A stretch of 64,000 nucleotides of DNA from Fragilaria crotonensis (lineage: Eukaryota; Bacillariophyta; Fragilariophyceae; Fragilariales; Fragilariaceae): NCBI GenBank assembly GCA_022925895.1, contig JAKSYS010000070.1:1-64000 (forward strand), in the 5' to 3' direction. A program made the translations under genes and the position numbers. Position 1 is the stretch's first letter, and every line of letters starts with the position of its first letter. This document shows, one piece after another, positions 1 to 64,000 of the stretch. The notes beneath the pieces are model-generated. The model ran no database searches. It saw only the letters and a program-made list of their open reading frames with translations, and was not told the DNA's origin.

Positions 1-660
1 GAAGGAAGTCGTGATCATCGACGTGAAATTCCACCATCTCAATGCCATCGTCCGAGAGGTAAGTGTATCCTTTGGCGTTGGCGTTCATGTTCGAAGGCAA
101 TCTCTCATGTTTCCATTGTTTGACAGTCTCTTTTGTTACTTGGATCCAGCAATGGTATCTCGGTTTGAGCTTTGATAGGTAGTCCTTGCAGAACTGGTTC
201 CTGTGGAAGACAATGTTTGGTCGTTCGTGGCCGTCAACAAAGAATGTTTTCTTTCGAGAGTCGTACGAGAATCCATGTTGACGAAGCCAATGCCAAGTTG
301 TAGTAGATAAGGATATTGGAGAGTCTATGTAACACCCAGTAGACAGTCGGCTCTAATTCTTTGTAATCTGTGCTTATTGTTGTCACCTGTCTCCTGCTTG
401 TTGTTGTTATTGTCTTCATCGCGTTCGTCACATCGTCGGACTTCATGCTTTGTCTTGCTCGCCACTCGTCATCATGTTATTGCTTGCTTCGAACGCGGCG
501 GGGATAATCTTTGACACCAGCTCGTTTCGTGCGAACTCAATTGTGAGATCAGCGAGGTTCTCAATACAGTAGTGATGCTACGGAATGGTTATCTCGTCTT
601 GAAAGTATTCCAATAAATCTGGAAGAGGTTTCTTTGCCTTGTGAATGTTTGGGTTCGGAT
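1..660 (-). pseudogene. Decayed DDE-superfamily transposase fragment, runs off the window edge
   Basis: Reading the minus strand downward from about 660 gives coding-like sequence cut by an in-frame TAG near 578 and by further stops and a frame change near 350-450. The best part (about 345 to 1) contains IDSPISLSTTTWHWLRQHGF, then VDGHER followed by a 'P-N-I-V-F-H-R' stretch. This order (an 'IS..T..WL...GF' helix and a VDGHE block) is what I know from eukaryotic DDE transposases and endonucleases of the Tc1/mariner-like group. No catalytic triad can be assigned because the protein continues past base 1. It is a relic, not a working gene. Family placement is an inference from motif shape only. 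Confidence 0.5.
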
Positions 661-847
661 GCGGAGCGCTCACGATTTGCCCTCAAAGTATATTCCAACC
701 TGCAACAGTGCGTTAGTGCCAGCAGCTTCAATACCCATCTTGCTGCTTTCGAAGACACAATTTTCTAGTTCAGTTTTCCGCAAGTGCGTTCCGTCCGTCG
801 ACCGTATTTGCGTACACCGAATAGGAAGTTGTCGCGTCAACACCACC

Positions 848-1012
848 ATGACCATGACCGCTACAGCGGCTCCCCGTCCCCTCGATCCAGCAGCCTACCA
901 TGACCCGAATCACCCGAAGTACGGTTTTCACACGACGGAATGGCATGATCTGCCAATTCCAAATCATGGCCATGATTGGTTTTCGGACGAAGAGCGTTAC
1001 CGCCGTGAATAA
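848..1012 (+). other. Small unrecognised ORF in front of the LINE
   Basis: An ATG opens 54 codons rich in His, Pro and Trp (PLDPAAYHDPNHPKYGF), then stops at a TAA. The same frame stays open for another 36 codons after that stop, ending at a TAG near 1121. This could be the end of a disrupted host gene or part of the 5' untranslated region of the neighbouring LINE. I do not recognise a family. Confidence 0.15.
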
Positions 1013-1324
1013 CGCACACTCGTACCGACAGTATGGACATCCCCAGAACTGGTTCCGTTATCTGACCCTTGGGTACTTGCTTACGACGACTGTGCTAAGT
1101 TCGATTCCCTCTGGATGAAGTAGCTCTGATCCCATCATATGCCACCGCATGGTATGGTTCAACTTTATGTACCACGTTGATAGGAAACTCGACATCTCGA
1201 ATAGACTGTCAGCGTGGGCGACGAAATATCCCAGCCATATCTCCAACGATTCGCCCCACAACACCTCGCTCTCAACACGATCGAAACATCCTGGAAAGAC
1301 TACATTCTTGGTGATCATGATGTG

Positions 1325-2791
1325 ATGGCCATTGACTCGAACCAATGGACGACAGTAGGGACAAAGAAGAAAACACACCGCAGCAATTCTCCTCCGTTGA
1401 TCCACGGCGGGGGAGCAGTCCCAACAGAGAACGTACAATTGAACTCCATCTCGGTCGCTGGCCATCCTGGTAGCACCACAGCATCGGATCCGCACGGCAA
1501 TGTTACTTTCGCTTCCACAAGCGGGAGTGTCAGCTTCTACAACGACGACGATAGCACTACTGTACCCACCGAAAAAGGAAAGATCAAAGATACTATTTTG
1601 TTTTCCGATCGATCCACAACATCTGACACCACGACGACAGCTGGGAAACAATCAGCTTTACAACCTGATTTAAACGTACCTACCAACGACGGCACATATC
1701 GACTAACATTTAGGTGGAAGCCTAAAGGACCTTTTTCTGAGTATCATGAGCAATCTCCATTGTGGCTCACAGAAGTCTATTCGATGCTGTGTGACCTGTT
1801 TCCAGACGAGGATTGCTATTTCTACAGATGGGAAAGTCGCGACCTAAAAATGTCGACGTCAATTTCGACTCTTTCACCGGGAGAGCTACGTGAGTTCCTG
1901 TCTCCAATTGTTACGTTCCTACCATCTACATCCCAAATCATCTTTGGCGCCCGCGTTTGTTTTGCCTCTAAGCTCCCTGGCAAATGGAGAGCTAAAGAGT
2001 ACACTAACAAAACGCTTTTGGACCACCAAGTTCAGGTCAGCATATCTAATTCAACCACTACAAGTGGAAGGATCGTCACCGCTGGATACATCCTTTTCAA
2101 AGCTGCACGAACGACGCACCGTCACAGATACCTACAGAGTCTCCGTCAACAACTTCCCGCCGAAACTCCATTTTTTGACATTCTTCTTTTTCACAAAACA
2201 CCCATGGAACAGAAGATCAATCATCTGGTCATTCAATGTGGAGAGAATCACGTGTCACCATTATCCCAAGCTCTATCGGAAGTCCTGACGGGTCGCAACT
2301 CGCCATTGTATCTTTCTCGAATTGCACTCGCTAAGTTACAGCCATCACAAATTAGCGCGTACTTTGAGATGCAGGACATCTATGCTAAATCTCTCAAGTC
2401 ATTTCCCTTTTTTCCGACGTTAATCAATTTGGATAAGGTTCGAAAAGAAATCTATGACGATGGAACCGTGATTGAAAGATCCACGAGAGAATGGGCGTCT
2501 TCAGTTTTTAAGGATACCGACGACATTGAGGCCAGATGCGAAGTGGTTAATGGTGGTTTCGATCAAAAGGCCTACCTACTTACGCCATTTAAGTACTCGA
2601 CGTTTGTGTCAGAACAGTTTAGACAGTATCGACTCCGGATTAATCCGATTGGAAGAAGAGAGGCCCGTTTTCGCGACAGTCTACCAGGTCTACCATCTGT
2701 GATCCATATTGATACATCCACCCAGCGTAATTTAGACTTATTGGAAACAATGTTGTCTAAAGAAATGTGGCAAAGGCACCACCGTCAGTAA
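1325..2791 (+). CDS. LINE ORF1 protein (Gag-like)
   Basis: About 488 codons open from the ATG at 1325 (MAIDSNQWTTVGTKKK); the frame is open further upstream but with no ATG. The N-terminal 140 residues are polar, low complexity and rich in Ser/Thr. From about residue 140 comes a more structured region starting near 'YRLTFRWKPKGPF'. No CCHC knuckle or RRM motif stands out. Assignment as ORF1 rests on its place directly before endonuclease and reverse transcriptase ORFs. The ORF stops before a 220-bp gap with stops in all frames, so the original ORF1 probably continued into the coiled-coil segment that follows. Confidence 0.55.
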   Translation: MAIDSNQWTTVGTKKKTHRSNSPPLIHGGGAVPTENVQLNSISVAGHPGSTTASDPHGNVTFASTSGSVSFYNDDDSTTVPTEKGKIKDTILFSDRSTTSDTTTTAGKQSALQPDLNVPTNDGTYRLTFRWKPKGPFSEYHEQSPLWLTEVYSMLCDLFPDEDCYFYRWESRDLKMSTSISTLSPGELREFLSPIVTFLPSTSQIIFGARVCFASKLPGKWRAKEYTNKTLLDHQVQVSISNSTTTSGRIVTAGYILFKAARTTHRHRYLQSLRQQLPAETPFFDILLFHKTPMEQKINHLVIQCGENHVSPLSQALSEVLTGRNSPLYLSRIALAKLQPSQISAYFEMQDIYAKSLKSFPFFPTLINLDKVRKEIYDDGTVIERSTREWASSVFKDTDDIEARCEVVNGGFDQKAYLLTPFKYSTFVSEQFRQYRLRINPIGRREARFRDSLPGLPSVIHIDTSTQRNLDLLETMLSKEMWQRHHRQ

Positions 2792-3011
2792 GAGGACTTG
2801 ATCAGCACACTGTCACCGAAGAACCAGTCAGAAAGTTGGTAAGCAACAGACGCAGTCACCTATCCACCGCAGTGGTGAATCAGCATCCTGGTTTCCGGGG
2901 GGACAGCTAAAAAACTATCCGCAAACGTTGAAACACCATCTCCTCTGGATATGAGTCACGACGATCAAACTGCACAGACTCACTCCGCTACAGTCCCTAA
3001 CAACCCCGTCA

Positions 3012-3785
3012 ATGTTATCGTCTGCGACTTCACGCCGACTGAACGAATTAGAAGAATTATTTCGCCGACAACGAGATGACAACGTGCAGAATGCTGAGAT
3101 CTCATCAAAAAATGCGACTAAATTGGCCCAAATAGAAGCCAAAATTGGACGCATCGATGCAATGGATAATCTTCTCAACGACAATAGTGAAAAACTGGCT
3201 CTAACAATGGAACGCCAGCAAGATTCTCATGTTCAAATCATTGAATTGAACATCCGGGTCACCCGTCTGATGGAGGTAATTGACCGAATGGCATCCCGAA
3301 TTGAAGTTATCACACACACAATGGTTTCGAGTGAGGCCACTGGAGCGTCAGACCGTTTGAATACACAAATCGAATCCCACCAGGGTGATGGCAATCGGAG
3401 ACGGTCTTTGGATGAAATGAAAGACCAACAAGAGGCAAGTACGAACAGTTCGGCAATCTCCACAGGACTTGATCAAAGCTCAATCAGAAAGCGTCCATAA
3501 CACAACAACCTCGGTCTAGTTTGGCATCCATACAGTCCTGGTCACCAACGAAGAAAAAATCAAGGGCACTGCGACGATATGGAAGAAATGTCTCTTGGAT
3601 CGGATGCATCGGACGGCGACTATGACACTCGATCTATCGAAAGTAAACAACGACCACAAAAGCTAGCTCCTATTCATCTTGACTCCTCCGACTTAGAGGA
3701 TTCGGACGATTACTCGTCACAAATGCCCGATCTGGACGCCCAATACAATAATCATGGTGATCCAGAGGGAGGCATGGGTGAATGA
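3012..3785 (+). pseudogene. LINE ORF1 distal part: coiled coil and acidic tail
   Basis: The first 162 codons are heptad-like and charged (NELEELFRRQRDD, then KLAQIEAKIGRIDAMDN), strongly suggesting a coiled coil. A TAA at 3498 interrupts. The same frame resumes to give an acidic Ser/Asp-rich tail (MEEMSLGSDASDGD) ending at a TGA at 3783-3785. Between the two pieces another frame reads more plausibly as basic protein (QSWSPTKKKSRALRRYGRN), so a pair of frameshifts is likely. The final TGA overlaps the start codon of the endonuclease ORF as ATGA. It is probably the trimerising part of ORF1p. Confidence 0.5.
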
Positions 3786-5170
3786 GTGTAACCCAGGTCG
3801 ACGCAGCACAAAACGACATGAACGGTGGAGAAATATCGGCAGCCACAGGGAACAGCAGTTCTATTTACAAACGCGGGAGGTATACATCCCGGGGAGAAGA
3901 CAGACATCCCCACATTTTTCCGTCACAGGTACTTTTGTTTCCATCTAAGCGACCAGGGAGGATAACAAGCCGGAAATCCATCGACCCACATGCAGACTGT
4001 ACATACGGAGATGCAATTATCTACAAGGATCCTCGATCAACAAGATTTATGTTTCAAAACGTGAAAGGGCTCACAATCACACAATCAGGCGACGACTTCA
4101 ATTACTACCTCTCCTCAATGCTGTCGTATGCTGTCGACGTCTTTGGCATGGCAGAAACAAACGTTGGTTGGCAACATCAACATATCCAGGCATCGTTCAG
4201 GGGCAGTATACGCCGTCAACTGAAAGTCGGAAAGGTTACGTTTGGTTCCCCATCACACCAGACGGATCCTCTGGGGGCGCGAGAGACATTTCAAGCTGGA
4301 GGAGTTCTACAGGTCGTCCGTGGAAACCTGACCACTACTGTATTCGGTTCACCAATACAAGACAGCACAGGTCTCGGAAGGTGGAGTGGTTTTACTTTGA
4401 TCGGCAAGTCGGAACAGAAACTGAGCGTTATCACAGGCTACCGCACGTGTCGAGGATCTATTGCATCATCCCCTTTAGGCAGTTCCTATCATCGTGAATA
4501 CGTTTTCTTCAAAGAACGCGGATACAAATCACCACAGCCAAGGAAGCATTTTATCGATGATCTCGCGGTTGTAATACGACATCTTCAGGACCAAGGACAC
4601 TCCATACTGCTAATGATGGACGCCAATTCCGTGCTGGAGTTGGATAATCAGTTGACAGTTTTTCTCGAGTCTCACGATCTAAGAGATTTGCACTTCGATA
4701 CGCCAGCATCTTCAACATATATCAATTCCGACAACAGACGAATCGATTTCATGTTCGGATGTCCCCGTACAATGGCTGCAAGAACTCGACAGGGGACTCT
4801 ATCGTACTTCGAAGGACCCCAATCGGATCATAGAGCGCTATATGTGGATCTTTGCTTATCACAACTCCTAGGAACCGAATCCTTCGACCAAGTCTTACCG
4901 ACAGGACCAAACAGATGGCTACGGAGCGGGAACCCCGAGTCAGTTACCATATATGTGGAACAGATTCACAAATATTACGCCACGCATCGGATGAAAGAAC
5001 GCATTGACCAATTGTGGGAGACTCACCAAACATTAACAAGGTCACAGGTACGACGTTTGCTAACTGCGTGGGACGAGGATCAAGGCAGGGCAATGCGAGC
5101 GGCGGAATCTCAGCTAGCTACACCTCCAAAATTGTACAAATGGTCTCCACGCTTACGCAATGCGGGGTGA
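3782..5170 (+). CDS. LINE ORF2, apurinic-type endonuclease part
   Basis: 462 codons. The endonuclease/exonuclease/phosphatase fold is marked by AETN at about residue 126 (catalytic Glu in motif II), LMMDANS near residue 280 (the D-x-N catalytic pair), RIDFMFG near residue 320, and SDHRALYVD near residue 350 (catalytic Asp-His). These are the standard APE-type LINE endonuclease blocks; the enzyme nicks target DNA to prime reverse transcription. The start is the ATG of an ATGA overlap with the previous ORF, the arrangement used for coupled re-initiation. The frame breaks at about 5165, after which the protein continues in another frame (VIFRYWKLRLREL). Confidence 0.75.
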   Translation: MSVTQVDAAQNDMNGGEISAATGNSSSIYKRGRYTSRGEDRHPHIFPSQVLLFPSKRPGRITSRKSIDPHADCTYGDAIIYKDPRSTRFMFQNVKGLTITQSGDDFNYYLSSMLSYAVDVFGMAETNVGWQHQHIQASFRGSIRRQLKVGKVTFGSPSHQTDPLGARETFQAGGVLQVVRGNLTTTVFGSPIQDSTGLGRWSGFTLIGKSEQKLSVITGYRTCRGSIASSPLGSSYHREYVFFKERGYKSPQPRKHFIDDLAVVIRHLQDQGHSILLMMDANSVLELDNQLTVFLESHDLRDLHFDTPASSTYINSDNRRIDFMFGCPRTMAARTRQGTLSYFEGPQSDHRALYVDLCLSQLLGTESFDQVLPTGPNRWLRSGNPESVTIYVEQIHKYYATHRMKERIDQLWETHQTLTRSQVRRLLTAWDEDQGRAMRAAESQLATPPKLYKWSPRLRNAG

Positions 5171-7760
5171 TATTCAGGTACTGGAAGCTCAGACTACGCG
5201 AATTAACTCATTCGGAGGACTATTCAATGACTTTTGCACGATGGGAACGACAAATTCAGTTCTTCGACTCCTCATTTACACTACCATATCGGTCCCAAGC
5301 CTTGGAGGCTCATGAAGTTCAGCGACATTTAAACAATTCCACAAAGAACTTCGTCAGGTACAAAAGAAGTCAACAGAGCATCGAGTGGGATGCTATGAGG
5401 AACTACTTTCAAATACGAGGCAGATGACAATCCGTCGACGAAGAAGGAATCGCAGCGTTTGGCCAAACAAGTAGCTCGGACAATAAAAGGAGAAGAGGAC
5501 AAGCGACTGTTCGGAAAACTCCGACAGATTCTTAATCCGAAGGAATTTTCCAGCAACGCAGATCCAAGTTCCGCGATATCCGATGTCCGACGAGCCAACT
5601 ACTCGGTAAGGTTCACGACGTTCTTCAACAGTACCATCCAGAACAATTAGTTTGGGATACAATAATATCCAGAGCCAACATTGAAGCCCATCTTTTGCAA
5701 TTTAATAGAGAGGCTTTTCGAGCGGCGGCAGAATCACCGTGTGAGTGGCGTGATTCATGATGCCCTCACCTTTACCTTTCAGACGAAGCGGAAGCGTGCC
5801 TGCGCAGTGAAATCCCCAATCACTGGCACAGCGACGACAATCTCTTGAGAGAATTCTTGTCCTCCTTCCAAATACAAACTCGGTCATGGAGGCGGGTCCG
5901 ATAAACCTCAAATTACCAACTCCGATATTGTCAAAGGCTTCAAATCTTGGAAAGAGACTACAACCACTTCCCCGTCCGGACGTCACCTTGGACATTACGA
6001 GGCGCTGATCACGGACTCAATTCTATTGGAATGCCTACGAAAGTTTTTGAACATTGCAATATCCCGAGGGATAGCGATTCCCAGGTGGTGCAAAGCGGTG
6101 AATGTTATGATAGAAAAAGATCCAGGTTCCCCCAGAATCAATCGCCTTCGTATAATCCATTTATTCGAGGCCGATTACAATTTGTTTTTAAAAATCATGT
6201 GGGGATCCAGGCTGGTTCGAAGATCGGTAGAACTCAACTTACTACACGATGGACAACATGGATCTGTACCAGGCCGCACAACAATGGATCCGGTGATGCT
6301 AAACCAACTCACAACGGATTTATGCCGGTTACTAAAGGTAAACTATGCTCGGTTCGATAACGACGCTTCGGCATGTTTTGACAGGATTATTGTGGCACTG
6401 GGAATGCATGCCAACAGAGGCGGTACGTACCCACGCGAAAGCACTTGAATTGATGACATACATGGTTAAAACAGTATATGGGATCTCGGAGGCTTCTTAT
6501 CGTGGCACGGTGATGGAACCCCTCTTCGGTACAGGACAGGGGAGCGGCGCATCTCCTGCCGTTTGGCTTTCTTTAGTGGTAATTCTTCTTAACACTCTAG
6601 AGAGAGTGATACCAAACCGGATCAGTTTTCGCTCGCCTGACGGAAATATAACCCATCAGAGACTGGTTGATGCATTTGTGGACGACACGGCGATAGGTTT
6701 GACGGATGATGGCGAGGCATCTTTGGATGAACTTACAAAAGCGCTTGAACGAGTAGCTCAAACATGGGAGCAATTACTACACTTTTCAGGAGGATCATTG
6801 AATTTAAAAAGTGTTCCTGGTATGTTCTGTTTTGGGAATGGAAACAAGGCCGTCCGTGTATCCGGGAGATGGAACCAGGGGATCAGGGATAGAACTGTCC
6901 CAGGGTCCCAAAGCTCGCGGAAAGTATCGATACGTCAGCAACATCATACCACTTCTTCACGAATTCTGGGAGTACACCAAACCCCGATGGGCGATTTCTC
7001 TGACCACATTCGAGTCCTCAAGAAGAAAGCAGACCAGTACGCGGGATATCTTAGATCGCCACGATTGACTACGTCAGACGTCAGGGTTTTTCACCGATCC
7101 ATCTATTCTCCCGCTATGAGGTATTCTTTACCGGCGATCGCAGTGGATGAGGAGGAACTCAATAGCATACAATCAAAGATTCTGCCAACTATCGTTCAGA
7201 GGATGGGAATGTCCTCAAAACTCCCTACGGCAATTTGACACGGACCAAAATCAATGGGCGGACTTGATCTTATCGATTTGCGGACAGAGTGCGGCATCGA
7301 AATGATAAAATACTTTCGCCACGAAGTATATGCAAACACGAACGTGGGTCAATTGTTACTATTACAGCTCCAGGCTTCACAATTGGAATCTGGGTTACAG
7401 ATCCGACTTCTCGAGGAGCCACATTCACATCCCGTATCTTACGCCGACATGGATACTTTCCATGCGGCAGTTCATGTCAAACCACAATATCCGAATAACT
7501 TTAACGGATAATTTCAATCTGGAACTTCAGGGCCGAAATGATCAATATATCATGGATTTATCGCGACTCAAGGGATACTCAGTAAGGCAACAAACAGATT
7601 TAAATCTTGTTCGGCTATATTTGCAAGTGACGACAATTGCAGAATTAACGGATACACATAGAGCAACAAGATTGCAGAGTGGGCACTTGAGGCTCAACGA
7701 CCAGCTCACTTTATTGACGCACGAACATGGCCACGTCAACAAGTCGTGAGCCCAAGCCAG
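5171..7760 (+). pseudogene. LINE ORF2, reverse transcriptase part, frameshifted
   Basis: The reverse transcriptase can be followed through at least four frame changes. Visible landmarks are GQHGSVPGRTTMDPVM and ARFDNDASACFDRI (motif A, catalytic Asp) around 6250-6390, GTGQGSGASPAVW (motif B) around 6530, and AFVDDTAIG (motif C, the F-V-D-D active-site box) around 6670. The thumb-side segment continues to about 7240 and further in other frames to about 7750. Sequence quality of the motifs is good, so decay is mostly by small indels. Confidence 0.75.
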
Positions 7761-7820
7761 CGGCGGTTGTGGAAGCGATACGTCTCCTCCCAATTTCTAA
7801 GGTATGGCAGATTCTGAAAA

Positions 7821-9464
7821 ATGCCTCCTAGGGGATCTTTACGAGAACTAAGCGAAACTAAAAAGTCTCTAGCGGGCACGGCCACAAGAGGGCCATTCAA
7901 CCTCAGCAAATCCATCAGGTCACTACCAAGAGGGAGACGGCGATTACTCTCTCACACTCGTGTACTGATGTCCGAAAGTGATCTGTGGAGGGAATGTCAG
8001 AAGAAACAAACGCTAACCATAGCTTCCGACGGAGGTTTAAAGGGACGGAAAGGTACCTTCGGCTGGCTCATTAGCACCAAGTCAAGATCCGTACTCGCGG
8101 AGGGCGCTGGTCCGGTGGACGGGCCGTTTGATACCGTAAACTCGACACGTTGCGAACTCGGGGGACTTACTGCACCATTGATATTCTTATCACTTCTTCA
8201 TTCTCTGTGGGGCAAGCGTCACAAGTGTAAATTTCGATGGGTGACTGACAGCAAGGCAGCTATAGCGAAAGTAACCAAACAGAACGACAATCCGCACACG
8301 AAGCGACGACAGCCGAGCAATGCCGACTTTCTGGGTATCATACAGGCAGAGAAACGTTTACTGCGGCGAAAGGTACGACCGGTCTGGGTGAAAGGTCATC
8401 AGGTGATATCGGGGAGGAGCAGACAAAGGAAAGATATTGCAGACAACACTCGTGCCGATCAGCTGGCAACATGGTACCGCAACAACTGTACGTTTCGTCA
8501 GTCAATTGAATATACTGAACATACACCAGAGGCTCGTGTGACCATCTCGGTCAACGGTATTCGTCTCGTTGGCCAAGAGGACGCTACACTCCGATATCAC
8601 ATCAATGGATATCACCTACGCCAATACATCCAATCACGTCAACGATGGACCAATAAAGTGTGGGACAGTATTGACTTCGAAGTCTTTGGGCGGTTTTACC
8701 GTAAACTGAATCCGCAGAAACAGCTGTCGCACTCGAAATTCATATTCGATCAATGGTATACGGGAGTAAAAAGGGCACGTGTGTCGCAAACGCAAGATGT
8801 CGATTTGGATCTATGTCCATGTTGTAAGCAACATGGCGAAACAACAGATCACATTCTTCGATGTACGGCTAATCCTGAACACGACAAGAGCGTGAGGGAG
8901 TTAGGACGTCGACTGTCTCCGACAGAATACCATCCAATATTCCCAATTCTGAAAGCGAGTATCATGGCATGGCTTAAAGTATACTTACCGGATATAGAGG
9001 AATTTCCACGCAAACTACAGGATCGCATTCGGAAAGCACTTCACGAACAAGAGCGTATAGGATGGAACAACGCAATAAAAGGATATCTAAGCGTGGAATG
9101 GAGATTGTTAGCGGATCTAAGTCCATATGGAAACATGTGCGACGAGCAAGAAGGCAAAGGCTTCCGAGTTCTTACCACTATCCTGAATCACTTCCACCAA
9201 ACAACCCAGCGGCTTTGGAAAGCTCGGAACCATGTTCTCCATACGTCAACAGAGGAACATCTTCGATGTATACGAGACGCGCAAACTGTCGAGATTAGGG
9301 CCATGTATGCCAATCCTGAGAGTATACAGGCTAGCGACCGTCACTACTGCGAGCGATCACTGGAGTCAATCTTGAAGAAGAGTACCGCAACACGTCGAAG
9401 ATGGCTAAGGTATATGCGTCTATCGCAGAACGCATGTCTAGGGAAGGAAGCCGCCAACTTTTGA
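7821..9464 (+). CDS. LINE ORF2, RNase H and C-terminal zinc-binding segment
   Basis: 547 codons open. RNase H residues are visible in order: Asp in TIASDGG (near residue 70), Glu in STRCELGGL (near 110), Asp in WVTDSKAAI (near 140) and Asp in DNTRADQLA (near 210). A later CPCCKQHGETTDHILRC cluster (near residue 335) is a Cys/His zinc-binding motif typical of LINE C-termini. The ORF was once fused to the reverse transcriptase and is separated from it now by stops. The first ATG is only the first available one, not necessarily a true start. Confidence 0.75.
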   Translation: MPPRGSLRELSETKKSLAGTATRGPFNLSKSIRSLPRGRRRLLSHTRVLMSESDLWRECQKKQTLTIASDGGLKGRKGTFGWLISTKSRSVLAEGAGPVDGPFDTVNSTRCELGGLTAPLIFLSLLHSLWGKRHKCKFRWVTDSKAAIAKVTKQNDNPHTKRRQPSNADFLGIIQAEKRLLRRKVRPVWVKGHQVISGRSRQRKDIADNTRADQLATWYRNNCTFRQSIEYTEHTPEARVTISVNGIRLVGQEDATLRYHINGYHLRQYIQSRQRWTNKVWDSIDFEVFGRFYRKLNPQKQLSHSKFIFDQWYTGVKRARVSQTQDVDLDLCPCCKQHGETTDHILRCTANPEHDKSVRELGRRLSPTEYHPIFPILKASIMAWLKVYLPDIEEFPRKLQDRIRKALHEQERIGWNNAIKGYLSVEWRLLADLSPYGNMCDEQEGKGFRVLTTILNHFHQTTQRLWKARNHVLHTSTEEHLRCIRDAQTVEIRAMYANPESIQASDRHYCERSLESILKKSTATRRRWLRYMRLSQNACLGKEAANF

Positions 9465-9540
9465 TGACACAATTTTTTCGCCCCGTGTCGACAGCACAGT
9501 GGCGGAGTCACCGTACCAGTGACACATTTTAGGGTTAGGG

Positions 9541-9904
9541 AAATAACTGTCGCCAACCTGGAATATGGTTTGGTCACAGAGGGTACACACTTTGGTCTTG
9601 TGTTAAGATCAAAGACGGTGACAACCCGATAATTAGTTCTTATATATGCTGCTTTCGAAGATTGCTTGCATGCAACAATCTTCGACCCATCGTCACGAAT
9701 TCATCTCCTCCAGTGCCATCGTGTAGGCCAAGCAAAGAATTGACGATCTCCTCTGTCTAATTATGAAGATATCATAAGCAGAACAGAGATTGTCTTTATC
9801 ATGCTTATCTACAAGGTCTCGCCATCCTTCAACAGTTCAATTGACTTGTTGAAGCCGCTCAATCCTCTGCTGCTGCAGGACTTCGACAACATTGCGATTG
9901 TCAC
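9541..9904. other. Spacer without a recognised gene
   Basis: No coding signal that I trust. It holds one clear hairpin at 9655-9685: two 10-bp arms (TCGAAGATTG and CAATCTTCGA) around an 11-base loop that itself contains the palindrome TTGCATGCAA. Confidence 0.5.
9655..9685. repeat. Perfect 10-bp inverted repeat (hairpin)
   Basis: The arms TCGAAGATTG and CAATCTTCGA pair perfectly around the loop CTTGCATGCAA. It lies between the LINE and the next minus-strand ORF. It could be a transcript end structure or a recombination scar. No function can be inferred. Confidence 0.6.
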
Positions 9905-10699
9905 TCATACTTCCAAGAAAGAGTTTTTTGCTTCCGGACTGTCCCAATACGTCTGTACAACAATCATGGATGATGCAGGGCCGTTTTTAATCTTCTTTGC
10001 TTTGTCCTCTGCTTGACGTTGGGCTTGAACTTTTTGTTTGATAGTTGATTGCTGAGAAATTTGCGTCGTCAAGTCCACAATTTCCTGCATGCCGCGCGTA
10101 ACGCTGTATTGATCGTTAATGCTCTCGTCTTGCAGCAACGACAAGAAATTTGTCTTTCCATCTGGTGGATGCTCAACTAAACCTCCTGGTGTTGTGATAT
10201 AGTAGCACCAAATGTTCCTTTTTTCATTGCTGAAGCGACAGAGACCCCTTGCTTGACGTCAAAATAGGCCAGTTGTATTCGATACCGTAAAATCATCAAG
10301 AATTATGCCGCCTCCTTTTGAAATTGCTCGGTTCATGACACCTCTATCAAACCCAAGGGACTCAAGAGAAGGAAACTGAGCCTTCATGGCTCGAAAATAT
10401 GTTTCATCAGAGAGCCATTTGTCGCGATATCGACTCTGCTTGGTGACTTCAAGCCAACACTGGTAGATCATTTGTAGCTGCTTCATGAAGGCCAATCAGC
10501 CCAACCTGCCTTCCAGGCCAAAGTGCCTCAACCACTTGATGACAAAGCGAAGATTACCCAAAGGGTCGGGCTGATGAAGATCGGGCGATGATGAAATCGT
10601 TGTCAAATTCTCATCGTCGTGAGAGGTGTTTTGTGTGCTGCCGATCGTGTTATTTGTACTCGCGAGGATGCCGGATTTGACTTTCAATCCAGACGTCAC
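9905..10699 (-). pseudogene. Unrecognised ORF with two in-frame TGA codons
   Basis: One minus-strand frame runs for about 265 codons, interrupted only by TGA at 10498-10496 and TGA at 10261-10259. The N-terminal third is Ser/Asn rich. The middle third (QLQMIYQCWLEVTKQSR, ETYFRAMKAQFPSLESLGF) looks helical. The last third (YYITTPGGLVEHPPDGKTNF, then a Gln-rich helix QAQRQAEDKAKKIK) looks like ordinary protein. I do not recognise a family. Both interruptions being TGA is notable, but without a SECIS element in view the simplest reading is a decaying gene or transposon-derived ORF. Confidence 0.35.
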
Positions 10700-11439
10700 T
10701 AGATTTTCTACTATTCCTACACTAGTTGTACTACATGGAGGTGAAACCAGCCGTATGACGATTCTCGAAGTTGTACTCCGTATGTCAAAGGAATGCTCTG
10801 TGTATCAATGTCCTGTGTCCTGTGTTCTGTAGTATAACGACTATTATACCGTTTGAAACAGGAGTAAGTAGAGATTTAGGTCATTCGAAAACTGCCGATG
10901 CATACTGCTATAATGCTATACGTAATAGACATAAACGTTGGCGCAGTCATTCCAAGGATTCGAAAGTATCTGCGAATGACAGTTCTCATTGTGCCAACTA
11001 CGGTACAAGTACTAAGAGTAAAAAACGTATGAAGTAGAAAAGAACGATTCCAAACCTGGATTTTCAATGACCCCGCTATATCATACAAGTTCGGACGTCA
11101 CAAATGTGCGTTCTATGTAATTTCGGATTCTATTATGTTGATAAATTCAAAACTCAGATTGTAAATAGGAGAGCGAACTTATCGAAAAAAATAGATAGTA
11201 ATAAGCTGAACTGTATGAAGTCATGAAGTCATCAGAGTCTTCATGGTGCGCTCCTGCGGAGTTCAATATCATTCGCACGAGCATTCACATGAAACCCATA
11301 GAACTGCACACAATTAGTACACTAAACGAGTCCGTACGTGAGTGCCAAAACGTTGGAAGATGGGATGGAAGCCAAGACGATATTTGCTGACTAACTAATC
11401 CGTTGTCCATTCTCTCCCGCCCAGCACATAGCTCGGAAG
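10700..11439. other. Spacer without a recognised gene
   Basis: Only short, unrecognisable ORFs. It holds the likely 5' flank of the sulfotransferase-like pseudogene. No promoter element can be named with confidence. Confidence 0.4.
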
Positions 11440-13255
11440 ATGATCGAACTAACGAAATTGGCCTCAACAGCCATAGTTTTCATGCTATGCTGCTCTGTGC
11501 AATTATCAAATAACACCATAGATTCAAAATCCTATACTCCAGTTGAACAAGATGATCCATCTTCATATATGTTCGACTCTTCCCCGATCGTGATAGAGAG
11601 CCATAAGCATTTTCTTTCCCGTTCCCAAGGTCGCTGATACATTGTGGTTGATGCTACTTCGACGCATGATGGGATTTGAAAACTGGAAGTCGCTCGATGT
11701 TGATTCTTTTGAGGGACTAGTCCGCCTCTCAGACTACTCCATCGAGAAGGCCACAGAGATGATGAATTCCCCCGACTACACGAGAGCCACCTTCCTTCGT
11801 GACCCCAAGGATCGCTTCCTATCCACCTTTGTCGACAAAGTGATGAGTAACGATGCCTCAATCAAACGGTCGTGCTGTTCCTAAGGCGACGACTGTCTCC
11901 GCAACTACCAGACCATGACAGGCTTCGCAACACTAATTCGGACCTGCGACGACAAGCATTGGACTCCAATTAGCAGCTGGATCGACACAAAGTTTGTCCC
12001 AAAACTTAACTTTGTTGGGCACCTCGAGACGGCTGAAGTTGACGCACGATCATTGCTCGAAAAAATCGGAGCATGGGAGTCGTTTGGAGTATCAGGTTGG
12101 GGAGACCATGGCAATGAAACCATGTTCGCGACGAAGGGTAAGCTGGCGGACGTCACCGCCAGCGACGTTTCTCGTTCGTGGGATCTCATGTCGAAGCTCT
12201 TCACTCCGCGTATTGAGTCGACTTTGGAGTTGTTCTATGAAGTGGATTACGGCATCCGCGAGTTCGGCTTGACACTCAGAAAGGTTCCATTTGCCGTCGA
12301 GCACTCGAGCTCTCTCCGTTTGAACAAGTCCACATTCAAGAAGGTCCACGTCATTATGTTTGAGACAGACGGCACCGTGGAGCACAAGGAGAACTCATCG
12401 CTTGGATATTTCCTCAAGACAAGCGAAAAGGCAGAAAAGAAGTCTGCCATACAGACAACAACATTCGGATATGGCAAAAGCTTCACTGGGTGGGGTGACA
12501 AGTACATGTACGTTCGCGAAATGCTGAACACAATGAGCGACGACACGCTCGTTGTTGTTTCGGACGCGAGGGACGTTATGCTTAATGTCCCTGACAATGA
12601 ATCGGCTGCGAATATCGTGTCCCATTTCATATCCACCTATCAGAGAATGACAAAGAACCTTCCTGATGCAGTGGTCATGTCAGCCGAGTCTCAGTGCTGT
12701 GTATCGGCCATGAGCCAAGCAAGTCCGCTGGACTATTTCGATCCTATCACTGGGAAACGAAATGTGAGAGCGTGCGCGTCTGGAGAAAGCTCTTGCCCAT
12801 ATGAGGATGGCTTCAACGTTAATGCATGGAAGACTTTCATGTCTGAGCTCGCGTATCAAAGAACGGGACGGTACCACCAGAGCGTTTTCTTGAATGCTGG
12901 TTTATTCGCCGGGTCAGCACGAAACATTAACCGACTTCTGGAGCTTGTGGATATCGGTCAGACCGAAGATGACCAGGCTGTGATGTCAGGGCTTCTGTAT
13001 CATGATCGCGAGGCACTTGTTCTGGACTACGAGAACGAATTGTTTGGAGTCGCAGAATGGCCGAGAGGTTTAGAACATGGTTGCGTCTTCTTCAAAGACA
13101 GAGAAGGCGTTTTAATTCACAGTGTGACGAAGGCTTCCCCGTTGATCATCCACACTCCTGGCAAGTTCTACGGTTGTCTTGATCTTTTGATCGAAAAGGT
13201 GGGCGGCCTTAGTCAAAGGAGATACCTCAAGACAAAAGAGACCAAGAAGCACTAG
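11440..13255 (+). pseudogene. Sulfotransferase-glycosyltransferase fusion, broken by a frameshift and a nonsense codon
   Basis: The N-terminus (MIELTKLASTAIVFMLCC) looks like a signal peptide or anchor. After a frame change near 11610-11620 the sequence reads FFPVPKVADTLW, the 5'-phosphosulfate (PAPS) binding block of carbohydrate sulfotransferases, then FLRDPKDRFLSTF, the 3'-phosphate binding RDPxxRxxS block, then FVGHLETAEVD. A TAA at 11882-11884 interrupts in frame, inside a Cys-rich stretch. From about 12340 a second domain begins: FETDGTVEHKEN, GWGDKYMYVREML, VVVSDARDVML and later FLNAGLFAGSA and DDQAVMSGLLY. This resembles the glycosyltransferase domain of procollagen lysyl hydroxylase/galactosyltransferase (PLOD) proteins, with a DxxD-type metal site. 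If intact it would be a Golgi enzyme that both glycosylates and sulfates. Whether the two breaks are real or assembly errors cannot be told from here. Confidence 0.7.
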
Positions 13256-14438
13256 CTAGATTGCTCTCAGCTATCAGGCGCCTGTCGCCTCACGATTCTC
13301 TGGAATTACATGCAGGATTTTGTTCACAGGGGATTAGGGTTATGTATTAGATATGCATACATACAGTACACCAGAATTTTGAGCTTCAGATAGATGGACT
13401 TACGTTTTAAGCATTGTTTATCTGATTTTTGTATGTAGTCCGAACGCAGTCGTGGCAATCTAGGTTCCGAAGCCTGATGCATACACGGAAAACGAAACCA
13501 AGAAAATGGGAATGGCTCTCCACAGACACGGCAATCCAAAAGATGCGACCACCTGTGACGTTGCATGTGCTCCCTTTGAATCAGTTACCTAAGCTGTTTA
13601 GGGTGCTCGATCAACACGCAAATTGGTCATCATCGGAGTAGAATGAGCTCCTTTGTCGATCACTGCGTGTACACTTGATAGAACGTTGGATTCACACGAC
13701 ACAAATGAAAAAAGTTTGGTTTCCTTCAGTCGTCGATTGCACTTGACTATTACTAGTAAGAGGAGAAGTATCATTATTCCAAATAGATTGCCTACTCTAC
13801 CGGTAGAGTTGTACTCCGAGTTTTCTTACGTCGAACAGCATGCACGGTGTTGTGCCGCACAAAATCGCAAGTCAATGGCCACCTTGTCGGACGATATCAC
13901 GTCGACAATCATTAAAAGACGATGAATAGGGCCAGCGGAAACTTTGTCTTTACTCCCTTGCCCAATGTGGATTGTGAGGCTGCGGATCATCAACGTTATT
14001 CTCCCACTATGAACTCAGTTTTTTGGTGCCTTCTTACGTCGCACTCGTGTGCAATCCACGCTTTCTTTCTATGGGCCGTTTTGCCGTCGCTTCAACTCCA
14101 GTGACACGACTCTCTTTCATTTCATTGTCTGACTGACTATGTCAGCCAAAGCAAGGAGCGCCATTCTCTTGCGTTCGTTGTCTTCGTCGTCGTCGTCTTG
14201 CGTGAACGGAGGTGTACTCGTCAAATTTCTCCTCGGTCCACTTCGCCATTTTGGTCGGAATAATTGGGCGACATTTTCGTTTCCAGCACGGGTACGATTT
14301 ATTAAAAAGAGGTCGAGTTTTGTTTTCAGTGAAAAGCATCGACCTAAAAAAAGAAAAATTGGTGTGTTTCAACAATTTGCCCTGCGCTTTCCGGGTTCGC
14401 GCGTTTAAGTCGCTTCAGAAATCTTGTGCGGGTAGAAA
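13256..14438. other. Spacer without a recognised gene
   Basis: About 1.2 kb between the sulfotransferase fusion and the SGNH hydrolase. Several ORFs of 60-90 codons occur but none has recognisable sequence. It contains the perfect 14-bp palindrome CTCTACCGGTAGAG at 13795-13808. The last 300 bp are the likely promoter and leader of the SGNH gene. Confidence 0.45.
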
Positions 14439-15593
14439 ATGGCCAGACTTTGTACCGCGATGAGAAGCAGCGGAGCAGTACACCATCGCCGCCTCCCCAT
14501 GGACGACGACGAAATGGATAATGATCACGACGACCGTAATAACGATAACGATAATGACGTCGTTCCGTTGGTGCCTCGAAGTCGTGTCTTTCTCGAGATT
14601 TCAAGAGACGGTGACGACGAAGATGATACATCCTGTTTCAGCAACACCTGGAAAGCTGCAGCTAGTTTACTCTTGGCTGCTATACTGTTGGGGCCATGGG
14701 TTTACTCCAGCTATAAATCGTATCGACCTTCTAATGTTGATGTGGATGCGTCAAAATTTCTTGAAACGGCTGACTCGTTGGGTTGTGCAGCGACACTGAA
14801 CGTATCCTTCTCACAACTCTTTCAAGACATTCGAAACAACAGAACCGACTTTTGTCGGGACGGAATGTTATGTAGGTGTAAAAACCCGACGATTCCGGTC
14901 AAAAGGACTGCGTCGTTTGGCGAGGCCTGGCAGGCGGCATTTGAACGCAATCAAAACATGGCCGCCAATGCCCCCACAGATCTCGACGTTGTCCTGGTTG
15001 GGGATTCTATCTTTGAACACTGGTTGGGGACAGAGTTAGGAATCCGGAAGAGCTCATTGAGAGCCGTAGCCGAGTTGTGGAAATCGACATGGGAAGGACA
15101 TGCCATACCCCTTGCGATTTCGGCAGATCGATGCAACCAACTGCTATATCGACTTCAGAATGGTGAAATTCCCCCGTCGCTCAATCCCACTGCATGGTGG
15201 ATCTTGATTGGCACTAACGATTCCGGCGGCGACAATTGTTCCAGAGAAGCCATCTTGGTCGGAATTATAGCTGTTGCGTTGGAAGTTCTGCTGAAAAAGC
15301 CAGATGCATCGCGCATCATTCTCCAGGGCCTTCTGCCGAGTCGATCCAGTCGCTTGGACGATAATCCCTATTGGCAGGATTTTCTGTGGGTCAATGCGCG
15401 TTTGAAGTGTTTGACAGAAGTGTCGGCGCAATTCGAATATTATGACGGAACAACGTTGTTCTTAACCAACGACGGCAGTGAAATCAACCAAACGCTCATG
15501 TCGGATTATCTACATCCGTCACTGGAGGGCTACACAGTTTGGTCCCGTGACATGATTCAAAAGCTGCAAGAGTGGGGTATTTGGTCGACTTAG
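14439..15593 (+). CDS. Membrane-anchored SGNH/GDSL hydrolase
   Basis: 384 residues in one exon. The first 65 residues are acidic and low complexity (Asp/Asn-rich). A single hydrophobic helix follows (about residues 70-90, AASLLLAAILLGPWVY), so this is a type II membrane protein with the catalytic domain in the lumen or outside. Block I is VGDSIFEHW (catalytic Ser, about residue 188), block III is ILIGTNDS (about 253), and block V is DYLHPSLEGY (catalytic Asp and His, about 357). This is the set seen in the platelet-activating-factor acetylhydrolase-like SGNH group. Likely an esterase or carbohydrate deacetylase; the substrate cannot be named. The ATG follows stops in frame, and no intron is needed. 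Confidence 0.85.
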   Translation: MARLCTAMRSSGAVHHRRLPMDDDEMDNDHDDRNNDNDNDVVPLVPRSRVFLEISRDGDDEDDTSCFSNTWKAAASLLLAAILLGPWVYSSYKSYRPSNVDVDASKFLETADSLGCAATLNVSFSQLFQDIRNNRTDFCRDGMLCRCKNPTIPVKRTASFGEAWQAAFERNQNMAANAPTDLDVVLVGDSIFEHWLGTELGIRKSSLRAVAELWKSTWEGHAIPLAISADRCNQLLYRLQNGEIPPSLNPTAWWILIGTNDSGGDNCSREAILVGIIAVALEVLLKKPDASRIILQGLLPSRSSRLDDNPYWQDFLWVNARLKCLTEVSAQFEYYDGTTLFLTNDGSEINQTLMSDYLHPSLEGYTVWSRDMIQKLQEWGIWST

Positions 15594-15760
15594 AGGTGAA
15601 ACGAAATGGTGGATCACGCCCCCTCCCCCCCCATGCCCCTTCAATGCACACAAGGGCATCGTCAATTACTTAAAAAGATCTGTGTGCCTGTAACATTTCT
15701 CGCTGTGGCACCGAAACAGTCGGGATGGTTTCAGCAATATGGTACACCCATTTCGTCGCT

Positions 15761-17272
15761 TCAGATATCAATAACCTTGCCAGGATTCATTATATTGTTC
15801 GGATCGAGAGATTGTTTGATGAGCTTCATCATGTGGACTGCTCCATCACCGTATTGACGGCGCAGATATTTGATTTTACCGTACCCAACACCATGTTCGC
15901 CAGTGCAGGTGCCTCCTGCATCAAGAGTGCGCTGCATCAGGTTGTCATTCACAGCATGAAGGCGTGACAGGTATTCATCTGTGTCGTCGTCACGAATCGG
16001 AAGAATGCAATGAAAATTCCCATCACCAGCATGACCAAAGCAGGGGCCAATCACATTGAGCCTCTTTACGTCGTGGGCCGTTTGTGTCATGAGCTCTGCA
16101 AACTTTGAAAGTGGGACACATGCATCCGTAACAATCGCACCAGTCGCTCCTTCGCGGAACCAAATCGACGCATAATATAGCTGGTGTCGCGCCGCCCATA
16201 AGGATTTGCGGTCTTCCTCTCCGCTCGTAAATTGGAAATTGTATGCTCCAAACTCGTCCATGCAAACAATCCTAGTCAAATCAACCTGTTCTTGCAGCGA
16301 ATTTTCTCCCAGTCCGTGGAATTCCAAGAACAAGGTTGGCTTCTCGTCCATTTGGGCCGTTTTCCCATCACCTCTGGATATGTTGTATTTGTTGAACGCC
16401 GATACACTTGTCTGATCTAGGAGCTCGCATCGTGCCATGGGGATTCCAAGTAGCTTGAGTGCCGCCACAGCTTCTGCCGCTGCGAAGAGACTGTCAAATA
16501 CACACACCGCGCCAATCACATGGGCCGGTATCGGGTGCAACTTGACAGTGACTGAAGTGATAACCCCCAACGTCCCCTCGGATCCCGTCATGAGCGATGT
16601 CAGATCGTATCCAGCCGAGTTCTTATGGGCGTTCGTTCCACACTTGACGAACGTTCCATCTGGTAAAACGCATTCCATGCCCAATATATTTTCTCGCATC
16701 GAACCGTATCGGACGGCCGTGGTTCCCGATGCTCCGCATGCCACCATACCTCCAATTGTGGCATCAGCACCTGGATCAACAACAAAGTGCAGGCCCGTGT
16801 GACGAAGCTCGTCATTGAGACGTTTCCGTGTCACCCCAGCGCCAACCTTGGCGATGGGATCAGAGACTGCACCACTTCCAGCATCCATTGGAATGCTAGG
16901 AGCTACGATGGGATGTTCGATGGAATCCAATAGTTTCATATCCAAACTAATGCCCCCGTGAATGGCGCACACGTGACCTTCAACACTGGTCCCAGCGCCA
17001 AAAGGAATGATGGGTATCCGATGGTCGGAGCAGAGCTTGACAACATCCATGACCTCATCCTTTGAGGATGGTGAAACCACTGCGAATGGGGCGGCTGTGT
17101 CATGGTAGGACTCTCCACGGCCATGAGTAACGAGATCGTAGGGATTCGTGGAGATATTGATATGGGGTAGGTGACCTTTTAGAAGATTTAGAAAATCGGA
17201 CGATGTGGTTAGGTGTCTTACTTGTCTTGCGACTTGCGGGTAAAAATGGCAGCGCGATAACGCTTTCGCCAT
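15761..17272 (-). CDS. FAD-linked D-lactate (or glycolate) dehydrogenase
   Basis: 503 residues from the ATG at 17272; the frame is open slightly further upstream without an ATG, and a TTTCAG there could be a 3' splice site of a leader intron. The N-terminus MAKALSRCHFYPQVARQVR is basic and amphipathic, as in mitochondrial presequences. The FAD-binding PCMH fold shows VSPSSKDEVMDVV, IPFGAGTSVEGH and DPGADATIGGMVACGASG. The C-terminal FAD-oxidase cap shows GPCFGHAGDGNFH (flavin and substrate contacts) and GEHGVGYGKIKYL near the end. Length and motif order fit yeast DLD1-type D-lactate:cytochrome c oxidoreductases and GlcD-type glycolate dehydrogenases. The choice between the two substrates is open. 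A Copia LTR in the same orientation ends 104 bp upstream of its start codon. Confidence 0.9.
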   Translation of the reverse strand: MAKALSRCHFYPQVARQVRHLTTSSDFLNLLKGHLPHINISTNPYDLVTHGRGESYHDTAAPFAVVSPSSKDEVMDVVKLCSDHRIPIIPFGAGTSVEGHVCAIHGGISLDMKLLDSIEHPIVAPSIPMDAGSGAVSDPIAKVGAGVTRKRLNDELRHTGLHFVVDPGADATIGGMVACGASGTTAVRYGSMRENILGMECVLPDGTFVKCGTNAHKNSAGYDLTSLMTGSEGTLGVITSVTVKLHPIPAHVIGAVCVFDSLFAAAEAVAALKLLGIPMARCELLDQTSVSAFNKYNISRGDGKTAQMDEKPTLFLEFHGLGENSLQEQVDLTRIVCMDEFGAYNFQFTSGEEDRKSLWAARHQLYYASIWFREGATGAIVTDACVPLSKFAELMTQTAHDVKRLNVIGPCFGHAGDGNFHCILPIRDDDTDEYLSRLHAVNDNLMQRTLDAGGTCTGEHGVGYGKIKYLRRQYGDGAVHMMKLIKQSLDPNNIMNPGKVIDI

Positions 17273-17371
17273 GTTCTGATCTCCAGGCTGAAAGATGAAG
17301 GCCAATTATAGATTTTGTGTATCATCTCTCATCTCCGCAGTCTGCGGGACATGCGGGCACATCAGGAGATG

Positions 17372-17376
17372 TCACA
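17372..17376. repeat. Target site duplication of the Copia element (left)
   Basis: TCACA directly abuts the left LTR and is repeated directly after the right LTR at 24565-24569. A 5-bp duplication is standard for Copia integrases. Confidence 0.9.
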
Positions 17377-17690
17377 ACTTGAGACTATCACCGGAGATGA
17401 TACTCTAATCGTAGAAAATAGTACGTAGTACCGTAGGAAAATTACTGTAGGAAGGGTTCACACAAAGTACGTTCCGAGAAATTATAAGCTACAGTAAAAT
17501 TCGGCACTCGATCGTATGAACGACAAACTCGTCGAACGTGTCAAATGGCATTTGACATTTCGGGTAGTTCGTACGAAATTAGTTAGAGACCGGACAGTAC
17601 AGCGTATCATGTTTCACATTTCGATGGATGACCTCACAGTAGCACAGTACAACGATGGCATCGCAGTCCAGTGCAGCGTAGGTTTCAATT
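17377..17690 (-). repeat. Copia 3' LTR
   Basis: 314 bp, matching 24251-24564 apart from about five substitutions. As limited by the target duplication, the LTR on the coding strand runs from AATTGAAACC to GTCTCAAGT, without the usual TG...CA ends. Confidence 0.9.
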
Positions 17691-17750
17691 CTCCCTTTCA
17701 TCCATAAATGCTGAAACAAATCACAAAACGTCAGTTAAAATAGATACGAG

Positions 17751-20700
17751 TCAAACGAGGGTTACAGTTTGAACAAGAGACACAAGGGTTTGGGTGGCCG
17801 TTACCATCCTTGGACCAGTTTGCGGACGCGTTCGAAACTCACGATTTAGTCCTTTCGTAAGAAAATCCGCCCACTGCTCCTGAGTGTCGACCTTCACGAT
17901 GGCGACCGTGCCATCACGCACGTGCTGCCAGAAGAAGTGCCACTTCACCTGGAAGTACTTCGTGCGGTTGGTAATGCGTTGGTTTACGGCAAGAAGAAGG
18001 GCGCCATTGTTGTCCTCGAAGACTTGACACTTGATCGTCGACGTGAACGTGCGAGGAAGTTTGATGCCGGAGGCGACTTCCTGGAGCATGGAACGGAGGG
18101 CAAGAGCGTACGCATCGCGGAGCTGAGAGCGGAGTATTCGGCTTCGAGCGTGGACAAGGAGATCTCACTTTGGAGGTGAGATTTCCACAAAATGGGACAT
18201 CCGCCGAGCGTGATGATGTACCCAGTTCGAGACTTCGCGGAGGTCGGAGAACGATCGGGATCACGGCCATGGAGACCGGCGAAGTCGGCGTCGACATAAC
18301 AGTCGAGATCCAGCGTGCCGGTGGGCTTGACGATCATGCCCATGTCGCTCGTGCGATGCAAGTAGCGAACGAGAGTTTTGACGGCGGACGCGTGGCTTCG
18401 TTTCGGGTTGTGACAGAACCTGGCGACCTGGCTGACGGCGAACGCGATGTCGGGGCGAGTGTTTGTGGACAAATAGAGGAGCATGCCGACAATTGAACGG
18501 TAGCTCCACGTTTCCGTCATGGGAGGTCCATCGGGGTCGATTCCAAGTGCGGCCTGAGCGGCTGGCGTCCAATTGTAATTGCTGTCGGACATGCCAGTCG
18601 CTTCCTTGATCTTTTGAATGAGACCCTTCTGAGTGAGGGTCAGGGTCCCATTCGTCGCGTCGCGAGTGAAATTGATGCCGAGGAAGTCGGTGAACGTACC
18701 CTCGCGAGTAAAACTTAAGTTCTTCGCTTCCAAGTTCGCGAAGAGCTTATCAAGGTCGTTTTGGTCGCGATAGGCGATACCTAAATCATCGACGTATAGA
18801 ACGACCATAATTGTATCTTTGTAGAGTAGACACGGGTCGTTAGCGCAGGCTTTAAAGCCTTCTTCACGAAGAGCCTCCGATAGATGCTGGTACCAAAGTC
18901 TTGGTGCCACACTCAAGCCATAAAGGCTTTTCAGGAGTCGCAGGCACGTGGCGTGGCCTCTCGGAGAGTGGAATCCACGTGGCAAATGGATCCAGACTGG
19001 ATCCGAAAGGGCTTGAACGAACGCGCTGCTGAAGTCGATTGTGCAAGTTTTCCAGTTCAAAGTTAGTGAGAGAACTAGGAACAACCGTACAGTACTCCAA
19101 GCCACGACTGGGGCAAAAGTCTCCTGAACGTTTTCTTGGAGATCGCCTCTTACACAGTAGCGTGCCTTGTACTTACTGATAGTACCATCGGGAGTACGTT
19201 TGCGACGAAACACCCAAGTACCGGGCAAAATTCGAGTCTTGGCTTCCGTGATCGGCACTTCGATCCATGTACCGTTTTTCTGCAAACTTTGAATTTCGTC
19301 GTTTGCAGCCTTCAGCCATTTTTCGATGTTGTCGTGATCCGCCATTGCTTCGGCGAAGCTCAGAGTGTCAGGATCGCTGACACTCGCCTTATACGATGAG
19401 GGAGGTGGCGAAAGACACTCGGCGACTTCGTTGTACAGCCATTCGAGGGAAGTTCCGTCGAATTCGGCCATGTATCCGTGTCCTTGTTGTCCGTCGTATC
19501 CGAGGCGGACAGGTGCCGAACGATTGCGAGTGGAGCGACGAGGTTCGTGTTTAACAGGTGTGCTCTTTGCTTTTGTTGCTTTCGGGACGACTGGTTGCTC
19601 GCTCACTTTGTTGTCGCTTTCGTTCGCAGGACGAATTGGAGTCGGCGACGATGGGAAGAGTTTGACTGGAGTTGGAGTCGGGAGTTGAGGCGCAATCGGC
19701 GTAGGCGGTTGCGGAGTCGCCTCCCTTGGAGTCAGCAACGGAGTGGCAAGGGGAGGAGGCACAACGACTGGTGGTGGCGTCGCGATTTGCTCCCTTGGAG
19801 GCGGCAACGGAGTTGACAGCGGAGGCGGAGCGACTGGGAGAACCTGCGGAGGAGTCGCGTTGTCGAGAGCGGTTGCGACGCGTTGCATCTGGGAGAGGAG
19901 CTCGTTTGCTTGCTCGTAGTCAGTTGACTCAACAATCAACCTTTCTTCGTCTTCGTCGTCGAGGACGTACTGAAACGTAGAGTCTTGGAACATTCGTTTC
20001 CAGCTGTCGTCGTTGAAGTTCGGAAGGTCGTCGACGGAAGCGGGAACGGTGGCGAACCAGTCGTCGAAGACGATGTGAAACTGTGGGGTAATGTAACCCG
20101 TTTGTGGATTGAGAACGAGAGGGACCGAGCTGGCGTGTTTGTCGGAGAATCCGAGATTGACGGTGCGAGTTGAGCGAGGAGTCCAACGTGGCAATTTCTT
20201 GCCGTCCGAAATCATTTTGTCGAGGACGTATACTGGACATCCCCAAACGTGGACGTCCATCAATTTCTTTTGCTCCCAACGAGTCTTTGTGAAGACGTCG
20301 TGCGGGGAGAGGCCAGTTCGTGGGTCGGGCATGTGGTTCACTAGGAACACAGCATGCTTGACGGCGAGGGGCCAAAGTGTGGGGTCGGCGACATCCGGCC
20401 AATGGATGGCCGAATGCAGCATCATGGTTCGTGCGATCGCCATGATGGTTCGGATGTTGCGTTCGGCGATCCCATTGTGATGGTGAGCGCCGACGCCGGC
20501 GAATCGGATGACTTGTTGGAACTCGGCGAGGTTGCGAGAGAACTCGGCGGACGTGAACGTTTTCGAGTTGTCGGCGAGATACTCTTGCGGCGTCACTCCT
20601 GTGTTGCGACACATTCGCTCAAAACTCTCTTTGCCTTGAGCGTTTCGTGGGAGTTCAAACTTACTTGATGCTCGACAAAAATAAACCCGGAGGCGTGGTC

Positions 20701-21248
20701 GACGAAGATGCAACCACCGGTATACATGTCGTCGAGTTTCGTTTTCCAGCGGAGGTAAGTAGACGTCCACGAGTGCTGCAAATAAAATGGTCGACCGAAA
20801 TGCGTTGACCTGGGAGGAGATTGTCTGTTTTAAGAGCGTGCGCTCTATCTTTGACAACAGACGAAGGCGTCGTGCCAGGAATTGGACGTCAATGTTGTTT
20901 GCCATATTGGCAGGCAGCGCATTTTGGGAACGAGGTAAGTCGACATGCGGCGGTTTGCAATCGGCGACTTTCTTCCGTTTTGCTGACGACACCGGAACGC
21001 AGGATGAACTGGACCTTCTTGAAACCGACGTGACCCAAACGATAGTGCCAACGAAGCAATTCTTTCTCTGCTTCGTTGAGGTTGAGGTTTCGTTCGTGAA
21101 CGGTATTCACAATCGAAACGAGAGCGTCGGCGGCCTTGAAAGGATCGGTTGCGTTGTACGCTTCCGACGTTGGGAGATTGTTCTGCGGGTTGACGTTTGC
21201 AGTGACGGGTCCTCGGTTGACGTCGTTCGGGACGCCACTGAGCGTCAA
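17751..21248 (-). pseudogene. Copia pol: integrase, reverse transcriptase, RNase H (interrupted)
   Basis: Integrase zinc domain at 21100-20900 (RWHYRLGHVGF with CAACQYGKQ: the H-H-C-C set). The catalytic core follows, with DNSKTF and GIAERNI (Asp and Glu of D-D-35-E). A 1002-codon open frame covers the core, a Pro-rich linker, and the reverse transcriptase: TCTIDFSSAFVQA (motif A), LKSLYGLSVAPRLWYQ (motif B), VVLYVDDLGIA (motif C, YVDD). RNase H shows CYVDADFAG and STLEAEYSAL. A final frame change near 18090 leads into the end of RNase H (QWADFLTKGLNREF) in another frame, ending at 17751. Most of pol is intact; the breaks lie at both ends. Confidence 0.9.
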
Positions 21249-21276
21249 ACGATTCGGTTCGATGGTGATCGTTTCG

Positions 21277-23923
21277 TCAGGGTAAGTCTGGAGGAGACTG
21301 GACGTCGAGAGGAGTCGGACTTTGATGTTGGGAACATGAAACGCGGGGACCTTGAGGAGTCGAAGGTTTCAAGCTGATCGTGGACAGCCCAAGTGACTTC
21401 GCCTTGGCCTTTAATTTGTAGACCCTTCGCGATGCCTTTAGCTGCGTGATCGTTCCGGGCGACGTGACGGGGCCTTCGAAATCGGAGATGTCGGGCGTGA
21501 TCGAAATGCTTGCGCCCGAGTCCCAAATGATGGGGCTCGTGTTTGCTTTGGGTCCGAGGGCTTCTCGCATGCGAGCGGGAGCCTGGAGAGCCATGCGAAG
21601 CGGCGTCGAATGGCATGCCAGATGAACGTGCGAGAGGATTTTGTTGGCGGCGGCACGTTGGTGGAACGTGAGCGGAGCGATTGCGAACGGGTCGGGCGAG
21701 TTGGCGGGTGCCACAGGGCAATACTTCGCGGTGTTGTCGGGTGCCACAGGGCAATACTTCGCGGTTCGTGGCGACGAACGTGGGCGTTTGGAGCACCAGG
21801 AAGGACACGAACGCTTGGTTTTGGTGTATCCCTCTCCCTTTTGGCCTGTGGGAGGCGGCAACGGTGCAGGGCGACGAGAATTGCGAAGCGAGTCAGCACG
21901 ACGTTGAAGACGGAGTGCGCGTTCTTTGAGAGTCTCGAAGTGACGAAAGCCATCGCGCTCAGCGACCGTAGGAGGTCGCGAAGCGACGTATCCCTGTTGT
22001 CGGAGACGGAGGGGGTACGAACGGTGTAGCTTGTTGACGCGAATGCCAGAATTGAAGCGTGGCGGAGCGAACGACTTCTTGAGGAGTCGCGAGAAGCGAC
22101 GACGTTGAAGACGAGTGAGCGGAGGAGGAGATGAGGGAGCCGTCGAAGCAACGGGAGGTTGCTGTAGAAGCGTTGACGGGAAGACCGAGAGAAAGAGAAG
22201 AGTGACCCAAACGGTAGGAGCGAACGCGAGCGTTGGGTGGCGGAGCAAAACTTGGTGAAGATTGTTGGCGACCCAAGCCAAAATGGTCGACCATGGAATG
22301 GCGGACGCAAGGTAGATAGCCAAAGTAACCAAATTAGGAACAATGGCACAGATAGCGAGGGAAAGAGCAAAAAGTAGCCATGGGTTCGCGCCTCGGATGA
22401 GGGTTAAGAGCGAACGAGAAGAAGACGCAACGTTTGGTTGGACTGGGAAGTCAAGCAACCAAACAGAAGGATCCGGCGCCAACATGCTGAGATTTGCTCT
22501 TGGCGACGGTGCCGGAGCGGGAGGACGACGTTCTCCACCGGTGTGAGTGGCGGTCGTGTGCGTGACGGTCCAACGACGACACTTTTCGCACCAGTTGAAG
22601 GTTTTATCCTTCACTTTCTTGGAATTGCTAGTTCCGGGAAGTGGTGGAATTGTGCGCCAGGATTTATGTTTGTTGGTGCGATCCTGGCGGGACCCAGAGG
22701 GGGAGGACGATCCGGACTTACGATTGAGCTCCGGACACTTGTTCGCCCAATGACCGGGTTTTCCACACTTGTGGCAATTGCCCTTCTTCGTCGTCGTTTC
22801 AGTCCCGGATGCCTGGGACTGAATCAGCGTAAGTACCTCGGCTCGGGAGATACCTGCGGGGGCAGTTGCGACATTACCAAACGTCGCAGACGGAGCTCGG
22901 ACATCAGGTGCATGACTCGCTGGAGGCCATTCCTTTCTGTCAAATTGCGTACGGTACGCGTCTTCAGCTTGGCGACAAATATCTTGGAACGTCAATTTCT
23001 CGGCGACCATGTGAGCATGGGCGCCTGACTTTCCTTGTACCCAATGTCAAGGAGCGCCTGATCAAGTCGCTGCTTCGTCGAACGGAGAGGAAAGCGGAAG
23101 TCTTCGTTTCCGCTCCTCCGGCCAAAGGAAAGTCTTGAGCATCGTGAGCGTGAGGTTGTGGTCGTACTGACCTGCCGTCGTGAGCTCACGTGCGTCCTTG
23201 CGATAATCGGCGGCGAGGGCTTGGTTTTCGCCGGCGTACTGGGACGGGTGGCGAGCCTTGATCGCGGCCTTCAGGTCTTCAAAGCGCTCGATCGACGTCG
23301 ACTGGATCGTCTTGATCAGCTGAAGCCAGACGACGTGAAACGAGTCGTCGTCGTCCATTTTCTCTTTGATCTTGCTCATGAGAGCGGGATCGAGAGACGA
23401 AGAAGGAACTTGGTGGCGGCGAGGTCGTTCGACTTGTCATACTTGTCGTAACGAAGAATCTGCTGGGAGCTGAGAGTCTTTGCTGTCGCGACGGTGTAGC
23501 GGAGTGGCTCCTGACGACGTTCGTCATCACGGAGGAGCTTTCGGGATCGGGAGATAAGCGATGGTATCCATCCCACAATCGACGAGATGGTCCCAAACGG
23601 CGTTCTGGAAGTCTACGAGACTGCTCGCTTGGGTAAATAGGGTCGTCATGCCGGTACGACGAAAGTTGTACCCTTTGTGAGGCGGAGGCATGGACAGGGC
23701 GGAGTTGATTTGGTGACGTGATGTCGTCGGCGGCGCTCGGATCGAGGCCGACCCAACCAGGAGCTGGCTTACCGCCAGTCCAAGCGGACCAATCATCCCT
23801 GGAAAGGGAGACAATGTTGCCCATAATGGGCTTATCGGGCCTATCAGAGGCGACGATAGGGTCGGAGACAGGTGGCGTCGGAGACGCGGTGACGGGGTCG
23901 GAAGTTGGAGTCGGAGACGCCAT
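21277..23923 (-). pseudogene. Copia gag and protease region, frameshifted
   Basis: Gag starts at MASPTPTSDPVTASPTP, changes frame near 23570 (LVDCGMDTIAYLP) and again near 23400 and 23050, then is open from 23010 to 21277. Visible there are the zinc knuckle CHKCGKPGHWANKC (CX2CX4HX4C, near 22740), two or three hydrophobic segments (SLAICAIVPNLVTLAIYLAS, WVTLLFLSVFPSTLL) unusual for a Gag, and the protease active site IIWDSGASI near 21520. A 33-bp tandem duplication at 21705-21765 repeats 11 codons (CPVAP...AKY). Product: capsid, nucleocapsid and aspartic protease. Confidence 0.8.
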
Positions 23924-24250
23924 CTCGGAGAGATCAGAAGGAATAGCGAACTTGGAAAGGTCTTAGAAGAGCAAAGCACGGCGTGCTTGTAGATAAGATA
24001 GGTAGCCTAGTTGGTAACTTAGGCGCTCGGAGAGACTTGCTTGTAGGTTGGAAACCGTAGAGTAGAAGATAGTCAACGGAGTTGACTCAGAGCTGCAGCG
24101 TAGGCGATTGCGGAGCAATCGGGGAGTAGATCCTTGGAAAGGATCAGCCTGGGTGTCCTTGGAAAGGAAACAATGAATTCCTATAGAGAGGAATTGGCTT
24201 GCCTGGAAGGAAGCGTGAGGGGGTTAGCCTATAGATTGGGCAAAATAACC

Positions 24251-24564
24251 ACTTGAGACTATCACCGGAGATGATACTCTAATCGTAGAAAATAGTACGT
24301 AGTACCGTAGGAAAATTACTGTAGGAAGGGTTCACACAAAGTACGTTCTGAGAAATTATAAGCTACAGTAAAATTCGGCACTCAATCGTATGAACGACAA
24401 ACTCGTCGAACGTGTCAAATGGCATTTGACATTTCGGGTAGTTCGTACGAAATTAGTTAGAGACCGGACAGTACAGCGTATCAAGTTTCACATTTCGATG
24501 GATGACCTCACGGTAGCACAGTACAACGATGGCATCGCAGTCCAGTGCAGCGTAGGTTTTAATT
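24251..24564 (-). repeat. Copia 5' LTR
   Basis: 314 bp, the partner of the LTR at 17377-17690. It would hold the element's promoter, reading leftward. Its outer end is followed by TCACA at 24565-24569. Confidence 0.9.
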
Positions 24565-24646
24565 TCACAGGTGCGCGTTTACTTGTGGTGTACTGTATGA
24601 TAGTACTGGTACTACAGTCGGTAGATGCAAAATTCAAATCGCTCTG

Positions 24647-25650
24647 TTGACACCGAGTGAAGGTGATAGGTTGGTACCATTACTTGGAAGCAAATCTCAT
24701 CACTCATCAAGCACCATCTCCCCCTTACAACGTCCTCTTGAAGGACGACTCGTCATTTCCGTAGCTCTGTGCTTCTGTCGGCGATGCGAACCACCCTCGC
24801 TTCTCTGCTGTACCAAGACGACATGTGGGCGAGAAGGCATCGAAGTACAGGTACTTTGGACCTTATCCGAAGTATGAAGACATGACAATAGTTCTGGATC
24901 ACATTGAGGAAGCCTATGATTTGAGGGCCAAGTCGTTTGATGCTCTCTATGGATCGGGAACGCAGAATGAGTACAAACTACTATTTGATCGGGTTTTGAG
25001 TGAGGTTTTCGACGGAGGCAATGGAGGGCAGTCAATGATACCGTTGCGGGCGGAATTTGAGGACGCTTCGCTGCTTTTTGGTAGCACGTACAATAAATGC
25101 AGAGATGTTGTCGCAGTCGGACAGAGTAAGGAAGGGGCGAGTGACGCGGTAGTGCATGTGCTACAACTTCGAAACGGTCTATTGGCGAAGAGATTCTCTG
25201 ACGCCTGCACGCTGCCGAAGAATTGCCAAGGGGCAGAGGATCTAGCCTCTGTAATAGAATCCGTACTCATTCAACGGCACTTCCCCTCTGGTGAAGCATC
25301 GGCGATGGGTGGATTCAGCTTCTTCCCAGATGAAGTTCTTTTGCAGTACCCCATGGGATCCACCGCCGAGTTGACGTATGCCATTAGGAGTCATGCTGCT
25401 TCGAGGGGTCCTCGACAACAAGTGATGAGAGGGCCATTGAATTTGCATATGCAAATGCCAAAACAGGTGGCCATTGATAGCATGATGGAAAGCGATCGTG
25501 GTGTCACGAAAACATCTTTGGATGGAACTGGTATCAACGAACTGGAACGCCTTCTCACCTCGGACAACCCGCAGACACGAATTGGTTGTTACGATGCTGT
25601 ACGGTTAAGTGGTTATTGTCATTAGGAAACAAGAGCCGACACTATATCAA
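24647..25650 (+). pseudogene. Partial decayed duplicate of the uvrC part of the UvrB-UvrC gene
   Basis: This stretch aligns with about 34978-36040 on the same strand. The middle (24830-25590) is nearly identical base for base ([19 protein letters not shown], then [13 protein letters not shown]). It lacks the GIY-YIG nuclease domain and everything after the start of the C-terminal endonuclease domain. It differs by a rearranged first 120 bp, an internal deletion corresponding to about 35705-35750 and another of about 40 bp near 25600. An ORF of 266 codons survives from 24825, but it lacks both catalytic sites. It begins 77 bp beyond the right end of the Copia target duplication. Confidence 0.9.
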
Positions 25651-25733
25651 CTTACAATTGGTTTTCAATGCATGGAAATACCGGTACTAGACATAATGTA
25701 GTGAGCTAGAACTTGTATAGTTGATCACAAATC

Positions 25734-27839
25734 CTAATTTGAGATAGCGAAGTTGGTGAGAAGGCAAATCTCAGTCGATCGATCGCAACAGCCAGTGCAA
25801 CAGTCGCACGGATTTGCTGGACTTTCTTGCGGACCGCAATCCGCGTTCAGGTACTCCAAAAATCCCTCACCCAAATTGTTGCATATTTCTTGAGGAACGT
25901 TGCCTTCTAGCTGGTTCATATGCAACCAAACAATGCGCAACTTGGTGAGACTGGACAGCTGCGATGGAATGGTGCCTGTCAACGCGTTCTTGGCTACGCG
26001 TAAATCCGTCAGTCGAACCAACTGGCCGAGGCTAGAACTTATTTTGCCTGTTAAGTCATTGCTCGACAATTCCAGTCGTCGCAGATGTAACATGGTGTAT
26101 AGCTCCTCCGGAATTGTACCTTTGAGACGATTCTCGAACAGCTGTATGTCCTCCAGCCCTTGTAAGGCTGCGATCTGAGAAGGGATACTGCCGGTGAGAG
26201 CGTTCCTCTGCAGCCAAAGTTCCAACAAGCTTGTCAATTGAGCGATCGAAGTTGGAATACTTCCAACCAATCGATTATCATTCCATCGAGTGTACATCAA
26301 GAATCGCAACTTTCCGATCTCCTCTGGAATAGAACCTTCCAGCATGTTGTTATCCACGTGCAATCCTTTAAGGCTCGTCAATTGACCCACAAGGGAACTG
26401 ATGGAGCCCGTCAACTGATTTTCTCCAATGTTCAGTTGCTCCAATATGACATTCTCATAAAGGTCGTTAGGAATGGAGCCACTAAGCTGGTTGCTGTGAA
26501 GGTCCAGATTGACTAAGTAGCGCATCCGCGCATATTTGGCTGGGATGCTCCCAGTAAATTCATTGAAATGCAACGAAAGACTCTGCAGAAAGGGAAGAAA
26601 GGCGATTTCTTCTGGGAGTGTTCCAGTCATGTTTTGGCCGGCTGTGCGAGTGGATCAAGCGACACAGGTAGCAGTGAGATAACTTGAGAGCTCGTTAGTA
26701 CGTAATGAGTATACACACTTACCTAACGAGATGGAATTTACTCGACCTTCGTCGCATGTCACTCCAGCCCACACACACTCAGATTCAGCACTCAGCCAAC
26801 GAAAGCTTTGTTGGTATTGGTAACCCAGAGAATCGTCCTCTTGACGTATCAAGACTCCAAAGCTGCAACTTGCATCTTCCTCGGTTCCAGGCGGGTTGCA
26901 AGTTTGCCAAGCTCCACCCATAGTTGAAGTGGTTGACAAATAGATCACTACCAATATGAAACGTTGAAGAAACGTCGGGTCAAAGGGACCCAAACCCTTC
27001 GGGTCATCATTCATCATCCAGTTTGCTGCTCGCCCCAAGTAAGAGCTCTCTTTAAAAACGCCATCCCCGACAATGGCGGACATCTCGTTCATGAAAATGG
27101 CATCTGCGCCCGTCGATGGAGACCCGGTTGGTGCGGTTGTGACCATTTGGGAGGCGTCGATATTGGGACCCATTGTCGACTGAATCACCAACGCCATTAT
27201 GATGGACAACACACCTACGAACATGGCAAGGGCACAACCAACGATGATGCACCAGTGTCTCCTCTTGTTCGACATGATCAGAGAACCTCGATCAGCCTCA
27301 TCGTAGTAGTAGGCTTCAGGTCGATAGATACCGTCACATTCTTTGTCTTCGACAACTTTGGTCGCCACGGCTAGGACCTTGGTTTCATCATCAAGAACGT
27401 AGCCACCGACAGCCTTACCGTACACTACATTCGGTGGGACTGATTCGCCTCTCGATGCAATCACTCGAGGCGGAGACGCTGAGGATCCGTCAACTGAGGG
27501 CGGATTCGGGAGGTCATCTGCATTCGCATCGTTGTCTTCTCCAATGTTTGGAAACACGCTCGGAGGAAAGAGCTGCAAGAATCCCTCGTCTTGTGATTGA
27601 GATGGCGAAAGACTCTTCGTTCGTCTGGACGCCTGCACCGCTGTGGAAGCGGAACCCTCGGCGCTGCGTTGTTGAGAAGAAAATGCCCTTCGGGCTTCGT
27701 CGTATTCCTTGCTCCCTTCGTACCTCAGACGAGGGGCCGGCAACACCTCGTCACCTTGAGATACAAATGATGCACTACGCTTTTGAGCATTGGGATGATA
27801 TGCTTTCGTATCATTGGGTGGGGCTCGGATGAACGACAT
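25734..27839 (-). CDS. Single-pass LRR receptor-like protein, two exons
   Basis: Exon 1 is 27839-26723 and exon 2 is 26641-25734, joined across an 81-bp GT-AG intron (GTAAGTGTG ... CGCACAG) with a TACTAAC branch site; the product is 674 residues. Residues 1-195 are a polar, presumably cytosolic N-terminus. A transmembrane helix follows (about 196-220, IIVGCALAMFVGVLSIIMAL). Then come an outer linker with a Cys/Trp-rich cap (CVWAGVTCDEGRVNSISL) typical of plant LRRNT domains, about ten plant-type repeats (LxxLxLxxNxLxGxIP) in exon 2, and a Cys-rich C-terminal cap (CDCCTGCC). The repeats face outside. There is no kinase domain, so any signalling needs a partner. The ATG at 27839 is the first in frame. 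Confidence 0.9.
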
Positions 27840-28358
27840 CGTCAGTATCAAACGTCCGAATAGTGATCAGAGTGAACCTGGCGTGCGGGCTTATTGTCGC
27901 AAGTTCTTGCTAAGAATAAAAATGTATACATGTACGCTGGTAGACTTGAGAAAAGGTACTGGAGTACTCGTGAGAAGGGGCTTTCACGGTTAGAATGTCC
28001 CGCCAATATGTAATTATACGCAGCCTACATAGCTCCTGGTAATAGGATTGTCATTCTCATTGTATGTAAATATCGCTTATGTCCAAGTACACTGAGTCCC
28101 AGGTCTCAGCGCCAGCTCGGCCACACGCTTCCATATACTATGTGACTGAAATTGAATGACTAAATGCCGATTTACACTACAAGTACCTTGAAGATACACG
28201 ATGACCGATGTTATGCAAGGAACGAGTAATACCGGTCGGAATCATACAATACACAGAAGAAGAATATGATATAGTAATGTACTATACATATAATCTATTT
28301 ATGCATATCGAGTTAGTAAGATAACGTTCCGCTACAGTAATTCTCCGAGACCTCAGGC
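27840..28358. other. Spacer: 5' flank of the LRR gene
   Basis: AT-rich with no recognisable ORF. It contains the promoter and leader of the minus-strand LRR gene and borders the MITE-like element. Confidence 0.4.
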
Positions 28359-28848
28359 CGGTCCTTATAGAACGACAAAACAGAAACAAAACTCCACTTT
28401 TGTTTCTGTTTTGTTGAATAGTCGTCCCTTATGGTCAACAAAAACTCCGACATTTATTTATTTAGTTCTGTGGAGCCCAAAAAAAACCCATTTCCGACAG
28501 AAAAGGTTTTCCGATCTGTCGGGATTTCACAACAACAAAACAATAACAGAAACGTTTCGGATGCCTGATTCCGTGTAAAACCCATCCACCACCAACCATT
28601 CCAATTTACAACGTCAGAAGGCAGTCAACAATCGAACGGTCATTGCCCGTGTTCTCTGGACAAAAAAACTGGTCTCCAAGACATGCTTGCGCGAAGTAAA
28701 TCATTTCCACATTGCTGTATGCGTATGTGACGAAACGCTTTGTTTTTGTTGACAACTGTTGGGGACGAAAATCGCTGATCCGATAAAGCAACAACAGAAA
28801 AGATTATCCGACGAGTTTTGTTTCTGTTTTGTCGCACTTAAGGAACGG
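28359..28848. mobile_element. MITE-like inverted-repeat element, about 490 bp
   Basis: The two 36-bp ends (28359-28394 and 28813-28848) are inverted copies of each other, sharing the core GACAAAACAGAAACAAAACTC (21 bases; key feature the ACAAAACAGAAACAAAA run) and an outer CCTTA. The left end additionally folds back on itself within 28375-28416, since TTTTGTTTCTGTTTTG recurs at 28398-28413. No transposase ORF lies inside and no convincing target duplication could be seen. This fits a miniature inverted-repeat element of undetermined superfamily. Confidence 0.65.
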
Positions 28849-29044
28849 CTTCAAAGATACTAATTGGTACTCGGAGTGGAGTACGTACTACACTACGAGA
28901 CGGAAGTGTATTTGATAAAAAGCGGCCGTGCTGCAGTAATGGACTGTTCCGGAGTACCGTATAGTTGTGGTACGGTGCAGCTTACCGTTGACTTACTTCT
29001 TCAACTAATATCGACTATTCAATGTTATCGCGACTACATTTTCT

Positions 29045-29435
29045 CAGTTTATCAGACCCATTCGCTCCCTGGGTATGGGCATTGACGCCATGTCATTTGT
29101 TTCATGAGCTGTAGGCTGTCCAACGGGACGCTGATTGTCCTCAAACCACGTGTCCTTGATTGATAGCGTTCTCGCCTGGGCATGCGTCAAATTCACAGTG
29201 ACCAAGACGCGATCGATGGACCGCGTGGCCTGGATGCAAGGGTAACCGGTGACACTTCATTCCCCGTTACAATGGTTGGGCGTTCTCCGGCAACCATGAT
29301 GGGATCCAAGGGGCGCTTTGACCCAGCATGTCCGTACCATCGCGGGTAGTAAATTCGATCCGTCTTACCGGAAGTTGAGTTCGTCTGATAGGAGTACATA
29401 TACATCCGTCGACGATTAAAACATTCTCGATACAA
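29045..29435 (-). pseudogene. Unrecognised coding remnant
   Basis: The frame open from 29435 reads plausible protein (STSGKTDRIYYPRWYGH, then RPTIVTGNEVSPVTL). It shifts near 29245 into a second frame that remains protein-like to a TGA at 29047-29045 (SIDRVLVTVNLTHAQARTL). The smooth continuity across the shift suggests a C-terminal gene fragment with one indel. I do not recognise the family. Confidence 0.3.
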
Positions 29436-29580
29436 TTTTCGGACTAGCCACTACAAAGCTAATAGGATTATGCCAGAATCGGGCTCCATTGAACCGATCA
29501 ACCGACTGGGTGAAACCATTTTCGACTGCTCACTTCTCTTTTTGAAACTGTTTTTGCTTCTCACAAGTCCTCTTGCAAGA

Positions 29581-30600
29581 TGAACAACGCCGTTATGCGT
29601 GCGACCATGACCCGCTTAGGTTTCACCGAGGCCGCAGCTCAGGCACTCGTCGATGAACAGGAAATAGATTCCCTGGAGGAAGTCAGACTCCTACTCACCG
29701 ATGACGAGATTGCGAGTTTGAATGCAATGATACAACGCCCGGGGGAATGATACCAGCACCACCAGGGGGAGTAGCTGGGGGCGCAGCCAACATTCCAAAT
29801 CCCGGGGTCCCTGTCAACCAACGTGCCGAAGGACACCTCAAACTCCTGGCCATTTACCTCCGTCATCAGGAGATGCGAGTCAGTTGAACGGTTACCCGCC
29901 GTGCTGACATTACGCTTGAAGCGATTCGTAAGGTCCGAGAACTTCGTGAGTTCAAATTGACGTACAAGAAACCGGATGACTTGCCAATTATCAACGCCAA
30001 GGATTGGCCCAAAACAATGGAGGCAATCGACGAGTATCTCCACCCCGTCCTGGGTGAACGCATGATTCCCCTGTCCTACGTTATTCGGAAGCAGGAGAAC
30101 ATTCCTGAGGATGATGGTAATGCTACCTATCCTACCATTCAAGATGAAATGATATCAAGGGCGCCGCATTTCGTGATTGACGCCAAGAACATTAGGGACA
30201 GGGTCCCCGACCCGATCTACCTTGTGAATTGAGGTAAGGTCTGGGACATTATCTCGCGTATTACACGATGCTGGACATACGTGAAACCCGCTCAAGAGAA
30301 ACGTGACGGCCGTATGGCGTACAACGGGCTCTACCTCCATTACTTGGGCCTGAACAATGTCACTAACATGGCCACGATGGCCGAGCAAAAGCTGAGGGAT
30401 ATGGTCTACAATGGCGAGCAGCGCCAATGGGATTTTGAAAAATATGTCAACGTCCATAAGCAACATCACTCAGTGATGGAAGGGCTTGTGGAACATGGTT
30501 ACACGGGAATCGATCCACGGTCCAAAGCCCACCACCATGCACACCGTGATGACGTGGCTGGTGTGCAAAGCCTCACACTATCAAGAGCTCAATCTGCATT
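29581..30600 (+). pseudogene. Orphan retrotransposon Gag-like gene remnant
   Basis: The ATG opens MNNAVMRATMTRLGF followed by an acidic helix (VDEQEIDSLEEVRLLTDDEI). This N-terminus is characteristic of a Gag-like family abundant in diatom retroelements. The reading continues after a frameshift in the G-run at about 29741-29745. It then passes a TGA near 29888 and a TGA near 30230, each in otherwise good sequence (ADITLEAIRKVRELREF; KVWDIISRITR; GLYLHYLGLNNVTNMAT). It fades near 30600. No protease, integrase or reverse transcriptase follows, and no LTRs were seen. It is a dead, truncated insertion. Confidence 0.6.
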
Positions 30601-30775
30601 CATCATTGTCAACATTTCACATCTAACTTCATGCTCAAAACCCATTTTGGAGTAGATGGCAGTAAGTTCTCTACACATTCTCGAAGAAATTGGAAGAGGT
30701 TAGTTAAGGCAAATGATGGAGTTAATAAGCCCCACGGCCAGTGGTGCCTACCGGTAGACAGAATACCTGGAATAC

Positions 30776-30984
30776 AGAGTACCAAAGTACCAGGTACTCG
30801 GAGTAGCATCAGGTACCAGGTACTAGTACAGCGTACCACATGTTATTAGAATGACAGACTGGAGTACAAGTACCTGGTACAGTACGTGTACCAGTGAAAT
30901 GCCTAACACGCTCGGTACAAGTAGCATGCATACTGCATACGCAAGTATCATAGGTACTGGAGCCAGGCCACAGAAACTTGTACC
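30776..30984. repeat. GTAC-rich spacer block
   Basis: By eye I count 15 GTAC tetramers in about 209 bp, where roughly one is expected by chance. Many sit in AGTACC or GGTACC contexts (AGTACCAGGTACT, GGTACCAGGTACT). Similar blocks occur in other spacers of this window. Function unknown. Confidence 0.7.
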
Positions 30985-30993
30985 ACTTGCCGG

Positions 30994-31995
30994 CAGGCCG
31001 GTTTAATTGGAGGACGTCCCCCAAAATACCCAATTAGGCTAATTGGGGGAGATTTCGGAGGCTAATTGGGGGCTAATTGGGGGAGATTTCTGAAACGTCA
31101 GGAAAATGTAACTAAATCTTAGCTTCTTCATGAGTCTATGCTGCTATAATTTTTTCAACAAGGGAGAGGTAAGTGTTTGCACTGGAGGAGTATACTTCCA
31201 ACAATGAAACATCAGTTGAATGAATTTCATCCAAACTGATGACTGCAACATCTGACTTGACTATGCATCATGTTCCTGGTGGGGACAATACATATGATAG
31301 TACCAATCTGCCATACAAGCACTTCTTCAGGTTGGGGAAGCAACAACCCCATGTCATGAATGCCCCATCAACCATTGCAAGACATCTTCAAACAACTGGA
31401 GCCATCTAAAGGTTTTTTAAGAATGGTTTGATTCTTCTTTGGGTACTACATGCTGACAAATTCTAGGAATTCATGATTGAGCGAGTCGATCCACAGCATC
31501 TTTTTCATCAAAGCTGCAAACTTTGCTTCTTGCTGTTTGTTATCAATGTAAAAGTTCAGCAAAATCAGGGCCATTAATAAAACAAGCTGATAAGGTAGGC
31601 ATTGAGGTGTCCCCAAATCAGAACCTTAATGAGAGTTCCCTTGTTCCACAATATTGGAAGTTCCACCATCAATAAGAAAACCAAACACTCCGAGGAACCA
31701 CCAATTCTTCTTCTTGAGACGGAGAATATTTATCTGATGTTTGATTCAACAATGGATTCCACCCTCAATGAAGATATTATTGTGTTTTGGGTTTTGGACA
31801 CCTCTTATGTGATGATCTGAAGATGTACTTGCATTTTACTAATTGGTTTAATTGGGGGAAACCAAATCCTGCCCACACATTACAGAGCACATAACCCAAT
31901 AAAAACGCTTAATTGGGGGAGATTTTGAAACTCGATTGGGGGAAACATCTAAATGACCCCCAACTAAGGTGATTTCCCCCAATTGAACCGGCCTG
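30994..31995. mobile_element. Non-autonomous hAT-like DNA transposon with 8-bp target duplication
   Basis: The element begins CAGGCCGGTTTAATTGG and ends CCAATTGAACCGGCCTG, an almost perfect 17-bp terminal inverted repeat. It is flanked by identical CTTGCCGG octamers at 30986-30993 and 31996-32003. An 8-bp duplication and CAG-type ends are hallmarks of the hAT superfamily. Both ends carry several copies of AATTGGGGG, on either strand, as subterminal repeats (about 31010-31080 and 31850-31985). The 1,002-bp body has no credible transposase; the longest ORF is 72 codons. The perfect duplication indicates a fairly recent insertion, within a GTAC-rich spacer about 590 bp upstream of the UvrB-UvrC start. 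Confidence 0.9.
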
Positions 31996-32580
31996 CTTGC
32001 CGGGTGCCTAATCCAACACCAGCTCACACTTTATCTATCCTATGACTATAGGACTTGTACCAGGTACTGTATGTAGACTGTAGACCCTTGTACCGTACAT
32101 ACAAATGAAAATCTATTCCGCTCTTCGAAGCAAACAGCAAACGCAGATGCCAAGAATTTTTTGCTGTTTCTGCGTAGAGAGATGTATACAAAAAAAAGTG
32201 TGTATATACAGTGTATTGTTTGCTGCTGGTGGAAAAATGACACTCCAGTATCTGAATAAGATAGAGAACTTGCCACCGACAATCACGTGTACTCAGAGAA
32301 AACGTATCGAACCCCTACGACAGCTGCAGATGTTGTGTCGGAGGTCGGAGCACAACAACACGGAACACATCTATCTCCCTCCCTCGTGTTGATTTCGCCG
32401 GAGTTAGAAAGAGAGATCCGAACCTCAACACATCCCCGACTTGAAAGGCGATGTGAAAGTGTTGATCCAGTAGAAACTCGAGCTTGTTGTACTACTGTTA
32501 GACGAGTGATAAGGCCGCAATCAAACCGAGGAAGCCTTACCTTGATGTTTCCAAGGACATCCCGAGTGCGACGACTGATA

Positions 32581-35500
32581 ATGACCATCACATTTTCGTT
32601 GGTATTGCGTCGTGTGGCTTCGTTCAACACGGCAGCTACCCTGACTGCGTTTGCTCCCCGGAAGAAGACCCAATTCCATCTCACCTCATCAGTCACGGGC
32701 GTATCCATCCTGAATCGCAGGGACGGTCCTCAACTACTGCGGCAAAGACATTTCTCAACCGCTCCCCTTTCGTCAGCAAGAGATTCCAACTTGGAACGAG
32801 TGCGACCCTTCCAAGTAACATCCTCATATGAACCAACGGGTGACCAACCGCTTGCGATACAGCAGCTTGTGAAACAGGTGCAACAAGGAGACAAGTTCAG
32901 TATCTTACAAGGCATTACAGGAACTGGCAAAACTTTTGTTATGTCACACGTAATTGCTCACTGCAACAGACCCACTCTTGTACTCTGTCACAATAAAACA
33001 CTGGCAGCACAGCTGGCCCGAGAGCTTCGATCCTTCTTTCAACACAATTCCGTCGAACTGTTCGTCTCCTACTACAATTCCTACACCCCAGAGTATTTTA
33101 TCGAAACAACTGGCACCTATTCGGAAAAAAAGTGTTCTGTCAACGACGAGATTGACGCCCTCCGCCATCGTGCGACTCGCGCTCTGTTGGAACGGAAGGA
33201 CGTTATCGTAGTCGCGTCCGTCTCGTGCATATTCGGATTGGGATTGCCCGCCGAATACCTAGACGCGTCCACCGCTATCGCCGTCGATGATGAAGTGGAC
33301 CCACAGGACTTGGTTCGTCAGTTGAAGGCGATGCTCTACGTACGACCGGAGGGGTGCGATGACATGTTGCGGGGCACTTATCAGTTGTCCAGGGGAAACA
33401 TGTTCGAAGGGACCTCGAAACTCATATTGAGTCTTTGGCCACCGCATGAGAAGTATCCCATACGGATCGAATTGGAAACAGACAACAAATCCGTGACACG
33501 AATCAAATCCATATTGTCCACCAATGCATCCGGTGGGTTGGCACCTCGAGAATCGTTACACATTTTCCCCGCCAAACACCATGTCGTATCGGACCAACGC
33601 TTGGAACAGGCATGTACCTTGATTGAGCAGGAAATGAAGGACCGCGTGGAAGAACTTAACCAAATGGGCAAACACGTCGAGTCGACACGTTTGCAGCAGC
33701 GTGTCATGAACGATTTGCTCTTGTTGCGCGAAACCGGATACTGTCCTGGCGCCGAGAATTATTCTCGGCACTTGGCCGGTCGTGCTCAAGGTGAACCGCC
33801 CGATACCTTGATTGACTACTTCAAATTGGCAGGCGATGGAGATTGGCTCTTAGTGGTGGATGAGTCGCATGTGACGTTGTCGCAGCTCAAGGCAATGTAC
33901 TTCGGCGATCGCTCTAGAAAACTTCGTTTGGTGAAGCATGGGTTTCGACTTCCTTCCGCTCTTGATAACCGACCTTTGAAGGATGAGGAGTTCTGGAGCC
34001 AAGTGTCACAAGCTGTGTTCGTCTCTGCGACTCCTTCATCAAAAGAGTTGGCATTGGCACAGAGCTCTCCGGTTGAAATGATGATCAGACCTACGTTTGT
34101 GTGTGATCCGACAATTGAGTTGAGATCTCCCGATGGACAGCTTGATCATCTAGTCCAGGAGGTCAAGGTGAGAGCCCTTAGAGGCGAGCGTACCTTGGCA
34201 ATGGCCTTGACGAAACGAGATGCTGAAGACCTGTCATCGTACATGTTAGAACATGACGTCAATGCAGCTTACATTCACTGTGACCTTACAACGCAAGAGC
34301 GATCAGATGCGCTAAAAAGCCTTACAAAATGGAGACATTGATTGCTTAGTCGGTGTGAATTTGCTGCGCGAAAGGCTTGGACCTGCCGCAAGTGTCGTTG
34401 GTTGCGATTCTCAATGCCGACTCACAAGGTTTCTTGCGATCCGAAACAGCTCTGTTGCAAACGGTTGGCCGTGCTGCTCGCAACACGAATGGAAAGGCGA
34501 TATTTTATGCGAAAAGGATCACTGATGCCATGCAGCGTTGCATCGATGCCACCAACCGACGACGAACTGTGCAGCTAGCATACAACGAGGAGTATAATCA
34601 ATCGTCGATATCCACCAAGGGCTCCAGCATGATGTCACTCTTTGACCTTCTCAAGGAGGAAATAGAAAGTGAGAAGGCGGTGGAGATCTTTCAGCCCACA
34701 TCCAAAAGGGAGATCAGAGGAGGAGTTCCGCATGAACTACAACTGGCTGAATTGCCATCGGGAAGCTTGTCACTTGACTCACGTTCCAGCGTCATCACTG
34801 ATCACCTGCCAAGTAAACCTGGAGTATACTTCTGGAAAGATGCTGCTGGCAACATCTTGTACATAGGAAAAGCGAAGAAACTACGCAGCCGCGTGAAATC
34901 GTACCTCGGCCCGGGCACAAGACATAGCCCAAGGATAAAGATCATGCTTGCTAAAGCCACCGCCGTGGAGTACGTGTTAACACCGAGTGAACGGGATGCG
35001 TTGGTATTGGAATCAAACCTCATCAAGCACCACCTCCCCCCATACAACGTCCTCTTGAAGGACGACTCGTCATATCCGTACATTTGTGCTTCTGTTGGAG
35101 ATGCGTACCCTCGCTTCTCTGCTGTACCAAGGCGACAAGTGGGCGAGAAGGCATCAAAGTATAGGTACTTTGGACCCTATCCGAAGTATGAAGACATCAA
35201 TACGGTTCTGGATCACATTGAGGAAGCCTATGATTTGAGGGCCAAGTCGTTTGATGCTCGCTATGGATCGGGAACGCAGAATGAGTACAAACTACTATTT
35301 GATCGGGTTTTGAGTGAGGTTTTCGACGGAGGTAATGGAGGGCAGTCGATGATACCGATGCGGGCGGAATTCGAGGAAGCTTCGCTGCTTTTTGGTAGCA
35401 CGTACAATAAATGCAGAGATGTTGTCGCAATCGGACAGAGTAGGGAAGGGGCGAGTGACGCGGTAGTGCATGTTCTACAGCTTCGAAACGGTCTATTGGC

Positions 35501-36545
35501 GAACAGATTCTCTTACGCCTGCACACTGCCGAAGGATTGTCAAGGGACAGAGGATCTAGCCTCTGTAATAGAATCTGTACTCATTCAACAGCACTACCCC
35601 TCTGGTGAGGCATCGGCGATTGGTGGATTCAGCTTCTTCCCAGATGAAGTTCTTTTGCAGTACCCTCTGGGATCCACCGCCGAGTTGAAGAGGGCGATAA
35701 GGAGTGCTCGAACTCTTGCCGAACCGAACCGAAGTTTCCCGACGGACGTGCGTCATATTGCTTCGAGGGGTCCTCGACAACAAAGTGACGAGAGGGCCAT
35801 TGAATTTGCATATGCAAATGCCAAACAGGTGGCCATTGATAGCATGATGGAAAGCGATCGTGGTGCCACGAAAACATCTTTGGATGGAACTGCTATCAAG
35901 GAACTGGAACGCTTGCTCACCTTGGATAACCCGCCGACACGAATTGAGTGTTACGATATCAGTCATACTCAGGGTGAGGTTGCTGTCGGGTCGCGAGTGG
36001 TTTTTGTCAATGGGAAGCCAGAGCCGGCACTGTATAGACGGTTCAATATTCAATCAGAGGTAGGAAACGACGATTACGCAAGCCTGGAGGAAGTACTGCA
36101 GCGACGATTTAGTCGGGTTTGGCTCAACGGCCAAGGTGGGCTAGTTGGGGAAGAGGACCCATGGGCAATGCCTGATTTAATTCTCATTGACGGTGGAGTT
36201 GGTCAATTAAGAGCTGCCATCAAGGGAATGGCGAAGTCGAATGTGTTCCCTCGCTTTACTGATACCGTTAAAGGCAGGGGCAACGATGTGATTTTTGAGG
36301 ACGACGACATGGACCTCGATTCCGGTGCTGCCAACGGCATAGATTTGCAACCAATGAGAGCCTTTGTCCCAATCTGTTCCCTGGCAAAGAATATGGAAGA
36401 AGTCTTCGTTTATGGACGACCGGATCCTGTCAACGATACACCAGATTCTCCCGGTCTCCTTCTATTGAGGTCTTTGAGAGATGAGAGTCATCGCTTTGCA
36501 CTTGCGTCGCATCGCAAGCGCCGAACAGCTGAGTTAATTAAATAG
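32581..36545 (+). CDS. UvrB-UvrC fusion, nucleotide excision repair (two apparent single-base frame breaks)
   Basis: One gene encodes bacterial-type UvrB followed by UvrC. From the ATG at 32581 the first 30 residues end LTAFAP, a plausible secondary-plastid cleavage site. UvrB shows Walker A GITGTGKT (residue 111), the damage-sensing hairpin region [17 protein letters not shown] (residue 427) and VFVSATPS (481). After residue 575 the conserved block is spread over three frames: one extra base in AAAA near 34329 and one in AAA near 34370. It then reads [13 protein letters not shown] and QTVGRAARN. UvrC follows with GIY-YIG nuclease (PGVYFWKD ... [10 protein letters not shown]), then RIECYDISH and PDLILIDGG of the C-terminal nuclease, and ends [12 protein letters not shown]. 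The two C-terminal helix-hairpin-helix motifs of bacterial UvrC and a clear UVR motif are missing. If the breaks are real it is a pseudogene; if not, it makes a dual-incision repair enzyme of about 1,320 residues. Confidence 0.85.
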
Positions 36546-37020
36546 ATTGCAGCTCAACTTTCATCATCATACGTTTCGGCGGTGCAAGGATCTCCCTGCA
36601 GGTGATCTGATGGTGCCGAGACGCCACACTGTTGACTGATCCACTATACCTTCATTGACTCGTGTGTCAATACATTATAACTTGATTGTGCCCCTCCCCC
36701 ATCTTAAGACGAGGCTACTATCAAAGTATCTCTTTCTATGTGGGAGCAGTAATTAATTCCAATAGATTGTAAGTCCAAGGTCAACGATTCTTTGACGGCA
36801 TCCGTCTCTTCTTTAGTCAAACACCATCACTTAAAAATGCCATCGGAATAGGCTGTTTGATACCACGGCGGAAGCGAGTTCAAGAGTCGCACAGCATCGC
36901 CACATTCGTTCGACGATAGGCGTTCCTGATGAAGAACGCAGTCCCAGTTGTCGCAGCTTAAATGTAGGCTGTAGCGCAAATGTCAAGTAGTCTGCTCGTG
37001 ATACTCAGTATGATTAAACT
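36546..37020. other. Spacer between convergent genes
   Basis: The UvrB-UvrC gene and the GluRS gene end toward each other here. No ORF or repeat of note was seen; it should hold both 3' ends. Confidence 0.5.
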
Positions 37021-39780
<2,760 letters not shown>

Positions 39781-40199
39781 TGATTGCCGCTTGTGTCGTA
39801 TCGATGAACCGAAGTTGACGTTGGAGGGCGACACGAAGAAAATCGATGATATGTGGGCTCTGACTTTGTCATACACTTTCTCGTGGGACGCAGCACGCAT
39901 CGACTGTGTACCGATGGTATGGATTCCGACTTCAACTTTTGCCTCCAAACGGAGCCTAGTAGGCATACCCTACGCCCTCAAGCGCGAGAGCATAACGCGT
40001 AACCTTATTGATTCAACTTATCACGAGGTTTGTTAGGATCTTTAAAATATAGTTCGTACTGATCTGCGACGTCGCGCGTCTGTCTGCATGGCAGCGGCGG
40101 GCCAGGTGTCAAGAATCCCTCACACATCATTCATTTCTCTCATGTAAATGTAGGAAGTGTTCAGCAATTTTTTCCCGATTTCGTTTTTCGAAACCCATC
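39781..40199. promoter_or_regulatory. Divergent promoter region between GluRS and DHAR genes
   Basis: 419 bp separate the two start codons, which point away from each other. Both products carry plastid-type presequences. Any shared control would have to lie here. I see no named element. Confidence 0.4.
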
Positions 40200-41199
40200 A
40201 TGTCGACGATGGTTCGTTACCTGATAATTGCCCTGGCTACGGGGGCATCATTCGCTCTGCAAGGCCCACCTGCAATATCCAGACCGCGTAAAACCTCATT
40301 ACAAGCAGGTGTGATGAATCGAGGACTTGAACAAAGGCGGGAAGGTGCAACGCCGCAAGGTTCGTATCTTGATGTGGATCTCGTAGTCGTCAAGGCCAAT
40401 CATGACGATCGGTAACTGTGCATACTGTGACGAACTGAGTCTTATTCGCGTTTTGAGTACTCGCTGACTCTGAAATCCATGAACTTCATATCTCACGTTG
40501 TTTCCTTTCTCCCTTGTACCAAACAATGCAGAGGGCGGCATGACTCTATACTTGAAAGCCGCCGCCGATGGAACATCCGTCGGTGACTGTCCTTTTGCGC
40601 ACGCAGTTCGAATGGTTTTGGAAGAGAAGGGCTTGGAGTACGATCTCCGACCCAGTACCCAAGAAACAAAACCTAGCTGGTTAGTGGAACACTACGATGG
40701 AAAGATGCCAGCCTTGAGACATCGCAAGGAATGTTATGTCGAAAGTGAAGTCATTTGCCAGTATTTAGATTTCTTTTTCCCGAATCCTTCCATGACATGT
40801 AAGAACAAAAAAATAAAGGCAGCAGCAGAAGCCGCAGTGGATGGGTTCTTCCCGCGTGTCGCGAAGTACTTGAAGCACACTCCTGATGGGGACGATAACG
40901 ATGACATCCTCAAGGCGAGTTTAGAATCAGGGCTGCAGATATTGGAAGATCATCTGCTGTGCCAGGAAGGACAATTTTTGTGTGGCGACCAATTTACAGT
41001 GATGGATTGCTCGCTGGCACCGAAGCTTTATCACATGAAGACGGGCCTGAAGGTATTCAAGGCCAGTGCGGTGGACGTTGAGGCTCAATTTCCAATGGTT
41101 TCAAAATATATGGATACAGTGATGGCTCGGCAGTCTTTTGTGACAACGATGTATCCAGAAGATGTGATTCTTTATGGTTGGGGTAATGCGAGGCAGTAA
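40200..41199 (+). CDS. DHAR: Dehydroascorbate reductase (GST fold), probably plastid-targeted, two exons
   Basis: Exon 1 (40200-40359) encodes a signal peptide (MSTMVRYLIIALATGASFAL) with an ASF-type cleavage site. Exon 2 (40532-41199) encodes the enzyme; the chosen donor AAG-GTTCGT and acceptor ATGCAG keep frame and give 275 residues. A stronger-looking GTAACT donor at about 40410 would break the frame, so the junction is the least certain point. The thioredoxin-like domain has TSVGDCPFAHAV with the catalytic Cys typical of DHARs. The GST C-terminal domain includes FLCGDQFTVMDCSLAPKLYH, very close to plant DHAR. It reduces dehydroascorbate to ascorbate with glutathione in the ascorbate-glutathione cycle. 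Confidence 0.85.
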
Positions 41200-41629
41200 C
41201 ATAGGACTTAATCCTGCGTTTGAACGATTGTGTCATGTCGTACACACGACAAGGAGGTTGTCATGCTGACATCATACCAGCTATATTCTCTTCGGTGTGT
41301 CCAATCTTGCTTGATAATGAAAGGCTACTTGATGTATGGTCATGTCAAGTTGGATGAATCATGAAATAATCATGAGATGCATGATTTACTTGGTTGCGCG
41401 AACGTATCTTGCAATGCTATCATGGTTTTTAGAGCAGTATCAGAGTATAATCTTACTCCAAAATGTTTTCAGTCGTGTTAGTTGGCTGACTACTTGTATT
41501 TCCCGTAGCGTCCAGTACCTTTGTGACGTGGTTTTCGACTCAGCCTCACAAATCTTTCGGTTCTCCACTCGTTGACGCACCAGATGCTGACCAAACCACC
41601 TTCGCACTCTTTGCAGAGCATACAGGAGC
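41200..41629. other. Spacer without a recognised gene
   Basis: 3' end of the DHAR gene and 5' flank of the HAD-ankyrin gene. No credible upstream exon was found. Confidence 0.4.
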
Positions 41630-42805
41630 ATGAAGCCTTGGAGGGCGTTAACATTGTGCCTATCATCCACAATGAAGAAACGACCACTCCTTCGCGGTGT
41701 TGTCTTGGACATGGATGGTACCTTGACAGTCCCGAACCTCGACTTCGCTGAAATGTATCGTCGATGTGGGGTAGACAAGAAGGACGATATCCTAAAAGTG
41801 CTGGCTGCCATGCCGAGCGAGGAAGCGGCAAGCAGGTACAAGATCATTGAAGACATGGAAGATGAAGCTACTCGAACGATGAAACTCATGCCAGGTGCAC
41901 CAGAACTCATGATGTGGTTGCGAGCTCATAAAATCCGAACAGCCGTAGTGACACGCAATACAATGAAATCAGTGAAGGCGCTGGAAACTATGCTGGGAAC
42001 ATTGGATATTATTGTTGCGCGTGATACGCATGCAGGCATTCTGCCCAAACCACATCCTTCAGCGATGCAGTATATTTGCAAAGAATGGAATATTACCGAT
42101 CCTTCCACTCTCATCATGATCGGCGACTCTCCTGCGAACGATGTTGCATTCGGCAAAGGTGCAGGGACTTTGACAGCTCTTTTAAATTCAGGACGACAAC
42201 AATTCGACGCCGACAAAGCACCTACAGAATCTGCAGACGTTGTTGTTGATCTACTTTGGGATCTTCCTCATCATCTCTGGTCACTCTTCAAGATTGATGG
42301 ATCCCTTGGAACGAATACGCCGCTGAAGAAATACGACACTCCTGCTCCATGTTCTCCAACAACTCGCTCTGCTGTCGAGGGAAACATTGACGGCATGACC
42401 CCGGATCAGCTTCACGTACCAGACAAATCTGGCAACACTCCACTAATCTGGGCTGCTGACGCCGGCAATGATGATGTAGTGCAACATGTGCTGCAAGATT
42501 CCGCAGCATCCATCAACCATCGAGGCTACTTGGGAAGCACCGCCCTTTCTCGAGCCGCGCGACGCGGGCATGTCCGCATCTTGGAGCTCCTCCTTCAAGC
42601 TGGCGCGGATCCCAACATTTGCAACGACAAGATGCAGTATCCACTTCACTTTGCGGCCTTCAAAGGACACATGCCGGCTGTCCTGGTATTGCTGGCATGC
42701 GAGAAGCTTAACAAGTGCGTGCTGGATCGCAAGGGTCGAATCCCTGCGTACGATACCAAGGACGACGCGATAAGAGATGTTATCTTGGCATCTATGGACT
42801 CGTAG
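41630..42805 (+). CDS. HAD-superfamily phosphatase fused to ankyrin repeats
   Basis: 391 residues, one exon. All four HAD motifs are present: VVLDMDGTLT (motif I with both Asp nucleophile and acid/base, about residue 25), AVVTRN (motif II Thr), LPKPHPSAM (motif III Lys) and MIGDSPANDVAFG (motif IV Asp pair, about residue 163). The small helical cap between motifs I and II makes it phosphoglycolate-phosphatase-like. From about residue 265 come three ankyrin repeats (GNTPLIWAADAGNDDVVQHV, GSTALSRAARRGHVRILELL, YPLHFAAFKGHMPAVLVLL). The likely role is dephosphorylation of a small phosphometabolite or protein, with the repeats as a docking module; the substrate is not known. An ATG 14 codons further in (MKKRPLLRG) could also be the start. 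Confidence 0.85.
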   Translation: MKPWRALTLCLSSTMKKRPLLRGVVLDMDGTLTVPNLDFAEMYRRCGVDKKDDILKVLAAMPSEEAASRYKIIEDMEDEATRTMKLMPGAPELMMWLRAHKIRTAVVTRNTMKSVKALETMLGTLDIIVARDTHAGILPKPHPSAMQYICKEWNITDPSTLIMIGDSPANDVAFGKGAGTLTALLNSGRQQFDADKAPTESADVVVDLLWDLPHHLWSLFKIDGSLGTNTPLKKYDTPAPCSPTTRSAVEGNIDGMTPDQLHVPDKSGNTPLIWAADAGNDDVVQHVLQDSAASINHRGYLGSTALSRAARRGHVRILELLLQAGADPNICNDKMQYPLHFAAFKGHMPAVLVLLACEKLNKCVLDRKGRIPAYDTKDDAIRDVILASMDS

Positions 42806-43627
42806 CTAACTCGAACACATGTTTTCGTAGACTTACGCTCATCACTGCCCCTACTACCAACTACTTTACTCCTGAGTACTGAAGGAGTTCAGCACTTGGA
42901 ACGTCTGCTACCCTCGCCTCTCTCAAGTCCGGTCTCCAGACTCTAGGTAACCCCTACCGACAAAGACTCATGCTCTCGCCAATCATATCTACTCCCTACG
43001 CTCTTGTCCTCTATCCATCCAATATGCTCCACTACACCACTTTACTCTCTATGTATTATGTATATGCTATACTCGTAGCTTGTAGGTCTACGACGTAATC
43101 CAAGATCCAAGCACTCAAGCTAGGTCTTGATTACTTCCAGTACATGCACTATGTGCTATATGACTATATAACATACTACTAGAGCTCTCTAGTAGAGTAT
43201 GCATCCAACATGGAGTCGGTACAGTGGTACAGTAGTCCGATCACTGTACTCCTATGACATAAAATTCCGGGTACATCATGTACTCCAATGATTCAGTTCC
43301 CCTAACCTACGTGAGCAGGTACTGTGCTGGAGTAGACTGGAGCGTGACCTAAGAATTAACCGTGGCACCTGGCACAGGCGATGGGCATGCATCATGCATA
43401 CACATAATAGTACTGTACCAGGTATCCGGTACCAGTACATACGGCCAAGCCTGTAAACTGTGAACCCAGTCATGTCCCGAGTCCCGAGTCTCGTCTCCGA
43501 AGTCCAAATGGCAGACGCGTCTTTCGGCCTGATGTCACCTGAAGCGCGTCACAAACTTGATTGACACCAGCATCATTCTCGACGTGCACAATGTGAGCAC
43601 AACCGAGGCAAGATCCCCAACATAAGC
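42806..43627. other. Spacer without a recognised gene
   Basis: About 820 bp with many short palindromic words (GGTACC, GTAC, TAGAGCTCTCTA). A near-palindrome CTACTAGAG-CT-CTCTAGTAG lies at 43176-43195. The right end is the 5' flank of the carrier gene. No gene seen. Confidence 0.4.
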
Positions 43628-44932
43628 ATGCCGTCCAAGGACAACGCGAAGAAACCACCCTTGCTGCACCTCATTGCCGGAGGATGTGCCGGCTTTGTTG
43701 AGAGCAGTATTTGTCGTAAGTCTATGGTGGTTATGACGAATTGTGAGACTTCATTGACCTGACAGCAGCGGACTATTCCAGATCCCCTTGATACTATCAA
43801 AACGCGATTGCAGCTTCGTCGTCAGTCGCAAACCATTGACGCCATTAAGGCTCGAAGTAGCATGATGGAACCAGCCCTAAGATTGAAGCATTCCTTGACG
43901 GAACCTCTGAGCGTGCTTGGGCGAGGCGCATCGTGGGCGGAACCCAAGATCCATTCCCAAAGCGGAGTTGTGGCAATGCACCAGGGAGCTTTGCACGAAC
44001 CCAGTCTGAAAATGACCACGGTGACGGTGAGTCCTCCTCCCACGCGGCCCATCAAATATTCGGGAAACGCAGTAACTGCTCCCTTGGGGCCCTTTGGAAC
44101 CGCCAAACGCATCGTGCAGCGCGAAGGATTCTTGGCACTCTACAAGGGTCTCGGTGCCGTGTATGTAGGCATTATTCCCAAAATGGCCATTCGTTTTCTC
44201 TCCTTCGAGCAATACAAGGAAGGACTAGGTCGTGTCATGGGAAGTGGATCATCCACCGTGTTTTTGGCTGGGCTTGCATCAGGATTGACCGAAGCTGTCT
44301 TGGTGGTGACCCCCGCAGAAGTCTGTAAGATTCGAATGCAGGGACAATATCACAGTATGATGGATCCGTCCCAGATGAAGAATCGAAAGTATACAAACGT
44401 CTTGCAAACAGCTGCAACTATCGTGCGAGAAGAAGGCATGGGTGCCTTGTACAAAGGTCTCATCCCGACGATGCTTCGTCAGGGGTGTAATCAGGCCGTC
44501 AACTTCACCGCTTACCAGTGGATTAAGAGAAAAGTTTTGGATGTACAGGGTGGCAGCGAGTTACATTTCTGGCAATCACTGGTAATTGGAGGGCTAAGCG
44601 GAGGTATGGGACCTTTAGTAAATAACCCATTGGGTAAGTCGTTTATGTCATTGTCGTAGAACGACTGCGTTTCACGTTACTGATCGCTTGGTTCCTATGA
44701 ATTCACAGATGTTGTCAAGACGAGACTGCAAAAGCAAGTGGTGATGGCAGGGAAAAAAACGAAATATTCCGGTCTCGTGCAAGCCTGTGGCGTGATTGCG
44801 CGAGAGGAGGGAATTCTGGCTCTCTGGAAGGGCATCACGCCTCGTTTGATGCGAATCATGCCTGGACAGGCCATTACTTTTATGACGTATGAGGCCGTTA
44901 GTTCATTCCTGTATCGCAACGAATTGATCTAA
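43628..44932 (+). CDS. Mitochondrial carrier family protein, succinate/fumarate-carrier-like, three exons
   Basis: Exons 43628-43715, 43782-44633 and 44709-44932 join across GT-AG introns of 66 and 75 bp, both phase 1, to give 387 residues. Strikingly, introns 1 and 3' both fall inside the Px[D/E]xxK signatures. Splicing restores CHPLDTIKTRLQ (repeat 1) and NPLDVVKTRLQ (repeat 3); TPAEVCKIRMQGQ is repeat 2. The three tandem modules, six helices and the GxxxTxxR-type matrix segments are as expected. GCNQAVNFTAYQW in repeat 2 and the repeat-2 signature are close to yeast SFC1-type succinate-fumarate exchangers. A 60-residue polar insertion after the first signature (about residues 42-105) makes it longer than the usual 300. 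The substrate call is inference. Confidence 0.88.
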
Positions 44933-45534
44933 CTCCATGAAATGAGCTGGCATTCAAGGGTGCATACTATAGGACAATCGGTCAAGACTTGAATCTCGAT
45001 CTACTGCTGTCGACGACAACTCCATAGCGTCCTTCCGTTCCACCTCATTTCTCTTGTCATATAATCGAATGGTCTTGTTCAACACTCCTATGAGACATTT
45101 TGATTAGTTGACTTTTGATGGTACAGTGTTTGTACTGCCCACTGGAGGCTGAAGGGATGCCATCCATCAATCATCTGCCCGTCTGACACTGAGTTGGCGT
45201 TCAAGATTGAAGTACGAATAGAAAAGATGAAGATTCATGCCTTACTCATATATCTTGATGGAATCCAAAGTCATTTGAGAGTCTCCCTTTGGTACAAGTA
45301 TGCATACCATTGAACGAAGGAAAATTACGAATAGAAAACTGGTTCCAATGATCTGTGGTGTATGGTGATATGGTGATGGGCAGTTGTGCAGTTCTGGAGA
45401 TGACTGGACCAGGAATGACGCTACGTACTACTACCGGTAGTAGAGAGTGTCATACCTCATACCTCGCATACCGCATACCTCATACCAGGTACATGTCTAC
45501 TCTAGGTGAGTATGTACTGGTTTCACTATGCACA
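44933..45534. other. Spacer without a recognised gene
   Basis: Between the carrier gene and the DIRS element. It includes a perfect 16-bp palindrome CTACTACCGGTAGTAG at 45428-45443 and a run of CATACCTC/GCATACC repeats at about 45450-45490. Confidence 0.45.
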
Positions 45535-45943
45535 CTTTGCGTACCCATGGGTCAAGATGGATAAGCAGGAAGGGACAGGCAGTAACTTGGTAAGTACACA
45601 ATGTCCTGACGATTTCAATGTCTCTAACGCGGTCTGCACTTCGACAGAAAAAACGACGTACCGACAACGGTCGGTGTTTGGTTGTCGAGCGTCAGGTCAC
45701 CGCGTACTGGAATTGGAAAGCCCTCTGAAAAGGGGTCCTCGTCACCATGTCATTAGGTACCCAGAAGGACAATGCTTACCGACAGAAACCGGTTACTTGG
45801 AAAGTCCAAGCCTTACCGTTTACTTGAAAGCAGCTTGTCAGAGCAAAGTGATTTGCTCACTCTTTTTGGTTCTCTCTGCGTTTATCCTCGGACCGTACAC
45901 CCAAGGCCTTTCGACAGAAAGACCAATCTGCAGTTTCTTTTTC
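45535..45943 (+). repeat. Split direct repeat A1
   Basis: 409 bp, matching 54275-54683 with about four substitutions. It ends five bases before the ATG of the Gag-like ORF, so it acts as the element's 5' leader and probable promoter. Confidence 0.95.
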
Positions 45944-45947
45944 TATC

Positions 45948-48374
45948 ATGTCGGACGCGGACTCCATGCTTGATGACCTTATGCGGGATACTACGTTGGT
46001 GTCTTTCGCTGCGCTGGCTGAGGGCGCGCCTCGCCCTCCCGTTCCTCATTTATCTACATCGGCTCGGATGGAGGGGGTTGGTGTTAGTGGTGAGTTTGAA
46101 GGAATGTTACAAGGTACGACGCGAAAGGATTCAAAACTTTACTCTGTTGTTAGCGTGAACGGACAGGATTTGTCTGTGTGCTTTGGTGTTGTGGGTGCGG
46201 GTCATGCCTCGTTTTGTGTTTGCAAGGGTTGTAATGTTAGGTCGCATGCCGAAAAGAAAGTGTCGTTTCAGGGACAGCGAGCTTCGTATGTGTTCATTTG
46301 TCGGGATAGTACTACCAACGCAACTATGTTCTTGGAGCCTTGTTTGAACAACGAAGAAATAGTGCCGGGGGAAGTCAGGCGAGAGTGGAACACTAGGGCG
46401 AGAACGTTGGCAGAGTGGGTTACGGCCTTTCAGGCTGTAGACAACGCAGACAATTATGAAGCAACGGTGGAAGACATTAAGGAAGAGGCGAATTTATTGA
46501 CAAAGGTGGAAAAGTTTAGGACTCCGTTGAAGAAGAGAAAGGAAGAGGACATAGCATGGGAAGACGACACATTGTGCGAGCTTGTGTTCGCTATGCACAC
46601 CCGAACGTTGCCAGTGGACAATACTCCACAGTTAGAAGAATTGATTGCCAGCAAGACGATGGAGAAGGGTTTGGTAACTCGTGCGGTTGCGAGGTTGGAA
46701 ACGAGCGTCGTAACGCACGGGGGTGTTTTGTCGGAGGTAGCTGGACTGTCGCACAAAAGGTTCTTGGTTAACGAAAGGGATTTGCGTGTGATGTCGGGAG
46801 TGGTTCAGAAGGTTCAAATTTCGGTGGGACACCCTGTTGAACTTGACGCTAGGTTTGACGCCCCAACGTTGTGGAGTTCCACATCCTTCATAGCCGATGA
46901 AGTGATTAGGATGGACGGTGGTTTGACGGCGTTGGAAGAATCGATGGGCCCGATGAAAACTACGGTTGACAAGGTGATGACGGAATGTGAGAGACTTGCT
47001 AACCTGGCTACCGGTGATAAAATGTTGAAAGTGTTGATCATGGTATCCAACAAGGTAAAGGAAGCATCTGAGCAGATTGTCATGTTGAAAACTAAGGTGC
47101 AAGAGTTGGAATTTGATCTTGAGGAATCGCGCTCTCGGGACGGAAAGGTTGACAGCTCCAAGGAAAGCTCCAAGCCACCCGTGGACGCGATGGATGAGTT
47201 GATCAACATGTTGGATATGGGGATTAGGGTGGAAGAGAAGACCGATTCTTTCGTTACCCCAGAGAAGTCAGTACGATTGCCAGAGAGGGTGGTGAATGGA
47301 CGTGGTGAAGGAGAAGTTATCAGACGCCTTGAGGCGGAAATCAAGATGTTGACCGCTGACGTTGGCATGCTGAAGGCTTGTTCAGAAGACAAGTCGGTGA
47401 AATTTGGTGGGTTGGGACTGAGGTCGATGAAAGAGTGTCACGAATGGATTGACAAGAACTTTGCGGGGTACCGATATGGTCTGATAATGGACCCCCTCTT
47501 AATGTTGGATCGAATTTTTGGATCTGATGATGCGGAGGTCGATAGTCAGTTCAAGACATTGGAGTCGAGAGTAAAATTGAAAATCACCACGGGAGCAGAA
47601 GCGGCAGCTATAAAGGCGTTATATTTTAAGAGGCCAAGGATTTTTCACAAGGGACGAGTCTCAATGTCATCTGAGAGAAACAAGTCAAAGTTGAATAAGA
47701 TCCCAGATCACAAAGTATGGAAGGCGGGAGGAGAGGGTGTGAGGAATCACATCGTGCAGCAAATGAACTTGCTTCACACTACGCTGTCTCACGATATCAA
47801 CTATGCTTTTGGTGGTGATTTGTCTCTGGGTAAAGCTCAACTACTTGCGATGATGAGTTTGAATGCCACTATCACTTTTCTGACCCAGTTGCTTGGGTTT
47901 GTGGACGCCATTTACGAGAAGCTGGTAGTTTATTCGAAGTTCACGGCCGATCAAGGATGGTCTCTGACTACCCAGATTCTGGACAGAGTGTGTGAGGATC
48001 TGTTCGCGCCGAAGGAAGGAGTTGCGGCGGCGATGACGGTGGAAGAACCTGCGTCAATCTGTGCGCACATGTTGTGGTCGTGTTTCAAAACTCACGACGT
48101 GATGGCCGTATATATGGAACATAGTTTCGAGAACCATCCGGCCATCTCTGCAGAGTATGTTAAGTTCCTGGCAATGAACTCAGGATATGACAAGGTCGAG
48201 CGGATGGAAACTCTAGTCAATGGGATGAAGGCCTCGGTGGACAAGGCCTCAGTGGATGCGGCGAAGGCTCGGTCGATTGCAGATGGGGCGTCGAGTCAGG
48301 GAGGAGTTCTGTCTAAGGGACTTGACGCGATGGCCAAACGCGTGAACAAATTGGAAGACAAGGTGTTCAAGTGA
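45948..48374 (+). CDS. DIRS element ORF1 (Gag-like)
   Basis: 808 residues, beginning MSDADSMLDDLMRDTTLVSF. A Cys/His-containing segment lies near residue 90 (FCVCKGCNVRSHAEKK), possibly metal-binding. Residues about 300-410 contain heptad-like helices (ASEQIVMLKTKVQELEFDLE), and another helical/coiled stretch closes the protein (GLDAMAKRVNKLEDKVF). No enzymatic motif is visible. Its position first in the element and its coiled coils suggest the structural Gag-like protein. The ORF is intact. Confidence 0.7.
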   Translation: MSDADSMLDDLMRDTTLVSFAALAEGAPRPPVPHLSTSARMEGVGVSGEFEGMLQGTTRKDSKLYSVVSVNGQDLSVCFGVVGAGHASFCVCKGCNVRSHAEKKVSFQGQRASYVFICRDSTTNATMFLEPCLNNEEIVPGEVRREWNTRARTLAEWVTAFQAVDNADNYEATVEDIKEEANLLTKVEKFRTPLKKRKEEDIAWEDDTLCELVFAMHTRTLPVDNTPQLEELIASKTMEKGLVTRAVARLETSVVTHGGVLSEVAGLSHKRFLVNERDLRVMSGVVQKVQISVGHPVELDARFDAPTLWSSTSFIADEVIRMDGGLTALEESMGPMKTTVDKVMTECERLANLATGDKMLKVLIMVSNKVKEASEQIVMLKTKVQELEFDLEESRSRDGKVDSSKESSKPPVDAMDELINMLDMGIRVEEKTDSFVTPEKSVRLPERVVNGRGEGEVIRRLEAEIKMLTADVGMLKACSEDKSVKFGGLGLRSMKECHEWIDKNFAGYRYGLIMDPLLMLDRIFGSDDAEVDSQFKTLESRVKLKITTGAEAAAIKALYFKRPRIFHKGRVSMSSERNKSKLNKIPDHKVWKAGGEGVRNHIVQQMNLLHTTLSHDINYAFGGDLSLGKAQLLAMMSLNATITFLTQLLGFVDAIYEKLVVYSKFTADQGWSLTTQILDRVCEDLFAPKEGVAAAMTVEEPASICAHMLWSCFKTHDVMAVYMEHSFENHPAISAEYVKFLAMNSGYDKVERMETLVNGMKASVDKASVDAAKARSIADGASSQGGVLSKGLDAMAKRVNKLEDKVFK

Positions 48375-48524
48375 TGGTGGGAGGAGAGTCAAGAGATCGA
48401 GGAAGGCAATAACTCGAGAGAGAATAAACATAGTAGATGCACACCAGCGTCTACGGCACTCCTCAAGAATGATGCGACCTTCGAACTGGGACTCTCCAAA
48501 CACATAGGAGGCGGCAAACTAGGC

Positions 48525-51500
48525 GTGGAATCTAGGCCACCATATGAACGCTTGAAGCTCGTGAAACGGGGTTACAGAGAAGCCATTGTGGAGCGGGTAT
48601 GTGGAATGGCATTCGAGGGGCTACCAGTTTGGGCGTGGGCAATTAGTCTGCCAGAGTGGTCCGCTATTTGGGTTAGCGAGGTGGATAACATGCGCCTGCG
48701 ACAGTGCCACGAGAGCACGTGGACTTGGATGAAAGACAAGCTGAGGGTGGTCAAACCAGCAGATATGGAGTCTTTAGGAGGTGTGGACGTGTGGTTTGCT
48801 AGTGGGTCGTTGAAGTTTGTGACGGACCCGGGCATAGGTCCGAAGGATACGCCAAGTTTAGTGTGGCTTAGCAAAGGAAGTCGAAGAAAACCTGCAAATC
48901 CAGAATGGCAGTGGATAGCAGTTTCACATGCGAGTGTAGGAGGGACTACAACCGCAAGCGGAATGTTTGGGACTCGGGGATTTGGTCCGGTACATGTCCC
49001 TCTTGATCCGATACGTCGCTTCATTGGGCATGTGCTCAAGTACTCGGAACGACCTGTCCCCTGTTCGGTACCGGTTCAGGAGGATCACTACACAGTGAAT
49101 CATCGCCTTTCGCTGCACAAAGTGGACAAATCAGTGGTGTTCTCGACCGGTTTTTCACGAACGGGTTGGGGAAAGCGACCTTTGGTGGCGTTGGAACTTG
49201 CTCAAGCTTTTGATTTGCCCTCCTACTTGGGCTGGTCAAACCACTTTGCGACGGAGATAGCTCCATTGCATTTATTTCGAGTCACGGCGGAAGCAGCGCT
49301 GGGAACTTTGGCACCTCGGGATCCTAAAATAAGCCAGAGCCGCCACCAGCGACCGTGCATACGACCAGAGGAATACTTGGACGTTAGTCCTGCGGATGCA
49401 ACGTGGATTCCTGGCATAAACAAGTGGTTACCAGGGGCGTGGTCATTGGCTCTCATCGCAGATAAGGCCGTCAAAGCGGACAATGCAGCGGTTGATTTCT
49501 CCCCGTGGCACAACCGAATTAGATTGATTTTTTCCTGTCCGGTGCAAAGTTTGACTTCGCTCGAGCTCTTGGGTGTGCGAGTTTGGAGGCGGACACTGTG
49601 CAAGTCGTTTAACGCCTATTTGTCACGCGAATATGGTAAAAACTGGAACGCGTTACTTTCGGGTGACGTTCTCAGCCAACGACAAGGCACAGGTGGTGCG
49701 ACGATGGATAAACGTTGCAAGATTTCAAGTGGCTATGCCACAGGAAACGTCGAGGGGGGAGTTGTGGGTGAGGGCGAAGTGGTTGGAGAGGTGGAGCGAA
49801 CCACTGAACTTCTGCGGGATTTAGAAAAAGGACGGGCGGTCCTAAGTCAAGTGCTGCAGAGCACGTGGTGGGAATGGACATTTGGGTCTGCTCTCTACTT
49901 CTGGAGGTGGAATGGTATAGAGCAACAACGGGCGGCTAGAGACGGTATGAGGAGTTACGTTCAGAGCCCCTTGCCTGTTGGTAGGCGTCCAAAAAGGGTG
50001 AAGGCAAACCCCGAAGTACGGGATATGGTGGTAGGAAAGATAGAAGGGATGGCGAGGCGGTACTACCTTGAGTCTGGGCATGTGTCGAACTCCTTGGATT
50101 ATTTTGCTGTGCCAAAAGGGGACGCGGACGTAAGAGTCGTGTTTGACGGATCCTCGTGTGGGCTTAACAAGGCTCTTTGGTCCCCAAACTTTTTTCTACC
50201 TACTGCTTCTTCTGCGGCTATGCTGTTATCCTTCGGCACCTGGATGGCCGATATGGACTTCGAGGAGATGTTCTTTCATAACTTTCCTATGGAGGACCGG
50301 TTGCGAAAGTGCTCGGGAGTAGAAGTGGAAGGGGATGGGAAGGTCTCTAAGTTGTTGAGGTGGACGAGAATGTTCATGGGATTGCGACCGAGCCCGTATT
50401 GTGCTGTCAGATACTACTACTGGGGCGAGGAGTTTGCTCGGGGTGATCCGGGTGAATCCTCAAACCCAATGGGGTATGATGCCATCAGGTTGAACCTACC
50501 GGGTATGGATGACTATGACCCGCAATGGCCAAAGGTTATGAAGTGGGTTAGAGATCGGGGCGTCGTGGCAGGGGATGTCATAACTTTCGTGGACGACGTT
50601 AGGATAACGGGTTTCTCAAAGGAGAATTGCCATCAAGTTCACCGCCAGTTCGCCAGTCGAATCCAATGGTTGGGAATGCAGGATGCACCGCGAAAATTCA
50701 GGCCTCCATCACAACTTCAGGCAGGTGCTTGGACTGGAGCTATCTTTAAGATCACGCACGACACAATCTCGAAGTCTGTCTCTCAGGAAAAATGGGACAA
50801 GGGTAAGGAGATGATAAACAGGCTGCGGAGTATATGCGAGACCTCCTCGGACTTTCGGCCTATGATAAACCGGAAGGAACTGGAGAAGGAAACCGGCTTT
50901 CTGAATCATTTGGGTATGACGTTTGAGGTGTTGGTCCCATACCTCAAGGGATATTACTTGACTCTGAATTCGTGGCGCTCACATCGCGATGAAGGAGATT
51001 GGAAGATGACGGACAAACGTTGGAGGCGCATGTGGTTTGATCGGTTCGAATCGGGTGATGTCTCAAAAGAAGAATTTGACGCGTGACTGGAGGATACGGA
51101 TGGTGACGAGAATGCGCCGATCGAGGTGAAGGCCAGTCCAAGTTTAATTGATGACGTGAAAGCGCTATCGGCCATTTTTATGGAAACGGACGTCCCGGAA
51201 GTTGGCATACGGTGTCGAAAGGTCTTAACAGTTATCTTCGGATTTGGAGACGCCTCAGGGACAGGCCTGGGTGCGACATTCACCTGTGGATCGGGATTCA
51301 ACTTTCGGATCGGGGTGTGGGGTTCGAGGGAGGATCCCGAATCCTCAAACTGGAAAGAGTTTACTAACGTGGTAGAGTCGTTGGAAGAGGAGGGCCTGGA
51401 AGGAAACCTGGACCATGCGGAGGTGTACATGTTTACCGACAATTCAACGGTGGAGTCATGCGTGGCGAGGGGATCGTCATCGTCTCCAAAGTTGTTAGAG

Positions 51501-52265
51501 TTGGTAGTGAGGTTACAATTGCTTGCAATGAGAGCTGGGATCACGATTCATGTGTTCCATGTCGCAGGAACTAGGATGATAGCTCAGGGAACAGATGGCG
51601 TTTCCAGAGGATATCTGGGCCATGGAGTGATGGCCGGACAGACAATGAGCGCCTTCATTCCAATCCACTTAGGAGCGGTGGAGAGGTCGCCGGTGGATTT
51701 AGTGCCCTGGATCCAAGGGTGGGCAGGAAAGGAGGCTAATCTGTTGGATGAAATGGGTTGGTTTCAGCAGGGGCACGATCTAGAAGGTTGGCGGAAGGGA
51801 GAAGACTCGGTTTCTCGACCGATAATAAATCCAGGCAGAATGATTCATATTTGGTCTCCGGCACCTATGGCAGCCGAAGTGGCTTTGTCGGAATTGAGAA
51901 AGGCGCGAATTAAACGACAAAGGGCTGCGCATATTTTCGTTTGTCCCCGGTTGTGCACAAGCCAGTGGCTACGACATTTGTTTAAGGTCGCAGATTTCGT
52001 TTTTGAGGTTCCGATCGGATCGAGTGTATGGCCCGTGGATATGCACGAACCCTTGCTAATAGGCGTTCTCTTTCCCTTTATCAGAGTTGACCCTTGGCAA
52101 CTGCGAGGTTCCCCAAAGATGCACGCAATGGGAAGGCAATTGCGTAAAATGTTCCAAGAGTCGGAAGTGGGCGCATGCGATCTTTTGCGCAAATTTTGGG
52201 CATGCTGTTTCAACCTCCAAGGTTTGTCGAAATCTATGGTGCGGAAGCTGTTATACATCAAGTGA
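48525..52265 (+). CDS. DIRS element ORF2: reverse transcriptase and RNase H, with one in-frame TGA
   Basis: A single frame runs the whole length apart from a TGA at 51084-51086. The reverse transcriptase shows VRVVFDGSSCGLN, MADMDFEEMFFHNF (motif A), MFMGLRPSPYCAVRYY (motif B) and TFVDDVRITG (motif C, F-V-D-D; about residue 688). After the TGA, RNase H shows FGFGDASGTG (first Asp), NWKEFTNVVE (Glu), MFTDNSTVES (Asp) and AQGTDGVSRG (last Asp), an arrangement typical of the DIRS order. The stop lies in the linker between the domains; it is either a nonsense mutation or a readthrough point. No ATG is obvious at the very start, so the first codons are uncertain. It ends 16 bp before the recombinase ATG. 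Confidence 0.88.
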
Positions 52266-52281
52266 TCAGTTGGGTTTTCAC

Positions 52282-53615
52282 ATGGCATCGGGAGACCAAC
52301 CTCAGGTGGACAACGACGATGAAGACCGGATTTTGTCAGGTTGGAAGCCGAGAAAAGCCGATGTGGGGCGATTCACGTCAGCAAGAAATGGCGACGATTT
52401 GATGGTGCCGTTCGAATGCGACATGTGTGTCTTTGGAAAGTTGTTTGATCATGAGCCGGACATCGTGTCAAGCGAAAAGGACGCCTTTGCTATGCATTGC
52501 ATTCGGAGGGTTATTTTGGATGCCTTTTGGAGCAGAGCAAGATCGACCGTTGAGGCGAACACATCAAAGGTCAAGGAAGGATTAGCTCTATCCGTCAGTA
52601 TGGGTATGAGAGGACCGTATGAAAACCCTGGTCCACTTCCGTCTAACGACCACTGCGGCTATGAGGTTGCTGTTCAAATGGTGGCTTCGTCTTTGGAAAG
52701 TGGGAGATACTCAAACTCCCACAAGCAGTGGGACACCATTCGAACCAGATCCGTTCGGCAAGAGAAGCAAACTCAAACCCCATTGTGTTGTCTGACGCGA
52801 GTGGGAAACTTTACCAACGAATTGGACGAGACGCTTGTGGTTCGTTGTGGTTCTCCAGGTTTGCTATGGGATGCCGAAAAAGGATGGGACAGGACTGGAG
52901 ACCTAATCAGGCAATCAGTATTGATTTAATGCATCGGTTGCTGACTAAAGCGGAGGACCGGGCCCGATCCGCTACAGAGGCCGTCGACCGGCACAAGTGG
53001 ATTCTTGGCGGTGGGTACTTTTGCATATGTTTCGTTCTGTCCCTGAGGAGTCCGGAAGGACTGATGGCCGATCTAGATGGTTTCATCAGGTATAATGACG
53101 TGAGCTACGACGAAGTGGTGATACCATTGCTGGGACGCTTCAAAGGGGAGCATCACTCGAAGCAACACCTACTTTCGTCAAAGGGTGTTACAGGCTCGGG
53201 CATCCAGGTCAAGCAGTGGGTTAGGCGGATCATTGCGGTACATCGGGTCAACGGGAGATCGACAGGTCCGGCGTTCGTTAACGAGGAGGGATACCAGTCA
53301 AATACCACCGAGATGAACGACTTGTTTCTTCAACTGCTGGGTGAGATCTACGAGGAAAGTCCGTGTTTGTTTGGTCTGGATGTAAAAGAAGCCTCAGATC
53401 TGGCCGATAAATTCAACGTCTTCAGGTCGTTTCGAAGAGGATCGGAATCGCGAGCTGTATCTATGAAAGTGTCTGAAGCTGATAGGTACGTGGTAAATCG
53501 ATGGAAAAAGAAGGAATCCGCGGGGGCGAACAGAGTCTCGCACGCAATTGATCAACATTACGTGGACGTGGCGCTGGTGAAGGATGCGTTCTTGAGATAT
53601 ACGGAAGCAATGTAA
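52282..53615 (+). pseudogene. DIRS element tyrosine recombinase, frameshifted
   Basis: The ATG opens MASGDQPQVDNDDEDR. The first part (about 150 codons) ends in YSNSHKQWDTIRT, the start of a typical core-binding domain. The protein then continues in another frame from about 52730-52760 (GSLWFSRFAMGCRKRMGQDW). The catalytic domain has the first Arg in VLSLRSPEG (about 53045) and a second block FRSFRRGSESRA (about 53425), where the usual His of HxxR is Arg. The C-terminal Tyr is probably in SEADRYVVNRWKK. This enzyme would integrate a circular DNA copy by site-specific recombination. The copy is inactive unless the frameshift is an error. Confidence 0.75.
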
Positions 53616-53789
53616 GGAAGGGGTTTGGAATCGGGAGCTGCGCATCTGAGAGGGGTGCGAGATTCTCATCCAAGTCGGAAGAGCAAACAGGGAGGTCGAT
53701 GCTTTTCCGTCTTCAAAGTCGCTTACAAGGCTGAGTCAATACGAAGAATTTCCTTGACAAATCAAATCAAGGTCTGGTGTTCTCGTGGT

Positions 53790-54274
53790 GGGGGTTTTGA
53801 GTTCAAAGTCCCGGTCATAAGTTCAGTTTCTATGGCCGGGACTTGAATGTCTCTACGTTCGGACTGATCGATCCAGCGGAGTGTGTACTTCAGCTCGAGC
53901 AGGTATATCTTCTCCCGCAACCTATCCGTCTTGGCCGTTGACCGAGGTCCGACAAGACGAAATAGGGGAAGGGATAAAGGAGAACAACCCTTTCAGGACA
54001 AATTTGGAGTATTCACGAATCCATGCATCGATGCATGACCTGAGGAGGTTTAACTACACAGTTGGTTGTCTCTACTGTGCTACTGTCCCCCATTGCACCG
54101 ATCCTCTTGCACTACCTATGCTAGAGGATTGATGAGACTCATCAAAGAATACAATGTAATCTTTATTCGCGATCAGTACGCGTCCATCAAGATTACGGAT
54201 GACTAGGTTTCACTAATTTATGAGACCTACATTGTTTACTGTACCAAGTTTTTGTCAGTCGCTGAACTGTAATC
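53790..54274 (+). repeat. Split direct repeat B1
   Basis: About 485 bp, matching 54726-55212 with a few substitutions and one single-base indel. It follows the recombinase gene and runs straight into A2. Confidence 0.95.
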
Positions 54275-54683
54275 CTTTGCGTACCCATGGGTCAAGATGG
54301 ATAAGCAGGAAGGGACAGGCAGTAACTTAGTAAGTACACAATGTCCTGACGATTTCAATGTCTCTAACGCGGTCTGCACTTCGACAGAAAAAACGACGTA
54401 CCGACAACGGTCGGTGTTTGGTTGTCGAGCGTCAGGTCACCGCGTACTGGAATTGGAAAGCCCTCTGAAAAGGGGTCCTCGTCACCATGTCATTAGGTAC
54501 CCAGAAGGACAATGCTTACCGACAGAAACCGGTTACTTGGAAAGTCCAAGCCTTACCGTTTACTTGAAAGCAGCTTGTCAGAGCAAAGCGATTTGCTCAC
54601 TCTTTTTGGTTCTCTCTGCGTTTATCCTCGGACCGTACACCGAAGGCCTTTCGACAGAAAGACCAATCTGCAGTTTCTTTTTC
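54275..54683 (+). repeat. Split direct repeat A2
   Basis: 409 bp copy of A1. It abuts B1 without a gap and is separated from B2 by a 42-bp pyrimidine-rich stretch. Confidence 0.95.
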
Positions 54684-54725
54684 CCACCCACCATCCCTTC
54701 TTTTCTCCCACACCTTCCGGCGTTG
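54684..54725 (+). other. Pyrimidine-rich spacer between A2 and B2
   Basis: 42 bp almost purely C/T on the plus strand (CCACCCACCATCCCTTC...), present neither after A1 nor before B1. In priming models for split-direct-repeat elements the A2-B2 unit is the template for completing the ends, so this is a candidate priming tract. Confidence 0.5.
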
Positions 54726-55212
54726 GGGGGTTTTGAGTTCAAAGTCCCGGTCATAAGTTCAGTTTCTATGGCCGGGACTTGAATGTCTCTACGTTCGGAC
54801 TGATCGATCCAGCGGAGTGTGTACTTCAGCTCGAGCAGGTATATCTTCTCCCGCAACCTATCCGTCTTGGCCGTTGACCGAGGTCCGACAAGACGAAATA
54901 GGGGAAGGGATAAAGGAGAACAACCCTTTCAGGACAAATTTGGAGTATTCACGAATCCATGCGTCGATGCATGACCTGAGGAGGTTTAACTACACAGTTG
55001 GTTGTCTCTACTTGTGCTACTGTCCCCCATTGCACCGATCCTCTTGCACTACCTATGCTAGAGGATTGATGAGACTCATCAAAGAATACAATGTAATCTT
55101 TATTCGCGATCAGTACGTGTCCATCAAGATTACGGATGACTAGGTTTCACTAATTTATGAGACCTACATTGTTTACTGTACCAAGTTTTTGTCAGTCGCT
55201 GAACTGTAATCC
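54726..55212 (+). repeat. Split direct repeat B2
   Basis: About 487 bp copy of B1, ending at GTAATCCT where host sequence TATGCATATATG resumes. This is the right end of the element. Confidence 0.95.
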
Positions 55213-56125
55213 TATGCATATATGATAGTACAATTATGCTCAATTATGATGGTTGTACTTGTCATACCCTTTTGTATGTATGACATATGACATATGCATA
55301 TGCATACGAAAAACGAAAACTCAGTCAGCGCGACAACAGAATAAACATACGGTAACAGTACTGTACCAATGTAGTACTAGTACCTGTAACGTACAGTACC
55401 TGTACTAATAGGATTGTATGTGTATTTCATATAATGTATTGTATACTGTATATGTAGTGATCACACTTCGTTTCGAGTTTCAATGTTCGCATGTCACTAA
55501 AAATAATCTAATAATCACGAACAGGACATTTCGAACATTTTTACGGAGAATCTTTTGGCGTTTTTGGGACATTGTCGCCCCACGAAGCTGCAGGATTGCG
55601 TGCTTGTATTCGTCGTTGAGACAAGGACTGACATTTGTGACATTTTTCCGTAACGACAAGCGGGATGTACAAACGAAGCGAACAAATAAAGACATTAAGT
55701 GACCTCTTATATACTACTCCCCGCGACACCATCTGGCATCGCGGAGTTTCTAACCTTTATTTGTTGCTCTGTCGCATGAAACACAGAACGTGTTAGCTGG
55801 GGTGCGAGCCATCCGGATGATGACCGCGTCATTTATGAACAACGAATTCCGACACCGTTCGACGTTCATGACATCCTGAATCTCTATGTAAGGAAGCGTG
55901 CTCGGGCTAATCAAATTCGTGTCGGCCTATGTTTAACAGAAGGATACGTTGCATTGCAGCTCCGATTAGACCCTTCCGTAACGAGCACATATCGGAATAC
56001 CAGATAAGTCTCTATATTTTGCAAAAGTGTCGAACTAAGCTCCAGAGTTAACACGAGACTTTGGTAAACAATTTCCTTCGCCTTCCAAAGTGACCATAAT
56101 TCTCTTCTACAATAGATTCTCTTTC
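55213..56125. other. Spacer without a recognised gene
   Basis: The first 200 bp are rich in CATATG and GTAC words (ACATATGCATATGCATAC at about 55285; several GTAC around 55360-55400). The rest holds only short ORFs. The last part is the 5' flank of the next gene. Confidence 0.4.
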
Positions 56126-56809
56126 ATGGCCCAGGTCGTCGCCGCTCAGCAAAGAACGATCTCTGCAAAAGAGGGAGAGATGACGAGAAAGAGAGTGTCA
56201 TTCAGGGATTTTGATGAACGCTTGCTCGCCGATACACGTACGATTCCTGGTTTAAGCGAATTGAGCCCTGCCGAAGTTCGACGGCAATGGTTTGGCCCTG
56301 ATGACTTCCTCGCATTTAAAACAAATGCCAAGCTGATCGCCATGCAGGCTAGTCGGTCTCTTTTCAATGACCTACTGGAAGATTCATTTCGTTCGGATTC
56401 ATCTGGTGAGGATCCACTGCTAAAGTGGTCACGGTACGGCAACTTGCGAAGAGGGCTTGAACTGTCTGTCAGCCCAAAACATGGAGTAGAGCGATCACGA
56501 AAGAAGAAAGAAGCATTGAGAGCAGTTATAAACGCACAACACATGCATCGATCCAACGGAATGGTGCAAGAAGACATGGATCGCCTTATTACAACAGTGT
56601 ACGTGAAACACACAAAGGAGGCCGCACTTTTTGCCCAGAGAATGGGCAAAGCGGATGCCGATGCAATCTTGGTTGAAACAAGGCCTTGTACTTCCAGTCC
56701 AGGAAGCCTGCGGCCCCCTCAGACCATGTTGATTGAATCTTTCAAGATGAGTAAATCAGACCCTTCGCTTTGTTGTTCATTGATCATCTCCATGGCACAA
56801 CGACGTTGA
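56126..56809 (+). CDS. Lineage-specific protein of unknown function
   Basis: 227 residues from the ATG at 56126 (MAQVVAAQQRTISAKEGEM); the frame is open a little upstream without an ATG. The body has RVSFRDFDERLL near the N-terminus, RRQWFGPDDFLAFK, then RRGLELSVSPKHGVERSRKK, then a helical tail (MDRLITTVYVKHTKEAALFAQ). This order (a short basic 'VxF' motif, an aromatic-acidic 'W(F/Y)xxx(D/E)' motif, a 'xRRGLE' motif and a helical region) matches a large family that I know from diatom proteomes and that has no assigned function. Mostly helical, no signal peptide, likely cytosolic or nuclear. Confidence 0.7.
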   Translation: MAQVVAAQQRTISAKEGEMTRKRVSFRDFDERLLADTRTIPGLSELSPAEVRRQWFGPDDFLAFKTNAKLIAMQASRSLFNDLLEDSFRSDSSGEDPLLKWSRYGNLRRGLELSVSPKHGVERSRKKKEALRAVINAQHMHRSNGMVQEDMDRLITTVYVKHTKEAALFAQRMGKADADAILVETRPCTSSPGSLRPPQTMLIESFKMSKSDPSLCCSLIISMAQRR

Positions 56810-59800
56810 TAAGTGTCGACCTGAACTTACACCACTGCATCCTCATATGTAAAACATTCCGCCCATCATGATTGCGTTCTGAAACATATTGTCTATAGAT
56901 CTCCTAGTTATCAGACCCTATTGTAATTGCAACTTAGTTGTGCATTGCAGCATGAGCTTGCGCCTTTCCATTGCATACAGTCGTGGCTTCGTTGAGCATT
57001 GCTTCCCCTTGTCGCGTTTGATGCAGTCAAGGCAGTATACACGTAGTCAATCCAGGCCGGTAGTCTACGCTCAGCAAAACGCAACTCAAAAGCATAATTG
57101 ACCAATATCGTGCCAGCGGCAGTATACGCGTCATCACTTATCTGATTTCGGTAATGAATGAAAAATCAAGAAATGCTGGAAGTTTCGGACATTTTAGCTA
57201 GAACTGCCGGAAGTTCGAATTGAGGGCTTGGCTGCGAAGAGGAACAAGCCGGGACTGCAGACCCAGGAAACAGGAAAGTATCACATATATGCGATATGCG
57301 ATTCACTTAAGCCGAAAAAGCTATGAGACACACGAACGAGCTACAGAATCGCTGTCCCTTTTGGGAGCTCGTGTTCGTGCCCAGAGTACCGGTACTTTAG
57401 TTGTTAACTAACAGTAGACAGCATGCATAGTTCTGGATTCTGGAGGCGGGGTTTGATAGTATGCATAATTAAGTCCGCTCTACTACTAGGAGCAGGCCTG
57501 ACTACGAAAGGGGCCTACTAAAATCTCACTTTATTTAGATAAGCATCGAACGCACCTCACCCTACTGTTGTGATTTGTACTACTACCGGTACTACAAACA
57601 TGTAGTGACGTGACAGGTGAACACCTTCATTTCATTGACGTCCATTGTATCATTGCTTGAAATTGCTGAATCAATCAACAGATTGGCTAATGAAGATAAT
57701 GATGTGCAAAACCCAATAATTAGTTTAATTACATCCTGCATCAGAAAATATAGTGGGGAGGGGATTGTGCATGGACCGCACAAACATCAATTGGTAGTAT
57801 GCATTAAAAAATTCCAAGAGTGTCATTCCAACCAAGACACAGCAGGCCCTGACAAAACCATTATTTGCATCTCTAAGCCAGCCCTTAGATGATGTTTCTA
57901 AGTAGGAATCCTGCTTGACAAAAGTGGGGCAGGGAGTCTGGATTGCTTACTCAAAAGATAATTGATAGGCAATAGGCATGTTTGATCCTGCCGTGATGAA
58001 TGGGGTAAGGTCTCCTGCAAGAATGGAATGGTAGAGAACCAGCAATGATGTTGATGACTTGCTTGCAATGCATTTTTACAGTGGGTTAAACAGTGAAGAA
58101 TTTACATGGATTCATCCCAAGAGGCCTTCATTCAATGCATGGCAGATGTTTTCATAGAATTGCATGCTACTACTACTACTATGTGTTCCACCAATTGCAG
58201 TACAACAAGACAATTGGTGCCATCCCTACAGGGCTGACTGAAATTTTCTATGTTGGCTAACTGAAAGCGGTGTAAGGGATTGCTGTTCAATGAATGGCAT
58301 GTTTAAACATCACATTAAACCTCTCCATTTTGCCTAGGTACCTTGAGAGAATTGACTTGTTGCTGGCCTTGTTGTTTTCAGTATTGCCAGATGGATAGAA
58401 TGCCACCAAATCTAACTGCAAAGCAGGGCTTTTAGACAAACTTGACCACATCCTAGATTCGCACTACTAGTTCTACTTGTACTTTTTCTGACTCAACAAC
58501 GACCAAAAAGATTGTTTAGCTACGCTCAACACCAATAGTCACATTGTTGACTTGTTGATAGAGTTCTTGAAAATCGGAAAGCATCCTGTTGATCCTCAGC
58601 AACCATTTACTGCTGACTCTTCATCATCTTGACAAGGCGCCGGTTGATGATTGATGAAGAACATTGATGGAGTTGCTCCTGAGAATGTGCTTCCGCGTTT
58701 GCTAGAACAAATTAAGTTGCTTCAACAAAACTTCTACCTTTGAAAGCGTTTCATTTACCAAAAATTGTTCCTTAGCTAATGCCGATTTGCAAATCAGACA
58801 GCACTCAATTGATGTGATTGTTCCTTTTTGGGATTGATCTTTACATTCCTGATGTGTTGTTTTCTGGCAATGGACTGACTGAGTCCTGATTTGTTCCAAG
58901 ACAACTGCCATTAGAATATGTCGTTTGTTGTGCAATCGAAACTTGTTTGTGGAAAAGTCATGGTACGTCCTGTCACATTTGCAATTCTATCGTGGATTGT
59001 GGATGCCTCATCACAAAGCCCCGCAGTACGAAATGAATCACGAATGAAGGAAAAATATGCACCAGCAGCCGGAGGAGAAATCATTGCCGTTCAATATCTG
59101 GCTGGCTGGAGCTAGGTTGTAAATGCTGGAGTGAGTATCAATCTACTGATGTCTGCAAAGCAAAGTTGCTGAACGGAATAAAAATGCTTACAAAAAGCAA
59201 GTATAATGTAAGGATACATTGCTTACTACAGAGAATCAAGTTTGCTTATGGAGATACATATTTGCTTTCGGAGAAAGAAATTGCTACATGGAATCACAGC
59301 CATTGTGAAAGAGCAAAGAGAATATGATTACAACAAAGTTTTTGGCTTACCAAATCAAATTTGCTTATAGTAAACTTTGCCTACCCTAAAATTTTGATTA
59401 ATGAATTTGCTTTCAGCAAAGATTAACTGCATTGAATGAAAAGCCGTTGCAGTCTTGGCTGTAGCAACACAATGGCTAAAATTCTTGCACTGTGCCAACA
59501 AGAGCACAGATGTGTGCATATCTTCATGCTCTCAAAGTTAACAGATGGTAGGTGGTGCTTGCTTGGGGTGGACCTTCCTGGGTACCAAAACAAAATGTTT
59601 AATATAGGTGGCATGTAGTAGCTGCAGGTCTGGGCGCCGCAAACCACCGCCTAGTTCACATAGAAAAATTGCCACACAGCAAGCAACCACCAAGGTAGCA
59701 ATAATATGGCTGGTTTCATGGTTTTCATATTTGTTGACCATGACGGAATAACACTGATTTCATTATCTTCCACTTCGAACGCACTGCAACTCTTATGCTG

Positions 59801-60749
59801 CAGCAAGCTTATTGTCAATGTTAGGACCGTGTTTGGCTTGCAATGGTAGGCAATTGAACTAAAATGAAGACCCTATTGATGTTTTACCTATGTTCTGGGC
59901 TGGAAGCTGTCAAGCAAAAATTGGGATCAAGACAAATGGTTGTCAGATGAGCCATTTTTTCTGAGCTAGTATGAAGGCCCATATTCCATCTCTTAAGCCC
60001 CTAGGACTTGACAGAGGTATGATGAACAAAGCTTTTTCATCATATGGAGGTGAGACACTATGATTCCACTGATTCAAATCAAACTGGCCAGTTCCAAAAT
60101 TTGATACTCTTACATCAAGGATTTATGCAAGGTCTTGGATTAGTACGTTGTGTAGCTACTGGTTTAATGTTGCTCATAGATGATGCAATCAAGCCTCAGC
60201 AGGTACGGAACAACTCACAATTGTGCTTCTGTCCCAATGGTATTGTGTTTATTCTCACAATATTCCTCTGCTACAACTATCTTTCATTCAAAGTAGAAAT
60301 CACGCTGACTTCCACCAGTTTGTTGGAAGGCAACCATAGTATGTGTACTTTTGTACTATTACAAACATATGTGGTTGCTCGAAATTCCCCATTTATCAAC
60401 AGCGCGCGCATCCAGCTATCATAATTGTACCAAGGAAGGAGGACAAAGTACATTTAACAACCGGCCTAACAGGGTTTCTTCGATATTAGGCCAGCCGTAC
60501 AGTTTTTGGGAGCATCCGTCGCCGTGCAAGTACTGGAGTACCGGTACGACAGTACTCGATGACGTCATTGCACTGCATCACCGGATCTATCCTCTAACTC
60601 TAACCTACTTGCGCCTTCGACATTTGAAATCGTTGCCACGTTTCCGCGTCGCCACGTTGCAGTGTTTTTTATATTGATGTTCTGGGTTCTGGGTGATTGT
60701 TGATTGTCTTGTGGTAAAGCAATTATTGGTGAGATGCGTGAGTAGCGTG
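56810..60749. other. AT-rich region without a recognised gene
   Basis: About 3.9 kb. ORFs do not exceed 126 codons and none reads like a known protein. From about 57,600 to 60,400 composition is more AT-rich and less gene-like than the neighbouring single-copy regions, and the stretch resembles old transposon fill. It includes a TACCGGTA-centred repeat at 57578-57596 and the TTTGCTTA cluster at about 59,150-59,430. Confidence 0.35.
59150..59430. repeat. Degenerate TTTGCTTA repeat cluster
   Basis: The word TTGCTTA/TTTGCTT recurs at irregular 16-24 bp spacing: CATTGCTTACTACAGAGA, AGTTTGCTTATGGAGA, ATTTGCTTTCGGAGA, AATTTGCTTATAGTAA, ACTTTGCCTACC, AATTTGCTTTCAGC. It looks like a subterminal repeat array of a DNA transposon, but no terminal inverted repeats were located. 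Confidence 0.4.
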
Positions 60750-61190
60750 TAGCGTGTGAGACAAAGCTTCAGTACCAGGTACCAGGTACCAGGTACTATA
60801 CTTGTACTGTGCCTCGTTGTAGAGTCGTTGGTATTCTGAATATTGAATATACTGTACAATATACTCTTGTATTTGATTGTGTCCGCTGTCCGCCATATGT
60901 GCTGTATTCCCGCAATTCTCGAGTCGCGACATCGCGACTATCGTAACGCTACATACAGTACAATCCTACTCCTCCTCTACTAGTATGTAGTATGTAGAGC
61001 ACAGATGTGAAAAGTACTCGTACTGGTACAGTACCTCGTATTCCATCACACTCTTTCATGTATCATATGTCATATGATGATATGCAATGAATCATGAACA
61101 ATTGAAGGTACTCGGAGTACGAGGTACGAGGTACCGTACGTACTAAGAACACGATGGATTACTGACTCATTACTGGCACAAGTACAAGTA
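60750..61190. repeat. GTAC-rich spacer block
   Basis: I count about 19 GTAC tetramers in 440 bp, including GTACCAGGTACCAGGTACC near 60775 and GTACGAGGTACCGTACG near 61120. This is the spacer directly upstream of the DUF1279-type gene. Confidence 0.7.
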
Positions 61191-61274
61191 CGACCCGAAA
61201 AGCACAACACAACACTTTCGACTGTCCACACGCCTTTTCATCGTTACTTATTTATACATGAAAGGATCATTGAA

Positions 61275-62021
61275 ATGCAGGTCATTTTCTTCATCTTAAA
61301 CATTGCAGCCCTGGGAACAGCCTTCACTTCACCGAGCGCGTTGGGTCGTCGACCAACAGCCTCTTACGGTCTAGGAAATCGATTCAAGAAATTGATTGGT
61401 CGCAAAGAGGACACCGTTGCAGTATTGGATGCCCCAGACGTCTCGGGCGTCGATGATGTTGAAACAGTGAAGCCGCCTGAGCCTGAAAAGGAGAAAACGG
61501 AAACAGAGAACTTGATGCAACAAGTGAAGGACTCTGGTGTTGCTGGTGTCATCTCATACGCCCTGTGGGAGGTGAGTCTCTCATCCTTTCGTTGGTACCT
61601 TCAAGTATCCGACATCTGACCATGCTCACCAACCAAATTACTGTTTCGGTGCACTTCAAGTTGGGCTTCTGGACAGTCTGTAAGTTTCGTGTTTTGAAGC
61701 TACTAAGATAGTGCCTATCGTGGTTTCGTCTCACAACGCATCTTAGCGCTACCGGTGTGCATCTTCGGTTACAGGGAGTTGACTGGCCATTGGCCAGATT
61801 TTTCGAACCCAGAGGACGTGGAGAAGGTCGGCGCTGAGGCATTTGCATTCGTCAACTTTGCAAGATTTGCTGTCCCCCTTCGGATCGGCCTCGCTCTCAG
61901 TACAACACCGTGGATCCAAGCGAACATTGTTGACAAATACTTGAAAAAAGAGGAGGAGGAGCAGGCGGCGACAACGCCTAATGAAACGAATGGCATCGAC
62001 GACCCCACCAGTTCATCCTGA
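61275..62021 (+). CDS. DUF1279/FAM210-type membrane protein, probably plastid-targeted, three exons including a 19-nt exon
   Basis: Exons 61275-61571, 61661-61679 and 61747-62021 join across GT-AG introns of 89 and 67 bp to give 196 residues. The N-terminus (MQVIFFILNIAALGTAFTSP) is a signal peptide ending GTA-FTSP, a plastid-type cleavage site with Phe at +1. After an acidic linker comes the family core: GVAGVISYALWE + LGFWTVS + LPVCIFGYRELTGHWPDFS, then GAEAFAFVNFARFAVPLRIGLAL. The core has one or two membrane helices. The 19-nt middle exon supplies LGFWTV, without which the core would be broken; this supports the splice model. The C-terminus is Glu-rich. The biochemical role of this family is not established. 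Confidence 0.85.
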
Positions 62022-64000
62022 ATGCTATGAAACAATGCCCTTATCATCTTTGCATAGATTCGCAGTCCGTCGGATTCACTCTACACGTTCAACTTGGGTA
62101 ACGACGCGACCGCGTTGATCCGAGTTTTAGCAAGTAGTCTACCGTAGTGTTTTGCATAGTTAAGATATCACTGTAGTAACTTTCGACACTTTAACGTCGT
62201 TATCCTTGCTGCACAACGATGTTTATGGATCTGGTTCCACTTTCCGTGCACATTCCCATACCAACTGAGCAGCTCCATTTCTTAGACCTGGTGGGGGTTT
62301 TGGAAACCAGGTCACTACTAACCTAAGTCATTATGCAACTAAAGTATTACAGTTGGAGCAATTAAAACAGTTTACTCCCTCCATCAAGAAACACGTTGCA
62401 CACAAGCGTTACCACTTTCCAGTTCTCATGTGACAAGATGGTCCAGAATCATTCTGCACTACTTCATGTTTGTAGCCACTATTACTGTGAAGGGTGTAGC
62501 AGGGATCGGTGAATATATGGGACCCAGGTGTTCAACTGCAGTAACATCAACCAATTGACAAATCTTGGGAAGTTAGCTAGCCACTTGCCTTACAACTGCT
62601 ATGTGTGTTACATAAGCAAAAACCACTAAAATCTGTGGTTATCAACTTTAGCTTGCAGAAGTAGTAACTTCAGGTATGGTTAACTGAGTTGGGACAGAAG
62701 TCAATAATGCACACGGTTCCCACATCCTGAAATGGGTACAATGCCGGTCCGTCTCCTGCAGCAATTGATCCACCATAACCAGCCATGTCTCTCCTTGGCA
62801 TAACCGCGCAACCTATGGTGACTCTTTGTGGAACACTCTGCATCTAACCTCTTGGAATCAAGTTCTCCATGACGCCCAAGAATGGATTGCGGAATTTTAG
62901 ACTGTCCGAGTTTGCGGAATAAGGGATTAACATCAGCACCCAAGACTAGCGCCAGCAGAGCATTGTCACTGATGTGTCCAGCAACCACTCTGCACATTTC
63001 TATCAAGCAACAAACCATCAGCAAGGGTTGCAATACAGAATGTGTCTGCCATTACTGAGATTATAGCGTCGTTACGTCAGTCCTCGACAATAATTGATTG
63101 CATTTTATTGAGGTGGTGGTGAAGGTGTCAGAGAAAAGCAAGAAAATGGTGCTGAGAAATGGGCGCCGCGCTATGTTACATACTAAAGCTGCCAATGCTG
63201 TGCAAAGTGGATTGGCCGTGTTGGGGTGTGCTCCTAGGCCTTGACAAAAGACTCAGCGCGGCATTAAGCCGATAACTAGGTTGGTGTTTTTATTTGGCTG
63301 CTCGCTTGCCACTCTTTGTCGGTTTTGTGCCAAACAAGTCAGCATACCCCAAACATTTTGGTCAGCCAATCTGTTGGCATCCACCATTCACATCATCTCC
63401 TTTTGGAGCAAGCAATATCCTTGGGACTCCAAATTCAAGATCTCATGGATGTAAACAACCTGGTGAGAATATTTCTCCAGGGGGTGAAAGCTATTGGCAT
63501 CACAACTGCACGCAGAGCCTACTCCTACCTTCCATTTGCTGGAACTGGTAAATGATATGAACTGACCATAAGTCTCAGATGACATTTGCCTGATAAATGA
63601 CTTGATCCAGCAGTCAACACAGAATCTGGAGAAACTTCTTAACCGTCTCCTGTTGCACAGGAGTGAAGTAGCTGACCACCCCTGCCTTAGTAAAACCCTT
63701 GGCCCATGGATCGTTGAATCCAATATGATCTAGATAGTAGTCATGATGACCCATAACATTAGACTTTCAGAATATCCATTCCCAGCAGGATCTACAACAA
63801 CACTCCTCTTGCAAATCAAAATGTTGTGGTTCAATTCCCACAACATTTGTTTTGTCTGAATGATCTCAGGCATTTGGTACTGCCTTCAATTGTTGCCACC
63901 CTGACTGATACTCCACAAGAAGCAACTGTCAACTAACAATGGCTGTTCCCAGAACTGATATTATAGGTCACATCTTGCTTGTCTGATGAATACATATATA
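62022..64000. other. Region without a recognised gene
   Basis: About 2 kb to the window end. ORFs of up to 111 codons occur on both strands, none recognisable. Local structures: arms GACCTGGT and ACCAGGTC around 62285-62315, AACCAC/GTGGTT around 62625-62645, and a perfect 11-bp hairpin at 63819-63848. A decayed transposon is possible. Confidence 0.35.
63819..63848. repeat. Perfect 11-bp inverted repeat (hairpin)
   Basis: Arms AAATGTTGTGG and CCACAACATTT flank the 8-base loop TTCAATTC, followed by a T-rich stretch. No gene context was recognised. Confidence 0.55.

Follow-up and report, generated by a model that had tools for sequence, protein, structure and literature searches.

A candidate nuclear UvrB-UvrC fusion gene in the diatom Fragilaria crotonensis and its possible role in organellar DNA repair

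Introduction

In bacterial excision repair, UvrA is the usual loader, and UvrB and UvrC dock to each other through a UVR-UVR interface. The accessible text of a study of flowering plants reports UvrA, UvrB and UvrC to be absent from them (PMC6981420), and the accessible part of a 2024 paper describes UvrABC genes as missing from all eukaryotes. A literature search that included fusion terms returned, in the portions of the texts available, no report of a UvrB-UvrC fusion. The locus described here lies in a window of 64,000 nucleotides (the whole stretch of F. crotonensis DNA that was analyzed) and differs from flowering plants, as portrayed in the accessible text of PMC6981420, in carrying UvrB and UvrC domains. 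It recalls plant organelles with their TRCF/Mfd in that the diatom, too, has a bacterial-type Mfd while UvrA was not found. A diatom UvrB-UvrC fusion, if true, would be a direct exception to the reported eukaryotic lack of UvrABC genes.

Results

The original prediction placed a UvrB-UvrC fusion at 32581-36545. Its outline stood, but no single open reading frame spans this interval, and two frame breaks inside UvrB had been missed. One open frame at 34374-36545 (+) does join the two parts without a stop, a linker of 69 codons lying between the C-terminal part of UvrB and UvrC, and runs from QTVGRAARN through the GIY-YIG domain to the RNase H nuclease, as expected from the earlier reading that no stop separates the UvrB C-terminus from UvrC. 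Read through both shifts, the gene comprises 1,320 codons that, a TGA in frame 1 aside, contain no stop and align along UvrB and UvrC with no further shifts evident. The summed profile scores were 700 bits for UvrB and 301 bits for UvrC and, judged by these scores, the homology to both is not due to chance. The gene is nuclear, as had been proposed, and the host genome is that of a photosynthetic diatom. The features of the locus are the following.

32581-32808, + strand: 76-codon N-terminal extension, a candidate presequence for an organelle; UvrB homology begins at 32809
32809-34318, + strand: frame-1 part of UvrB, comprising domains 1a, 2 and 1b plus the first half of domain 3 (NCBIfam UvrB 586.5 bits; PDB UvrB structures with E down to 3.1e-140)
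33259-33558, + strand: degenerate UvrB domain 2, the UvrA-interaction domain (PF17757 19.7 bits, cut-off 22.9)
34314-34373, + strand: UvrB motif V in frame 2, flanked by two +1 frame shifts, one at each of the A-runs 34314-34318 and 34371-34373
34374-34598, + strand: UvrB C-terminal part, frame 3 (NCBIfam UvrB 113.5 bits; PF12344 47 bits)
34599-34805, + strand: in-frame, stop-free linker replacing the UvrB UVR motif (no PF02151 at E<=1)
34806-35048, + strand: GIY-YIG nuclease domain of UvrC, putatively for 3' incision (PF01541 33.5 bits; invariant Y, R and E kept; model similar to 1yd6)
35235-35417, + strand: remnant of the UvrC middle region, UVR motif mostly deleted, all four C4 cysteine columns altered or deleted
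35415-36500, + strand: RNase H-like region plus endonuclease domain of UvrC, putatively for 5' incision (PF08459 140.6 bits; model similar to 2nrt)
36501-36545, + strand: C-terminus and stop of the fusion; no HhH tail in the three forward frames downstream
24645-25595, + strand: degenerate second copy of the mid UvrC part (86.5% DNA identity), adjoining the 3' LTR of a copia-type element

The UvrB part resembles bacterial UvrB (PRK05298 / TIGR00631) in its Walker A, VDESH and SATP motifs, motifs V-VI and damage-probing hairpin region, and its 502-residue frame-1 portion is 44-48% identical to five bacterial UvrBs. The helicase motifs GxTGxGKT, VDESH, SATP and GRAARN are all kept. The NCBIfam UvrB match of 586.5 bits covers 32809-34326 and, the gene being split by the frame shifts, must be read together with the 113.5 bits on the second ORF against an equivalog cut-off of 743. 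The diatom protein departs from bacterial UvrB in being fused to UvrC, in its degenerate domain 2, in its N-terminal candidate presequence and in the UVR motif, which was not found. By profile score and column counts, the UvrA-binding domain 2 is degenerate: PF17757 reached 112-127 bits in 3/3 bacterial UvrB controls, and the columns invariant in five bacterial UvrBs were kept at 182 of 227 positions outside domain 2 and at 7 of 15 inside (Fisher p 0.006). The identity ratio was 0.57 for domain 2 and 0.81 elsewhere (400 bootstraps; the 95% interval for the difference runs from -0.39 to -0.07). These domain counts are based on five of the six fetched bacterial UvrBs, the frame-broken Microbacterium UvrB having been left out.

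Absence of the UVR motif from the UvrB end had been anticipated and was confirmed, PF02151 giving no match at E<=1 in either ORF of the fusion whereas it matched 3/3 UvrB controls (and 3/4 UvrC controls). Past 34599, a single one of the ten columns invariant in the five bacterial UvrBs is retained. The linker measures 207 bases between the last UvrB and the first UvrC homology, with a probability of 0.073 of being free of stops by chance, and its codon score of 0.011 lies above the intergenic median (-0.172) but below the 95th percentile (0.045). In a structural model built from 14 sequences, pLDDT was mostly <50 at residues 81-129 of the second ORF, within the linker. An in-frame gap of 207 bases would leave no space for a terminator, a promoter and a second presequence.

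The UvrC part matched TIGR00194 above the equivalog cut-off of 285.45 and shares with bacterial UvrC the GIY-YIG and RNase H-like domains and their catalytic columns, at 31-33% identity to five UvrCs. It differs in its position behind UvrB in one chain and in missing the four C4 cysteines, the UVR motif and the HhH tail. Six bacterial UvrCs defined the invariant columns, with L010, a UvrC from Paceibacterota, displayed apart. All columns compared that we take to be the catalytic residues of the UvrC nuclease sites (Y32, R42, E81, D399, D438, D466 and H538) are retained, the last four, in E. coli numbering, within the RNase H-like region, where PF22920 scored 22.0 bits, below its cut-off of 24.3. 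C154, C166 and C174 are replaced by K, L and V in their columns, and the C178 column is a gap; according to the alignment, UvrC's own UVR motif and C4 cluster are lost too. The lack of an HhH tail, also foreseen, was upheld, since HhH models detected none on the ORFs and none appeared in the three-frame translation to 37020, compared with matches in 4/4 UvrC controls. A Foldseek search with the second-ORF model returned UvrC structures for all of the first 18 matches. An AlphaFold2 model from the single sequence was useless (pLDDT 32), and the 14-sequence model (pLDDT 62) supports only the two nuclease folds.

Diatom plastid transit peptides follow the ASAFAP rule, and mitochondrial presequences have an R-3 cleavage site, to which the RQRHF-STA of the N-terminal extension is comparable. 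The extension, with nine basic residues and one acidic among its first 60, also contains TAFAP. The earlier description of the presequence as plastid-like was not established: the extension carries TAFAP, but the six-residue pattern for the ASAFAP rule had no match in it and a mitochondrial-like RHF-S site is present as well. The hydrophobic moment was modest (maximum 0.33) and the hydrophobic core weak unless an in-frame alternative ATG upstream, at 32545, is the start. The fusion enzyme is probably sent to an organelle, with the plastid, the mitochondrion or both as possible destinations.

A search of this assembly for UvrA yielded no match. PF17760 gave 0 candidates and 0 matches, a result that completeness of the assembly may limit and that is not proof of absence, and the best TIGR00630 score among the 10 of 42 candidates scored was 34.9 bits, where the cut-off is 729.8. 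In the control rings, PF17760 was matched in 13/14 and TIGR00630 in 14/14, in 12 of them above the cut-off. An Mfd homologue was detected at 661 bits (cut-off 800), covering positions 338-904 only of the profile; its RID, helicase and TRCF domains were found and UvrB_inter, the UvrA-binding module, was absent. A PcrA/UvrD-family helicase scored 498 bits against a cut-off of 911 and may be nuclear and of the Srs2 type.

Discussion

We lean, at a little above even confidence, toward a single imported presequence-UvrB-UvrC polypeptide that would act as an organellar excinuclease working without UvrA. The nuclear gene would produce one chain, imported into the plastid, the mitochondrion or both, in which the UvrB part would use its ATPase motor and beta-hairpin to bind and verify distorted DNA and the attached UvrC part would cut 3' of the lesion with the GIY-YIG domain and 5' with the RNase H-like domain. 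A UvrD/PcrA-family helicase may then remove the oligonucleotide. With the nuclease permanently tethered, the UVR-UVR docking interface would have become dispensable on both sides and been lost. Since UvrA was not found, the enzyme would either load by itself or depend for loading on stalled transcription and an Mfd devoid of its UvrA-binding module. The loss pattern predicts that a verifier and nuclease joined in one chain need neither the contact between UVR motifs nor loading by UvrA. The fusion and the failure to find UvrA suggest that a eukaryote has a reduced version of bacterial excision repair. The fusion would also supply a candidate partner for the diatom Mfd homologue. More tentatively, and at somewhat less than even confidence, we propose UvrA-free bacterial-type excision repair in a eukaryotic organelle, in which one UvrB-UvrC chain, self-recruited or brought by Mfd, would verify and cut twice, and which would have lost UvrA together with the two UVR motifs and the UvrA-binding module of Mfd.

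The degenerate UvrA-binding domain, the loss of the C4 cluster and HhH tail and the failure to find UvrA would also suit a functional fusion working outside excision repair, as a structure-specific nuclease-helicase for organelle DNA maintenance. We consider this unlikely because the catalytic columns kept at both nuclease sites and the invariant UvrB columns kept outside domain 2 are those required to verify a lesion and to cut on both sides of it.

A recently dead pseudogene, with the shifts as true mutations and no full-length protein, would account for a TGA and two +1 shifts that fall in an essential motif, no more than 60 bases apart, near a decayed partial copy of the gene and a retroelement. 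Frame 1 closes with the TGA at 34339-34341, motif V follows in frame 2 and the sequence from GLDLPQVSL onwards in frame 3; both shifts thus sit within UvrB at A-runs, not at the UvrB/UvrC junction. An intron spanning them was ruled out because the intervening stretch encodes the conserved motif V. The HSP70 and CCT genes of the assembly (33 of 36 HSP70 rows, three weak ones dropped, and 26/26 CCT rows) contained, over 44.9 kb of matched coding sequence, 14 intron-less frame shifts (one of them ambiguous), a rate at which about 1.2 shifts are expected in the fusion ORF. A duplicated stretch of ~3.2 kb (3,228 aligned bases) showed 0 substitutions and four differences in A/T-run length. Because the HSP70 and CCT genes shift alike and the duplicate differs only in the length of A/T-runs, we infer that the two shifts are assembly errors. 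These observations, together with a read-through otherwise free of stops and aligned along UvrB and UvrC, make a pseudogene improbable. Several points count against the organellar excinuclease that we favor: the deposited sequence has the gene interrupted by two shifts within 60 bases, the chance of two independent indels falling this near each other is ~3%, the targeting signals are ambiguous, the linker codon score stays below the intergenic 95th percentile, and the UvrA search and the helicase have the limits given above.

The second copy carries frame-breaking indels and one stop, and includes the equivalent of the UvrC middle remnant (35235-35417) without a net indel. Mismatches between the main and second copies by codon position numbered 10, 13 and 31 of 280 sites each, ragged ends of the second copy omitted, with a dN/dS of 0.40, a pattern to be expected under continued selection on the main copy. 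A copia-type retroelement lies ~8 kb upstream of the fusion gene.

An ordinary UvrABC pathway, its UvrA missed by assembly or search, would be compatible with the gaps in the assembly and with ten weak TIGR00630 matches among the part of the candidates scored. It too is improbable, given that the UvrA-specific PF17760 had no match whereas a bacterial-type Mfd was detected by the same type of search, and that a true loss of UvrA would explain both the missing UvrA-binding module of Mfd and the eroded UvrB domain 2. Two adjacent genes, joined in appearance by an indel error (such errors do occur in this assembly) that erased a stop or aligned the frames, are very improbable in view of the short stop-free linker, whose codon score exceeds the intergenic median, albeit not the 95th percentile, of a UvrC that on its own would be without a presequence and of the two lost UVR docking motifs, a loss that suits a fusion.

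Direct searches for close relatives retrieved none from viral contigs and one from genome contigs, the Paceibacterota UvrC L010, whose phylum had a UvrC match in 370 of 379 genomes and, among the rows listed of this eukaryote-free collection, a longest open frame of 922 aa, below the fusion length. In 78 IMG/VR loci, likewise from a collection without eukaryotes, 38 ORFs matched UvrB, 36 matched UvrC and 0 matched both. Alignments A1 and A2 comprised five of the seven and five of the six fetched bacterial sequences, and A3 comprised 12 of the 29 IMG/VR references plus L010. Like the diatom UvrC part, short UvrC-like proteins (L010 and, in IMG/VR, L053-L060 and L062-L065) are without the HhH tail, as seen in L010 and nine translated IMG/VR sequences, and L010, the one in which the C4 columns were examined, has lost them. 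They differ in their length of ~424 aa, in a much shorter middle region and in having no UvrB fused. L061, also from IMG/VR, is a full-length UvrC, unlike the short ones.

Organization and reading frames of the UvrB-UvrC gene

The gene extends over two stop-to-stop frames, and a degenerate second copy of part of it lies upstream:

32581-36545 (+): nuclear gene, UvrB part followed by UvrC part
24645-25595 (+): decayed partial copy of the UvrC region, sharing 86.5% identity with the main copy

Profile searches assigned a UvrB match (586.5 bits, 32809-34326) to a 693-codon frame (32260-34341, ATG at 32581), and the C-terminus of UvrB (113.5 bits) followed by UvrC (TIGR00194, 301 bits) to a 728-codon frame (34359-36545). 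Between the last UvrB homology, at 34598, and the first of UvrC, at 34806, lie 207 bases that are in frame and stop-free (chance 0.073). These bases would be too few for a eukaryotic gene end, a promoter and a second presequence; their codon score (0.011 per codon; intergenic stretches have a median of -0.172 and reach 0.045 at the 95th percentile) appears coding-like, but is not decisive alone. The original prediction of no stop between the two parts thus holds at the junction but not across the whole span, since a TGA at 34339 closes the first frame and a full reading requires two +1 shifts, both at A runs (34314-34318 and 34371-34373), with UvrB motif V (19 residues) encoded by a short third-frame stretch connecting the two frames.

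The 57 bases separating the two shifts, a closeness with a chance near 3%, suggest a single poor consensus patch, a fresh double mutation being a possible alternative source. In the HSP70 and CCT/Cpn60 genes of the same assembly (33 of the 36 HSP70 rows and all 26 for CCT/Cpn60), families conserved enough for a trusted frame, we counted 14 intron-less frame changes (one ambiguous) in a total of 44.9 kb of matched coding DNA, although some copies may be pseudogenes. This rate predicts about 1.2 frame changes per 3.97-kb ORF and a probability of about 0.35 for at least two. Contig C881 holds two copies of one stretch, with no substitutions and four one-base differences, all in A/T runs, a pattern typical of consensus error:

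C881:6400-9700 and C881:132700-136400: inverted duplicate within the contig, 3,228 bases aligned

This duplicate warns of the assembly's quality wherever a gene of this genome is to be called a pseudogene.

Domains and motifs kept and lost

UVR motifs form the two sides of the contact that normally unites UvrB and UvrC, and the loss of both here fits a fusion. The UVR profile (PF02151) was found in neither ORF at E≤1 and was seen in three of three UvrB and three of four UvrC controls (the exception being Bacteroides UvrC), which bears out the predicted absence of the motif from UvrB. The UvrC-side loss recurs, with no net indel, in the second copy, and is therefore unlikely to be an assembly error. 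Within UvrB, losses were concentrated in the UvrA-binding domain 2, which scored 19.7 bits with its Pfam model versus 112-127 in three controls; of the columns invariant in five bacterial UvrBs, 7 of 15 were kept within this domain versus 182 of 227 outside it (Fisher p 0.006), with identity ratios of 0.57 and 0.81, respectively.

The residues corresponding to E. coli D399, D438, D466 and H538 and to the GIY-YIG Y, R and E, which are catalytic in UvrC, were all kept in the alignment, and all four UvrC cysteines (C154, C166, C174, C178) were lost. As also predicted, the helix-hairpin-helix (HhH) tail is missing: the three forward frames downstream to 37020 contain neither this tail nor anything similar. 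A short UvrC of a Paceibacterota bacterium and nine translated IMG/VR proteins likewise lack it, and HhH loss alone is therefore not unique to the diatom fusion. The nine belong to a set of short UvrC-like proteins of about 424 amino acids (e.g. L053:3977-5248), encoded on IMG/VR contigs L053-L060 and L062-L065, that have a much shortened middle region. A structure model of the second ORF (14 sequences, pLDDT 62), in which the linker had low confidence, was searched against the PDB, and its 18 top-ranked matches were all UvrC structures. The domain anatomy of the fusion is shown, and the diatom protein is homologous to UvrB and UvrC and likely works like both.

The first 60 residues of the 76-codon N-terminal extension include nine basic and one acidic. 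The extension carries TAFAP, which approximates the diatom plastid rule (a six-residue plastid pattern gave no match), and RQRHFSTA, which resembles a mitochondrial R-3 site; its hydrophobic moment is modest. The hydrophobic core is weak from the ATG at 32581 and stronger from that at 32545 (11-residue mean 2.46). For diatoms, one source documents dual targeting of proteins to the plastid and the mitochondrion (PMC4494062).

Genomic context and a proposed mechanism

Profile searches of the assembly recovered silicon transporters and 61 light-harvesting matches, and the organism is therefore a photosynthetic diatom. Two single open frames contain three (C97:29749-33762) and two (C771:21664-24330) silicon-transporter domains; such multi-domain frames hint at an araphid pennate diatom, and multi-SIT genes are reported from Synedra (PMC6114903).

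UvrB searches returned the main locus only, and UvrC searches this locus plus the degenerate fragment. The UvrA-specific domain had no match in the assembly, with 13 of 14 controls positive, and the whole-protein UvrA model gave weak scores throughout the 10 of 42 candidates scored (best 34.9 bits, cut-off 729.8). A bacterial-type Mfd is present (661 bits, cut-off 800), its match confined to profile positions 338-904, with RID, helicase and TRCF domains and no UvrB_inter, so the UvrA-docking module of Mfd appears to be missing too. A PcrA/UvrD-family helicase (498 bits, cut-off 911) is also present, although it may be a nuclear Srs2-type enzyme.

The fusion fails several defining features of canonical UvrB, of UvrC and of the three-part system. 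We infer that it is imported, active and UvrA-independent: the UvrB motor and hairpin would most likely verify the lesion, the attached UvrC would cut on both sides, and a helicase would clear the oligonucleotide. Because no UvrA was found, loading would be autonomous or transcription-led.

A 2006 paper counts 318 UvrC members, of which 310 come from bacteria and 8 from archaea, with no eukaryote among them, and its excerpts mention no UvrB fusion (PMC1564403). Excerpts of two further sources state that flowering plants encode no UvrA, UvrB or UvrC homologue (PMC6981420) and that UvrABC genes are missing from all eukaryotes (PMC11228841). The literature searched, partly in excerpt, yielded no report of a UvrB-UvrC fusion, although a prior diatom annotation with no accompanying paper is possible.

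The second copy and neighboring features

17374-24564 (-): copia-type LTR retroelement, 317-base LTRs 98.1% identical, RVT_2 reverse transcriptase ORF
37024-39180 (-): class I (E and Q) tRNA synthetase that ends in a tRNA_bind domain and is arranged tail to tail with UvrB-UvrC
41591-42802: single ORF combining a HAD-family hydrolase with ankyrin repeats
45535-55220: large element, long ORFs flanked by direct repeats

The degenerate fragment lies outside the copia-type element, some 80 bases from its 3' LTR (24248-24564), and may have been copied or moved with the element. The fragment's mismatches to the main copy number 10, 13 and 31 by codon position (dN/dS 0.40), as would be expected if one copy remained under selection. 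Within the large element, a 903-aa ORF (48375-51083) had no Pfam match at E≤1e-5; the direct repeats pair 45535-45943 with 54275-54683 (99.3%) and 53790-54283 with 54726-55220 (99.0%).
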